The position numbers and the translations under genes were made by a program. This document shows positions 1 through 64,000 of a stretch of DNA of 64,000 nt, one piece after another (within the stretch, counting starts at the first letter, position 1; every line of letters starts with the position of its first letter). The DNA comes from Coptis chinensis (Eukaryota; Streptophyta; Magnoliopsida; Ranunculales; Ranunculaceae): contig CM027380.1 of NCBI GenBank assembly GCA_015680905.1, positions 35,394,001 to 35,458,000 on the forward strand, given 5' to 3'. A model generated the notes under the pieces. The model was not told where the DNA came from. It made no database searches and saw only the letters and a program-made list of their open reading frames with translations.

Positions 1-860
1 CACGTACTAGAGGAAATACTGGAAGAAACATGCACATTCCATGACCGGTGTGTAGAGTTCAGAGGTCGTGTTCGTATAATATTGTACCGTAATTCGTTGA
101 ACATCTCGCCGCCCGATGACCACTATTTTCTGCACCCGTCGCGTCACCAGTTACTCCGCTGCCATCTTCACCTACCATTTGAACATTATTATCATCAGAC
201 GTATTATTAAGGTAAAAACCACCTGCCATTTGAACATTATTATTAACAAACCTATTATTAAAGGCAAAACCACCTGACTCATCAATTGGGTCATCACTAT
301 CACTAAACTCATCATCACTATCTTTGAACTCATCATCACTTGGACCATCATCGCCAACACGCACATCATCGACCGCAGGCTTTTTGTACCGTTGGGAGTT
401 CTCTCTTCTTTCGTTTAAGAAGGAGCCTTGCTGACTATGTCCCCTGTTATCTTCTCTATCACCACCACCACCACTTCCAGATGCTGGTAAAACACCACCT
501 GATTTGTCAGATATGCCATTTTAAGTATTACCTCCACTATTATAATTTTGTCTTGACAGTGGACGAAATATTGGACCAAATGGACACATTCCAGGACCGG
601 TGTGTGAAGTTTCGAGGTCGTGTTGGTATAATATTCCACTGTAATTGTACGAACATCTCGCAGCACCATGACTACTATTTTGTGCACCCGCCGCGCCACC
701 AGTAACTCCACTTCTATCTCCACCTGTCATTTGAACATAATTTACAAGGTTTGCCCCACCAGACTCATCAATTGGGTCATCACTTGGACTATCACCCCCA
801 AACAAAGAAGCAATGTCTTCACGCATATTCGATGTGTCAACAATATCATCCCAATTTGTA
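1..860. repeat. Direct duplication, spacing about 560 bp
   Basis: Positions 1-330 and 561-860 are diverged direct copies. They share, for example, GACCGGTGTGT, GAGGTCGTGTT, GAACATCTCGC and CACTATTTT.TGCACCCG in the same order. Both encode on the minus strand the same Gly/Ser/Asn-rich peptide ending DDPIDESGG. This is an old exon duplication inside the transposon gene. Confidence 0.75.
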
Positions 861-1321
861 TCGTCCCAATTCAATGTATTTCCACCCATATCTCTATCCC
901 TACAACTCACCACTTCCTCCAAAAGGGAAGCAAAGCTGACACGAGTTGTTCTCCTTTCTCCTAGACCTCCCGACACATGACCTTCCTCTCCAGACTCACT
1001 ATGCAGTTCTAAGGGAGCACACTGGCTACCGAAACCAGTTATAGTAACTCTGTCTCTTGGGATATCGGGGATAATTAGCCTCAGACTACTCGGAACTTGG
1101 TCAAGTGTGAAGGTCGTTGTATGGCATCGTCTGGGAAGTTCAGATAAGTTTGTTTCACGCATGTGCTGAGAAGGTTCAACATCTACTCCAGTACAATTGT
1201 CAGGCCCGTACTGGGTAGACTCTACAACGAACGTTTCAGGTACTCTTGAAACTTCAATACCATCTGGAAGCATCACAATCAGCGAGTTTAGTGCCATTTT
1301 ACACACCTCTTTTACAGTCAA
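521..1321 (-). CDS. Acidic linker region of the MULE-like gene, 266 codons open
   Basis: The longest open frame of the left transposon. It begins MTVKEVCKMALNSLIVMLPD and contains a Ser/Glu-rich middle (ESGEEGHVSGGLGERR), an acidic Trp-Asp block (NWDDTNWDDIVD) and Asp/Ser-rich DDPIDESGG. No catalytic motif is visible. Low-complexity acidic linkers of this kind commonly separate the N-terminal domain from the transposase core in plant MULE proteins, which fits its place downstream of 2,438-3,002. The part at 561-860 is duplicated at 1-330, and the part at 1,121-1,321 is duplicated at 1,712-1,920. The true start is probably an upstream splice acceptor rather than this Met. Function is unknown. 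Confidence 0.4.
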   Translation of the reverse strand: MTVKEVCKMALNSLIVMLPDGIEVSRVPETFVVESTQYGPDNCTGVDVEPSQHMRETNLSELPRRCHTTTFTLDQVPSSLRLIIPDIPRDRVTITGFGSQCAPLELHSESGEEGHVSGGLGERRTTRVSFASLLEEVVSCRDRDMGGNTLNWDDTNWDDIVDTSNMREDIASLFGGDSPSDDPIDESGGANLVNYVQMTGGDRSGVTGGAAGAQNSSHGAARCSYNYSGILYQHDLETSHTGPGMCPFGPIFRPLSRQNYNSGGNT

Positions 1322-2075
1322 AACAATTCCGCGGTCCTCAATAGCTCACTTACCCCTATAAGTATCTACTACATAAGATGCTTCTCCAAACTAAGTTTGA
1401 AGCTTCTCATCTCCAACAATGCTAACTGCACAATAATTTATTCATTGCACAAGTTAGTTCCTAAAAGTGTCAATAGTGTACTGTAAACTATTGTCCAAAA
1501 CATACAGACAATGTTTAATAACTTTTACATAGTGTCGTGTAACGCTTATATTGTACTTCTGACAGAACATGTATATTGATTCAAGAAACCTAAGATACTG
1601 TTCTGCCATGCTTTTAAAGTGCCTCTCTAGTCTCTTCTTCTACAGGTAAAAAAACTACCAGAAACCAGAATAACACACTTACCACCATAGCCGTAACTTT
1701 TCGACGTCGTTGTATGACACCTTCTGGGAAGTTCAGATTTGTAGGTTTCGGCTACGTGCAGAGAAGGTTAAACATCTACTCCAGTGCAATTGTCAGGCAC
1801 GTACTGGGTGGCTTCTGCAATGAAGGTTTCGGGCACTCTAGAAACTTCGGTAACATCTGGGAGCATCACAGTCAGCGAGTTTATTGCCGTTTTACATACT
1901 TTTTTACAGTCACAATAACGTACTTACCCCCACATGTATCTGGTACATGAGACACTTTTCTAAACTGAGTTTGTAACCTATCATCTCCCACAATGCTAAC
2001 TGCACAACAACTTAGTCATTAAAGAAGTTAGTTTCCTAAACGTGTCAATAGTATACCGTAAACTATTTAGTGTCT
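1121..2075. repeat. Direct duplication of an exon-intron unit, spacing about 580 bp
   Basis: Positions 1,121-1,500 and 1,712-2,075 align: both have TCTGGGAAGTTCAGAT, ACATCTACTCCAGT and ACAATGCTAACTGCACAA in order. Both encode on minus a peptide like MLPD...EVSRVPETF...DNCTGVDV. The right-hand copy also keeps an exon-like frame DDRLQTQFRKVSHVPDTC followed by a GTAAGT donor near 1,926. Confidence 0.75.
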
Positions 2076-2091
2076 TGACAGACTTGTTAAT

Positions 2092-2300
2092 TCTCTTAAA
2101 CGGATTATCCGTTTACGGACTTGTTCTATAGTGTCTTGATGCAACTATTTAGTGTCTTGAACAACTTATTTAGTGTCTTGCCCACGACCATGTAATAAGC
2201 GTAAATAAAAAAGTTGTTCAAAACACTATATAAGCTGTTAACAACACTAAATAAGCTGTCCAAGACACCAAGTCCGTTAACAGATAATCCATTTAAGAGA
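2092..2300. repeat. 209-bp foldback (hairpin-forming inverted repeat)
   Basis: The left end TCTCTTAAACGGATTATCCG matches the reverse complement of the right end (CAGATAATCCATTTAAGAGA), and similarity continues inwards through CGGACTTG and repeated (A)ACTTATTTAGTGTCTTG units. Arms are about 90 bp with a short AT-rich loop near 2,195. It could be a small MITE, or an inverted duplication of the local short repeat, which also occurs outside the arms at 2,060-2,085. Confidence 0.7.
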
Positions 2301-2437
2301 AGGCCTGTGTATGTTATATATTGGCTTCATAAGCATATATAGCTAGGGACGTTCAAGTTAATAAGAGATAGCCTGCCCATTTATTCTCATTAAGATATAC
2401 TTCAGTGCCAATGCAATAACAACCAAAGCCCACTTAC

Positions 2438-3002
2438 CATCAACTTCTTTTGTAACGGGGAAGTGGGATGATTCACCTAAATCAGTGTCCGACACTGGAG
2501 ATGGTTCGCCCAATTGGGCTTTAGGCAGTTCTGATGGTTCGGGAATATCTGCAAAGTGATTTACCCAATTGACATATTAGTTTGGAAATTATTCGTTCAA
2601 TAAGGCGCAATGAAATTGCAAGCTTACCTTCTTTTAACCTATTATCGTAAACATGTGATGAGCATGATAGTGGGACATCCTCCTTCATCAAATCTTCATT
2701 CTACTTTCTGAATATCAAGACACTACCTTCTCCATAGGTTTTCATTCTATGTGCATCCATCATCTCCTTGTAATCTTCCCCTCATTAATTGTGCAAACAT
2801 GTTTAGAGAGTAGGTAGCTAAATCGTAGTGGCTTTATCTTCGTTACTTTTTCCAAAAAACCAATGAATTCTCCAAAACTTGACTTCATACAACAACACCA
2901 AAGCTTTGTTGATCCACCTACGTAAGTCACAACCCCACTTTCAAGAGTTCTAACTTTACCCCGAAACTTACATATGAATAGCCCTTTCTCGTCTGCTCCC
3001 AT
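2438..3002 (-). pseudogene. MULE transposase N-terminal domain, two exons, decayed
   Basis: Starts at Met 3,002 (MGADEKGLF) and contains the pattern GVVTYVGGST...FGEFIGFLEKV...LRFSYLLSKH, then EDYKEMMDAHRM...SVLIF. This is the layout of the plant MULE N-terminal domain: a YVGG turn, a short helix, an acidic 'DYKEM' block and a hydrophobic strand. The reading frame shifts once near 2,785, and there is one in-frame stop near 2,703. A GT-AG intron of 79 bp fits 2,549-2,627, with donor GTAAGC and acceptor TTTGCAG. It joins KE to an acidic exon at 2,438-2,548 (IPEPSELPKAQLGEPS...), which ends at a GTAAGT donor. Exon structure is therefore preserved although the coding frame is broken. Confidence 0.5.
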
Positions 3003-3612
3003 TTTAGTTACTGCTAAAGCCAATCAAACATGATTTATCTTATTGTTCAACACAGAGATAATGTTTCTCGAAGTCTAGTATAGTGGTGTCTAACTATTAT
3101 ATAGTGACGAGTCCTAATAGTAGGTCCGAGTAGAACTGCAAAAATCAATGGAGATGTGTGGAATGGAATGGACATAAACCATCTACTTAGGTATACATTG
3201 AGATGGCTGCGTCCAAACTGAACGTGCCTTCCAACCTAATCTCAATCTCTAGAAGCTGATGCTACTGCTTGTTAGAACATCAAAACTAAAATAGATATTT
3301 AGAAAATCCACAGTATCAGTTCACTACTATACCATTGCTGATTGAGTGTAATACTCATGACGAGCATAACATTAGGAGAAATGTTGAGCCCTAGAGCATC
3401 ATCTGTATAGAACTGGAGCATAATGTTTTTCTAAGTCTAGTACAGTGTCTTTGGAAGGTTATATAGAGCTGATGTAAACTTTTAAAGTTAAAACAACTCC
3501 AATATGGAAATTTGAGTTGAAGTTTGGATATTTACTTCTAAAACATTCAAAAAATTAAATAAGCAATAGGTTACTCAAAAGAGGAACAACTAAAGTGTCT
3601 TCAGAGTATAAG

Positions 3613-3662
3613 TTCGTGCCATGAATGACTAACACAATTTGTGCCATGAATGACTAACACAA
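3613..3662. repeat. 25-bp tandem duplication at the element A target
   Basis: Two copies of GTGCCATGAATGACTAACAC follow each other with 25-bp spacing. Element A is inserted at the end of the second copy. Confidence 0.85.
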
Positions 3663-3663
3663 G

Positions 3664-5185
3664 TGATAAAAGATAAAATGAATTAGTTTACCTACGAAAT
3701 GAACGATGAACTCAAAACATAAGTAAACTAAAACTAATTTATGTGCCTATGATTATCAAAGATTCTACTCTCAATCCTATGAGATATAGTGGAGTAGATG
3801 ATTCGTTCCACTCCTAGTCCTTCCGCATGCTGTGTTTTCTAGTCTAATTACTCTACTCTAAGTCTAATGAGAGATTTACGAAGTGGCAACTAGACTACGA
3901 TGCAACTACCCACAAGATGCAACTAGTCGGTTATCAAAATAACTATGGGAATCCTACGTTGATTCGATTATAAGGAGTTAGAGGGGGATTGATTCCACCT
4001 TAACTCAACTTAATTCTATTAACGACGAATCATCGTAATTAGAATTGAACTGCTTCGCAGAACAATTGGTTCTTCCTAATCCCTAATTACACATGGCATT
4101 CCTACCAATTCATAACTAGCATGTGAACGATTAAACCCATTCTCATGGTGAACTAATCGTTTCTAGAGTGGAAAGGAAATTACGACGACTCTACGATAAT
4201 CGGAATCAAGCTTTCATCAAGGCTTTTCAACCCCCTCTAATGGAGGTTTAGCCGAGAATCATTACGCAATTATTTCCGATTAAATTTAAACTAAACATGA
4301 TATAAAGAATTGAAATTTACTAATCTAAATTAAACAATAATTAAAATCTAATTAATAACTAAGAATTGAATAACAAGTAATAAATGAAATCAGATCTAAC
4401 ACAAATGTAAATGACAAGAATCGAAATTAACAAACTAGCTATTTTATTAATCAAACTAATTAAGAGTAATGATTCTAAGAGTTTAATCTAAAACAAGAAT
4501 TGGATTTGAAACTAAACTTAATTAAAACAATTAAATCTAGATCTAGAAATTATTCTAATGGCTACTTTCTATTTTAAGCTACTTTCTATCTACCATTCTC
4601 TACTAAAAAATCTACCATTAACAAAGAGCTAAGCTTTGGTTTTTATACTTTCAGATCCAAAAATCGTGCATGGGCTTGGAGCCATGTTTTGGGCCAGAGA
4701 ATCAGGCCCAAAACCTAATTCTTTCAGTCCAAAAAGGCCTCTTCAGCTGCAGTTGGCTTCAACAGACTTTTCATCTACTTATGATCCTCTGATTGGATCA
4801 CGGCTTAGACCATTGGAAAGATCTTTCCAAGCCGGTCGTTTTGACATAAGGTAGGCCCTATTCCGAGGTCTGAGTCCAAAGATATGGCCTTCGGAAGTTC
4901 TGCTGACTTTGTGTGCTGTTTCTGCCCGCGTCGACTTTTCAGCTTTTGACCGGGCTTTAGAAAGGCTTTGTCTTCTTGAATCTTGGCCTTTAATCACGGA
5001 ACTCCTTAGTAACCGACCTTTGCTCCTTTATTTCGCTAAAGTGGCACATTTCTGCACATAATGGACTTTGAAACCTGAAATGCATAAAAACATGTAATCA
5101 GTGTTAACTCTTAATTATTACTCACATAATTGGTCTAATGGTATGGTTGTTACAAGGTTAAAACTACAGTTTTGGGCTCTTATCA
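3664..5185 (-). repeat. Element A 3' LTR (1,522 bp)
   Basis: On the plus strand it starts TGATAAAAGATAAAATG and ends GGGCTCTTATCA, so it reads TGATAAGAGCCC...TTTTATCA on minus. It is bordered by ACAAG on the left and by the polypurine tract on the right. It pairs with 14,727-16,249. Confidence 0.9.
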
Positions 5186-5200
5186 AACCACCCCCAAACA
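5186..5200 (-). promoter_or_regulatory. Element A terminal polypurine tract
   Basis: Minus-strand TGTTTGGGGGTGGTT directly abuts the 3' LTR, the position of the plus-strand primer in LTR retroelements. Upstream lies the block CTTGAGGACAAGC, which recurs before the internal tract. Confidence 0.85.
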
Positions 5201-5320
5201 GCATTTTGCTTGTCCTCAAGCAAAGATGAGAAATTAGAATAAGTGACCAAAAATGGAGTTCTATCTACTCGTTTATTTGAGTCGCGATTGCATTGACCAT
5301 ATGCAACAAAGGCCTTTAAA

Positions 5321-5341
5321 CCACTAGGAATTCCCTAGTGG
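5321..5341. repeat. 21-bp palindrome conserved upstream of the 3' LTR
   Basis: CCACTAGGAATTCCCTAGTG plus a final G is a near-perfect palindrome about 120 bp inside the 3' LTR. The same sequence stands at 24,001-24,021 in element B and, slightly changed, at 42,828-42,847 in element C. Confidence 0.75.
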
Positions 5342-5946
5342 ACGAGTTATAGCCTTGTGAGAGTTTTCCAGTGAAGGTACTCACAAACTTCATCTATACT
5401 ACAACGACTAAGAAATAAAAATATTGTCTCCGTATTCATGCTCTAAATTAACTATACCTCTCACTAGCAATGCATATAGAGTAATCAAGTCGAAACCTAA
5501 GCTAATATATGCATAATAATCAATCATCTACAATAAACATATATACAATGAGTAATACTATGAAATGCCTAGCGTGGTTAGTTTAAAACTTCGAATAGCG
5601 TCCTTAAGTAGGTTCTCACAATAATAGTCAAGATACAACACTCTGATTTTTCCACTCAAGTTCACTCTACTCCGGTGTCAAGGCACACTTTACCTTACAA
5701 TCTCAATGACAACAAGGAAGCCGAGTCGATCAAACACATCCGCCCACTTACTATCACACTAACCTATTCCTAATTGAGCTAGAGGTCTTTATTAGGTGTT
5801 CCGGGGATTAAAAGATGGTTTAAGAAGGAAAGAAATGGATATTCAAAAAGGACAAGTCTGAGATAATAGAGTTTTCATATTATGTAACTTAGAAAAACCT
5901 TGTTATTTTCTTTTGCTTCTATACTTTGTTTCCATCCTTAGCCATA

Positions 5947-5974
5947 TTTTTTTTTTTTTCTTTTTTTTTTTTTT
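5947..5974. repeat. Poly-T tract
   Basis: A T-rich run interrupted by one C, in the 3' non-coding part of element A. The T-rich context continues to about 6,180 and is shared with B and C. Confidence 0.9.
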
Positions 5975-6758
5975 GGCTTTTGACTCCCTTTTTATTCTAT
6001 TTTTGGAGTTTTTATTTATTTCTATTTTTTTTTTCTTTTCCCTGGATGGAAACTTCTTTTCTTTTCTGAAGCAACTAACTAATTTTTGTTTACACAGGTT
6101 TTTCTCTTCTTCTTTCTTCACTCATTCTATTCTCAGACTTATTCTAGATTGGGTAAGTTGAATTTTTTTTATTTTGTTTGTTTTTGTAATAGGGTAAAGG
6201 AATTGTGGTTTATGGAAGGCTAAAGAAAGGCTCATAGGGGCAACTAGCGGAAAATAATTCATAGGTTTGAATTTCTGGCTATATCGATCCAAAGAGGGCC
6301 TAAATTCTCGCTTAGGATATGGTTTAGTGATCAAGCAAGTGGACGTGTGATTTCTCTATCCGGATTTTACTTCTCCCTTGTGTCATTTCTCAAATGTTTT
6401 TTCATATAAGGCTTTAGGCTATATTCTCACAGGATTTGTAGAATAAGTACTCTAGCCTAGATTTCAGAAACTTACTGCTAACAATCATAGATACTCATGT
6501 AATATATTTATAGATAGATGCAAAGATTATTACCTACATATTAACCTAAGTTCCTAACAATTATTCTAATGCAAAAGCTACGTGAGACTTTTAGATTGTT
6601 AAGAGCATAGAGAAGGAAAACAATACCAATATTCCTAAGTGTATAGCATGAACTTATTTATTTATATTTTTGAATTTTTTGAAATTTTAACTAGAAAACA
6701 AATGCATATTATACATATCTATATCCTAGCAGATGCCTTAATTACACGTGTTTCTATG

Positions 6759-6800
6759 CCCCCCCCCCCCAAAACAAGAAGCATGCTTTGTCCTCAAAGT
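6759..6800 (-). promoter_or_regulatory. Element A second (internal) polypurine block
   Basis: On minus, ACTTTGAGGACAAAGCATGC is followed by a run of G (C12 on plus at 6,759-6,770). It corresponds to the internal block at 22,393-22,430 in B and 44,241-44,280 in C, and copies the arrangement beside the 3' LTR. Confidence 0.65.
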
Positions 6801-6989
6801 ATTGTAAATAAAAAGGGTAGGAAAAATACCATTGAAACGTGTAAAATTCAGGAACATCTGCAAAACAAAGTGAGAACGTACTAATATAGGAAATAAAAAC
6901 TGACGCAACTCTATAATGAAGTTCTACCCATTATGGGGTTAACAAGAATGAAATTGCTTGGGACATAAGCGGACACTAACTAGAATGAA

Positions 6990-8350
6990 AACTTACCTTA
7001 TCTCCCCGCGATACTCATCATCTTCCTCATCCTCTTCTTCCAAAAGAAGTGAGGTTCCTTTAGATCTGCCATGCCATGATAATTTGCCGGGCTTCCGCCA
7101 TTTATCATCTATTATTGCTAACCTATTAAGAGCCACTTGGTCCGACGGGTGTAGGGTGCAACCTGATGAGGTTGTATCCTCCACCCTTGCCAAGTCATTG
7201 CACGGAAGGATCGAATAATACTATTGGTGGGTGGTCGCATGATTAATCGACCGTAATCCAATCCGTGAAACGCGTGTACAAAAAACAGGAAAGAAACATA
7301 GCATAATACGGAAACTAGAACAGGGCATAAGAAAGGAACTTATGCCTCATGCTATGGGATCGAGCTAAACTAGACATCAAGGTTCGGGAAGGTCATGACA
7401 CATACGTCCCGGCTAAAAGCAAGGAAAAACGCTACAAGTGGCATCATTCACGTAAGAAAAACGCCATTCCCATAAAATGTTTAGCATGATCCAAAACATA
7501 ACAGTTCCTATGTTCATGGACAAAGCTACCAAAAGCGACGCGTTATAGTCCCCTTGGTCCTCGATACGGAAAATGCCCGCCCCATACCGACTCATGCAAA
7601 ACTCATAAGTGTAGACATACATATTATCTACCCAATAACACTATGGGTCTTGTATTTCAGCCGGGCATAACAAGTCCAAGAACAAATGCTAGCAAGAACC
7701 CCGGTAATTTCCATTGGTTCATTATCAATGTTGATGGAGAACACTTGTTCTCCATCCGGTTTTTCAAAGAAAATGCAGTTATCGTAAAAATAAGATGCTA
7801 GTGTTGGAGAATAAAGTGCATCGGTCTTACCATAAGCGGCTCCCAACCAACGTATGTGATCGCCATAAAACCAAGCACCATAAGTAATGCTTTGGAACAA
7901 ATCTTGAAAGACTGTTCGGTATCAATGTTGGAGATGTCATCTCAAAATTACGCTGAATAGCTGCGCGAATGATCCGAAACTACCCAAGAAAACTGGAATT
8001 TTCAGGTCCAGGTCCACGAAGTCGCTCTCTTCTCAAGAATTGAAATCCAGTGTTTGAGCTGGTTGCGCTCACCTTGAAGGCGCCGAAAGTGCTCGACAAA
8101 AAACTGAAAAATTGCAGAGTAATGAAAAGCGCCTCAGAGGGCAAGTGCTTCGGAGTTCTTGAAACTTCGGAAAATGAGGCGAAACGTGGGATTCGTGGGA
8201 GTGAACGTTGAGTGATAGAGGTTAGGTGTATTGTGAGTTGTGAGTGTAGAATGTATGAAGTTTATATAGGTTTTAAGTTGCTGTTGCCGAAAGGTTTTTA
8301 CGGCAGTTTCCGGAAATACCAAAATTTCCAAACCCGAAAATGGAAACAAC
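6990..8350 (-). other. Element A accessory region, distal part, unrecognised open frames
   Basis: Short minus-strand open stretches include 7,628-7,900 (MFQSITYGAWFYGDHIRWLG...) and 7,413-7,622. Neither gave me a recognisable domain. The WFYGDHIRWLG stretch is not low complexity, so this is probably former coding sequence rather than chance. It lies in a block that B and C lack. A further acidic stretch (EEEDEEDDEYRG) lies at 6,993-7,193. Confidence 0.3.
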
Positions 8351-8544
8351 TCATTTTCTTGATTCTAAAACAAACCTAGTATCTTTTAGGTTGAATTTAT
8401 GATAGAATCTACCTATTTAATCGATATTTCATCCTACCATGATACTTATTCATAGATATGCCTAAACGGCCATATTTTCACCTTGACTCCACAATAAATT
8501 CTAAGACGAGGGTCATATAAAAATAATGCTGGAATAGATAAAAC

Positions 8545-8575
8545 CACCCCCAAACAATTTGGGAAGGTGGGATCA
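8545..8575 (-). promoter_or_regulatory. Polypurine-like tract within the accessory block
   Basis: Plus-strand AAACCACCCCCAAACAATTT is the complement of AAATTGTTTGGGGGTGGTTT, the same motif as the terminal tract, between two open regions of the accessory block. Confidence 0.5.
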
Positions 8576-8772
8576 ATATTAAACAACCACGCATAATGAA
8601 AATAACCACATTATGTTAAAATTTTCATTCGAAGTACATTTCACTACAAAATTCAAATTACGGAAATAAAACTTACATGAAAATAAATGACAATAATGAA
8701 ATTACAAATAAAAATAGAACATCAAACGATACTATCCCTAATCACTCCTGTACTGGTAGCGGAGGGCACACG

Positions 8773-9900
8773 CTAAGGAGATGGCTCCTGAGCTCCCGAT
8801 GGGCCAGCACCATTCGTCCTTCGGCGACGACGCTCGTGCCTCGATGGTGTGTCCTCAGAAGGAGAGTCCCCGTGAGGTGGGAATCGTGCGAGCATGTCGG
8901 TCCGGAACTGGCGCTGAGCTTCTAGCTCGGCCCTCATCTGTTCCCACCTCTCATCCTCTCTCCGGGTACGGATCTCGAAGTTATGATGGATAGTTGCCTG
9001 TCGAGTCCGGAGGTCTTCGCAGATGGTGTTGAGCGAACGCATGCCACGATGAATTACGGCCATGCGTTCTGCATCTGACTAGCACCTCTCCAGGGCATCC
9101 GCATCAAAACAAGTCAAATCCTCCTCATCCTCCGAGGCATTCTCGTTTCCCCCATCCTCCTCGGCATTCTCGTTTCCCCCATCCTCCTCGTCTTCTTCTC
9201 TATCCTCAGCCAACCTCCAAACTCGTTGGACACACTCCTTATAGATGCAAGGGTTTCGGTGTAAGGTGATGTATGTCCTATCAGACGCCTGAGCTGCTCT
9301 CAACTTCAGCATGATCTTGGTTATCAACAAGGGAGAGGTGCAACAGACTTCCCTACTCCCCTAATCATGCTAAGCAAAAACTCTAAGATGCAGAACTCGT
9401 ACTTCTGCTCCTGGAGTATCCATAAGATGTGGAGGCAGTTCAGGCCGATGTCGCTGACCTTCTCCTTCCCCAGGATGTTCCGACCAATCCACTGAGCTGC
9501 AGCCAGCTAGTTGGTCCTAAGGGATGCCTGGTGAACACAATGCGATCTCGCATTGTAGTTCCCTTCTGTAACTATCGCGTTCATCAATGGCTCTACCCCA
9601 TTATATTGGGACTCCTGTAACGTGACATCCAGATAGATTCTAGGCGGAATCTCAACCAACAACCCAGTAGTCACTTCCTTCCTCCTCTTTGCCACCACAA
9701 CAAAAATCCTAGTCCCTTCCAACTCCCTCGTATTGTAGAATCCTCGGACTAAGTCTTCGTGGTAATAGGCTTCAGTCGAGTACCACAAGCTATTCCAGTC
9801 TCGACTGATCATTTCGTCACCGTAAAAACCGGCGAAGTGGTCACCTGTAAAAGCTTGCTCGGTAAAATTCGCGTTGTTGAGCCATTGGAAGTTTGAATAC
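8773..9900 (-). pseudogene. Element A accessory gene, resembles plant-transposon/Athila ORF-1-type protein (fossil)
   Basis: A minus-strand coding relic. The upstream part reads SRDWNSLWYSTEAYYHEDLV followed by RGFYNTRELEGTRIFVVV. A middle part has ITKIMLKLRAAQASDRTYIT and an acidic repeat (EEDGGNENA twice). The downstream part is highly charged (TRREDERWEQMRAELEAQRQ) and suits a coiled coil, then ends Ser/Arg-rich. The 'FYN...v.V+.R...' pattern recalls the accessory protein of Athila-group elements, but this is from memory of the family and not a search. Element D has a homologous region from 63,300. The region is broken. Confidence 0.4.
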
Positions 9901-10578
9901 GGTTTGAGGTTTGTAGAAGGTAAGGGGAAGCAATGAGGGACACCTCACTAAAAAGAACGATGGTGGTGGTGGTGTGGTGGCGCGGCAGCACCAAATTTTT
10001 TTATTTTATTTTGATTTTTTGGTGGTTTTTGTTGATTTAAATTGGTGGAGGTTGTGGGCGGTGCGGTTGGAGTCGATTTGGGTTGGGTCTTGGATTGTGA
10101 GCGTGGGTAATTGGGTTTTGTTTTTATTATTATTATTTTTTTTAGGTTTGTGGAAGCTTTTTTAATGGCGTTAATGGCGGTTTGGAGAAGATGAACGCAA
10201 CTGTTGAAGGTAAGGGCACGGGTGCGCTGTCGATGGGCGCGGGTTGGGCCCAAGCCCAATTCGAAATTTGTGAATTTTTCGATTTTTTCGCGAAACTTCA
10301 AATCAAAATTGCCGCTTCGTTACCGATCCGATATTTGCGAATGAGATATGAAAATGATCAGGAGAGAATTTCCAATCCAATGATCCATAAAACACTCTAT
10401 TCCGACCGTGGATGACATATAGGAGAGTGGAAAATGCCTCGAAGTGCGTGCATGATGTACGTTTTGCGAACGACTGAACTCTAAATTCATAGATTATGTC
10501 AACCCGAATCGGAATACAATTAAACGGCCTAAGCAATTCTAATGGGACATAAAACATTTTAGGATGGAAACACGAACA

Positions 10579-10593
10579 CCCCACCCCCAAACA
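10579..10593 (-). promoter_or_regulatory. Element A polypurine tract after the gag-protease unit
   Basis: On minus TGTTTGGGGGTGGGG, about 420 bp downstream of the basic-tail protein. It is matched at 62,589-62,603 in D, 22,185-22,200 in B and 44,460-44,480 in C. Confidence 0.6.
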
Positions 10594-11011
10594 ATTTTTT
10601 TACAACGAAGCTTAGAAAATTTGTTTTTAGCAGTGGGTCTTTTAAAGTCAGATTTCCGAGACTTCCTAGTTTACTATGTTTATTATTTAATATTTTTTTA
10701 CTTTTATAAGGAAAAACAATGAGCAAGAAAGACATAATTCACCCCGTAGAGAAACATGACTCAAAAATCCGAGAAAAACATGCAAGAGTGGAAAACGTGA
10801 ATTATGTTAAACGTGGACTTAGGATCCGGTACTTACAGCCACACACTCCATAGGGAGGGCCCGGTTACCTTAATGGTGCACTCACCAATATATGAAAATG
10901 AAAAGAAATGCACCAAACACAAAAGTTGAGTCGTTTATAGTCAGATACTCGAGACTTTATCTAAACATATGTATGAACATGCAGTTTATCATATATCAAC
11001 AACCGAAATAG

Positions 11012-11752
11012 TTATGGATCATTCCATAAATAAATATCACAGACAACATATCCAAACACAATCAAGCACCAAGATTTCCTATGACGCAACCTAGTAAAAT
11101 GAAAGAGAAGTCGGATAACCCTATTACTTAACCTAGCATGCACCTTCTTTTTCATTTTTGAACGAGAGGGTGTCCTAGTGAATAAGTGTGGAAGAGTGAA
11201 TGGTTGTGGAGAATATGGTGGATATGGGTAAGTTGTAGAAGGAAAGCATGGAAAAAATGAGGATGTGGGTTTAGCACAAAACTCATTCATAGTGTAGGTA
11301 GGGACTGTCTCCAGTCTGAAAATGAAGGTGTCAAACGCTTTTGTCTTCTGAAGTATTTGTTTACTAGGTGGATATAAAAACTTATGAAGAACAGAAGAAA
11401 CAAAAGGATCGAGTGCAAACTCGAGATTCCTTTGAAAGGGTGGAAGGAGGGAAGTCGAGGTGGGTGTTGTGGAAAGTAGTTCTTGATAGGGTGAATTATC
11501 ACCTGCTCTAAGAAACTCATCGAATTGCTCATCTTGATTGGTCATATCCTCGTTACTATGATAGTCCTCTACATCTTTGAGGAAGTCATCTATCTCATCC
11601 TCATCCGTAATATGTGTATCGACTAGTGTAGGGATGGAAATGCTGGAGTCTGAACTTCCAAAGGAAAGAAATTTGGGCATATGATTATTAGGGAACGTGT
11701 TGTTGAAATAATCTCGAGCAAAGCTCTCGATCATGCTAACCTCTCCATCCAT
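11012..11752 (-). CDS. Element A basic-tail protein (246 codons open), conserved in A-D
   Basis: Follows the protease directly, where reverse transcriptase would be expected in an Athila element. It has an acidic N-terminal half (residues about 40-85, TDEDEIDDFLKDVEDYHSNE), a central Pro/Ser stretch (LLPPFQRNLEFALD), a Pro/Tyr patch (TYPYPPYSPQPF) and a basic tail (KMKKKVHARL...RLRHRKSWCLIVFGY...WNDP). B, C and D keep the same order of patches. No enzymatic motif is visible. The tail could bind nucleic acid or be a localisation signal (inference). It belongs to a fossil element. Confidence 0.55.
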   Translation of the reverse strand: MDGEVSMIESFARDYFNNTFPNNHMPKFLSFGSSDSSISIPTLVDTHITDEDEIDDFLKDVEDYHSNEDMTNQDEQFDEFLRAGDNSPYQELLSTTPTSTSLLPPFQRNLEFALDPFVSSVLHKFLYPPSKQILQKTKAFDTFIFRLETVPTYTMNEFCAKPTSSFFPCFPSTTYPYPPYSPQPFTLPHLFTRTPSRSKMKKKVHARLSNRVIRLLFHFTRLRHRKSWCLIVFGYVVCDIYLWNDP

Positions 11753-11767
11753 AGACGAATCGGGTAA

Positions 11768-13219
11768 CTATGTCTTTGTTTTAAAAACATTGACTTCAAC
11801 AGCAAGATGGCCAAAAGACATGGACATTGAACCATTGCGGCAATTAATGAGCGCATTGGCAGTTGCCAGAAAAGGACGCCCTAAGATGATCGGGACAGAG
11901 TCGTTAATGACTTTTGTATCGAGGATGACAAAATCAGCCGGATAGTAAAAATCCTGAATTTTTAACAGAACATTTTCGACGACACCCTTATGATACTTAA
12001 TAGACCGATCAGCTAATTGCAACGTCATTTTAGTAGGTTGCATCTCGTCTAGACCTATTTGTCTATACAAATAAAACGGGAGTAAGTTAACACTAGCCCC
12101 CAAGTCTAATAACGCGGTCGTCGTATAAGAATCTCCTAAAGTGCATTGTACAGTAGGACGACCAGGGTCCTTAACAATTCCATTATGTTCAGATAGAGTT
12201 GGGAATTGTTTTGTTAAAAAGGCGTCTTTTGGTATATTGGTCTTACGCCTAGTAGTACACAATTCCTTAAGAAACTTAGCATGGTGTGGTAGCTTTTTAA
12301 TAGCTTCGAGGAAGGGAAGGTTTATAGTTAGATTCTTGAAAACATCCCTAATCTCCTCATAATTTGTATCCCTAGTTAACACGGCTAATTTTTGTGGAAA
12401 CGGTGGTTTCTGTCTATATTTAGCAATGGTATCACCTGGATGTTTAACCGTGGCTTTCTGTTTCTTTGGTTGTGTTGTAACTGGTACCTCTACAGTGGTA
12501 GGCTCTTCAGTTTCTATTTCACTATCTAGTAAAATAGCAGGTGTAGGGGCAACTGGTGGGGTAACTATAGGCGTAGTTACTTTGTTATCAACCACTCTGC
12601 CAGAACGGAGAGTGGTGATGGCCTTTAGCTCACCTACATTTTCATATTCATTACTAGTATTATCGGTTACCTCAAAGGTTGTATTTGTTGTTTTAGGATT
12701 AGGTATTTCGTGACTTGGAAACACACCTTTGGGTTGGGCTTTATCTTGAGCCAACTGTTGGGTTAAATTATTAACGGATTGTAGAAGATGTTGGTTAGAT
12801 TGAGCCATGGTTTGGAAAAGTTTTTGGCTTACTTGTATGAAGGTGTCAAGACGATCCGGTTGTGTGGGTGTAGTAGTCACGGGTGGTGTGACTGGAACTA
12901 TTTCTCGTGAATTATTTATGGGTGGATTTTGATAGTTATTATTTACCGGAACGATACCTCTATTAGCATTATAATTATTATAACTACCTTGACTTTGTGC
13001 TTGACCTTGTCGAGGTTGCACTTGGTTGTTATAATTATTAAAATTACCCTGACCCTGTCCTTGTCGTGGTGGAGCTTGGTTAAAACTTTGTGTTGGCCTA
13101 ACATATTGATTATTGTACCCTGGAGGTGTGACGTGTTGGTTATTTCTCCAACCGAAGTTGGGATTTTGTCTCCAAGGGGCGTTAGGTTCACTATTAATGG
13201 AACAAGCCTTCATAGGCAA
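11768..13219 (-). CDS. Element A gag C-terminal part and aspartic protease (483 codons open)
   Basis: One long minus-strand open stretch. It starts in a Gln/Asn-rich nucleocapsid-like region (residues about 15-110, repeated GQGQGNFNNYNNQVQPRQG), passes through GVFPSHEIPNPK...LKAITTLRSGR, the Athila-type end of gag, then PFLEAIKKLPHHAKFLKEL and a retropepsin domain at about residues 345-470: DPGRPTVQCTLG, the active-site loop LLDLGASVNLLP, DFVILDT and ILGRPFLATANA. These match the gag-protease junction of Athila-lineage Ty3 elements, where DLGAS replaces D-T/S-G. The protease would mature gag in virus-like particles. The frame stops shortly after the protease, with no polymerase following. Confidence 0.85.
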   Translation of the reverse strand: MPMKACSINSEPNAPWRQNPNFGWRNNQHVTPPGYNNQYVRPTQSFNQAPPRQGQGQGNFNNYNNQVQPRQGQAQSQGSYNNYNANRGIVPVNNNYQNPPINNSREIVPVTPPVTTTPTQPDRLDTFIQVSQKLFQTMAQSNQHLLQSVNNLTQQLAQDKAQPKGVFPSHEIPNPKTTNTTFEVTDNTSNEYENVGELKAITTLRSGRVVDNKVTTPIVTPPVAPTPAILLDSEIETEEPTTVEVPVTTQPKKQKATVKHPGDTIAKYRQKPPFPQKLAVLTRDTNYEEIRDVFKNLTINLPFLEAIKKLPHHAKFLKELCTTRRKTNIPKDAFLTKQFPTLSEHNGIVKDPGRPTVQCTLGDSYTTTALLDLGASVNLLPFYLYRQIGLDEMQPTKMTLQLADRSIKYHKGVVENVLLKIQDFYYPADFVILDTKVINDSVPIILGRPFLATANALINCRNGSMSMSFGHLAVEVNVFKTKT

Positions 13220-13227
13220 TAGGGGCG

Positions 13228-14140
13228 AGTAAGTCGGGATACTTAGGGCTCCAACAGAAAACTACATGGATTTGAATTTACATTCATGACGGGGATAGGC
13301 TTTTGTTGAACGTAAATGGCCTCTACCTTTTTAGTGAGTGATTCGATTAGAGTTTTAAGCTCGAATCGTGTTTAATTTCAAACATACCGGGCGGCTTTAA
13401 CTGTATTTGATGAACTAGCGGAGCGTGGATATCATAACTACCCCCAGTTGTTATTTAAACTTAGTTTGATCCTAAAAATTTATAAGCCTCCAAGGATCCT
13501 TTGCTTAAGAAACTACCCCCATTCATTATGTTTAGGACTTCTTTATGGTGGTGTAGAAGTCCTTTGAAAAGGCACACGAACTAACGTGTCTTTTCGCTAA
13601 GTTATGATGTGGACACTCTATAAGGAGATCGGTGAAACGATTCCAAGCCTCTGAAAATGATTCATGAGGATTTTTGTCGAAAAGAAATGAATCTTGGAAA
13701 GCATCTCATCCGTCTTTAGGGGTGGGTAAAATGTTCCATAAACAAATGAACAAGTTTAGCCCACGAGTCCACGAATTAGGCGTTTGGGCGATTAACCAAG
13801 ACGCCTCCTTATCGGCTAAGGTGAAAGGGAATACCCCGAGTTTAATTTGTTCCGCACCAACCGTAGGATGGTGGAATGTTGTTAGGACTTGTTCAATCCT
13901 ACGCGTGTCTTGATAAGGTTTTTCATGGTCTAATCCATGAAAAACGGGTAACAAATTAAAATATTTGGGGATTCGAAATCCCCACCGGGTCTACTAGAAC
14001 GATGCAAGATTTGGGGCTATCGCCAAGGCTTTGTAGAAGTCGAGAGAGGAGTCTCTTCTTCGCCGGGCATTGTGTCGTGATGTGTGTGAATTAGTAGCTA
14101 GAGGTGTAGTGGGTGGTATACTAGATAGACTTGTTTGTTG
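13228..14140 (-). pseudogene. Element A gag, capsid region (fossil)
   Basis: Minus-strand homology to the capsid part of gag in B, C and D: LPVFHGLDHEKPYQ...RIEQVLTTFHHP...VFPFTLADKEASWLIAQTPN, then ESFSEAW, DTLVRAFF and SKGALEAY-type segments down to a Cys-containing piece near 13,250. The FHGL...FPF.L.DKA..W pattern is typical of the gag capsid domain in Athila/Tat elements. It is broken and therefore a fossil. Confidence 0.75.
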
Positions 14141-14429
14141 ACGTTATTGTGTAATTACGTTCATGTTTTGTTCGCCGGACCTTAATCTCATACAAGGCTA
14201 AAACCAAACTTAGCTAAACACATCAACACTCCAAACAATTCTGATATACTAGTATAAAAACCTCTAACGAGAGATCGCGAGGTGTGGAAGAAAGGAATAC
14301 CTGATTAGGTCCTTGCTTCGCTTATGAATAGCGTCTTGTTTACGCGTGTTCAGTGTATATAACAAGTTAAAACACTAAAAAACTTGAAAAATCAAAGTTC
14401 GAATCAAAACTGTAGAATTCCGGAAAAAT

Positions 14430-14585
14430 TAGCAAAGGGCGCGGCGCGGGTGCGCTCTCATAGGGCGCGGTCGCGCTCCGTGTAATTTTCAAATTACAGT
14501 GTTTTTAGGGCGGGTCGCGCTCGTGTTCCAGGCTATAGGGTGCAGGTGCGCTCCTTATAGGCGCGGTCGCGCTCATTGTATTTTT
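14430..14585 (-). repeat. Element A leader, GC-rich short repeats
   Basis: Several copies of (G)GGCGCGG(G)TCGCGCTC in otherwise AT-rich DNA between the primer site and gag. Equivalent repeats are in the leaders of B (18,620-18,725) and C (47,710-47,930). They may form structured RNA for dimerisation or packaging (inference). Confidence 0.7.
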
Positions 14586-14704
14586 GTCAAGAACTTTTCA
14601 ACGCTGAATCGGAAAACCACAGTATGATTCAAACAAGGGTGGGTGGGTGAAAATGGGACTTTAAGAAAAGTACTTACACTACGAAAAACAATGCGAAAGT
14701 GAAA

Positions 14705-14724
14705 CTAAGATGGCAGCGGTGCCA
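14705..14724 (-). promoter_or_regulatory. Element A primer-binding site
   Basis: Minus-strand TGGCACCGCTGCCATCTTAG, two bases after the 5' LTR end. The TGGCrCCGCTGCC start is shared by all five family members. Confidence 0.85.
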
Positions 14725-14726
14725 TT

Positions 14727-16249
14727 TGATATATGATAAAATGAAATAGTTTACCTACGAAATGAACGATGAACTCAAAACGTAACTAAACTAAAACTAA
14801 TTTATGTGCCTATGATTATCAAAGATTCTACTCTCAATCCTATGAGATATAGTGGAGTAGATGATTCGTTCCACTCCTAGTCCTTCCGCATGCTGTGTTT
14901 TCTAGTCTAATTACTCTACTCTAAGTCTAATGAGAGATTTACGAAGTGTCAACTAGACTACGATGCAACTACTCACAAGATGCAACTAGTCGGTTATCAA
15001 AATAACTATGGGAATGCTACGTTGATTCGATTATAAGGAGTTAGAGGGGGATTGATTCCACCTTAACTCAACTTAATCCTATTAACGGCGAATCGTCAAA
15101 TCATCAAATTGAATCGCCCATGAACAATTGGTTCTTCCTAATCCCTAATTACACATGGCATTCCTACCAATTCATAACTAGCATGTGAACGATTAAACCC
15201 ATTCTCATGGTGAACTAATCGTTTCTAGAGTGGAAAGGAAATTACGACGACTTCTACGATAATCGAATCAAGCTTTCATCAAGGCTTCTCAACCCCTCTA
15301 ATGGAGGTTTAGCCGAGAATCATTACTGTAATCATTTCGATTAAATTTAAACTAAACATGATATAAAAAATTAAAATTTACTAATCTAAATTAAACAATA
15401 ATTAAAATCTAATTAATAACTAAGAATTGAATAACAAGTAATAAATGAAATCAGATCTAACACAAATGTAAATGACAAGAATCGAAATTAACAAACTAGC
15501 TATTTTATTAATCAAACTAATTAAGAGTAATAATTCTAAGAGTTTAATCTAAAACAAGAATTGGATTTGAAACTAAACTTAATTAAAACAATTAAATCTA
15601 GATCTAGAAGTTATTCTAATGGCTACTTTCTATTTTAAGCTACTTTCTATCTACCATTCTCTACTAAAAAATCTACCATTAACAAAGAGATAAGCTTTGG
15701 TTTTTATACTTTCAGATCCAAAAATCATGCATGGGCTTGGAGCCATGTTTTGGGCCAGAGAATCAGGCCCAAAGCCCAATTCTTTCAGTCCAAAAAGGCC
15801 TCTTCAGCTGCAGTTGGCTTCAACAGACTTTTCATCCACTTCTGCTCCTCTGATTGGATCATGGCTTAGAACCTTGGAAATCTCTTTCCGAGCCGGTCGT
15901 TTTGACATAAGGTAGGCCCCATTCCGAGGTCTGAGTCCAAAGATATGGCCTTCGAAAGTTCTCACGACTTTGTGTCTTTGTTTACGCTTCTCGCGTCGAC
16001 TTTTTAGCTTTTGACCGGGATTTAGAAAGGCTTTGTCTTCTTGAATCTTGGCCTTTAATCACGGAACTCCTTAGTAACCGACCTTTGCTCCTTTATTTCG
16101 CTAAAGTGGCACATTTCTGCACATAATGGACTTTGAAACCTGAAATGCATAAAAACACGTGTCGGTGTTAACTCTTAATTATTACTCACATAATTGGTCT
16201 AATAGTATGACTGTTACAGGGTTAAAACTACAGTTTTGGGCTCTTATCA
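14727..16249 (-). repeat. Element A 5' LTR (1,523 bp)
   Basis: On plus TGATATATGATAAAATG...GGGCTCTTATCA, followed by the target copy ACAAG at 16,250-16,254. Almost equal in length to the 3' LTR. Confidence 0.9.
15699..15712 (-). promoter_or_regulatory. LTR TATA box
   Basis: Minus-strand CTGAAAGTATAAAAACCAAA. The same GTATAAAAAC(C/A)AAAGCTT stands in the LTRs at about 4,642 (minus), 17,216, 24,706 and 36,411 (plus), in the position expected of the LTR promoter. Confidence 0.65.
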
Positions 16250-16254
16250 ACAAG

Positions 16255-16721
16255 CTCATAATGCTAGAGAGAGAATGAGTAAAGTGGAGGATATGTAGTT
16301 ATAACTTGAGATTAATGAGCCACATTAATGACCCAATACCTCATTAATGAGGCTATGAATCACAAAGAATAGAGAATAATAGAATTAGAATTTAAAGCAC
16401 ACCTTGTGAACAAGCTTCAAATCCAAAAGATCTGGTTGGAGGAAAACTTTATGAACTTTTAAGTTAGAAAATAAGTTGCCCTTGGGACGCGTGCAAACAA
16501 TAATTGAGAAGAACTGAACAAGAACAAACCAAATACTAGGTTGAATTTTCAAATACTAGGTTGATCAATCCAAAGTCAGAACTAGGGAATATCTCCCATG
16601 CATTTAATGCATGGAAGTGAGGTGTCATGTAGGGGTACAATGAGAATTTCAGTTCCTACAGGTTAAATGGGTAATTTCACTTTAATTTTGAATATTTTTT
16701 GGTTTTTATTTAATGGACAAT
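16255..16721. other. Gap between elements A and B, no feature seen
   Basis: 467 bp of AT-rich sequence flanked by the right target copy of A and the left target copy of B. It includes a direct repeat of AAATACTAGGTTGA around 16,530-16,565. No open frame or RNA gene was recognised. Confidence 0.6.
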
Positions 16722-16726
16722 ATAGA

Positions 16727-17786
16727 TGATAAGAGCCCAAAACTGTAGTTTTAACCCCTTAACAATCGTACTTTTAGACCAATTATGTGAATAATAAGTA
16801 GACCAATTATGAGCCACTTTAGCGAGATAAAGGAGCAAAGGTCGGTTGCTAAGGAGTTCTATGATTAAAGGCCAATTTTCAAGAAGACAAAGCCTTTGTA
16901 AAGCCCGGTCAAAAGCTGAAAAGTCAAAGTCCACGCGGGCAGAAACAGTGCACAAAGTCAGCAGAACTTCCGAAGAGCATATCTTTGGACTCAGACCTCG
17001 GAATTGGGCCTACCTTATGTCAAAACGACCGGCTCGAAAAGAGATTTTCAATGGTCTAAGCCTTGGCCTAATCAGAGGGGTAAAAGTGGATGAAACATCT
17101 GTTGAAGCCAACTACAGCTGAAAAGCTCATTTTGGACTAAAGAAATTGGGTTTTGGGCCCGATTTTCCGGCCCAAAACATGGCTCCAAGCCCATGCACGA
17201 TTTTTGGATCTGAAAGTATAAAAACAAAAGCTTGACTCTTTGTTAATGGCAGTTAGGTTAGGAAGCTAATGTTAATGGAGTTTAGGGTTAGAAAAATATA
17301 GATCTAGATTAGTTTTTAGATCTAAATCTAGTTTTTTTACATTCATTCAATTAGTTAGTTTAAAATCATATTTTAGTTTTTAGAATAAAGTATTAGTTCT
17401 TCATTTCAATTTAGATTATTGTTTAAATTCTTATTTAGATTTAGTTGTCTTAAATTCACAATTAGTTATTCATAATCTTAGTTCTAAATTAGTTTTAATT
17501 TCAGTTTAATTTAATTATGTCTTATTGTTATTATTGTTCTTGTGTTGGGAATGGTAGTATAGAAATTTCACATCAAATCATTACTCTCACCATTGTTCCT
17601 TTTGGGTTTGATTAGTTGAATTCGATTTAAGTCTAGAGGTTTAAGAGTGGACAAATCCTTACTCATTATATTGCATGATTATGTTTTGAGAGTAAGAAGA
17701 ATTGATTTAAACGTAAGAACGGTAGGATTACGTATTAGTGTTGTTAACATTAATATTTAGGATTCTATTATTTTTATCGTTTATCA
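16727..17786 (+). repeat. Element B 5' LTR (1,060 bp)
   Basis: TGATAAGAGCCCAAAACTG...CGTTTATCA, preceded by the target copy ATAGA and followed by AA and the primer site. Slightly shorter than its partner. Confidence 0.9.
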
Positions 17787-17788
17787 AA

Positions 17789-17808
17789 TGGCGCCGCTAC
17801 CATCTTAA
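17789..17808 (+). promoter_or_regulatory. Element B primer-binding site
   Basis: TGGCGCCGCTACCATCTTAA, two bases after the 5' LTR end. Confidence 0.85.
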
Positions 17809-17939
17809 TCTCGTTCTAGACAAGAATTCAATTGCTTGAATCCAAGGGGCAATCCCCCATTCCCTACCCACCCACCCTTTTAATTTTTCATTCTTATTTC
17901 TTGAATTTTCGGAACTGTTCATTGTCTTAGGCATAGTGG

Positions 17940-18725
17940 CTGCGGATTTACAGAGAAAAACACTGCGGTGAAGGTATTTCTAAATTTTTGAAAATTCTGA
18001 AAATTTTCATACATAATATTTAATATGCTTTTGATTTACTGGAATATTTTCAGATTTTTCAAAGTTGGTTTACCTTGTGAAAAAAATACGATCTTTACAG
18101 TGCTGCATTTCAGTTTTCACACCGTATGTTCTTGAAAAACAGACGAGTAAGGTTACTTAGGGAGTTCTAAAAATTCTATAATTTTTACAGGAGTATCTAT
18201 CCTAAGTCAGGAATTTGTAGTAAAAATTTGACGAGTTTTTGATTTGTTTTGACCACCTAAATAATAGAGTGTTTCCAGTGTGTTTCTGCAGTGTTGCAAA
18301 CACTTAATATCTGGAACACCAGCCGATAAGGAGAGGTTGTAGAACTCCAATTGCTCTAAAAATTTTATAGGAACAAGTAGGATCTGTCAGGAGTCTCCAG
18401 TAAAATTTGGCAATTTTTGGCTTTGTTTTGATGGGTTAACCATTCGGTTGTTTGTATTGTATCAGAAAACTGTTTTGCAAACTTTGCAGGGCAGTAGAGG
18501 GACTTTCATAGCTCCGATTGATCTGAAATTTTCTAGGCTACTTGATAGATGCCTTCGCAAATTACTGTAAAAATTTCAAATTTTTGGAGTACGATAAAAA
18601 GCCTAAAACACGAAAACCCTGAAGCGCGACCCGTGCCCAAACCGAGCGCGACCGCGCCCAAAACACTGGACATTCGAAAACCCTGAGCACACCTGCGCCC
18701 AAACAGAGGGCACCCGCGCCCTCGA
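17940..18725 (+). repeat. Element B leader: diverged 170-180-bp repeats and a GC-rich block
   Basis: Three diverged tandem units (starting near 18,160, 18,344 and 18,508) share the order 'ctcc-att--tctaaaattTTaTAGG...aGtAAAAatTT...TTTTTGG-tttg'. They are followed at 18,620-18,725 by GC-rich pieces (GAGCGCGACCGCGCCC and similar). The same arrangement is at 47,710-48,480 in element C. Confidence 0.65.
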
Positions 18726-18999
18726 AGGAAAATTCAGCATGAACAGCCCAATTTTCACAGGTTACTTCAAATTTCTATTTCTTCAAGTTATTCAGTGTTT
18801 CTAACTTGTTAAATACACTGAGATTGCGTATACAAGACGTTATTCAAACACGTAGCAAGGAGGCATTCAGGTACTCCTTCTTCCACTCCTCGCCTCTTCT
18901 GTCAGAGGAGTTTTAATTTTAGTATAATCAGTCTTGTTTTTCATAGAAATAAATACAACACGCCTATCTAGAATTTCACACACTACACTTGCATCAATG

Positions 19000-20310
19000 G
19001 CTAAAGAACAAGAGACTCCTCTCTCTGATTTTTATAAAGCCTTAAACGATGGCCCTAAGTCGTGCATCGTTCTTGCAGACCTAGTGGGGGATTTTTGAAT
19101 CCCCCCTAATATATTTAACTTGTTACCGATTTTTCATGGTTTAGACCATGAGAAGCCTTACCAGCACATGTATAGGATAGACCAAGTTCTCACTACATTC
19201 CATCATCCTAGCATAAGTCCAGATCAAGTTAAACTTAGGGTGTTTCCTTTCACCCTAGCCGACAAGGTGGCATCTTGGTTAACTGCCCAAACGCCAAACT
19301 CTATGGACTCATGGGCTCAACTTGTTCAATTGTTCATGGAACAGTTTTACCCACCACTGAAGACAGATGAAATGCTTCACAAGATTCATTTCTTCAGCCA
19401 TAATCCTCATGAATCCTTTTCAGAGGCCTGGAATCGTTTCATCGATCTTCTCATTGAATGCCCAAGATCATAATCTTGCGAAAGACACGCTTGTTCGTGC
19501 TTTCTTCAAGGGGCTTTCACATTATCATAAGGAGGTTCTAGATATCATGACTGGGTGTAGTTTTCTTAGTAAAGGAGCCTTGGAGGCTTATAAATTCTTA
19601 GAAGATCAATCTAAGAAGAACAACAATTAGGGGAGGTAACGATTCCTCCCGCTCCTCTCCTTCTTCTCTTGAGGTTAAACATGATCCCGAGCTTAAAACT
19701 CTTATAGATGCCCTCACTAAAAAGGTAGATGCCATCTCTATTCAACAACAACCCACTCCAGTCATGAACATTAACTCTACTCGTTGTAATGTCTGTTGTA
19801 GTCTTGAGTATTTCGACTTCTATTGTCCTCTTGTCTATGCACAAATACCACCACAACCATCACACTTCAACCAGTTAACTAAACATCAAGGACAAGGAAA
19901 CTTAGGTGACCAGAATAGAAGTTTAGTACCCATAACCCAGAACTATCAACATCAAGACATGAACGCTCAACAAGCTTTAATTCCAATACAACCATCTACA
20001 GACAAAGTTGTAGTGACCTTGTTGGAGAAACAAAATCAAATTATGCAACAAAACTCCAACTTGATGAAAGATCAGCATGATCAAAACTCTAATATGATGA
20101 AACAAACGATGCAAATGATGCAGTCTTTGTGCCAAAAGGTTATTGACATGTCTTCTAACCAAAATAATAACCAAACCGGCGTGTTTCCAAGTCAAGCAGC
20201 ACCTAATCCTAAGTCAACAAACACCGCCTTTGAAATAAATAGTATTTACTGTAATGGTAATATAAACTAAGGGGACCTACAGGCAGTCACTACCCTTCGT
20301 TCAGGGAGAG
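19000..20310 (+). pseudogene. Element B gag (fossil)
   Basis: Plus-strand capsid homology with the same blocks as the A, C and D copies: LPIFHGLDHEKPYQHMYRID, VFPFTLADKVASWLTAQTPN, DEMLHKIHFF, ESFSEAWNRF, DTLVRAFFKGLSHYHKEVLD and LSKGALEAYKFLEDQSKK. A Cys-containing piece, a Gln/Met-rich region and GVFPSQAAPNPKSTNTAFE follow, the last being the Athila-type gag C-terminus. Gag would form the particle. The copy is broken. Confidence 0.8.
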
Positions 20311-20324
20311 TAGTTCATAACCAA

Positions 20325-21235
20325 GTGACTATGCCTAAAGATTACCCGCAAACTAAAAATGATACCATACCAAATACTATAATAGAAACTGAAGACCCTA
20401 CAACTGTAGAAGTACCAGTTAAACCACAACCAAAAGAGAAAACATTACAAGACCCAATAATAGAAAGTGAAGACCCTACACCTGTGGAGGTTCCAATATG
20501 GACACCTAGCTGGAAAACAGATAGAGATAAAGCAAAGACTAATAAAACTTTTATCCCTTTTGCTAAAAATAGCGATAAAGCACCATATCCCCAAAGACTA
20601 GTTGTGTTTAAAAATGATGAGAATTTTGATGAGATTAGGGAAGTGTTTAAAAATTTGACTATAAACCTACCTTTTCTAGAAGCTATAAAAAGTCTACCTG
20701 AACACGCTAAGTTTCTAAAAGAGTTGTGCACCAAGAAGAGGAAAACCAACATACCCCACGAAGCATTCTTAACTGAATAATATATTTCTTTATCTGAACA
20801 TAACAGAATTGTTAAGTTAAGTACAAGGACCCCGGTCGCCCCATCAGACAATGCACCTTAGGTGATACCTTCATAACAACTGCTTTATTAGACACGGGGC
20901 TTGTGTTAACTTACTCCCTTTTTATTTATATAAACAACTAGGTCTAACAAAACTTCAACCAACCAAAATGACTTTTGCAGTTAGCCGATCATTCTATTAA
21001 GTATCCCAAGGGTGTAGTTGAAAATATTCTCGTTAAAGTTCAGGATTTTTACTATCCAAATTTACTTTGTTATTCTTGACACGAAAGTGCTCATGATTCC
21101 ATTCCCATCATCTTAGGAATGCCCTTTCTTGGCAACCGCCAATGCCCAAATCAATTGTCGGGATGGCTCAATGACTCTTTCTTTTGGAAATCTTTCTGTA
21201 GAAGTTAACATGTTTAGACAAAAACAGGGACAACT
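20325..21235 (+). pseudogene. Element B protease region (fossil)
   Basis: Contains the acidic linker (IETEDPTTVEVPV, present twice in related form), YPQRLVVFKNDENFDEIREV, NLPFLEAIKSLPEHAKFLKE, and retropepsin remnants including LADHS, KYPKGVVENILVKVQ and NAQINCRDGSMTLSF. It is clearly homologous to 11,768-12,400 in A and 45,183-45,940 in C. The copy is broken. Confidence 0.75.
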
Positions 21236-22004
21236 AGGTTTGCCTATAGAAGGGAAAGTGAAGTCCATTGAGAGTTTTGTACCTCACATTAGTGCGGCTG
21301 ACACTTTAGTCCCCACACTAGTAGATACCCCTCTTATGGAAGAAGACAAGGATCACAATTTCTACTCCCTAGACATAGATAACATCAATGAGGATTTCCT
21401 TCTACTCTTTTGCAACCCTTCTTTGCCGCCTTGCGAGTTCTCTCCTATTGAAATCCATTCATCTCTTGATGCCATGACGGAAGAAGAATTTTTCGCCCTC
21501 TATCCCAGTGATTCTTCTTACCCACCTATTGAGGAATGTCTTGCATATCTCAAGGCCTCTGATGATATAGACCTAAGAACACTAGTTGAACACCATTCAC
21601 CCACCTCACATCCTCATGTCACTCATTCACCTTCCATCACGAATGTTCCTTGCCCTCTACCTTTTCAAAGAACCATTGAGTTTGTACTTGACCTTGGCAT
21701 TTCTCTTATGCTTCATAACTATCTAAAACCAACTGGTGAAGAAGTAACACCCAAGGACAAGCCACCTGACACATTTTCATTTTTTCCATTTTTTCCTTCT
21801 CAAAATTATCTACATCCTACGTATCTTCCACAACCATCAATTTTCTCACGTTCATTTACTTGGCATCCCCTTCGTAAGAGGACAAAGAAGAAATTGTATG
21901 CTCAATTAGGTTTTAGATCTATAAGGCTTTGCTCTCATTCCACTAAGCTACGTCATAGGAAATTTTGGTGCTTAATTCTGTTTGGATGGTGCATTCCATG
22001 TTAA
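21129..22004 (+). CDS. Element B protease end and basic-tail protein (291 codons open)
   Basis: Begins in the last strand of the protease domain (NAQINCRDGSMTLSFGNLSV), then runs through an acidic part (LMEEDKDHNFYSLDIDNINED), CPLPFQRTIEFVLDLG, and a Pro/Tyr patch (YLHPTYLPQPS), and ends in the basic tail (RKRTKKKLYAQL...KLRHRKFWCLILFGW). It is the best-preserved member of the conserved post-protease protein, with the same patch order in A, C and D. No RT motif is present. Function is unknown; the tail could bind nucleic acid (inference). Confidence 0.6.
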   Translation: MATANAQINCRDGSMTLSFGNLSVEVNMFRQKQGQLGLPIEGKVKSIESFVPHISAADTLVPTLVDTPLMEEDKDHNFYSLDIDNINEDFLLLFCNPSLPPCEFSPIEIHSSLDAMTEEEFFALYPSDSSYPPIEECLAYLKASDDIDLRTLVEHHSPTSHPHVTHSPSITNVPCPLPFQRTIEFVLDLGISLMLHNYLKPTGEEVTPKDKPPDTFSFFPFFPSQNYLHPTYLPQPSIFSRSFTWHPLRKRTKKKLYAQLGFRSIRLCSHSTKLRHRKFWCLILFGWCIPC

Positions 22005-22184
22005 TTATTTGTGAAAAGACCCACAACTTTTTCGATTGTTGATATATGGTAAACTGCATTTTAATACATATATATTAGTAAGTCTAGGGAATCTGACTTT
22101 AAAAGACCCAAGTTTTCGTACAATACCAACTTTATGGAATATAGGCCAAACAAAATTTTCAAACTTAAAAAGAGTTTTCCAATT

Positions 22185-22200
22185 TTGTTTGGGGGTGGCG
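22185..22200 (+). promoter_or_regulatory. Element B polypurine tract after the tail gene
   Basis: TTTTGTTTGGGGGTGGCG, about 180 bp beyond the tail protein. Confidence 0.6.
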
Positions 22201-22392
22201 TATTTTGGTATTCATTTTAAATCATGTTGCCACCCTAAGCCTGTCATGTTTACTTCAGTAGAGTTTGTGTTAGTTAGTACGTACCAGTTTAATTGTGCTT
22301 CATATTATCATATCATCTTTACAATATTTCTATTACAGGTACTCCCAATTTTTGCCACGTTTCTATGGAAAATTCTTTCCTTATCTCTTTAC

Positions 22393-22430
22393 ACTTTGAG
22401 GACAAAGCGTTCGATTGTTTGGGGGTGGGA
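22393..22430 (+). promoter_or_regulatory. Element B second (internal) polypurine block
   Basis: CTTTGAGGACAAAGCG, then TTGTTTGGGGGTGGGA. This copies the terminal arrangement at 24,121-24,155 (CTTGAGGACAAGC, then TGTTTGGGGGTGGTT). A weaker third copy, TTGTTTAGGGGTGGTA, is at about 22,571. Confidence 0.65.
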
Positions 22431-24000
22431 TAGAAACATTTGCAAAAATTAGACACTTTTAGGATGTAAATTACGCACTTTTATTTATAAAATGTTAAAA
22501 ATTATAAAAATTAGTTAGTTACATAATTTAATTGTGCTATTGAATTGTTTCATGAACCCCCTTCTCCCAAATTGTTTAGGGGTGGTATAGAAACACGATG
22601 TAAATGTTAAGCACATATTAGGTTGTATATTACGTATTATTTGTCTTAAAAATAATAAAAATAAAAATAAAAATAAAAATAAAAAGTTTGTGCTATACAC
22701 TTAGGAATATTGGTATTGTTTCTTTCTCTATGCTCTTAATAATCTAGAAGTCTCACGTAGCTTTTGCATTAGAATAGTTTTTAGAAACTTAGGTTAATAT
22801 GTAGGTAATAATCTTTGCATCTATCTATAAATATATTACATGAGTATCTATGATTGTTTGGAAGTAAGTTTCTGAAATCTAGGCTAGAGTACTTATTCTA
22901 CAAATCATGTGAGAATATAGCCTAAAGCCTTATATGAGTGAAACATTTGAGAATTGACACAAGGGAGAAGTATATTCTGAATAGAGAAATCACACGTCCA
23001 CTTGCTTGACCACTATACCATGTCCTAAGAGAGAATTTAGGCCCTTTTTAGATCGATATAGCTAGAAATTCTGACCTAAGTATATTTTCCGCTAGTCGCC
23101 CCACTGAGCCTTTCATTAGCCCTTTCATAAACCACAAATCCTTTACCCTGTTACAAAACAAAAAAAAAGTAAAAAAATTCAACCTACCCAATTTAGATAA
23201 GTCTGAGAATAGAATAAGGAAGAAAGAAGAAGAGAAACACCTGTGTAAACAAAAGTTAGTTAATTGCTTCAGAAAATAAAGAAAAGAAGTTTCCATCAAA
23301 AGAAAAGAAAAATAAAAATAGAAATAAAATAAAAACTCTAAAAAAATAGAATAAAAGGAGTCAAAAGCCAAAGAAAAAGAAAAAAAAATATGGCTAAGGA
23401 TGGAAACAAAGTGTAGAAGCAAAAGTAAATAACAAGGTTTTCTCTAGTTACATAATATGAAGACTCTATTATCTCAGACTTGTCCCTTTTGAATATCCAT
23501 TTCCTTCCTTCTTAAACCATCTCCTAATCCCCCCAACACCTAATAAAGACCTCTAGCTCAATTAGGAATAGGTTAGTGGGATGGTAAGTGGTAGATGTGT
23601 TTGATCAACTTCGGCTTCCTTGTGTGTCATTTAGATTGTAAGGTAAAGTATGCCCACTGCACACTGGAGTAGCAAAACTTGAGTGGAAAAATCAGAGTGA
23701 TTTTTGTCTTGACTTTTATGTGAGAACCTACTTAAGGACGCTATTCCAAAGTTTCAGAAACAGACCTGTTACTGCATTTCATAGCATTACTCATTGTATA
23801 GATGTTTATTCATAGATGATTGATTATTATGCATATATTAGCTTAGGTGTCGACATGATTATTCTGTATTCATTGCTAGTAAGATGTATAGATAATTGAG
23901 ACATAAATAAGGAAACAATAGTTTTATTTCTTAGTCGTTGTAGTATAGATGAAGTTTGTGAGTACCTTCACTGGAAAACTCTCACGAGGCTATAACTCGT

Positions 24001-24021
24001 CCACTAGGGAATTCCTAGTGG
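24001..24021. repeat. Conserved palindrome upstream of the element B 3' LTR
   Basis: CCACTAGGGAATTCCTAGTG plus G, the counterpart of 5,321-5,341 in A. Confidence 0.75.
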
Positions 24022-24120
24022 TTTAAGGCCTTGTTACATATGGTCAATGCAATCGCACTCAGCGAAACGAGAGTATATAGAACTCCATTTTTGGTCACTT
24101 ATTCTAATTTCTCATCTTTG

Positions 24121-24155
24121 CTTGAGGACAAGCAAAATGCTGTTTGGGGGTGGTT
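24121..24155 (+). promoter_or_regulatory. Element B terminal polypurine tract
   Basis: CTTGAGGACAAGC...TGTTTGGGGGTGGTT immediately before the 3' LTR. Confidence 0.85.
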
Positions 24156-25267
24156 TGATAAGAGCCCAAAACTGTAGTTTTAACCCCTTAACAATCGTAC
24201 TTTTAGACCAATTATGTGAATAATAAGTAAGAGTTAATATTGATTACGTGTTTTTATGCATTTTAGGCTTCAAAGTCCATTATGTGTAGAAATGTGCCAC
24301 TTTAGCGAGATAAAAGAGCAAAGGTCGGTTGCTAAGGAGTTCTATGATTAAAGGCCAATTTTCAAGACGACAAAGCCTTTGTAAAGCCCGGTCAAAAGCT
24401 GAAAAGTCAAAGTCCACACGGGCAGAAACAGTGCACAAAGTCAGCAGAACTTCCGAAGAGCATATCTTTGGACTCAGACCTTGGAATTGGGCCTACCTTA
24501 TGTCAAAACGACCAGCTTAAAAAGAGCTTTCCAATGGTCCAAGCCTTGGCCCAATCAGAGGAGCAGAAGTGGACGAAACATCTGTCAAAGCCAACTACAG
24601 TTGAAAAGCCCATTTTGGACTAAAGAAATTGGGTTTTGGGCCCGATTTTCCGGCCCAAAACATGGCTCCAAGCCCATGCACGATTTTTGGATCTGAAAGT
24701 ATAAAAACAAAAGCTTGACTCTTTGTTAATGGCAGTTATGTTAGGAAGCTAATGTTAATGGAGTTTAAGGTTAGAAAAAGATAGATCTAGATTAGTTTTT
24801 AGATCTAGATCTAGTTTTTTTATTCATTCAATTAGTTAGTTTAGAATCATATTTTAGTTTTTAGAATAAAGTATTAGTTCTTCATTTCAATTTAGATTAT
24901 TGTTTAAATTCTTATTTAGATTTAGTTGTCTTAAATTCATAATTAGTTATTCACAATCTTAGTTCTAAATTAGTTTTAATTTCAGTTTAATTTAATTATG
25001 TCTTATTGTTATTATTGTTCTTGTGTTGGGAATGGTAGTATAGAAATTTCACATCAAATCATTACTCTCACCATTGTTCCTTTTGGGTTTGATTAGTTGA
25101 ATTCGATTTAAGTCTAGAGGTTTAAGAGTGGACGAATCCTTACTCATTATATTACATGATTATGTTTTGAGAGTAAGAAGAATTGATTTAAACGTAAGAA
25201 CGGTAGGATTACGTATTAGTGTTGTTAACATTAATATTTAGGATTCTATTATTTTTATCGTTTATCA
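24156..25267 (+). repeat. Element B 3' LTR (1,112 bp)
   Basis: TGATAAGAGCCCAAAACTG...CGTTTATCA followed by the target copy ATAGA. Confidence 0.9.
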
Positions 25268-25272
25268 ATAGA

Positions 25273-25716
25273 CAATTTATATGATCAGTAAAGGCCAAAT
25301 CTGAGAATCTACGTGGGCCCTAAAAGTGGGTCCAACGTCCTATTGTGGACTAAAACATGTGAGTACCAATTTTGGCATGTTTGTTAACTCGGGGTCCGAT
25401 TTTTGAAGTTGGCCTTTGGCTGCTAATGTAGTTAATTAATGCTAGATTTTGGAGTGTATTTAATCTAATCACATAATCATTAAGAACTTTGGGGAACAAC
25501 TATAATTTAGAACTAAATATAAGATTTTGTGAAAACAAACCATTATAATTAAAGTTATCAATGTATCAAACTTTAAATATATGCAATACAAATCTATCTA
25601 TATTATAAAATTTGATTTGGAAGTTGGAACAACATATTAAATTATCAAATCAAGCCATACTAATATTGAAATGTTCTGATTACTTATTTAATTATTGAAT
25701 GGGAAAAATGTCCATA
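25273..25716. other. No feature seen
   Basis: About 440 bp of AT-rich DNA right of element B, continuing the sequence interrupted at 16,721. No open frame, RNA gene or repeat was recognised. Confidence 0.5.
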
Positions 25717-27070
25717 ATGTAAAGATCATCATTCTCTCCATTAGCTTCAGAACCCGAACCTATGCCATGGAGCCAACATACTATAGGAACCGTTATTTCA
25801 GAATGACTATTTCTACAACCCGCGAACACCACGCTCAGCGGAATTAATGGGTGTCCATGATTTCTGATTGGAAAACATACCTTTGAGAATCAGTTTAGAT
25901 AACTCTGAGAATCCAAGCTTTATGAAATCCGAAATCAACCTCTTGATCTTCTATTGTATTCCTTTAGAATAGATTGGACGTTGTGTGGACAACGATCTAT
26001 CAACCCCCTTCATTCTCTCAAGATTAGAAACGAATTCAGATCTACTTTTCTTGCCTCTTTTTCAGAATAATGAATAGTGAATTTCAACCAGAGAGAAAGT
26101 ATTCTATTTATAGGCTACAACAGGGACCATGAGGAGAAATTAGGGTTGGGCCTCCTGACAGGCTTGGGCTTCCCATGTTCGCCCCGAACGCACGACCCAA
26201 GTCCATTAACAAATGGCTTATTCCACTAAAGGCCATTGTTGCACTACCGCCCTAATCCCAAATTACGTGTCAGCGTTTATGGGCTCCATATTATATGCTC
26301 ATTGATCTCCCCGTGTTTAAGATATCAAATGTCCGTTGATTAAGTCAAGTTACTGACAACTATATTAATCAACTTCTTATGTCCTTGAGTAGTACCACTC
26401 AACCTCATTGTCATGTCGGAATAAATCCACCTGCAGGGTTTACATGACAATCTTTTTGAGCTCCTCAAGGGGACATCATCAACCCGACTTTTGCAGGGCA
26501 TTGATTCCTTCTATAATCAACAACACACCTTACATACAATGTCATTGCCCAATCCATCGAGTTTGTTGATTCACAAATGAATCTCACTCATTGATGATTT
26601 AAAGCAATGTACAATGCATGTAAGTGCCCGTTATTATATCCGGATTTGGAGGACAAACATCCATAATAACAAAGGCATTTGTTCTCTTATATAGTCAGTA
26701 TAAGGAGAAACAACCTCACTTGATCCTGTTCAACACACACAAAGTGTACTAGTGTAATCCTATAGTCAAGATAGACTAATACCAGATTATACTACAACCG
26801 TACTAATGGTTTGTCCAAATCTATCTAGGTTGTGAACGATTACTTATACTTTATAAGGTACTGATGATATGATCTTCTGTGTGTTCACACCATATCATCT
26901 ACAACATAAAGTATTAGACACATGTATATAATTAATAACATATATAATATGCATAACATTTGCCCATATGATTCTCATTCAAAAAATGAAGAATTAGAGT
27001 TAATACAAAAGTAATGTTTTTAGTATATAAACCTATCACATACCTATCTCAAAAACCGCTTGGGCACTAA
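25717..27070 (-). mobile_element. Probable solitary copia-type LTR (fossil)
   Basis: Read on minus it begins TGTTAGTGCCCAAGCGG and contains a canonical promoter (GCCTATAAATAGAATAC, plus 26,099-26,115) followed by about 380 bp of U5-like sequence. The overall length suits a long Ty1/copia LTR. The right end (ACTAACA at 27,070) is plausible; the left end is a guess at TGTAAAG (25,717). No matching target duplication was found and no internal region adjoins it. Confidence 0.4.
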
Positions 27071-28269
27071 CAGATTGGATTCTCAAGTCTTAACCAGTTC
27101 TTTTTAATTGAAAAGATGGGGGAATGAGGGGCATTCATAATGTATTACTTGGAAAAGTGGATATTCCTATTAAAAAAGTAGCCAATGACACAACATAAAT
27201 AGGTAGCTTGATTTTTATTTTTTTGGAGGTAATACTGATTATACAATGTTATGGTGGGTTTCAACTGTTTCAGTTTTTTTAGATTCAGAGACTATCAACG
27301 GTGAGATCTTGACGGCCTTCATGATCTTTAAATAAGAGAATGTTTTAAGTGTCAGCAGTCTTTTCAATTTTGTTATGATCTTTGAACTTTTGAAGTGGAA
27401 TCATTGGTAGGGAACACTAATATAAGCTTTTTAGCAATCCAATTTAGTAGTAATAAGCTACATAGACTCAAGACCCAAGATCATTAGAAAATGAAGTCGT
27501 CACCAAGTATAGCCCTGCAAAAAGGTATCATAGTTGCGTCTCAGTTGAAATTACCTAACCAAATATGTGTAACCATATATTTTACGGAAAATGCCTCGAT
27601 CGGACGTTGACTGAGAAATGAGGACAAAACAACCAGATGAATATGCCAGACAAGTTTTATTCCACTGCCGGACGTAGCCCCCACTTGAAGATAGTGTGAA
27701 GTACCCATAATACCCTTCCACATATTAGTTATTTTTATTTGAAAAATATGAAATTAACATAATAGGAATTTACATATAAACCCCTAAACATCTTCCACTC
27801 TCTAGTCACATCTCTTACATCATAGGTTTTTTTGTCTCTCCTATTCCTACCCAAACTAGACGTCTCTTCTTCTCACTCAACAACATTCACTCTTGAGTAC
27901 ACAGTCTCCAATGAAAACTTCATTTCTTCCCGCCCAATTTCATTCCCCTCTCTTTTTTCCCTCCATTTCTACTCTTATAAGATACATTTTCTTTCATTCT
28001 AGAGTTCTTCATCTAAGAAAATCATTTGGAGAAGCACTGTAGGTAACCATGTCCTTGATAATAGGCTAAAATTAATTGTTTATATTTAAGTGATTACGCT
28101 TATAAATGTTTCTGTTACATTCGAGTTAAATGTCAGTTTAATAGCAACATCCTAAATGTCCCAAGTCACTTTGATCATTGGATTCTTTCCACATGTTGTA
28201 AAAGTAAAGCAAAATAGGGATGAAAACCGCATTAAGCATGTATTTTCAGGTTATCCAAATACGAATTTT
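27071..28269. other. No gene seen; CT-rich stretch 27,780-28,020
   Basis: AT-rich sequence with no convincing open frame. The pyrimidine-rich stretch at 27,780-28,020 (CTTCTTCTCACTC and similar) resembles plant promoter or 5' leader composition and lies upstream of the 87-bp array and the small gene at 28,912, but no TATA box or start could be assigned. Confidence 0.4.
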
Positions 28270-28890
28270 ATAGCACTATATATTGTTGTATATTTGAGAT
28301 AAGATGTCTTACTATGATCATATTCAGTTCAGTTAAACTGTAGTATGCTCTCTAAAGTGAACTTATATAGTGGAGTACATATGAGATAAGATGTCTCAAT
28401 ATGATCATGTTTAGTTTAGGTCAACTGTAGTAAACTCTCTAAAGTGAACTGATATAGTGTTGTACTTGGGAGATAAGATGTCTTGATATGATCAAGTTCA
28501 TTTCAGGTAAACAGTAGTACGCTGTCTAAAGTCGACTTATATAGTGTCGTACTTTGGAGATAAGATGTCTTGATAGTTCAGTTTAGGTAAATAGTAGTAC
28601 GCTGTCTAAAGTGGACTAATATAGTGTCGTACTTGGGAGATAAGATGTCTTGATATGATCGAGTTCAATTCAGGTAAACAGTAATACGCTGTCTAAAGTG
28701 GACTAATCTAGTGTCGTACCTGGGAGATAAGATGTCGTAATATGATCTTGTTCAGTTCAGGTAAACTGTAGTACGGTGTCTAAAGTGGTCTTATATAGTG
28801 TCGTAGGCAAGAGATAAGATGTCTTAATATAATCATGTTTAGTTCAGTTAAACTGTAGTACGCTCTCTAAAGTGAACTTATATAGATGTG
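28270..28890 (+). repeat. 87-bp tandem array, about seven copies
   Basis: The marker GAGATAAGATGTC recurs at about 28,295, 28,383, 28,470, 28,557, 28,637, 28,723 and 28,811, with spacings of 80-88 bp. Each unit also carries AAACTGTAGTACGCT, CTCTAAAGTG(A/G)ACTTATATAG and GTCGTACTTGG. The last unit ends about 30 bp before the start codon of the next gene. Confidence 0.9.
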
Positions 28891-28911
28891 TTTTGGGTTT
28901 TTGTTTCATCC

Positions 28912-29245
28912 ATGGTCACTAAAGCATATCAAAGTCCTTATGAATTATACCATGATGGTGATTCTGAAAAGACTCAAGAAAGACCACCACGCCTGGAAAA
29001 ACTGCCATTTCCACTACCATGCCAAGCATATGTGGATAGCCAAGGAAAAAAGGTAATAAATATGGTTTTGAAATATATAATAGTATTTGATATATAAGGA
29101 AGGAAAAGTTATTGTTACCTGTTTATGTTGTATGTTATGTGCAATAGATCTGTGTTCAAATTTTGTGTAGTTGAAAAGAAAATACGACGAGGCTATGACA
29201 GATTCTGAGGACATTGAATGGAAGGCGTATCTACTCTCAAAATGA
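28912..29245 (+). CDS. Small two-exon gene, function unknown (about 71 aa)
   Basis: Exon 1 (28,912-29,052) encodes MVTKAYQSPYELYHDGDSEK...PPRLEKLPFPLPCQAYVDSQ and ends at the donor AAG|GTAATA. Exon 2 (29,171-29,245) follows the acceptor GTGTAG and encodes LKRKYDEAMTDSEDIEWKAY...SK followed by TGA. Both junctions are phase 0 and the intron is 118 bp. I do not recognise the family. A further open piece at 29,283-29,388 (CYMPAKPKEPCITYTLPCGY...YDEDEYGDLE, then stop) could be another exon if exon 2 is spliced onward. It sits between the 87-bp array and the Ulp1 transposon and might be part of a transposon or a small host gene. Confidence 0.4.
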
Positions 29246-30513
29246 CCATGACTAGGAATGGGTGGAAGTGGTCATAAGTGCTATATGCCTGCAAAGCCAA
29301 AGGAGCCATGCATCACATATACTCTGCCATGTGGATATCTTGAAATTGACGTCTACGACGAAGACGAATATGGTGATTTGGAGTAATTTGTATGAGTAAT
29401 GTTTTGGAGTTTCAAACTTGTTTTATATGGCCCTTTTGTTGTGATGAAAGCGAATACTTGTATTGATAAGTTTTAGTAAATTATATGGTAGAAGTTGATA
29501 GTTTTAATCTGTTGAAAGTGAGAAACCAAAACAAACCAAAATACGACGCTTTCCATATTTAAAGTACACCAAAATAAACAAACAAATCCACGATGCACCA
29601 TATGAGCAACTTCAATAAATGTCACTGAAATATGTAATTTTTGCAATGCGAATATAATCAAAGTCATCAGAGATATACTATTATCTAATAACATGTATGA
29701 TGTCGCAAAGCGAGTTTCTGTTGTTTTAGTATGTATATTTTTGTCTCCTGGGCAATAGAGATCTATCTATATTTTTCAAAGAAGACATGAAGTCTTAGTG
29801 GGACCATTTATTGTCTTGCTCTAGGTAATGTTCTAACTTTATGCAAAAGTAATTAAATACACTTCAGCAGCTACTAAAAACAAAATCCAGTACCATGTAA
29901 TTAGTTTGTCCATCCAGTCAATCAACCACTATACATTTTTTATATTTTTTCACGGCTAAGCAGGCATGCAAGTCAAAACTTACACCCCATTCTTAGCAAG
30001 TCCATCACCATGATTATCCACAATTGAGGTCTCAACACCATCCTGCTCAAAAAAGAAAAGAAGTCAGCAAGCAGCTATGATGTGTCACAACAGGCATATA
30101 ACATCCCACAAAAATAGCAACCTTTCAATCCACATTTAGATGATAACTTAGAGTAATTTGGGATTTATTTTAAATCATGTACCTTGATTGAATTTTCCCA
30201 TTATAAACGAGCAATTGTTGCAATTTAAATTTTGGAAATAGTGTTCCCACGAACAGACTTTTGTTCCAAATCAGCACCTCGCACCACATCAACACCACCA
30301 CCCTGAACACTCACATCAAGCATAGTGTATTTTTCTTCGATGTGCAACCCTAACTCCTTAAGCATAGTACATTAATTATAAAGTAATTAATAGTGAAGTA
30401 GAAGCATATCAACTGCAGTTGAATCAAGGTCTTGTAGGTTAGGATGAAGATTTACTTCCCCATCTTCTAAGTTCTCCATTACACAGACTTCCTTCATAAA
30501 ACTTGATAAAAAC

Positions 30514-30951
30514 TCAGTTACTAACTAAGATGATCAGGAAAGCACGAAGACAGAAAAGCCTGCTATGGCGGTGGATATCATCAGCCTTGTTTGGATAAGT
30601 TATGGCAATATCCTTGGCTGTCTCCCTAGCCTTAAGAATCTCTTTACATTTAATTTGACCACGTAGTGAAGCACAAGCTTCTGTTAAGGGAAAATACCTC
30701 ATCCGGAAATCACTCGGCTCATTCTTGTTCATTTCATAACGGATCCTTTCATAATACCAGCTAGGTGGACGTTGGGTGGAAAGCCCGGTTAGTAGTGCCA
30801 TATCCGACGACTTGAATGAGATGTACTTGCCACCAACTCTGAAAGTTCCTAGAGCGATTCTCATTTTCAGCAACTCTGAAACAAATTTGAGGTGGCTAAA
30901 ATGATTGTATGCGGTTGTTTTCAGAATCCCTAGAGTCCACAGTCCCATCAA
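30514..30951 (-). pseudogene. DUF1985-like N-terminal domain of the Ulp1-transposon protein
   Basis: 145 open codons on minus: HFSHLKFVSELLKMRIALG, FRVGGKYISFKSSDMALLTG and a WYYERIRYEMNKNEPSDFRM stretch. The 'F.v.GK.i.F...dmaLLTGL' signature is that of DUF1985, a plant domain usually found upstream of a Ulp1 cysteine-protease domain in MULE- or CACTA-type transposon proteins. In copy 1 the protease is missing, so this is a truncated gene. The first 20 or so codons overlap an inverted repeat (30,889-31,081). The true first exon and start codon are uncertain. Confidence 0.55.
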
Positions 30952-31081
30952 CCTTCAGAAGAAACCAAAACGGAGAACTCCAAAAAATTTCTCCTTCATC
31001 AGTATCAAATTAATCAATCTGCTGCTCTCCAGGGACTCTAGGGATCCTAAAAAACCCACATATAATCATTTTAGCCACCTT
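30889..31081. repeat. Inverted repeat built from coding sequence (about 53-bp arms)
   Basis: TGAGGTGGCTAAAATGATTG...CCCTAGAGTCC at 30,889-30,941 is repeated in reverse complement at about 31,029-31,081 (GGGACTCTAGGG...AATCATTTTAGCCACCT), with about 87 bp between. The left arm includes codons for NHFSHLK of the DUF1985-like segment. Confidence 0.75.
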
Positions 31082-31090
31082 AAACTGGCT

Positions 31091-31719
31091 GTAAATTTCT
31101 TCCCCTTCGTCTTATAACTACTGCACACATGGACACAATTTGTAAGCACATTACAACAACATAACTAATAAGTGGACAAGAAATAGCTTTGACACATCGT
31201 AGATACCATAGATGATTAATTCTAATGTTAATGCTAAATCATACATCAGAACAAAGGAATTCCTCATCAGCTGGTTACATTATCAAACACATTTATCACA
31301 ATATCAAATGAAGTAGAAAACGCAACCAATTATTTCAATAATAAAATTCGTGCTCTTTTGACTGTGCAATATTTGAAGTCAACATTGTGAATTCCTCAAC
31401 CACCATAATTTTCTATATATAAAAAATGGAATAAAAAATGCACCTTTTAGGGTTTGGTATTATAGTGGGGATCCTATAAAAACCTCGAGCAAAGTGATGG
31501 AGACAGCAGATAGATTGCTCAAAGCCTTACTTAAATTGGGTGATAGATTAAGGAAAGTAATGAAAAGGTTGAGCATTTCATCTTAATTGGGATGAAGGTG
31601 AGAAGTTAGAGGTGAGAAGTGAGCTTCAGTTGAAATCCTTATAACTTAATGTTTCCAACAACCATTCCAATTCACAAAATTCCCCTAAAACTTAAGTGAT
31701 CTGCTACACCAGACATACT
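31091..31719. other. Spacer between the two Ulp1-transposon copies
   Basis: About 630 bp, AT-rich, no open frame recognised. It should contain the outer end of copy 1 and the outer end of copy 2, but I could not define terminal repeats. Confidence 0.4.
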
Positions 31720-32597
31720 ATAAATGAAGTCGTCGGCAGTACCAGTCAACCACGTGTCCGCATCAAATTATATTTCCAAAAGTAGGATAAAGGTGCATTT
31801 AAGTGGGGGATATGTACAAAAGAGTATCATCAAAGTCATCAGAGATCTACTCTTATCAAAGAACGTTTATGATGTCGCAAAGCAAATTTCCGCTGTCTTA
31901 GAATGGATATTTTTCTGACCTGGGCAACAGAGATCTATCTTTTTTTCAAAGAACACTCATAAGTTCTCAGTGGGAGCATAAACTGTCTTGGTGGAGGGGA
32001 TGTTCAGACTGAACACAAAAGTAATTAAATACAATCCAGCAGCAATGAAAAACAAAATCCAAGAGCACGTAATTAGTTTGTCCATTCCATCAATGAGCCA
32101 CTAAGAATTTTTTAGCTTTTTTCACAGGTAAGCAGGCATGGAAGTCAACCCGTAGGCTAGAAGATCTTTGGCTATCGTATTTTTGATGAAGTTCCCAGGG
32201 CGGCCAAATCGTAAGAGATAGCAAATACGTTGTCTCGACAGAGGAACATAATTACTCACGATAATTGGTATATGATATACGTGACACTTTAATTTATTTT
32301 TAAAGATAAAAGGAAGACACTTCCAAAGCTAGGAAGGGCTCGACACAGCCGTTACTGATTGAGTAATAATCAGACAAGCATCCTGCGTAAAAATTGTTTA
32401 GAACTCAACAAGTAACTATAATGTCTTACAACAGTCACACAATGTCCTATTGAAGTAGTAGACTTTCAATCCAGAATTAGAGTATAACTTAGTGTTTGGA
32501 ACATATTTAAACAACCATTTCCACCTCAGCAGTAGCAGCAGTTACTGCATTTTCAACTTCAGATATACCCTTGACTGTTGGAGTTTTCTCTCCCGCA

Positions 32598-33671
32598 TTA
32601 AAGTCCAAAGACCGAACAACTTTCCTCATGCAGTACTCTTCGTCGGTCATATATGCTACACTCCAACAAGTCCTTTGCTATTATTTTCCTGATATACGTT
32701 CGCCTGTTTGATTGAAAGACGAGTGGCAAATTTCTGAGTAGGCAATCAGCAAAGGCAAGTGTGTATGCACCACAGCTGGTGTCGTCGTCCTGTTTGGCAT
32801 ATTCGGCAAACTCCAAATTCCACTGGCGACCTAGTTTTGCCATGTCTATACACTCACTATCTGAGCTCAGAAGTGCGTAAGGGAGCACCATCAACAACTT
32901 TGTCAAACGTGGTGCGGGGTTCATAGCCTAGACGACACCATCTTTCGGCTTTTCCAACGAGTTGTAGATTTGAACAGTCAACATGACAAAGTTAACGATG
33001 ATGAGGATCCAATGCACTCCTTCAACATTGACCGTCATCATCAACCCACGACAGTTTCTCAAGTCTAGCCTCGAACTATCACACTGAACCAGTTCGATGA
33101 TACGGGTCTTTAAATTACCTACAATTTGTAGTCTTGTTGCACAAAGTTTATCTTCTACGGGAATTTGCTGGTCTTCAAAAATTGTGGCCAATCCATTGTA
33201 CAAATCACACAAATAATGTTGTTATTACAATAATAAAATAAAATAAAATAAATCATTATACTGAATAAAATAAGGAAAGAATAAATCATTATAGAGTTTC
33301 ATAGAATAAAAGACACGAAACGTGTGTGAAATTACCGAGAACCACGACTCTGCAACTATGATGTACAAATTCTCTATTCCACAGGACTGTGCTACGGAAG
33401 TGTACCACCGGCCTAGTATGCACATGTACGAGTCCAGTACCTTGAACCCAAAAACAATAATAATAATCAACATCAAGTATATTAAGAAGAAGTACTTTAA
33501 TAGACAGAGACATACCACATCATTAAGCCATCCTCCCCCGAATAGTCCATAGAAGCTGTTGATGTCAATTTGAAACCCACTCCCATACCGTCTAACAATG
33601 TCAAAGTGACTGGTTTCATCATTGTCATGCTTATTCCAGTAATACGGCACTTGTACATTCGAGGTATACAA
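32598..33671 (-). pseudogene. Ulp1-like cysteine protease domain, spliced
   Basis: Three coding blocks in order. Block 1 ends GLFGGGWLNDV at 33,516. A 75-bp phase-0 GT-AG intron (33,441-33,515) leads to block 2 (33,336-33,440), giving WLNDVVLDSYMCILG, the Ulp1/SENP entry motif. Block 3 (about 32,928-33,212) has the catalytic His in VEGVHWILIIVN and a YNS where the family has YDS. The next frame (32,598-32,924) has WNLEFAEYAKQDDDTSCGAY, the Gln and catalytic Cys. Ulp1-type enzymes cleave SUMO-like conjugates; in transposons the role is unknown. The Asp-to-Asn change and a stop between the last two blocks suggest decay. Boundaries of block 3 are uncertain. Confidence 0.7.
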
Positions 33672-33698
33672 TTCCGTCAGGTCATCTCCAACACTTTT

Positions 33699-35830
33699 TC
33701 AACTAGCAACACCAGGAGCTCTTTTTAGCAATCCCACTCCCTGATTGAAAATACCAAGAATCAGATCTTGGCAAAAGTCAGCCACTTCAACCTCGAGTTC
33801 ACTCCATATATATTGAGTAAATATTCGTTGTTGCGATCCCTGTGCCATATCTTCTTGCATCACATAAGTAGCCACTGAATATTCTCCCTCTCCTTCATCA
33901 ACAATCAGGAGGCAACCTTCCACCCCATTCTTAGAAAGTCCATCACCACGATCATCCATAATGGATGTCTCACAAGTATTATGTGTCAGAACGGAATGAA
34001 GTCAGAAGGCATCTATGATGTCACACAGTAGGAACATAATGTCCCACTAAAATAAAAACCTTTCAATCCATATTTAGAAGATAACTTAAGAGTAATTTGG
34101 GAGGTAATTAAAATAAAATAATGTACTTTGATTGCATTTTCCCCTTCTACAGGAGCAGTTGGTGCAATATGAATTTCTGCAATAGCGCTCCCACAAACAG
34201 ATTTTTTATCTGAAATAACACCTTCTACCACATCAGTGCCACCACCCTGAACACTCACAGCAGGCATAGGGCATATTTCTTCGGCTTGCATCCCCAATTC
34301 CTTGAAAATAGTAGCCTAAAAAAACATAATAATAACCTATAGACACGATAATATTTTAAAAAAGTAATTAATAATGAAGCACAAGCATCGGTATTCCCAT
34401 ATCAAATGGAAAATAATCAGTGTCTTGTTCATTAGGATCAAGTTCTAGTTCCCCATCTTCTAAGTTGTCCTCACAGTTTGGAAATAATTCTACTTCACCA
34501 TCACTAGGAGTCACATAGACAACCTGCATTAAACTAGATCAAAGCTCAGAAAGTAGCTATGATGTCTAAAAAAAGCCACATAATGTCCCACTTATTTATA
34601 AAACATTTAATCCCCACTAAGAAGATAAATAAGTGATAGGGACACATTTAAATTTCAATTACCTTAGACGCACTTACGACATCCACAGCTAAAATTCGTG
34701 CAATTTCATTACATAAATTTTCCTCTTGATGAGCCTGTTCCCCATCGATACCCGCCGTCTCAATCTAAAAAAACATCTTCTCATTACCCACTGCCTCTAT
34801 TTGCAATTGTTGATTCCTTGACACATACGATTGGTAGACTTCCATGTCACTCCTGCTCCCCCTCAGGTGTTCACCTGCCCTAACAGCCGACTTAGGTTGA
34901 CTCTGCTTAGTATAACACTTGTTAAATTATTTGATATGCCGAAACATCATTTGGCAAGTCTTCTCCTCCCCTATCAATAACATCAGGCTGACTCCTAGGC
35001 AATTGCACGCTTAGATGCTTGTCGAACAACCCATCTATTTGTTTAGGGGGAATAGGGTTAATATATTATGCAGTCTCCACAAAAAATAGGTGGGGCTCAA
35101 TAACACTGGGGTTGTAAGTCTTTTGAAGGACCTGCATAACACAACACGAGAGGGAGAGGGAGATAAAGTTGCGAATTTGTATCCTTACAATTTTACAATA
35201 ACTGTTGCCGTAACAAATGAAAAAAAATATATACCAGTTCAGTAGGTACTTGGTTGTCAGTGCTATGACTTGCTTCAGACTCCTAAGAAATGTCATACAA
35301 ATCCTGATTTAGATCAAACCCACAAAGTGAGGAGGATATTTTTTCATATTCAACCACCGAGGCATCTAAGGTCGATGCAAATAAACCCAAAACACGATCT
35401 CCTTTTTTCATTGCAGCCACTAGGACTCAACTCACCACACGTTCTAACGATGACATTCTCTTGTTTGCAGCAGCGTCCTCCTTTAATTGTTGATTGTTGA
35501 TCAATCTTGCCAGGTTAAGCGGACCTTCTACGTATTCAATATGGTATTGTTCATCTTCCTCCATGACTGATAAATGCACTGCTTCATTCCCCCTAACATG
35601 CTGGGTAATAACTCCAGTTTCTCCAGCTTGGGATTTAGTGCTACGTTTGTGTTTGGGGTACTTAGAAAGAGGCAAGCTGTCGGACACGGTATAGTTTGAC
35701 TAATCCTGGAGTTTTTCAGACACAACTTTTCTCTTCCTCCCATAAGTTGAAGGGAGCGTAGCACTTACTCCAAGGGGGGCCGACGATCCTGTTGCCCTTC
35801 TAACGACTCCGGTACCAGGCACCGTCTGTA
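33699..35830 (-). pseudogene. Upstream exons of the Ulp1-transposon gene (linker region)
   Basis: Minus-strand open pieces without a recognised domain: 35,427-35,687 (KYPKHKRSTKSQAGETGVIT..., basic), 34,013-34,297 (ICPMPAVSVQGGGTDVVEG...), and 33,699-33,959 (YIWSELEVEVADFCQDLILG...LLKRAPG), the last just before the protease blocks. Intervening AT-rich sequence carries the 110-bp repeats, which fits introns. The pieces at 34,100-34,500 have homologues in copy 1 at 30,150-30,490. They probably form the variable linker between the DUF1985-like domain and the protease. Confidence 0.45.
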
Positions 35831-35872
35831 CTTCTCGGGTTATGGTAGTAGGATTATTTCATGGATGGGTAC

Positions 35873-37258
35873 TGATAATAGCCCAAAACTATAGTTTTAA
35901 CCCTGTAACAATCATACTTTTAGACCAATTATGTGAGTAATAATTAAGAGTTAATACTGATTACGTGTTTTTATGCATTTCAGGCTTCAAAGTCCATTAT
36001 GTGCATAAATGTGCCACTTTAGTGAGGTAAAGGAGCAAATGTCGGTTGCTAAGGAGTTCTGTGATTAAAGGCCAAGGTTCAAGAAGACAAAGCCTTTCTA
36101 AAGCCCGGTCAAAAGCTGAAAAGTCGACGCGGGCAGAAACAGCACTCAAAGTCAGCAGAACTTCCAAAGGCCGTATCTTTGGACTCAGACCTCGGAATTG
36201 GGCCTACCTTAACTCAAAACGACCGGCTCGGAAAGAGCTTTCCAATGATTTAAGACTTGACATAATCAGAAGAGCAAAAGTGGACGAAAAGTTTGTTGAA
36301 GCCAACTGCAGCTGAAGAGGCCTTTTTGGACTGAAAGAATTGGGTTTTGGGCCTGATTCTCTAGCCCAAAACATAGATCCAAGCCCATGCACGATTTTTG
36401 GATCTGAACATATAAAAACCAAAGCTTAGCTCTTTGTTAATGGTAGCTAGTTAGACCTAAAACTATAGATAATTCTAGATCTAGTTTCATTAATTAAATT
36501 AAGTTTAGTTTAAATTAAATTCTTGTTTTAGATTAAACTCTTAGAATCATTGTTCTTCATTAGTTTGATAAATAAAATAGTTAGTTTGTCAATTTCAATT
36601 TTTGTCATTTACAATTGTTTAGATCTAAATTCCTTTAGTACTTGTTATTCATTTCCTAGTTATTACCTAAGATTTCAATTATTGTTTAGATAAATTGCAT
36701 AAAGATAGAATTTTTATATGATGTCTAGTTTTAAATTAATGGGAAATGATAGTAGTATGAATCAAGGCTAAACCTCCATTAGAGGGGTTGAAGAAGCCTT
36801 GATGACGCTTGATCCTTGTTAAACTTAGAAATCGTCGTGATAATTAGGGATTAGAATTACTATTTTGATATGCTAAGCATTCAATTTGGATCACGATGAG
36901 TCTTTGTTAGTAGGATTAAGTCGACTTAAGGTGGATTCAATTTCCTTTAATTCTTTATCTAGATTCAACCCCCCTTAGCATTCTATCATTTCGTTATTCG
37001 TAACTTGTTAATTGAATTCACCTCGTAGTATAGAATTCCCCTCGTAAATCTCTCATTAGAATTAAGACCAATTAATTAGACTAGAAAACATTCCATGCTA
37101 GAGAACTAGGAGTGGAATAAATTTGTTACTCCACTCTATTTCAATAGAATTGAGAGTAGATACTTTGATAATTATAAGCTTGTAATAAGTTTTAGTTTAC
37201 TTGCGTTTTGAGTTTCATCGTTCATTTCGTAGGTAAACTATCATTATTTCTTTTATCA
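35873..37258 (+). repeat. Element E 5' LTR (1,386 bp)
   Basis: TGATAATAGCCCAAAACTAT...CTTTTATCA, with a TATA-like ATATAAAAACCAAAGCTTAG near 36,411. Confidence 0.85.
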
Positions 37259-37260
37259 AA

Positions 37261-37280
37261 TGGTGCCGCTGCCATCTTAG
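37261..37280 (+). promoter_or_regulatory. Element E primer-binding site
   Basis: TGGTGCCGCTGCCATCTTAG, two bases after the LTR. Confidence 0.85.
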
Positions 37281-37839
37281 TTTCACTTTAGCATTGTTTT
37301 CATAGCATAATTAGTCATTTTTAAGTCCCATTAAACCCACCCACCCTTGTTTGATTCATACTGTGGTTGTCCGCTTCAAAGATTGAAAACTTCCGAAAAT
37401 ATTTGCCGCAGAGCGCACCAGCCCCCAAAAAGGCCCTGCTCAAGTTCTTGGAAGCCGAAGGCGACTCACGCCTAAACGAAGCAACCAGCTAAAACACTGT
37501 AACTTGAAGTTACACCGAGCACCCCACGCCCGCTCAGTGAGCCCGCCAGCTGAATTTTTGCGGATTTCCACAGTTTGATTCGAACCTCGATTTTTCAAGT
37601 TTTTCAGTGTTCTAACTTGTTATATACACTGAACACGCGTAAACAAGACACTATTCATAAGCGAAGCAAGGACACTATTCTTCTCTGAATGCGCTTCTAG
37701 TACAACACTTTGCCCCCAATTAACTGGGTGATAGATATATCTCTTTTTGCGTACCGAACGCCTTTATTTCCGCACTTGTTGACTCCTTTGCATTGTATTG
37801 TAGCTTGCCTGACCTAACCCTTTATTCAACGCTCCCCCC

Positions 37840-38490
37840 TAGGCGTTAGAGCAGCTGAGTGTACCTAGTCCACTCAGAGTGCCCCCAAATTGACCTTGGA
37901 GATGTTGAGGGCCGCTGAGTATGCCCGGGCCACTCAGCGTGCCCCCAAGGTGATCGTGGAGATGTTGGGGGCCGCTGAGTAGGCCCGGGCCACTCAGCGT
38001 GCCCCTAAGTTGACTACGGAGATGTGGAGGGCCGCTGAGTATGCCCGGGCCACTCAGCGTGCCCCCCACTTGACTTTGGGGATGTTGAGGGCCGCTGAGT
38101 ATGCCCGGGCCACTCAGCGTGCCCCCAAGTTGACTTTGGAGAGGTTGAGGGCCGCTGAGTATGCTCGGGCCACTTAGCGTGCCCCCAAGTTAACTTTGGA
38201 GAGGTTGAGGGTCGGTGAGTATACCCGGGCCACTCAGCGTGCCCCCAAGTTGACTTTGGAGATGTTGAGACCCGCTGAGTATTCCCGGGTCACTCAGCGT
38301 GCCCCCAAGTTAACTTTGGAGATGTTGATGGCCACTGAGTACGCCCGGGCAACTCAGCGTGCCCCCAAGTTGACTTTGGGGATGTTGAGGGCCACTGAGT
38401 ATGCCCGGGCCACTCAGCGTGCCCCCAAGTTGACCGTGGAGAGGTTGAGGGCCACTGAGCATGCCCAGGCCACTCAGTGGGCCATCAGTT
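37840..38490. repeat. 60-bp tandem array, about eleven units, no length variation
   Basis: Consensus: GGCCGCTGAGTATGCCCGGG, CCACTCAGCGTGCCCCCAAG, TTGACTTTGGAGATGTTGAG. The period is exactly 60 throughout. Each unit contains the near-palindrome GCTGAGT-aGGCCCGGGCC-ACTCAGC. Because 60 is divisible by three, long frames stay open on both strands (a 20-residue peptide repeat), which is a by-product of the array. It stands downstream of the integrase of element F, where Tat-lineage elements are known to carry tandem repeats. Confidence 0.95.
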
Positions 38491-38866
38491 TGCTTTTAAC
38501 TTGGAACCCCCTATCCGCTGCTTTTGGCCTAAATCATGAACAAATTGACATACATTAGATGAATGAAGATTGCTACTGCTTTCATTGACATATTAGCTAA
38601 TTCAAAATATCATTACAAAGCGCGCATGAAGCAAATACACTTTTCTTTAACTTGAACAAGACAAAGAAAAACTAATGACAAAATCACTCATGGAATTTCT
38701 TCAACATCCGGATATTTCACGGCCGCTTGATGTCCTCCCCTAGTGCTGTCTTTAGTCTGTAGGTTCTAGACGTCCCAGCCTCCACCACAATATAAAGTCC
38801 TTCCCAGTTGGGACCCAGCTTCCCGTCTATCTCCTCCTTGGTGGATGGGGTCACCCTCCGAAGCAC

Positions 38867-39913
38867 TCAGTCACCAACCATGAACCTTTGTGGTTTCACA
38901 CGTTTGTTATACTGTCTCTGCAGCCTCCTGTGGTACTCTTCCAGTCTGATGCGAGCGGTGTCTCTTCTCTCCTCTGTGAGGTTCAGCTCTTCGGCCAATA
39001 ATTTCTCATTAACCCCCGTCTCCACTGCCTTGGTCCTAGTCATTGGAGCCATCATTTCCACCGGGATCACTGCCTCCACTCCATAGGCCATCGCGAATGG
39101 GGATTCTCCTATAGATGTTCGTGGTGTAGTGTGATACGCCCACAGTACATGGTTCAACTCATCTGCCCAGCACCCTTTGCACTCCTCCAGCTTTTTCTTT
39201 AAATTATCCATGATTACTTTGTTGGAGGACTCTGCCTGACCATTCCCCTCTGGGTTATATGGGACAGAAAAACCTTGCTTCACTTTGAAGGCTTGGAGGA
39301 AGGCTCTCACCTTTCCCCCCATGAACTGAGTTCCGTTGTCCACGATGATGGTATGCGGGAACCCAAATTTGCATATTATATTCTCACACAAGAATTTTCT
39401 CATCTGTTCCTCTTTCACCTGCTGTAGAGCCACCCCCTCAACCCATTTTGTAAAGTAATCGGTTGCGGCTAGTAGAAATCTCCTTTTCCCGCTGGCCATA
39501 GGCAAAGGTCCAACGACATCCAGTGCCCACATAGCAAACGACCATGGGCTGAGAACTTTGTGCAGCGGTTCTACAGTAGCGTGTATCAGCGGCGCAAAGA
39601 TCTGGCATTTCTGGCATCTCTTGGCATACTCAGTAGCGTCCCTCTTCATGTGAGGCCAAAAGTACCCCTGTGATAGCAGCCGATGAGTAGTTGTCCTTCC
39701 TGCCGAGTGGCTCCCACAATCTCCTTCATGAACCTCACCTAATACCTCTTGCACTTTCTGCGGTCCCAAGCATTTCAGGAGTGGTCCACTAACACTCCAC
39801 CGATATAATTCACCATCTAGCAGAATGTATCTCTGCGACCTCTGTTCCATTTTCCTTCTTTCCCCCTTGTCCTCTATTTCTATCCCCGTGAGATAATTTT
39901 TGATGGACTCCAC
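38867..39913 (-). CDS. Element F integrase region (348 codons open)
   Basis: Minus-strand integrase of the Ty3 type. A zinc-binding HHCC region (about residues 58-97: H...H, then CQKCQ), the catalytic core with ALDVVGPLP, IIVDNGTQF and NGQAESSNKVI (the D, D and E positions), and a C-terminal part with YHTTPRTSIGESPFAMAYG. The chromosome-insertion enzyme acts on LTR ends. Sequence style (KRRFLLAATDYFTKWVE, EAVIPVE) is characteristic of the Tat lineage. It stays open to QRFMVGD and homology continues to about 38,700. Part of a fossil element. Confidence 0.9.
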   Translation of the reverse strand: MESIKNYLTGIEIEDKGERRKMEQRSQRYILLDGELYRWSVSGPLLKCLGPQKVQEVLGEVHEGDCGSHSAGRTTTHRLLSQGYFWPHMKRDATEYAKRCQKCQIFAPLIHATVEPLHKVLSPWSFAMWALDVVGPLPMASGKRRFLLAATDYFTKWVEGVALQQVKEEQMRKFLCENIICKFGFPHTIIVDNGTQFMGGKVRAFLQAFKVKQGFSVPYNPEGNGQAESSNKVIMDNLKKKLEECKGCWADELNHVLWAYHTTPRTSIGESPFAMAYGVEAVIPVEMMAPMTRTKAVETGVNEKLLAEELNLTEERRDTARIRLEEYHRRLQRQYNKRVKPQRFMVGD

Positions 39914-40239
39914 CTATCCAGGCTCTTGCTCAGTGGCTGACCACACCCATTTGTTCTCTGTAGTGCTTGGTTTGCTTAGCACCCGGACTTCAATGGATCT
40001 ACCCTCTGTTCTTGGTAGCACCGCGGCAAGATATGCCAAGGCATCAGCATGCCTGTTCTCTCCCCGACTCAGATGAATGAAACTAATTTTCTCAAAGTTT
40101 CCAGCCCTTCGTTGCAGCACCTCTAAGTACTTAGCCATTCAAGGACATTGAGCCGCGACCCCCCATTGACTTGACTTACCACCAAGTTCGAATCAGAATA
40201 TACTCTCAGCTCCCGCACACCCAGGTCTCTGGCCAAGTC

Positions 40240-40725
40240 CTACCCTACGATCACTGCCTCATATTCTGACTCATTATTTGAAGCAGCGAACCCCAACTTC
40301 ATTGACAGCTCCAGGTGAGTATTATCGGGGGTGACCAGCACCACCCCAATCCCATTACCAGTAGCAGACCCATTTGTGAAGACCCTCCATCCGTTTTGCA
40401 TGCCCCACGGGTCCAGGGGGTCTTGGTTCGGGTTCGCCTCCTGTTCCATGACCATCTCCTCCCCCCATGTGGGGTCCTTGACCAGAAACTCCACAATTGC
40501 CTGGCCCTTCTCCGCGGTTCTGATTTGGTACTTAATGTCATACGAGCTCAGCAACACAGCCCATTTCAACATTCTCCCTGACTTCTCTTCCTTTAATGCC
40601 TGTTTGAGTGGCAATTTGGTCACCACTACCACTGAATGAGAGTCAAAATAGGGTTTCAGCTTGAGTGCCGAGAAGACCAGAGCCAAGGCATACTTCTCAG
40701 TCTTACTTCTCAAAATACTTCTCAA
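40240..40725 (-). CDS. Element F RNase H region (161 codons open)
   Basis: Contains the tether/RNase H segments ALALVFSALKLKPYFDSHSV, VVVTKLPLKQAL, GRMLKWAVLLSSYDIKYQIR, then the second RNase H domain typical of Tat elements: WRVFTNGSATGNGIGVVLVT and AASNNESEYEAVI. RNase H removes the RNA template strand during reverse transcription. The second, archaeal-like RNase H is a known hallmark of the Tat lineage. Homology continues downstream at 39,914-40,138 (RRAGNFEKISFIHLSRGENR). Confidence 0.85.
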   Translation of the reverse strand: MRSILRSKTEKYALALVFSALKLKPYFDSHSVVVVTKLPLKQALKEEKSGRMLKWAVLLSSYDIKYQIRTAEKGQAIVEFLVKDPTWGEEMVMEQEANPNQDPLDPWGMQNGWRVFTNGSATGNGIGVVLVTPDNTHLELSMKLGFAASNNESEYEAVIVG

Positions 40726-41049
40726 AGTACACCGGTCTTTCTACCTTGTTTACTATCCTGATCAACACTGAACTGACTGTGCCCTCTGACACCCCCAAGA
40801 ATAAGTACAACTTCTCCCCCTGCCCTGGCCGTAACAGGATCGGGGCCCTGCCTAAGTATTCTTTCAATTCCTGGAAAGCCTTTTCACATGCCTCGGTCCA
40901 CTAAAAGTCAGTCGTCCTTCTCAATAGCAAGTACAAGGGTCGGCACTTATCTGAGGACATAGAAATGAACCTATTGAGTGTCGCGACCCTACCGGCCAGC
41001 CGTTGAACCTCCTTTATGTTCTGTGGATAGGGCATTTCCAACAATGCCC

Positions 41050-41900
41050 TTATTCTATTCCGCGGTACGTGACTATGTACCCCAGGAATTTCCCAGATGT
41101 CACCCCAAATGTACACTTTTCTGGGTTCAACATCAGTCTGTGCCTTTGTAGTATAGAAAATGTCTCCTTCAGCCCCGCCAAATTCTCGTCTTCAGTCATA
41201 CTCTTCTCCACCATGTCCTCTATATAAATTTCCATGCGTTTTCTGATCTTACTCTTGAACATCTTCTCCCCTACTCTTTGGAATGTTGCCCCCGCATTCT
41301 TCAAACTGAAGGGCATCCTGGTGTAACAGTACGTTCCTCTTTCCACTATGAACGTCGTCTTCTCTTGATCCAGGCAGTGCATCATCACTTGGTTGTAGCC
41401 CATCGACGCGTCCATGAATGAGAAGAACTTATACTCTGCAGTGCGATCCACCAACTCATTTATCCGCGGCATCGGGTAACAATCCTTCAGACATTCCTTG
41501 TTGACGTCCGTGAAATCCACACACATTCTTACTTTCTCATTCTTTTTAGGCACGACTACCACATTCGACAGCCATTCAGTGAACTTGCATTCGTGGATGA
41601 TACCTGCATCCTTAAGCTTCTTTACCTCCTCTCGAACACCTTGTGCATACTATGGTTTCCTACCCCTCATTTTCTGCTAGACTTGGCGGGCCCTTTCCCG
41701 CATATGCAATCTGTGACACGCGAACTCCGGGTCCAAACCCACCAGATCCTTGATCGTCCATGCAAATACATTGCTGTTTTTAGCCAACAAGGCAATCAAT
41801 CTTGCTTTCCAATCCTCCGACAAGCTTGCCCCCACATGCACAAACTTTTCCTCCTCGGACACTCCGATGCCCACAACCTCAATCTCATCCATTGTCTTGC
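41050..41900 (-). CDS. Element F reverse transcriptase region
   Basis: The upstream piece (41,677-41,892) has VFAWTIKDLVGLDPEFACHR, the usual entry to Ty3 RT. The main block (41,050-41,562, 170 codons) has VVVPKKNEKVRMCVDFTDVN, KDCYPMPRINELVD, FFSFMDASMGYNQVMM, TRMPFSLKNAGATFQ and CTFGVTSGKFLGYIV, the fingers-palm order of Ty3 RT. 40,901-41,116 continues with GDIWEIPGVHSHVPRNRIRA and PQNIKEVQRLAGRV. It copies element RNA into DNA. It lies next to element C, which inserted just upstream. Confidence 0.85.
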
Positions 41901-41957
41901 CCCCGACGAGCGGCCTCTTGTCTTCGGCCGCAGTCTGTAATTGCTATGCTAGCTTGT

Positions 41958-42693
41958 TGATAACCCGTAAAAACTCAACTAGATTACTCTAACCTTATTC
42001 TTACGGTATCAATCATTTATTTCCTACTCTCACATATATATCCATGCAATATATAGAGTACATAATTGTTCCACTCTTAACTCTCTAGACTTAAACGAAT
42101 TCAACTAATCAAACACAAAGAACAATGGTGAGAGTAATGTGAGTAGCGTTATGATTTATTTAAACTAAAAATAATTATAAATTAAACTAATTTAACTAAG
42201 CAATTAAAAGGTGAATTTAATGAATTGGAAGAACATAGAGGGGAAAATTCCACCATGCAATTCGATTGGCTATTAGTTAGTCATCGAATCGAATATTGAT
42301 TCCTAATGAATACCAAGTCCTCTCGAATTAAGGTTCCACTAGCCTTCGAAAGGTAGGCCCAATTCCGAGGTCTAAGTCCAAAGATATGGCCTTCGAAAGT
42401 TCTACTCACTTTTGTGCACTGTTTCTGCCCGCGTTGATTTTGACTTTTCAGCTTTGACCGGGCATTAAAAAGGCTTTTTCTCCTTGAATCTTGGTCTTTT
42501 ATCATAGAACTTCTTAGCAACCAACCCTTGCTCCTTTATCTCGCAAAAGGGGTGCATTTCTACACATATTCGACTCCAATACCTGAAATACATAAGAACA
42601 CGATAGCAGTACTAACTCTTACTTATTAATCACATAATTGGTCAAAAGCGATATTGTTAAAGGGGTTAAAACTACAGTTTTGGGCTCTTATCA
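41958..42693 (-). repeat. Element C 3' LTR (736 bp)
   Basis: On plus TGATAACCCGTAAAAACTC...GGGCTCTTATCA, followed by the polypurine tract. Shorter than the 5' partner. Confidence 0.85.
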
Positions 42694-42729
42694 AACTACC
42701 CCCAAATAGCATTTTACTTGTCCTCGAGC
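42694..42729 (-). promoter_or_regulatory. Element C terminal polypurine tract
   Basis: On minus GCTCGAGGACAAG...GCTATTTGGGGGTAGTT, next to the 3' LTR. The internal counterpart is at 44,241-44,280. Confidence 0.8.
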
Positions 42730-44240
42730 AAATATGAGAAATTAGAATAAGTGACCAAAAATAGAGTTCTAACTAATTTTGTTTCGTCAAGTGCGATTGC
42801 ATTGACCATATGCAACCAGGCCTTAAACCACTAGGAATTCCCCAGTGGACGAGTTATAGTCTCGGGAGAGTTTTCCAGTGAAGGTACTCACAAACTTCAT
42901 CTATATTACAACGACTAAGAAATAAAACTATTGCTTCCTTATTTATGTCTCAATGATCTATACATCTCACTAGTATTTAAACAAGAATGATCATTCTAAA
43001 ACTTAAACTAATACATACATAATAATCAAATCATCTTAAGATAAATAACTATACAATGAACTATGATATGAAATGCAATGGCAGGTCCGTTTCTGAAACT
43101 TTTAGGTAGCGTGCCTAAGTAGGTTCTCACAAGAAATGTGTTAAAACGCATAACACTTTGATTTTTCCATTCAAGTTTGCTAACTGCAGTGTGCAGTGGG
43201 TACACATTTCCTCACAATCTCAATGACAATCCAAGGAAGCCGAGGTCGATCAAACACATCCACCACTTACTATCACACCAACCTATTCCTAATTGAGCTA
43301 AAGGTCTTTATTAGGTGATACGGGGCGTATGTATTGGTTAAAGAAGGAAGAAAATAGATATTCAAAAAGACAAGTCTGAGACAATAGGGTCTTCATATTA
43401 TGTAACTAGAGAAAACCTTGCTCTTTTGCTTTTACACTTTGTTTCCATCCTTAGCCTTTTTATTTTGGCTTTTTGACTCCTTTTATTCTATTTTTGGAGT
43501 TTTTATTTTATTTTCTTTTTCTTTTCTTTTCTTTGGATGGAAACTTTATTTTCTTTTTCATTGGATGAAGCAACTAACTAATTTTTGTTTACACAGGTTT
43601 TTCTCTTCTCTTTTCTTCACTCATCCTATTTCTCAGACTTATCCAGATAGGTTGGCTGATTTTATTATTTTATTATTTTGTTTTATTGGGTAAAGAATTT
43701 TTGGTTTGTGAAAAGGCTAATGAAAAGCTCAGTGGGGCGACTAGCGGATAATAAATTTCATATAGGTGTGAATTTCTGCCTATATCGATCCAAAGAGGGC
43801 CTAAATTCTCGCTTAGGATATGGTATGGTGATCAAGCAAGTGGATATGTGATTTCTCTACTCAGAATTTACTTCTCCCTTTTGTCATCACTCAGATATTT
43901 CACTCTTATGAGGCTTTTAGGTTAGATGCTCACATGATATGTATTAAGTACTCTAACCTAGGTCTCAGAAAAATACTGCCAAGTACAATCAAAGATGCTC
44001 ATACAAGATGTTCGTGAAAAGATCCAATGACTATTACCTACGTATTAATCTATGTTTCAAAAATTAAATCCTAATTCAAGTACTACGTGAGATTTCTAGA
44101 CTAATATCATCATGGAGAAGGGAATAATACCATTATCACTAAGTGCCTAGTATAAACAATATTTATTATTTTTAATTTTTTTATATAAAGAAAAGTACAT
44201 AATTTACATCATAAAAGTGCCTAATTTTTGCAAATATTTC

Positions 44241-44280
44241 TATCCCACCCCTAAACAATCGAATGCTTTGTCCTTAAAGT
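44241..44280 (-). promoter_or_regulatory. Element C second (internal) polypurine block
   Basis: On minus ACTTTAAGGACAAAGCATTC, then GATTGTTTAGGGGTGGG. Another tract, TTTTGTTTGGGGGTGGTG, is at about 44,463-44,480. Confidence 0.65.
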
Positions 44281-44641
44281 GTTAAGAGATAAGGAAAGAA
44301 TTTACCATAGAAACGTGGCAAAAATTGGCAGTACCTGTAACAGAAATATTGTAAAAATGATATGATAACATGAAACACAATTAAACTATTACGTACTAAC
44401 TAAATTGGAGTAAACATGACAGACAATGGGTGACAAAATGTTTTGAAATGATATACAAAAATACACCACCCCCAAACAAAATTGGAAAACTCTTTTGAAG
44501 TTTGAAAATTTTTGTTTGGCCTATACTCCAGAAAAGTGGTATTGTACAAAAATTTGAGTCTTTTAAAGTCAGATTCCCTAGACTTTAATGTGATATATAT
44601 GTATTAACATGCAGTTTACCATATATCAATAATCTAAATAA

Positions 44642-44941
44642 TTATGGATCTTTCCATAAATAGTTAACATGGAAAGCACCATCAAACAAAATTAAGTACC
44701 AAGATTTCCTATGACGTGGCTTAGTGGAATGAGAGCGAAGCCTGATAGATCTAGAACCTAATCGAGCATACAATTTCTTTTTTTTCTTTGAACGAAAAGG
44801 TGTCCAAGTGAATGATAGTGAGAAAATGGATGGTTGTGGAAGATATGTAGGGTATGGATAAGTTTTAGATTGAAAGAATGGAAAAAATGAGTGCGTGGTT
44901 TTAGCATAAAATATATTGGTGGCATGGGTTGGTATTATCAC
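44642..44941 (-). CDS. Element C basic-tail protein, C-terminal part
   Basis: 99 open codons: HSFFPFFQSKTYPYPTYLPQ, then FRSKKKKKLYARLGSRSIRL, KPRHRKSWYLILF and a WKDP end. Same Pro/Tyr patch and basic tail as 11,012-11,752 (A), 21,129-22,004 (B) and 61,400-62,215 (D). Acidic upstream parts of this protein are at 44,970-45,230. Fossil element. Confidence 0.55.
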   Translation of the reverse strand: MIIPTHATNIFYAKTTHSFFPFFQSKTYPYPTYLPQPSIFSLSFTWTPFRSKKKKKLYARLGSRSIRLRSHSTKPRHRKSWYLILFDGAFHVNYLWKDP

Positions 44942-45182
44942 ACATCTGAAAATGAATGTATCAGGTGGCTCTTTAGGTAGTTCTTGAGAGGGTGGATCAT
45001 CACAGGCTGATAAAAATTTGTTGAATTCCTCATCTAGGTTGTTCGCATCTATATAATTATGGTATTCATCTCCATCTTTGAGGAATTCATCTATCTAGTC
45101 TATTATGAGGTTTACTCTATCTCTTGTAGGGTCAGAAGGCAGGGTGGAAAATTCTTTTGCTAGTTTAGTTATGTTCAAGGAG

Positions 45183-45940
45183 TCAAATGTGATCTTTGTC
45201 TTCTTCCATAAGAAGGGTATCTACTAGTGTAGGGACGAGATCATCGAAAGCACTAATGTGATATACAAAACTCTCAATAGACTTAACTTCACCTTCTACA
45301 GGAAAACCTAGTTGTCTCTGCTTTTGTCTAAACATATTAACTTCCACAGAAAGATTTCCAAAAGAAAGAGTCATTGAGCCATCCCGACAATTGATTTGGG
45401 CATTGGCGGCTGCCAAGAAAGGACGCCCTAAGATGATGGGAATAGAATCATGAGCAGCTTCTGTGTTGAGAATAACAAAGTCAACGGGGTAGTAAAAATC
45501 GTGGACTTTAACGAGAATATTTTCAACTACGCCTTTGGGATACTTAATAGAACAATCGGCTAACTGCAAAGTCATTTTGGTTGGTTGAAGTTTTGTTAGA
45601 CCTAGTTATTTATATAAATAAAAAGGGAGTAAGTTAACACTCGCCCCCAGGTCTAATAAAGCGGTTGTTATGAAGGTATCACCTAAGGTGCATTATCTGA
45701 TAAAGGGGCGACCGGGGGTCCTTGTACTTAACAATTCTGTTATGTTCAGATAAAGAAGGATATTGTTCAGTTAAGAATGCTTCGTGGGGTATGTTGGTTT
45801 TCCTCTTCTTGGTACACAACTCTTTTAGAAACTTATTGTGTCCAGGTAGACTTTTTATATCATCTAGAAAAGGTAGGTTTATAGTCAGATTTTTAAACAC
45901 TTCCCTAATCTCATCAAAATTTTCATCCTTTTTAGACATA
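45183..45940 (-). pseudogene. Element C protease region (fossil)
   Basis: Homologous to 11,768-12,400 in A: DENFDEIREVFKNLTINLPF, LPGHNKFLKELCTKKRKTNI, then the retropepsin part MTLQLADCSIKYPKGVVENI, DFYYPVDFVILNTEA, IPIILGRPFLAAANAQINCR. Fossil. Confidence 0.75.
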
Positions 45941-46101
45941 ACTAGTCTCTGGGGATATGGTGGCTTATCTCTATATTTAGCAATATTATTAGTCTTTGCT
46001 TTATCTCTAGCCGTTTTCCATCTAGGTGTCCATATTGGAACCTCTACAAGTGTAGGATCATCAATTTCGCGGACGATGTCGATATGGTTTTATTTTCAAA
46101 C

Positions 46102-47340
46102 CTACGTTTTGCGGGGTGGGGCTTCAGGCATAGTTACTTTGTTATCAACTACTCTCCCTAAACGAATGGTAGTGAATGGATGTAGGTCCCCTGGGGTTAT
46201 ATTACCATTACACTGAATACTTTTTATTTCGAAGGCGGTGTTTGTTGACTTAGGATTAGGCACTGCTTGACCTGGAAAAACGCCTGTTTGGTTATTATTT
46301 TGGTTAGGAGACATGTCAATAACCTTTTGGCACAAAGACTACATCATTTGCATCGTTTATTTCATTATATTAGAGTTTTGATCATGCTGATCTTTCATCA
46401 AGTTGGAGTTTTGTTGCATAATTTGATTTTGTTTCTCCAACAAGGTCACTACGACTTTGTCTGTAGATGGTTGGACTGGAATTAAAGCTTGTTGAGCGTT
46501 CATGTCTTGATGTTGATAGTTCTGGGTCATGGGCACTAAACCTCTATTCTGGTCACCTAAGTTTCCTTGTCCTTGATGTTGAGTTAACTGGTTAAAGTGT
46601 GATGGTTGTGGTGGTAGTTGTGCATAGACAAGAGGACATAGAAGTCAGAATGCTCAAGATTAAAACAAACATTACGAGTAGAGTTAATCTTCATGACTGG
46701 TGTGGGTTGTTGTTGAACAGAGATGGCATCTACCTATTTAGTGAGGGCATCGATAAAAGTTTTAAGCTCGGAATCAGGTTTAACCTCAAAAGAAGGAGTG
46801 GAACGGGAAGATTTGTTACCTCCTCAATTGTTGTTCCGCTTAGATTGATTTTCTAAGAATGTATAAGCCTCCAAAGCTCCTTTACTAAGAAAACTACCAC
46901 CAGTCATGATATCTAGAACCTCCTTATGATGATGTAAAAGCCCCTTGAAGAAGGCACGAACAAGCGTGTCTTTCGCAAGATTATGATGCGAGTATTCAAT
47001 GAGAAGATTAGTGAAATGATTCCAGGCCTCTGAAAAGGATTCATGAGGATTCTGGCGGAAGAAATGAATCTTTTGAAGCATTTCATCTATCTTCAGGGGT
47101 GGGTAAAACTGTTCTATGATCAATTGAACAAGTTGAGCCAATGAGTCCACAGAGTTTGGCGTTTGGGCAGTTAACCAAGATGTCGCCTTGTTGGCTAAGG
47201 TGAAAGGAAACACCCTAAGTTTAACTTGATCCGGACTTATGCTAGGATGATGGAATGTAGTGAGAACTTGTTCTATCCTACGCATATGCTGGTAAGGCTT
47301 CTCGTGGTCTAAACCATGAAAAACCGGTAACAAGTTAAAT
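46102..47340 (-). pseudogene. Element C gag (fossil)
   Basis: The best-preserved capsid segment of the family lies at 46,824-47,333 (169 codons): LPVFHGLDHEKPYQHMRRIE, VFPFTLANKATSWLTAQTPN, DEMLQKIHFF, ESFSEAWNHF, DTLVRAFFKG, LSKGALEAYTFLENQSKR. The gag C-terminal signature GVFPGQAVPNPKSTNTAFEI follows at about 46,200-46,300. Fossil. Confidence 0.8.
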
Positions 47341-47699
47341 ATATTATGGGGAATTCAAAAATCTCCCACTAGGTCTGCAAAAACGATGCATAACTTAGGG
47401 CTACCGTTTAGGGCTTTATAAAAATCAGAGAGAAGAGTCTCTTGTTTTTTACCCATTGATGCAGGTGTAGTGTGTGAAATTCTAGATAGGCGTGTGGTAT
47501 TTATGTTTACGAAAAACAAGCCTGATTATACTAAAATTGAACTCCTCTGACAGAAGAAATGAGGAGTGAAAGAAAGTACATGAATGCCTCCTCGCTTCGC
47601 TTATGAATAACGTCTTGTATACACGAGCTCAGTGTATTTAACAAGTTAGAAACACTGAATAGCTTGAAGAAATGGAAATTTGGACTGACCTGTGAAAAT

Positions 47700-48480
47700 C
47701 GGGCTGCTCCAGAAGAGGGCGCGGGTCGCGCTCAGGATTTTCCTGTGAAGGGCGCAGGTCGCGCTCGTGCCTGGAGCAATTTTTAGTGAGTTGAGCACGG
47801 GGGGCGCTCTGAATTTGCATGTGAAGGGCGCGGGTCGCGCTCAGGTGGAACTCGAATTACAGTGTTTTGAACGCAGGTCGTGCTCAAACTTTGCCTTGTA
47901 TAAGCATGGGTCGCGCTCTCCAAAAAATTTGAAATTTTTACAGTAGTTTGCTAAGATATCTATCCAGTAGCCTGTAAAATTGCAAATTAATCAGAGCTAT
48001 GTAACTCCTTCTACTGCCCTTCAAAGTTTGTGAAACAGTTTTCAGACACAATACAAACAACTGAGACACAAATCTCCAAAATTTTACTGGAGACTACTGA
48101 AAGATAATGGGTATTCTTGTAAAACTTTTAGAACAATTAGAGTTCTACAAACCCTCCTTATCGTCTGTTGTTCCAGAAATTAAGTGTTTGCAAAACTGTT
48201 GAAATACAATGTAAACACTCCACTAGTTAGTAGGTCAAAACAAATAAAAAACTAGTCAAATTTTTACTGAAAACTCCTGACTTAGGATAGATACTTCTGT
48301 AAAAAGTTTAGAATTTTTGGAACTACCTAAGTAACCTTACTCGTCTATTTTTCAAGAACTTATGGTTTGAAAATTGAAATGCAGCACTGTAAAGATCGTA
48401 TTTGTTCACAAGGTAAAACAATTAGGAAAATTCTAAAAATATTCCAGTAAATCAATAACACCTTAAATATTATACCTGAA
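47700..48480 (-). repeat. Element C leader: GC-rich motif repeats and diverged 170-bp repeats
   Basis: GGGCGC(G/A)GGTCGCGCTC occurs at least four times at 47,715-47,850, with variants to 47,925. It is followed (upstream in the element) by diverged repeats homologous to 18,160-18,600 of B. Confidence 0.8.
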
Positions 48481-48718
48481 ATTTTTTTGAATTTTTGAAA
48501 AATTTAAAAATACATTTACCGCAGTATTCTTCGCTGTGATTTCACAGACACAAGGGAGGGCGGGCGCGCTCTGAACAAAGCAAAATGGAAAGCGTGCGCC
48601 CCTGTGCTTAAAATAGTGAATAGTAACGAAAATATGAGAAAAATGAAAAGGGTGGGTGGGTAGAGAATGGGGGATTGCCCCTTGGATTCAAGCAATTGAA
48701 TTCTTGTCCAGAAAGAGT

Positions 48719-48738
48719 TTAAGATGGCAGCGGCGCCA
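48719..48738 (-). promoter_or_regulatory. Element C primer-binding site
   Basis: Minus-strand TGGCGCCGCTGCCATCTTAA, two bases from the 5' LTR. Confidence 0.85.
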
Positions 48739-48740
48739 TT

Positions 48741-50103
48741 TGATAACCCGTAAAAACTCAACTAGATTACTCTTACCTTATTCGTACGGTATCAATAATT
48801 TATTTCCTACTCTCACATATATATCCATGCAATATATAGAGTACGGAATCGTTCCACTCTTAACTCTCTAGACTTAAACGAATTCAACTAATCAAACACA
48901 AAGAACAATGGTGAGAACAATGAGAGTAGTGTTGTGATTTATTTAAACTAAAACTAATTTCACTAAGCAATTAAAAGGTGAATTTAATGAATTGGAAGAA
49001 CATAGAGGGGGGAAATTCCACCATGCAATTCGATTGGCTATTAGTTAGTCTTAGAATCGAATATTGATCCCTAGTGAATACCAAGTCCTCTCGAATCAAG
49101 GTTCTACTAGCATGAGAGTTTAGCTCCACCACAAATCTATTTTGATAGTGGGTTTAAACTCTAGTTCATCATTATGAGGTTTATCTCTAAACACTCATAA
49201 TAATAAACTTGAAATTCTATTACAACTATTCTAACAAGCAATCATCCTCACATGGCTTCTTTAACCTTCTCTAATGGAGTTTTTAGCCTAGTTTCATTGG
49301 ATTCATTGACAACAAACAATAATACGAAGACATAATTAAATTAAACTAAACTTGAAATAAACTTGATTAAACGAATAGAACAAATAGTCTAAGAATCAAC
49401 ATGAATTAAAATTGAAATTACAACTAATGTAGAACTAAGATTATGAATAGAGCTAATTAACTAGATCTAAAACTAACTATTGGAACTAATTAACGGAGTC
49501 TAACCTAATTTTCTAATCTAGATCTAACTATGCTTAAGAGCTAAGTCTTCTCCATACAAATGGAGGAGACCGGATCCACTTTTTCATACATGGGCTGAGG
49601 AGCTATGTTTTGGGCCGAAAAATTGAGCCCAAAACCTAATTTTTTTAGTCCATAGAGGCCTTTTCAACTAGATTTGACTTCCACCGACTTTTCACCCATT
49701 TTTGCTCCTCTTATTGGGTCAAGGCTTAGACCATTGGAAAGCTCTTTCCGAGCTGGTCGTTTTGACGTAAGGTAAGCCCAATTCCGAGGTCTGAGTACAA
49801 AGATACGGCCTTCGGAGATTCTGCTGACTTTGTACGCTATTTCTGCCCACGTTGACTTTGACTTTTCAGCTTTGACCGGACTTTAAAAAGGTTTTTTCTC
49901 CTTGAATCTTGGTATTTTATCTCATAGAACTTCTTAGCAACCAACCCTTGCTCCTTTATCTCGCAAAAGAGGTGCATTTCTACACATATTCGACTCCAAT
50001 GCCTGAAATATATAAGAACACGATAGCAGTACTAACTCTTACTTATTAATCACACAATTGGTCAAAAGCGATATTGTAAAACTACAGTTTTGGGCAGTTA
50101 TCA
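48741..50103 (-). repeat. Element C 5' LTR (1,363 bp)
   Basis: On plus TGATAACCCGTAAAAACTC...GGGCAGTTATCA, then the target copy CTTGT. Confidence 0.88.
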
Positions 50104-50644
50104 CTTGTCCCTTGTCTCCGGTGCCTCGCCACAAGGTATGCAGACAAGATCCCTCACTGTTACCTGATGGAGGTTCTGAGCCGCAACCTGATCACCCCTT
50201 ATCTCATACATTCCCCTATTCGTCAGAAAACGGATCACCTGGTAATAAGTAGAGCGGATTGCCTTCATCTCATGAATCTACTTTCTACTCAGGATCATGT
50301 TATATTGCAAGTTAGTGTCTACTATTATGAACTTGGTGAAAACGGTCACCAGCCCCGCGGTCACTAGCAGTACTAGTTCCCCCAATGGCTCAGTCATACT
50401 ACTGTTTAACCCGAACAAGTTAGTCCTCGGAGGCTTCATCTACTCCCCGAAATAGCAAATCCACTGAACATTCACAGTCTATCAGCACCCTCTTCACCAT
50501 GTAATTCCCTATCGCTACGGCAATTACCAGCGCATCTTCTTGTGGCACACTCACTGACTCCAGATCCTTTGGAGTGAACTATATCCTGTCATTTCCTTTG
50601 CTACCCCCTGGAACTGGCCGCGGACTACTCACCACTTCGTTTAT

Positions 50645-52144
50645 CTACCACATACTGGCTGTCTTTCTCACCTTATCATTGTGGGTGTTCCTTCCCAGCG
50701 TTTCTCCGCTGAATATGACATTTATAGTGCCCAAGATTCTGACCGCAACCAGAACCCTTTCGATCGGCTGAACTTCCTTGACATGTTCCTTCAACAATTC
50801 TCTCCTAATCATCCTCTCTACCAACCACTGTAAAACAAAGCACTCATTGGTAGCATGGTTTCTGACCTGATGGTACGCACAAAATGGCTTTCCCTCTATC
50901 TCCTTGGGTGAACTCCGTGGTTCCTCATAATGCCATTGTCCCTTGATCAGTGGCAGGATTTCCTCCAACGGCTTGTTCAGCGGAGTTATGTCCACTTCGC
51001 GGTAAGGCTTTCTCTCCCTGTATTCCCTTCAGGCTTGTTCTCTACCCCTCTCTACTCTCTGTGCCTCCCCTCTGTAATTTCCTCTGTCTCTGGCTGCGGC
51101 CATGTCCTTGTCTCTCTGTCCCTCCGCTGCCACTACATGTACTGACTTTTCAGGTTTCTTGTGTTCCTTACTGTTTCTCGGCAAAATGTCCTCATATCTG
51201 ATGTATCTTTCTTCCTTCAAGTACAAAGCATGAAGGGTGGTAACCTCAATCTTAGACACTGACTCATGCACCCGGGTCCCCTATTTCAACCCATGCTGGA
51301 ATGCTATGATCGCGGTGCGCTCATCCAAACTCTCCACCCTCAGCATTTCCTCCTTGAATCGGCATAGGAAATCTCTAAGTGTCTCTGCAGACTTCTGCTT
51401 AACATTAAAGAGATCCGCTACGTCCACTACCCTCTTCTTCTGATGGATGAAGTGACCCACGAAAGCTTGCTCCAACTCCTCGAACCTTTGAATGCTCCGC
51501 GATGCCAACCAGTAATACCAGTCAGAGGCTCCCCTTTTCAGACTGGCAGGAAACATCATGCAACAGAGGCCATCATACTTCGCCTCTTGCTATAGTGGCA
51601 TCTGCTGCCGGAAGTGATGCAAATGGTCCGCCGGATCTCTTTTTATGACATACCTTTCAAACCACGGTTGTGTAAGCCTCTTGGGTACCTCTGAATTCCA
51701 GACTGAGTCAGCAAGGGGATTCTGATTTCGGCTGTCCACCACCTTCTTGGCCTCCCCGTGTTTCTCCTTTTCCATAGCTCGGTTAGCCTCTCTGTCTCTC
51801 TCGATCATCGCCTGCACCATTTCCATAGTAATGCCTCCTGCATGGTTCCCTCCGGTTTCCTGATAAAGATCCTCACTCTGCACTCCCACTTCACTACCCG
51901 CAGGTACGGCGGTTTCTGCTTCTTCCTGAGTGCCTTCCCTTTCTCTCCTCAACTCCTCATTTTCTTCTCTAAGTCTACCTACCTCCTCCTGAAGCAACCT
52001 AGTTGCCTCAGCCACTGAATCTTCAACTTCCTCTTCCCCTACCTCTATGTTTTCCACACTAGATGTCTCGTTCTGTATGGCCTCCTCCCTCGTCAGCCTT
52101 CCTCTACCTCTTCCTCTACCTCTTTCTCTCTTAGCTGGAGCCAT
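50645..52144 (-). pseudogene. Element F gag (fossil)
   Basis: Minus-strand gag of the Tat type. The N-terminal part (51,590-52,144, 184 codons) is Arg/Gly-rich at its start (MAPAKRERGRGRGRGRL), then a Glu/Arg coiled-coil stretch (RLREENEELRREREGTQEEA), ending WFERYVIKRDPADHLHHFRQ. The capsid part (51,281-51,559) has FPASLKRGASDWYYWLASRS, FEELEQAFVGHF and KQKSAETLRDFLCRF. A later part has CAYHQVRNHATNECFVLQ, a zinc-binding-like segment, then the protease region from about 50,600 down to the element C insertion. Fossil. Confidence 0.85.
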
Positions 52145-52176
52145 GCTTTACAACTTCCCAAATCATGGACCTACCT

Positions 52177-52196
52177 CGTCCCCACAGACGGCGCCA
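52177..52196 (-). promoter_or_regulatory. Element F primer-binding site
   Basis: Minus-strand TGGCGCCGTCTGTGGGGACG, two bases from the LTR; a primer site common in Tat-lineage elements. Confidence 0.85.
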
Positions 52197-52198
52197 AA

Positions 52199-52621
52199 TG
52201 TCTGTACACAAGTTATAGCCTCTAATGTCTTATGTCCTAATACTATCACCTCTCACTCTTTCTCTCTTTTCTCTTCTTCTTCTCTTTTCTTTTTTTCCCC
52301 TCTCCCCCCCTTTTTTCTCCAATATTGTTCCTATTTATATCCCTCTCCTTTCTTTCCCATCCATTGATCGCCCTCCTATCTCTTGGCCCACACTGGGGCA
52401 CCTGTCCTCTTAGGGTTCCGTGGCCTTGATGTTGTACCCCCGTTCCTTCTCCACTAAATTGCCTCCTCTTTGACTCTGACCGTCCTTTTTCTCTCTGCTC
52501 CTGTACGGCCTGTCTCCCTTCAGGGTGCCATGGACATGATCTGGTGCTTCGCGCCTCCGCTCTCTTATCTTACTTTCGGCCCGCGAGCATGCTACCTCGG
52601 TCGTCCTAAAATAGGCTAACA
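52199..52621 (-). repeat. Element F 5' LTR (423 bp)
   Basis: On minus it begins TGTTAGCCTATTTTAGG and ends TTGTGTACAGACA. A TATA box (ATATAAATAG) is at 52,331-52,340. The adjoining bases on the right are CAACG; no matching copy was found on the left. Confidence 0.75.
52331..52340 (-). promoter_or_regulatory. Element F LTR TATA box
   Basis: GGGATATAAATAGGAACAAT on minus, about 135 bp before the LTR end. Confidence 0.65.
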
Positions 52622-53056
52622 CAACGATTTCATCCTAACCGAATTCCGAATTTGTGACTATGAGTGGAGCACGTGACCAACACCTAAATAACTTGGTTTT
52701 TGTTTTGTTATGGTGTAGTGGTCATGAACACAAGAACCAGCAGCACCTGATCAGTCCCCATAAGCTTCTCCCATTTCTAATTCTGACGACCAGAACCTCC
52801 AAGTTACATTCTAACTCCCTTACGAAATCAGCACACACAATCTCTTTTGCTGCCAATATACTATCCTCTTAATAATAAACCCGCACCACCTGATCACCTA
52901 TTCGTTTAAACCCTTCTAATTCCAATTCCCATTTGGTACAAAAACAGTACCCTAATCATGCGCAAGCTAGACCAAATTAGATACTCCTAATTCAAATGAA
53001 ACACTATTGGAAGCCATAAGAAAGGGATATAAAAACATAAAGGGACCGAAATTGTT
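52622..53056. other. No feature seen
   Basis: 435 bp between the Tat LTR and the copia LTR. Short open stretches only; nothing recognised. Confidence 0.5.
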
Positions 53057-53873
53057 AGGCAGATATCTTTGGAGAGCTCGAGGATATCGATTGGAGAGGA
53101 CAAATTGGAGCCAAAGTGAAGGACGAAAACCAGAGAAGGAGAAGAGGAGTCAATTGTTAGAGTTATCCCTCACATGAGAAAGAAGGAGAGATTTCGAAGA
53201 TGTTTGCGTAAAGGAGTTTGAGCGAGCGAATGCTCGAAACTAGTCTTGCCCAAGGAGCCTTGGAGAAAAAGAACATAGTTTTTTTTTCTCAACTTTTTCC
53301 AAACATTGGTACTGAACTTTTCTGAGAATTTTTCCTGCAGGCGCGCGTGCGCGCTCGAAATGGGCTTGCTGAGGGCACGCCCACGCTCAAGTCTATTTTC
53401 GGTAGAATTCTATTTTTGGAGAACCGCAAGTTTACAACATAAGTTTTTTGGCAAAACCAAAAGACGCACGAACCAGACAAGACAAGATAGAGAAAACCCA
53501 ATCTTGAGATCAATCAAGATTGAGAGATAACCTTTACAGAGAGACAAACCTGTAAAGAGAGAGGAGTGATCTAGTAAGGTGAGAGACTGAAAAGAGTGAT
53601 TGTAATCGTCTTTCCCACTTTATAAAAGGATTAGCTCTTATGGAAGTAGACATCATTGGCCGAATCACATTATATCCGGTACTGTGGTATGCTTTATATT
53701 CTCTTTACATTATTATTTTTGTTGATAGTTGTTTAGAGAGTTGGGCATGTTAACTAGGTTGTAGTGAAAGTTTAGAATTTGTCTAGAGTTGTTATTGAGT
53801 TCATATTACAAGTTATTTGTGTAGTGGGGATCTACTGGTATCGGATTAAACACCAATAAGTGGTATCAGAGCC
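53057..53873 (+). mobile_element. Ty1/copia-type 5' LTR with primer site (fossil)
   Basis: The right end carries TGGTATCAGAGCC (53,861-53,873), the initiator-Met tRNA primer site typical of Ty1/copia elements. A TATA box (CTTTATAAAAGG, about 53,619-53,630) lies about 230 bp before it. The LTR start is set at TGTTAGGCAG (53,057) and is tentative. A GC-rich motif (GCGCGCGTGCGCGCTCG, 53,341-53,357) lies within. No internal coding region follows because a CACTA terminus begins 14 bp later. Confidence 0.6.
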
Positions 53874-53886
53874 TTGGTTAGATTAA

Positions 53887-54175
53887 CACTACTACAGAAA
53901 AGCTCATTAACCACTGTTATATACAGTGGTAAAAGCTCTTTAACCACTGTTTCTAAACCGTGGTATCAGCTGGGGTGGAAAATACTTCTAACAAAACCGT
54001 GGTATTAAGTACCCCTTATTTACCACGGTTTCATAACAAACCGTGGTATTATATTTTGGAAAACTGTGGTTAATAGTCGGTATGATTTGCTATTTCTGAT
54101 GCAATCCGTGGCTTATATAGTCTCATTATACCACTGTTCTTGCAAAATCATGGTCTATAGATCCTTTTTTTAAAA
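53887..54175 (+). mobile_element. CACTA transposon terminus with subterminal repeats
   Basis: Begins CACTACTACAGAAAAGC, the terminal motif of CACTA (En/Spm) transposons. Over the next 280 bp a 10-bp motif AAACCGTGGT/ACCACGGTTT and close variants (ACCACTGTTT, TACCACTGTT) recur about a dozen times in both orientations, the subterminal repeat pattern to which transposase binds. The preceding bases are TAA, a possible 3-bp target copy. The matching right terminus was not found before 57,008, so it probably lies beyond element D or is lost. Confidence 0.75.
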
Positions 54176-57008
54176 GAAATATACCCTGATCAGTTGATTT
54201 TCATCATATTCAACCGGTAAAATGACTCACAAACTACAACCTGTCCATTTTCACCATATCCACACCGAATTTAAAAATGCATTGCTTAATATAAAACATA
54301 TATAGTGCAACAAACAAAAGAAACAAATTTATCCAACATGAGACAATGAATTGCTAAAAGAATTTGATAGCATTTTCGAGTCAATAAAGAAAAGACTATC
54401 CATATCTACTTGTTCCATCTAAAACATCAAAATAGTGAGCAACTTGTTCCTTCCACTATATCAAAAGAGTAATATACTTGTTCTACCTATACATCAAAAA
54501 AGTTTGACAACACCAATATATATGCAAATGGTGAGATCAATCGCCACACCATAATTGGAAACACCACAGCCAGCTCGAACATTCCATTGTGTTGGATGAA
54601 CTTCATAATTTCAAGTTAAGCAACATCAAGTTCATCTTGTGTCTAGGTATCTCTGAGTGTTAAGTTTGTCATCTGCACGATCAATGATCAAGAGGTAATT
54701 ATAACTTAATATAAGTAAAATATAGATATGTATATATATATATATATATAACCTCCTTATAAGCATTCAACACCATTTTGATATAATGCCCCTGAGATGA
54801 AGACATACCTTAGTCAAAAGAAGATGGTAACTAGTTTGAAGGCTCCTCCTTGCAAAATAAGCCTTAGCAACCACAATCCTTGCTTCACTTTTCCCAATAA
54901 AATAAGCCTAAGCAAACACAATTCTTGTCTCACTTTCCTAGAAAACGAAGCCTAAGCAACCAAAACTCTTGTTGCACTTCTTGATTATATCCAATGAGAA
55001 AATCTGGCCATAGCCAACATGAAAACAAGGGGTAAAAAACATACAATAAATTGCACTTTAACTCATGAAACAAGTCCATAAGTTGTCAGCAAAAGTAATA
55101 GTACTTCAACTCGTGAAATCACACTTCAACTAAATGAAATGAAACTTTAACCATTTCAAACCCCAATCATTAGATTCACTAAGTCTTAGTCTCATTAATG
55201 AAACTACATGAGCATATCAATGTCGGATATATTAAACAACCACTAACTACATGAGCATATCAATGTCAAATATATTAAACAACCCCTAGGGAGGAAATGC
55301 TTAATCAAACAACCCCTGCCATGTTCTAACTTGTTTAATTTGTCCACAAGCAGGTTGGAGAGACTTAGATGAGAAACCCAATTGAATGTTACTAGAAATC
55401 CAATATGATTTTGTCTTATATATGCAAACTAGTTTACATGAACACTTCCACGTACTGGTTACATACCCCATTAAATAATATATATCTTCAACAAAAAAAT
55501 AAATAACAATAACAAATTGAATAACATCTTCATCAAAGCTAGTCTGCCTTAACCCTAAAACTTACACAAAAAAAAAATCATGGAAGATTATTCTCAAATG
55601 AGTAATCACGAACACACCTTCAAAAGGGAGTTTCTTATACCCTACAGCTCTTGATGTTGCACCAATGACATAAAACTAAAGAATCACCTATTGAAAAAAA
55701 ATAAAAAATATAGTGGTTACCTAGGCAGCCTCAAGCAAGAACTTTCAAAGAAAGAAAAAAGAGGCAAATTGCCAAAGGAAGCCAAGCAAAAGATACTCAA
55801 TTGGTGGGAACTACACTATAAATGACCATATCCATCAGAGACACAGAAGGTTGCTTCAGCAGAATCAACTGGTTTGGATTAGAAACAGATAAATAACTGG
55901 TTCATAAACGCAAAGGAAACAACATTGGAAACCGTCAGAGGATATGTACTTCATAGTGATGGATGGGTTTTATGCCCAAAATGCAACTCTATATATGGAT
56001 GCTCACTTTAAGGTAGATAGTAATTACAGGTTGGGAACATGATGCCACACGCAGTGGGACGTGGAAGACTTGATGTATCTTTTGGATGTGCGTTGGAAAA
56101 TGGATTGTTGTTTGAAGCAGGTCAAAACATGAAATTTGTGTCAGCGCCCTTTACAATTCTTAGTGAAATGTTAATCCTTTATATCATACCTTACCTAGTT
56201 TCTTAGATTTATGGTAATTACTGCAATTTATGTTGCTAATTAGTTTGTGTTTCAAGTACTAAAGACATGATATATCTCCTTCATATCAAGTTTGTCTAAG
56301 AGAGGCGGGACATGTAAAGCCTTTTTTATGTTAATGATGACTTTCTTATTGTCCTCAAAGAAATGGTTATATAATTGGTAGGTACTATCATATCATTCAA
56401 ATGAACACCATTATAGTTAAAAATCAATCATACATCACAAGAAAATCAAATTTGAATATCAAGAAAACATACCTACTAATAATTTTTCAGCAACACAGGT
56501 TGGTTAACTGGTAAATCCCAGTTTGTTGATTGATCTCAAATCTACCACCTAACAATTAGAAACTAATAATTGAAGTTAAGAAACTAGAAAAACATATGCC
56601 AATTAGAAACTGCAAGAAAATGATCCCAGTAGATAACCTTGTAGCTGCCACAAGGTGCCTGAAAGAAAGTTCATTCTTGTGAGGAATGCAGCCCAAAAGC
56701 TGGCACAAAACAGTTCACTAGATAATCAATTCTCAATCACAAAGATAACTATACCTCAGTCCACTAAATCACTGTATTTCACCACCAAGATGAATGAGAA
56801 ATCAGTGCATCTTTGTCCAAGACCAGTCCCTACTTTGTCAATTCACATATACTTAGTAATGTTAAAAACTGAACAATAATGCCTTACTATTTTATTGGAC
56901 GCCCCATGTTGTAAGACACACCTCTAGCACGATTAAACAAACTTAAGTCCACCCAATAATAAGGCAACCACCCTTAATTAGAACTAGTCTAGAGTAATAC
57001 ATATAGGT
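54176..57008. other. Presumed CACTA interior, no gene recognised; (TA)n at 54,730-54,750
   Basis: About 2.8 kb of AT-rich sequence. A TA microsatellite lies at 54,730-54,750. A local duplication around 55,195-55,280 (ACTACATGAGCATATCAATG twice) and a repeated piece at 54,850-54,970 (AATAAGCCTTAGCAACCACA-like) are visible. The longest open piece, 56,655-56,879, shows no known domain. No transposase was seen, so the CACTA copy is likely non-autonomous. Confidence 0.4.
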
Positions 57009-57013
57009 ACAAG

Positions 57014-58392
57014 TGATAAGAGCCCAAAACTGTAGTTTTAACCCCTTAATAATCATACTGTTAGACCAATTATGTGAATAATAAGTAAGAGTTAACACTG
57101 ATTACGCGTTTTTATGCATTTCAGGCTTCAAAGTCCATTATGTGCAGAAATGTACTACTTTAGCGAGATAAAGGAGCAAAAGTCAGCAGAACTTCCGAAA
57201 GCCGATATCTTTGGACTCGGACCTCGAATTGGGCATACCTTATGTCAAAACGACCGCCTCGAAAAGAGCTTTGCAATGGTCCAAGCCTTGACCCAATCAG
57301 AGGAGCAGAAGTGGACGAAAAGTCTGTGGAAGTCAACTGCAGCTGAAGAGGCCTTTTGAATTTGAAGAATGGGGTTTTGGGCCTGATTCTCTGGCCCAAA
57401 ACATGGCTCCAAGCCCATGCACGAATTTTGGATCTGAATGTATAAGAAGAAAAGCTTAAGTCTTTGTTAATGGTAGATTAATTAGTAGAGAATTAGGGTT
57501 CATAGCTTAGAATAGAAAGTAGCCATTAAAATAGCTTCTAGATCTAGATTTAATTGTTTTCTTTAATTAGTTTCAAATCCCTTATTAGATTAAACCTTTG
57601 AATCTTGTTCTTCAAATTGATTAGATCAATAAAGTAGTATTCTTTATCAATTTCGATTTTGTCAATTCCAATTCTAGATCTAATTTCAATTCATGTTATC
57701 ATTCAATTCTTAGTTATTAATTAGATTTCATTATTGTTAAATTAAGTAAATTTCAATGCTTTATATTATGTTTAGTTTTAATCTAAATGGAAATGATTGC
57801 GGAATGATTCAAGGCTAAACCACCATTAGAGGGGGTTGTGAAGCCTTGATGAAAGCTTGATTCCGGTTATCGTAGAGTCGTCGTATTTTCTATTCCACTC
57901 TAGAAATGATTAGTTCACCATGAGAATGGGTTTAATTGTTCACATGCTAGTTATGAATTGGTAGAAATGGCATGTATAATTAGGGATTAGGAATAACCAA
58001 TTGTTCTGCGGCGATTCAATTCGATTACGACGATTAAATGGTTAGTGGATTAAGTTGAGTTAAGGTGGAATCAATCCCCTCTAACTCCTTATCATAGAAT
58101 CAACGTAGCATTCCCTTAGTTGATCGATAACCGACTAGTTGCATCTTGTGGGTAGTTGCATCGTAGTCTAATTCCCCTTCGTAAAACTCTCATAGACTTA
58201 AAAACGACTAGTTAGATTAGAAAACATCCATGCTGGAGCACTAGGAGTGGAACGAACTTAATCTACTCCACTATATCTCATAGGATTGAGAGTAGAAAGA
58301 TTTGATAAACTAAGAGCATCAAAAGTTTAGTTTACTTACGTTTTGAATTCATCGTTTATTTCGTAGGTAAACTATTCATTTTACGTTTATCA
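57014..58392 (+). repeat. Element D 5' LTR (1,379 bp)
   Basis: TGATAAGAGCCCAAAACTG...CGTTTATCA. A TATA-like GTATAAGAAGAAAAGCTTAA is near 57,440. Confidence 0.88.
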
Positions 58393-58394
58393 AA

Positions 58395-58414
58395 TGGCGC
58401 CGCTGCCATCTTAG
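58395..58414 (+). promoter_or_regulatory. Element D primer-binding site
   Basis: TGGCGCCGCTGCCATCTTAG, two bases after the LTR. Confidence 0.85.
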
Positions 58415-58549
58415 TTGCACTTTAGCATTGTTTTCATAATAGAATTAGTAATTTTTAAGTCCCATTTCACCCACCCACCCTTGTTTGATTCATACTGTGG
58501 TTGCCGTTTCAGTTTTGGAAAAATTCCGCGAGAAAACGCGACTGAAGCC

Positions 58550-58690
58550 AGCACGCTTCAAAGAGAGCCGACCAGCTATCTTCTGGACTTCGTTTATACA
58601 TCGAAAGCGCCACGCTTCAAAGAGAGAGACCAGCCCGCTATCTTCTTATGGAGCTCGACTTTGCCTTGGCCGACCCAGAAGATAGAAGCG
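58550..58690 (+). repeat. Element D leader, local duplication
   Basis: CACGCTTCAAAGAGAG..GACCAGC..TATCTTCT occurs at about 58,551-58,583 and 58,611-58,648. It occupies the leader position where A, B and C have GC-rich motifs. Confidence 0.7.
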
Positions 58691-58931
58691 CTACTTCTCG
58701 AAATTCCGGGATTTCCACAGTTTGATTTGAACTTCGAGGGTCAAGTTTTTCAGTGTTCTATTCTCTTATATACACCTAACACGCGTAAACAAGACGCTAT
58801 TCATAAGCGAAGCAAGGACGCAATCAGGTATTCCTTTCTTCCACACCTCGCATCTCCTGTTAGAGGTTTATACTAGTATATCAGAATTGTTTGGAGTGTT
58901 GCATGTGTAGTTAAGCTCGACTTAGTCTTGC

Positions 58932-60560
58932 ATGAGATTAAGGTCTGGTCGTACAAAAACACCGAACGTAAATACACAACAACATCAACAATCAAGTCTA
59001 TCTAGTATACCACACACTACACCTCTAACTACTATCACACACACACCATACCGATATAATGGGGAAGAAAGAGAGACTCCTCTCTCGGACTTCTACAAAG
59101 CCTTGAGCGATAGCCCCAAATCTTGCATCGTTCTAGCAAACCCCAAATGGGGATTTCAGAATCCCTCCAAATATTTTTAATTTGTTACCCGCTTTTTCAT
59201 GGTTTAGACCATGAAAAACCTTACCAAAGACATTATCGTAGGGATTGAACAAGTCCTAACAACATTCCACCATCCTACGGTTGGTTCGAACAAATTAAAT
59301 TAAGGGTATTCCCTTTCACCTTAGCCGATAAAGCGGCGCCTTTGTTAACTTCAAGCCTAATTAATTGGACTCGACTCGTGGGCTAAACTTGTTCAAATTG
59401 TTTATGGAACATTTTTACCCACCCCTAAAGACGGATGAGATGCTTTCCAAGATTCATTTCTTTCGACAAAATCCTCATGAATCATTTTCAGAGGCTTGGA
59501 ATCGTTTCACCGATCCGCTTATAGAGTGTCCACACCATAACTTAGCAAAAGACACGTTAGTTCGTGCCTTTTCAAAGGACTTCAACATCACCATAAAGAA
59601 GTCCTAGACATAATGAATGGGGTAGTTTCTTAAGTAAAGGAGCCTCGAGGCTTATAAATTTTTAGAGGATCAAACTAAGCGAAAAATAACAACCGGGGGT
59701 AGTGATGATATCCCCATCCGCTAGTTCTTCTTCCACGCTTAAGACTACCGGTATGTTTGAGGTTAAATCAGATCCCGAGCTTAAAACTCTAATTGAATCC
59801 CTCACTAAAAAAAGGTAGATGCCATATCTGTACAACAAAAGCCAATCCCCGTTATGAATGTAAATTCAAATCCATGTAGTTTCTGTTGGAGTCCTGAGCA
59901 TCCCGATTCACACTGTCCTATTGCCTATGAACAAACTTGTTCCATTAATAGTGAACCTAACCTAACTGAGACAAAATCCCAATTTCGGTTGGAGAAATAA
60001 CCAAAACGTCACACCTCAAGGGTACAATAATCAATATGTTAGGCCTACGCAAAGCTTTAACCAAGCCCCACTACGACAAGGACAGGGTCAGGGTAATTTT
60101 AATAATTATAACAACCAAGTGCAACCTCGACAAGGTCAAGCACAAGGTCAAGGTAATTATAATAATTATAATGCTAATAGAGGTATCGTTCCTAAATAAA
60201 TAATAACTATCAAAATCCACCAATAAATAATTCACGGAAATAGTTCCAAAGAACACCACACCCGTGACCACTACACCCACACAACCGGATCGTCTAGACA
60301 CCTTTATACAAGTGAGCCAAAAACTTTTCCAAACCATGGCTCAATCCAACCAACAAAACTTCTACAATCCGTAAATAATTTAACCCAACAAATGGCTCAA
60401 GATAAAGCCCAACCCAAAGGTGTGTTTCCGTGTAACGCAATACCTAATCCTAAAACAACAAACACACCTTTGAGGTCACCGATAATACTAGTAATGAATA
60501 TGAAAATGTAGGTGAGATAAATGCCATCACCACTCTCGCTTCGCAGAGTGGTTGATAACA
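58932..60560 (+). pseudogene. Element D gag (fossil)
   Basis: Homologous to the other gag copies. It starts with a short basic N-terminus (MRLRSGRTKTPNVNTQQHQQ), then ERETPLSDFYKALSDSPKSC, FHGLDHEKPYQ-type capsid homology, HFYPPLKTDEML, ESFSEAWNRF and DTLVRAF, a Cys-containing segment near 59,870-59,950, the Gln/Asn-rich region (60,060-60,180) and a GVFP...IPNPK end near 60,420. Fossil. Confidence 0.78.
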
Positions 60561-60762
60561 AAGTAACTATGCCTATAGTTACCCCACCAAGAGTCCCTTT
60601 ACACCTACTATATTACTAGATACTGAAATAGAAACTGAAGAGCCTACCACTGTAGAGGTACCAGTTACAACACAACCAAAGAAACAGAAAGCTACGGTAA
60701 AACATCCAGGTGATACCATTGCTAAATATAGACAGAAACCACCGTTTCCACAAAAATTAGCC

Positions 60763-61370
60763 ATGTTAACTAAGGATACAAATTATGAGGAGATTAGGGA
60801 TGTTTTTAAGAATCTAACTATAAACCTTCCCTTCCTCGAAGCTATTAAAAAGCTACCACATCATGCTAAGTTTCTTAAGGAATTGTGTACTACTAGGCGT
60901 AAGACAAATATACCAAAAGACGCCTTTTTAACAGAACAATTCCCAACCTTATCTGAACATAATGGAATTGTTAAGTACAAGGACCCTGGTCGTCCTACTG
61001 TACAATGCACCTTAGGAGATTCCTATACGACGACCGCTTTATTAGACCTGGGGGCTAGTGTTAACTTACTCCCATTTTATTTGTACAGACAAATAGGTCT
61101 AGACAAGATGCAACCCACTAAAATGACGTTGCAATTAGCTGATCGGGTCTATTAAGTATCCTAAGGGTGTAGTCGAAAATGTGTTGGTAAAAGTTCGATT
61201 TCTACTATCCGGCTGATTTTGTAGTCCTCGATACGTAAGTCGCTAACGACTGGCTGTCCGATTATTTTAGGGCGCCCTTTCCCGGCGCAACCGCCAATCG
61301 CTCATTAATTGCGATGGTTCAATGTCCATGACTTTTGGCCATCTAGCTGTTGAAGTCAATGTGTTTAAAA
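60763..61370 (+). CDS. Element D aspartic protease region
   Basis: The open stretch 60,763-61,155 (130 codons) carries NYEEIRDVFKNLTINLPFLE, LPHHAKFLKELCTTRRKTNI, DPGRPTVQCTLGDSYTTTAL, the active-site loop LLDLGASVNLLPFYLY and MTLQLADR. Homology to the rest of the retropepsin domain continues to about 61,370. Almost identical in protein to the element A copy. Fossil element. Confidence 0.8.
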
Positions 61371-61399
61371 CAAGGACACAATTATTACCCGATTAGCCT

Positions 61400-62215
61400 A
61401 TGGATGGAGAGGTTAGCATGATCGAGAGCTTTGCTCGAGATTATTTCAACAACACGTTCCCTGATAGTCATATGCCCAAAATTCTTTCCTTTGGAAAGTC
61501 AGACTCCAATATTTTCATTCCTACACTAGTCGATACACATGTTATTGACGAGGATGGGATAGATGACTTTCTCAAAGACGTAGAGGACTACCATAGTAAT
61601 GTGGATATGACCAATCTAGATGGGGAATTCGATGAGTTTCTTCGAGTAGGTGACAATTCACCCTATCAAGAACTAACTTGCACAACAACCACCTCGATGC
61701 CCCTCCTTCCACCCTTTCAAAGGAACCCCGAGTTTGCACTTTCGATCCTTGTGTTCTTCTTCAGGCTCTATAATTTTTAAATCCTCCTAGCAAACAGATA
61801 CTTTCCGTAGGACAAACTTTGTGACACCTTCATTTTCAGAATTGAGACAGTCCCTACACACACAATGAATGAGTTTGGTGCTAAAACCACATCCTCATTG
61901 TGTACAGGCTGTCTTTCTACAACTTATCCATATCCACCATATCCTTCACAACCATTCACTTTTCCACACTTATTTACAAGAACACCCACTCATTCAAAAA
62001 TGAAAAAGAAGGTGCATGATAGGTTACACAATAAGGTTATCCAACTTCATTTGGATTCCACTAGGCTGTGTCGTAGGAAATCTTGGTGTTTCATTGTATT
62101 TGGATATGTTTCCTCTGATATTTATTTATGGAATGATCCACAACTATTTCGGTTGTTGATATATGATCAACTGCATGTTCATACATATGTTTTAGATAAA
62201 GTCTTGAGTATCTGA
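61400..62215 (+). pseudogene. Element D basic-tail protein (fossil)
   Basis: N-terminal part (61,400-61,780): MDGEVSMIESFARDYFNNTF, acidic DEDGIDDFLKDVEDYHSNVD, LLPPFQRNPEFAL. C-terminal part (61,865-62,215): TTYPYPPYPSQPF, TRTPTHSKMKKKVHDRL, RRKSWCFIVFGY, YLWNDP. Same order as in element A. Confidence 0.55.
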
Positions 62216-62449
62216 CTATAAACGACTCAAATTTCTGTGTTGGTGCATTTCCTTTCATTCCAATATATTGGTGAGTGCACCATTAAGGTAACCGGCCCCT
62301 CCTATGGAGTGTGTGGCTGTAAGTACCGGATCCTAAGTCCACGGTTCACATAGTTCACGTTTTCCACTCTTGCATGTTTTCTCGGATTTTTGAGTCATGT
62401 CTCTCTATGGTGTGAATTATGTCTTTATTGCTTATTGTTTTTCCTTCTA

Positions 62450-62925
62450 AAAAAAAATATATATATAAAAAAAAAAAAAAAAATAAAATAAAATAAAATA
62501 AACATAGTAATCTACGAAGTCTCGGGAATCTGACTTTAAAAGACCCACTGCTAAAAACAAATTTTCTAAAATTCTTGTAAAAAATTTGTTTGGGGGTGGG
62601 GTGTTCGTGTTTTCGTACTAAATGTTTTATGTCCCATTAGAGTTGCTTAGGCCGTGTTATTGTATTACGATTCGGATTGACATGATCTATTAATTTAGAG
62701 TTCATTCGTTCGCATAACTTACGTCATGCACGCACTTCGAGGCGTTTTCCACTATCACGTATGTCATCCGAAGTCGGAATAGAGTGTTTTATGGATCATT
62801 GGATAGGAAATTCTCTCCTGATCATTTCCATATCTCATTCGCAAAAATCGGACCGGTAACGAAGCGGGAATTTTGATTTGAAATTCGCGAAAAAAAAAAA
62901 ATAAAAAAAAAAAAATAAAAAAAAT
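62450..62925. repeat. Two poly-A-rich tracts
   Basis: 62,450-62,502 (A-rich with TA and AAAT steps) and 62,889-62,925 (A runs), in the non-coding part of element D. Confidence 0.85.
62589..62603 (+). promoter_or_regulatory. Element D internal polypurine tract
   Basis: TTTGTTTGGGGGTGGGGTG after the tail gene, the counterpart of 10,579-10,593 in A. Confidence 0.6.
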
Positions 62926-63299
62926 CGAAAAATCGAAAATTTCGATTTTGGGCTTAACTTCACTCGCGACCAGCCCATGGAGAGCACGCCATCCTACATG
63001 CTCACGCAACAGTTCATCTTCTCCATTCCGCCATTGCCAAAGCTCCAAAACCTAAAAAAGAAAAAAAATTAAAAAGAAATACCATAAACCCACGCCCAAA
63101 ATCATATCCCAACCCATTTTTGTTTGCAAACACCAATCAAAACAAACTCCACCAATTTAAAGCACTAAAAACCACCGAAATTTATAAAAATTTGTTGCTG
63201 CCGCCACCACTCCACCACCTCCACTGTTCTTCAAGTCGGTCAAGTAAAACCACCACCACCACATCTTATTTAAACCCCAATTCTTATTCCAAACACTAG

Positions 63300-64000
63300 A
63301 TGGCTCAACAACGCCGAATTATTCCGGAGCAAGTGTTCACTGCCGACCATTTTGCGCCGTTTTACGGTGACGAAATGGCTAGTAGAGACTGGAGTAGTCT
63401 GTGGTACTCGACCGAGGACTTCTATCACGAAGACTTGGTCAGACGGTTCTATAACACCGTGGAGTTGGAGGGGAGTAAGATTTTGTGTTGGTGAGGAAGA
63501 AGAGGAGGAGTTGACTACGGATCGTTGGTCGAGATTCTAGGCATTCCGCCTAGAATCAATCTGATGCCGCTTTTACAGATCCCCAGTTTGACGGGGGTTG
63601 AGCCGCTGATAGGCGTTCTCGCCATCAATGGGAGCTACAATCCAAACTCCCATTGTGGCGCCAGTATCCCTCGAGGACCAACCAACCGCTACAGCCCAAA
63701 TGGATTGGTCGGAATGTCCTAGGCAAGGACAAGGTCGCTGACATCGGTCTCGACCTCGCCTCCATCGCCCTATGGATACTCCAGGAGAGCGGAAGTACGA
63801 TTTCTGTATCCCGAGTTTTTGCTGAACATGATCGAGGTTCGACGGTCGTTGGCACCTCTTCCCCGCTTATCACTAAGATCATGTTGAAGATGAAGGCAAC
63901 TCCGGCTTCGAGAGGATTTACATTACCCCGCACGGAACCCGCGAGATCTATAGGAGTGTGTCCAACAAGTCTGGAAATTGCCCGAGGATAGGGAACAGGC
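63300..64000 (+). pseudogene. Element D accessory gene, runs off the window (fossil)
   Basis: Starts MAQQRRIIPEQVFTADHFAP and continues SRDWSSLWYSTEDFYHEDLV, RRFYNTVELEGSKI. Further homology to the element A accessory gene includes GVEPLIGVLAINGSYNPNSH and PLITKIMLKMKAT. It resembles the accessory (ORF-1-type) proteins of Athila-group elements by pattern only. It would be expressed downstream of gag, probably by splicing or an internal promoter (inference). Broken. Confidence 0.45.

Follow-up and report, generated by a model that had tools for sequence, protein, structure and literature searches.

In wheat and barley, the high-copy elements RLG_Sabrina_SA and RLG_WHAM encode GAG and protease without reverse transcriptase (RT) or integrase and are termed semi-autonomous. 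The barley paper puts them in the Athila clade, the length of RLG_Sabrina_SA is given as 8.1-8.3 kb, and in the sections of these accounts drawn on here relatives that have primer site and LTR ends in common with them are proposed to mobilise both; unrelated short coding segments are described there in shorter variants of Sabrina (PMC9744471, PMC5738225). RLG_Quinta, a centromere-specific element, carries Gag and DUF1 but neither RT nor integrase, and no protease is named in the part of its description used here. Its primer site and LTR termini are identical to those of its partner RLG_Cereba, whose integrase bears a CR domain, and gag has been exchanged between the subfamilies (PMC11302176). 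The Inpactor rule, as excerpted, assigns to TR-GAG any element with GAG, or GAG and AP, between its LTRs and no pol (PMC6022998). In the literature, judged mainly by titles, nothing closer was found than Sabrina/WHAM, Quinta, TR-GAG and the pol-less Athila copies of Arabidopsis. The latter, according to what Marco and Marin are said to have reported in 2008, persist beside fuller ones. Going by these accounts, the type of partnership is already known and the Coptis family described below is a new example of it.

The window, that is the whole 64-kb stretch of DNA analysed, holds four pol-less elements (A-D), a truncated relative (E) and an RT-bearing element (F), with the following features.

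16727..25267, + strand: element B, pol-less, 8.5 kb, with LTR pair, primer site and target duplication (TSD) ATAGA at 16722-16726 and 25268-25272
16727..17786, + strand: 5' LTR of B, 96.6 % identical to its 3' LTR
17789..17801, + strand: primer binding site of B, TGGCGCCGCTACC
19099..20777, + strand: gag of B, PF03732 at 19099-19470, reading frames broken in this copy
20825..21215, + strand: protease region of B, found by tblastn with the protease of A, DLGAS motif frameshifted
21216..22001, + strand: replacement segment (tail) of B, open and in frame with the protease end (ORF 21117-22001)
24156..25267, + strand: 3' LTR of B, PPT TTTGGGGGTGG directly ahead
3664..16249, - strand: element A, pol-less, 12.6 kb, LTRs 14727-16249 and 3664-5185 (95.5 % identical), TSD CTTGT
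11771..13261, - strand: late gag-protease open frame of A, 497 aa, with DLGAS
11015..11767, - strand: tail of A, its first ~40 aa corresponding to the linker of RT-bearing copies and the remainder standing at the place of their RT-RNase H-integrase
6681..10283, - strand: 3' region of A, lying after the tail and ahead of the 3' UTR, with no counterpart in B or C
41958..50103, - strand: element C, pol-less, nested in F, LTRs 48741-50103 and 41958-42693, TSD ACAAG
46827-47354, 45330-45722 and 44645-45330, - strand: gag, protease and tail of C
57014..64000, + strand: element D, pol-less, running on beyond the window, protease 60979-61366, tail 61385-62140
35873..37258, + strand: E, belonging to the family of A-D, LTR with degenerate primer site (TGGTGCC)
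38870..52147, - strand: F, RT-bearing and split by C, integrase 38870-39913, RNase H 40243-40740, RT 41053-41649, gag 51284-51589

The first-pass annotation had described A-D as elements with gag and protease but no polymerase, and Pfam, tblastn and DNA similarity bore this out. gag was recognised as PF03732 in B and C, whose DNA in turn revealed it in A and D by similarity. The protease of A matched PF13650 marginally (24.7 bits against a cut-off of 24.3) and, as a tblastn query, found its counterparts in B, C and D, so that the annotated DLGAS-type protease is present in all four, with the motif itself lost to a frameshift in B and preserved in the other three. No RT, RNase H or integrase was detectable in A-D, D being covered up to 64000 and then from ~67700 onward. 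tblastn with the RT frame of copy L016 from the same genome and with the RT and integrase of F located pol in the window at F only; the RT, RNase H and integrase of F pass Pfam, and F, a putative Tat element according to the annotation, remains the sole pol-bearing copy, as annotated. Both LTRs and target duplications, already noted for B and C, were confirmed and extended to A and D. The LTRs of C are 93.5 % identical over 710 aligned bases, and the 3' LTR of D with its TSD ACAAG was found in a fetched stretch at window-equivalent 68059-69437 (97.0 % identical to the 5' LTR). Comparison of E with the family members in the window matched little beyond its LTR and primer site.

The pol-less form is present in high copy number. 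The segment motif (a 19-base pattern) has 3,986 matches in the 936-Mb genome, the RT motif 4,950 and the LTR-end/primer-site pattern with up to 2 mismatches 8,346, each with a control of 0. A longer RT pattern was adopted for the genome count because a copia-like integrase frame (L014) was among the matches of the first, shorter one. Twenty copies, a small sample picked by eye among 100 exact matches listed for the LTR/primer-site junction of B and all lying on C1-C5, comprised 12 with gag, protease and segment but no RT or integrase, and 4 running from RT to integrase. Next to the 50 exact junctions on C1 stood the RT motif in 13 cases, the segment motif in 15, both in 1 and neither in 21 (chance expectation 0.55 and 0.27 for RT and segment, respectively); this count includes 17 added RT places of the shorter pattern, by which alone junctions 16351628 and 25818935 were labelled RT-bearing. 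The count of copies with and without RT proposed by the first-pass annotation came to 4 against 12 in the sample and 13 against 15 on C1; RT-bearing members, which that annotation had considered might turn out to be the majority, are common as well.

An RT-bearing relative with the same ends had also been sought, and such copies exist. They share a 22-base LTR-end/primer-site string with the pol-less copies, the sample having been selected on that string; the LTR start was recognised in 9 of the 11 RT-bearing 5' LTRs fetched, and the PPT is nearly identical in the one RT-bearing copy checked. Primer site and LTR termini are common to both forms. Against a close partnership, the LTRs of RT-bearing copies are only ~71-79 % like those of A among the matches listed (eight out of the 11 RT-bearing 5' LTRs fetched, plus L022, L023 and L026). 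The closest pair of RT-bearing and window LTRs among the matches listed is L022 with truncated E (90 %), and a tightly matched RT-bearing partner of A-D was not found in the LTR comparison of the copies listed. L060, a stretch retrieved to cover L023 at its 3' end, did not include the LTR. The RT-bearing copies have the RT motif FMDDFS and the primer site TGGCGCC, which we read as putatively Athila-like. By their shared primer site, LTR start and, in the one checked, PPT, they are candidate partners of the pol-less copies.

Alignment of A with RT-bearing L023 continued on both sides of a single swap, in which 3.04 kb of L023, from after the protease to the end of integrase, correspond to 0.72 kb in A. 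Both breakpoints fell at L023 4422-4460 and 7470-7488, within tens of bases, in 11 of 16 pol-less copies; L028, whose own element is split by a second, segment-bearing one, stands outside this set. The 3' region of A was matched downstream of integrase in RT-bearing L022, L023 and L033, and the sequence after integrase in RT-bearing L026 gave no alignment to it. Pfam scanning of pieces of this 3.6-kb region, which B is without, gave weak matches below the cut-off and no family above it.

Taken together, A-D very probably belong to a semi-autonomous family that makes its own Gag and protease, obtains Pol from relatives, and arose by a swap of pol for the segment followed by template switching. 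Gag and protease would be translated from the pol-less element's own RNA, and RT, RNase H and integrase would be supplied by RT-bearing relatives that match it in LTR ends, primer site and PPT. The form without pol may have been born when ~3.04 kb, from just past the protease to the end of integrase, gave way to the 0.72-kb segment, which would extend the gag-protease frame; loss rather than gain of pol is the presumed direction. Template switching between RNAs that were presumably co-packaged could then have spread the exchange and other parts across gag backgrounds.

As far as the published accounts go, the family resembles Sabrina_SA/WHAM in having gag and protease, no RT or integrase, a high copy number and ends in common with fuller relatives. 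The Sabrina replacements are set apart by their description, since they take the place of GAG-Pro, whereas the Coptis segment takes that of pol; unlike in the Sabrina/WHAM account, the Coptis genome also contains RT-bearing copies alignable with pol-less ones across both flanks of the swap, and a long 3' region is retained by some of the pol-less copies. Gag, an extra segment, absence of RT and integrase, ends common with an RT-bearing partner and gag exchange are likewise found in Quinta, but A-D have a protease, whereas Quinta is described with Gag and an unknown domain. The TR-GAG parallel drawn in the first-pass annotation holds as a label under the excerpted Inpactor rule, an operational bin that is silent on shared segments and partners, and gives way to RLG_Sabrina/WHAM and RLG_Quinta as the nearer systems.

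Pooled dN/dS inside the pol-less A clade was 0.30 for protease and 0.48 for gag, against 0.74-0.87 in wrong frames, and this signal persisted with DNA alignments and wrong-frame controls. In the main pol-less clade gag and protease evolve under purifying selection, and single copies are mostly broken (stops inside the gag-protease match in 15 of 17). The family is a countable case of gag-protease elements found alongside RT-bearing relatives built in the same way, all in one genome; its swap site is exact, and the selection test shows that gag and protease remained useful to pol-less copies. Partnership is thereby favoured over passive decay, and cis preference for Gag becomes addressable via substitution counts. 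Earlier exchange with RT-bearing copies could bring in the selection acting on the latter; the sampled A clade consists of pol-less copies only.

The segment could itself encode a protein useful to the element, for example in recruiting Pol or packaging RNA, which we regard as possible but rather unlikely. It is open over at least 251 codons in 5 of 17 copies, the other five frames having 9-30 stops, and L024 and L032, copies without capsid and protease, have a related C-terminus behind a zinc knuckle. Early dN/dS values were low (~0.29-0.36 for A-type against B tails, median 0.45 for diverged pairs), from alignments that were guided by protein similarity and took in the shared linker. The candidate of a conserved tail protein was rejected when DNA alignments and wrong-frame controls were applied: unlike for gag and protease, the signal was gone, with pooled dN/dS of 0.59-0.72 in frame and 0.69-0.91 out of frame and no codon-position bias (third-position excess in 0 of 10 pairs). 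The segment matched no Pfam family, and its structure prediction was uninformative (mean pLDDT 32). In 12 of 17 pol-less copies the protease frame runs on into the segment with no stop codon where the two meet; A carries a stop there. Of the short conserved protein annotated in place of pol, the segment stands, open in some copies; its separateness and its protein-level conservation do not.

A bolder extension of the preferred partnership, which we consider distinctly improbable, would treat the pol block and the 0.72-kb segment as swappable cassettes at one site between protease and 3' region, repeatedly exchanged by template switching. The genome would be divided between co-packaged RT-bearing and Gag-making RNAs, the segment being the packaging or recruiting part of the pol-less partner, down to the copies with zinc knuckle plus segment.

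That all pol-less copies form one clonal lineage, split off once and without exchange since, is very unlikely. Twelve of 17 pol-less gag rows do form a single well-supported clade, but pol-less copies occupy three places among RT-bearing ones in the gag tree, in which L048-L058 were labelled RT-bearing from a motif ~4 kb downstream and not from pol itself (L052 and L057 by the shorter RT pattern alone), L028 is represented by its inner element and the L033 row is short (47 % filled). Monophyly of all pol-less copies was rejected on gag (lnL difference 143, p-AU 3.3e-110), in trees built without L024 and L027, which had no gag match, and with an unlabelled L032 row that comes from an adjoining element. 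Two sources make up B, a 5'/3' mosaic, and L029 carries the segment, yet has RT-bearing L033 as its nearest copy in 7 of 13 matched 500-base chunks (80-87 %). Since the gag tree rejects one pol-less clade and B is mosaic, there was no single clonal line; the lineage that the first-pass annotation saw multiplying in pol-less form did multiply, to thousands of copies, but not as one clone.

It is scarcely credible that A-D are RT-bearing elements that each lost pol recently and on its own, dead on arrival. In favour of this, the junction is shared by many RT-bearing members, and L027 is a plain deletion derivative that runs into the integrase C-terminus. The recurrence of one segment at one pair of breakpoints in 11 of 16 copies contradicts such an origin, in agreement with the earlier view that neither end truncation nor independent deletion removed pol, and against it stand also the thousands of pol-less copies, the selection on protease inside the pol-less clade and the rarity of segment and RT motifs together, seen at 1 of 63 segment motifs, where the second motif came from a neighbouring copy.

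The elements of the window (contig C4, 35394001-35458000, in a searched genome of 935.6 Mb) were mapped by self-comparison, boundary motifs and target duplications (TSDs).

A: two LTRs (95.5 % identical) and a 5-base TSD
B: two LTRs (96.6 %) and a 5-base TSD
C: two LTRs (93.5 %) and a 5-base TSD
D: two LTRs (97.0 %) and a 5-base TSD; the 3' LTR starts 4 kb beyond the window end (sequence read up to 64000, then from about 67700)
E: LTR with a degenerate primer site
F: RT, RNase H and integrase present, split by the insertion of C; Tat is the label of the first-pass annotation

The paired LTRs and target duplications previously claimed for B and C were thus found, and also in A and D. At an assumed rate of 1.3e-8 substitutions per site per year the LTR pairs date the insertion of A-C to 1.35-2.62 million years ago.

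The claim that A-D encode gag and protease (PR) and lack polymerase was borne out. The gag of B and C matched PF03732 (Pfam), and that of A and D was recognised through DNA similarity; PR gave a marginal Pfam match in A and tblastn matches in all four. With L016 (an RT frame of the same genome, free of interruptions), the F RT and the F integrase as queries, tblastn matched the window solely at F, and neither RT nor integrase was found in A-D within it. Past PR the reading frame first covers a linker some 40 residues long and then a segment standing in place of RT-RNase H-integrase, referred to as the tail; the join is free of stops in 12 of 17 such pol-less copies.

Copies with and without RT were counted in a sample of 20, about every fifth among 100 listed exact matches to the LTR-end/primer-site junction of B (contigs C1-C5). 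The gag-PR-tail build was present in 12 (L017-L021, L025, L029-L031, L034-L036), and RT and integrase matches in four (L022, L023, L026, L033). In L028 the element owning the junction is split by a second, tail-bearing element, and L027 is a deletion derivative reading into the integrase C-terminus. The own elements of L024 and L032 lack capsid and PR; in each, a CCHC zinc knuckle (C-x2-C-x4-H-x4-C) lies in an ORF region (L024 1849-3507, L032 1956-3624) that continues into a tail-like end. The knuckle pattern has 405 matches genome-wide (control 0), often two or three at 90-base spacing (e.g. C1:17003616, 17003706, 17003796), which suggests tandem knuckles.

Genome-wide, 3,986 matches were obtained for the tail pattern, 4,950 for the RT pattern (any family with that motif), 3,365 for the D-type junction and 8,346 for the B-type junction (2 mismatches allowed); every reversed-pattern control gave 0. 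Of the D-type junctions listed for the first 35 Mb of C1, 50 in all, 13 led to the RT motif, 15 to the tail motif, 21 to neither and one to both, its tail coming from an adjoining element (chance level from randomly shifted junctions, 0.55 and 0.27). Owing to that neighbour, 1 of 63 tail motifs in this part of C1 had a same-strand RT motif within 9 kb.

The site of the swap was located by aligning A (12.6 kb) with RT-bearing L023. Similarity extends across LTR, gag and PR up to the linker (A 4601 = L023 4429) and resumes at A 5319 = L023 7470, where the L023 integrase frame ends, continuing to the limit of the fetched L023 sequence; 718 bp in A thus face 3,041 bp in L023. L022 and L033 gave the same picture against A, and L026 aligned on the left side only. 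Both swap ends fell within L023 4422-4460 and 7470-7488 in 11 of 16 pol-less copies (L028 excluded). L019 and L036 agree with these at the left end but realign only further in; left-side similarity fades earlier in B, C and L030, and on the right it resumes later in B and C. Matches of the tail to RT-bearing copies are limited to the linker, the first 40 residues or so (up to 63 in L033). B lacks 3.6 kb that lie between tail and 3' UTR in A. The A 3' region (window 6681-10283), in env-like position, also follows integrase in L022, L023 and L033 and is lost in B and C; the pieces scanned gave no Pfam match above cut-off.

A single lineage multiplying in pol-less form, as first proposed, is contradicted by a tree built from 33 gag sequences (17 from pol-less copies, 15 from RT-bearing ones, one unassigned), in which the pol-less copies split three ways. 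RT-bearing L033 groups with B, C, L029 and L030, and L034 groups with L023 and L052; the other 12, A and D among them, form a clade with nine RT-bearing sequences as sister. Uniting all pol-less gag was 143 log-likelihood units worse (p-AU 3.3e-110), so that a single clade is rejected. Chunk comparison placed bases about 1,000-4,500 of B nearest C or L030 (best match 80-94 %) and about 5,500-7,500 nearest L019 or L036 (92-97 %). L029 bears the tail, yet RT-bearing L033 was nearest in 7 of 13 matched chunks. From these sequence comparisons, exchange among family members is the simplest account of gag placement and mosaics, and would imply co-packaging.

Selection was assessed from DNA alignments.

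dN/dS pooled over pairs, without significance test, pairs inside a clade being non-independent (wrong-frame controls in brackets)
PR, pol-less A clade (55 pairs): 0.30 (0.87, 0.80)
PR, B clade (3 pairs): 0.46 (0.69, 0.60)
PR, RT-bearing copies (6 pairs): 0.31 (0.68, 0.95)
Gag capsid, pol-less A clade: 0.48 (0.79, 0.74)
Gag capsid, B clade: 0.38 (0.75, 0.64)
Gag capsid, RT-bearing copies: 0.15 (1.08, 1.55)
Post-linker tail, A clade: 0.72 (0.91, 0.71)
Post-linker tail, B clade: 0.60 (0.69, 0.72)
Post-linker tail, between clades: 0.59 (0.76, 0.72)

The tail showed no codon-position difference (none of 10 pairs reached p < 0.05). By these comparisons gag and PR of pol-less copies have been kept by selection, on gag more weakly than in RT-bearing copies, and the tail protein sequence is without visible constraint despite an open frame in 5 of 17 copies.

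For Cereba and Quinta, the available text of PMC11302176 judges cross-mobilisation by identity of the primer site and of the LTR termini, together with conservation of one half of the LTR. RT-bearing relatives were sought in Coptis: pol-less and RT-bearing copies have the 22-base LTR-end/primer-site string in common, this being the basis on which they were sampled, and of 11 5' LTRs from RT-bearing copies 9 had a recognisable LTR start. Among the matches listed, 8 of these 11 were 74-79 % identical to the A 5' LTR; for L022, L023 and L026 the values were 78, 74 and 71 %. The polypurine tract of L022, the one RT-bearing copy checked, is near-identical to the pol-less one.

The excerpted descriptions of RLG_Sabrina_SA and RLG_WHAM (PMC9744471; PMC5738225) give GAG-Pro only, termed semi-autonomous, and the barley paper counts them among the Athila clade; the pol-less Coptis copies are likewise gag-PR without pol. 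RLG_Quinta is described in part of PMC11302176 as Gag plus a domain of unknown function. With these families, elements of this kind are already known. Added to these descriptions, as far as their available text goes, are a swap located exactly, with RT-bearing copies aligning on both sides of it, its occurrence with several gag backgrounds, and a test of selection.

Elsewhere in the window, a 274-aa minus-strand open frame (524-1345) overlaps a direct repeat (33-190 / 585-742, 83 %) and gave no Pfam match at E 0.01. ORF remnants at 32601-32927 (minus strand, inside 30517-34315) matched Peptidase_C48 (Ulp1-like; 22.4 bits, cut-off 20.7) and may be what is left of a DNA transposon that had captured a Ulp1 domain. 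Self-comparison also revealed tandem arrays at 28275-28889 (offset about 87 bases) and, downstream of the F integrase, at 37845-38477 (about 60 bases).
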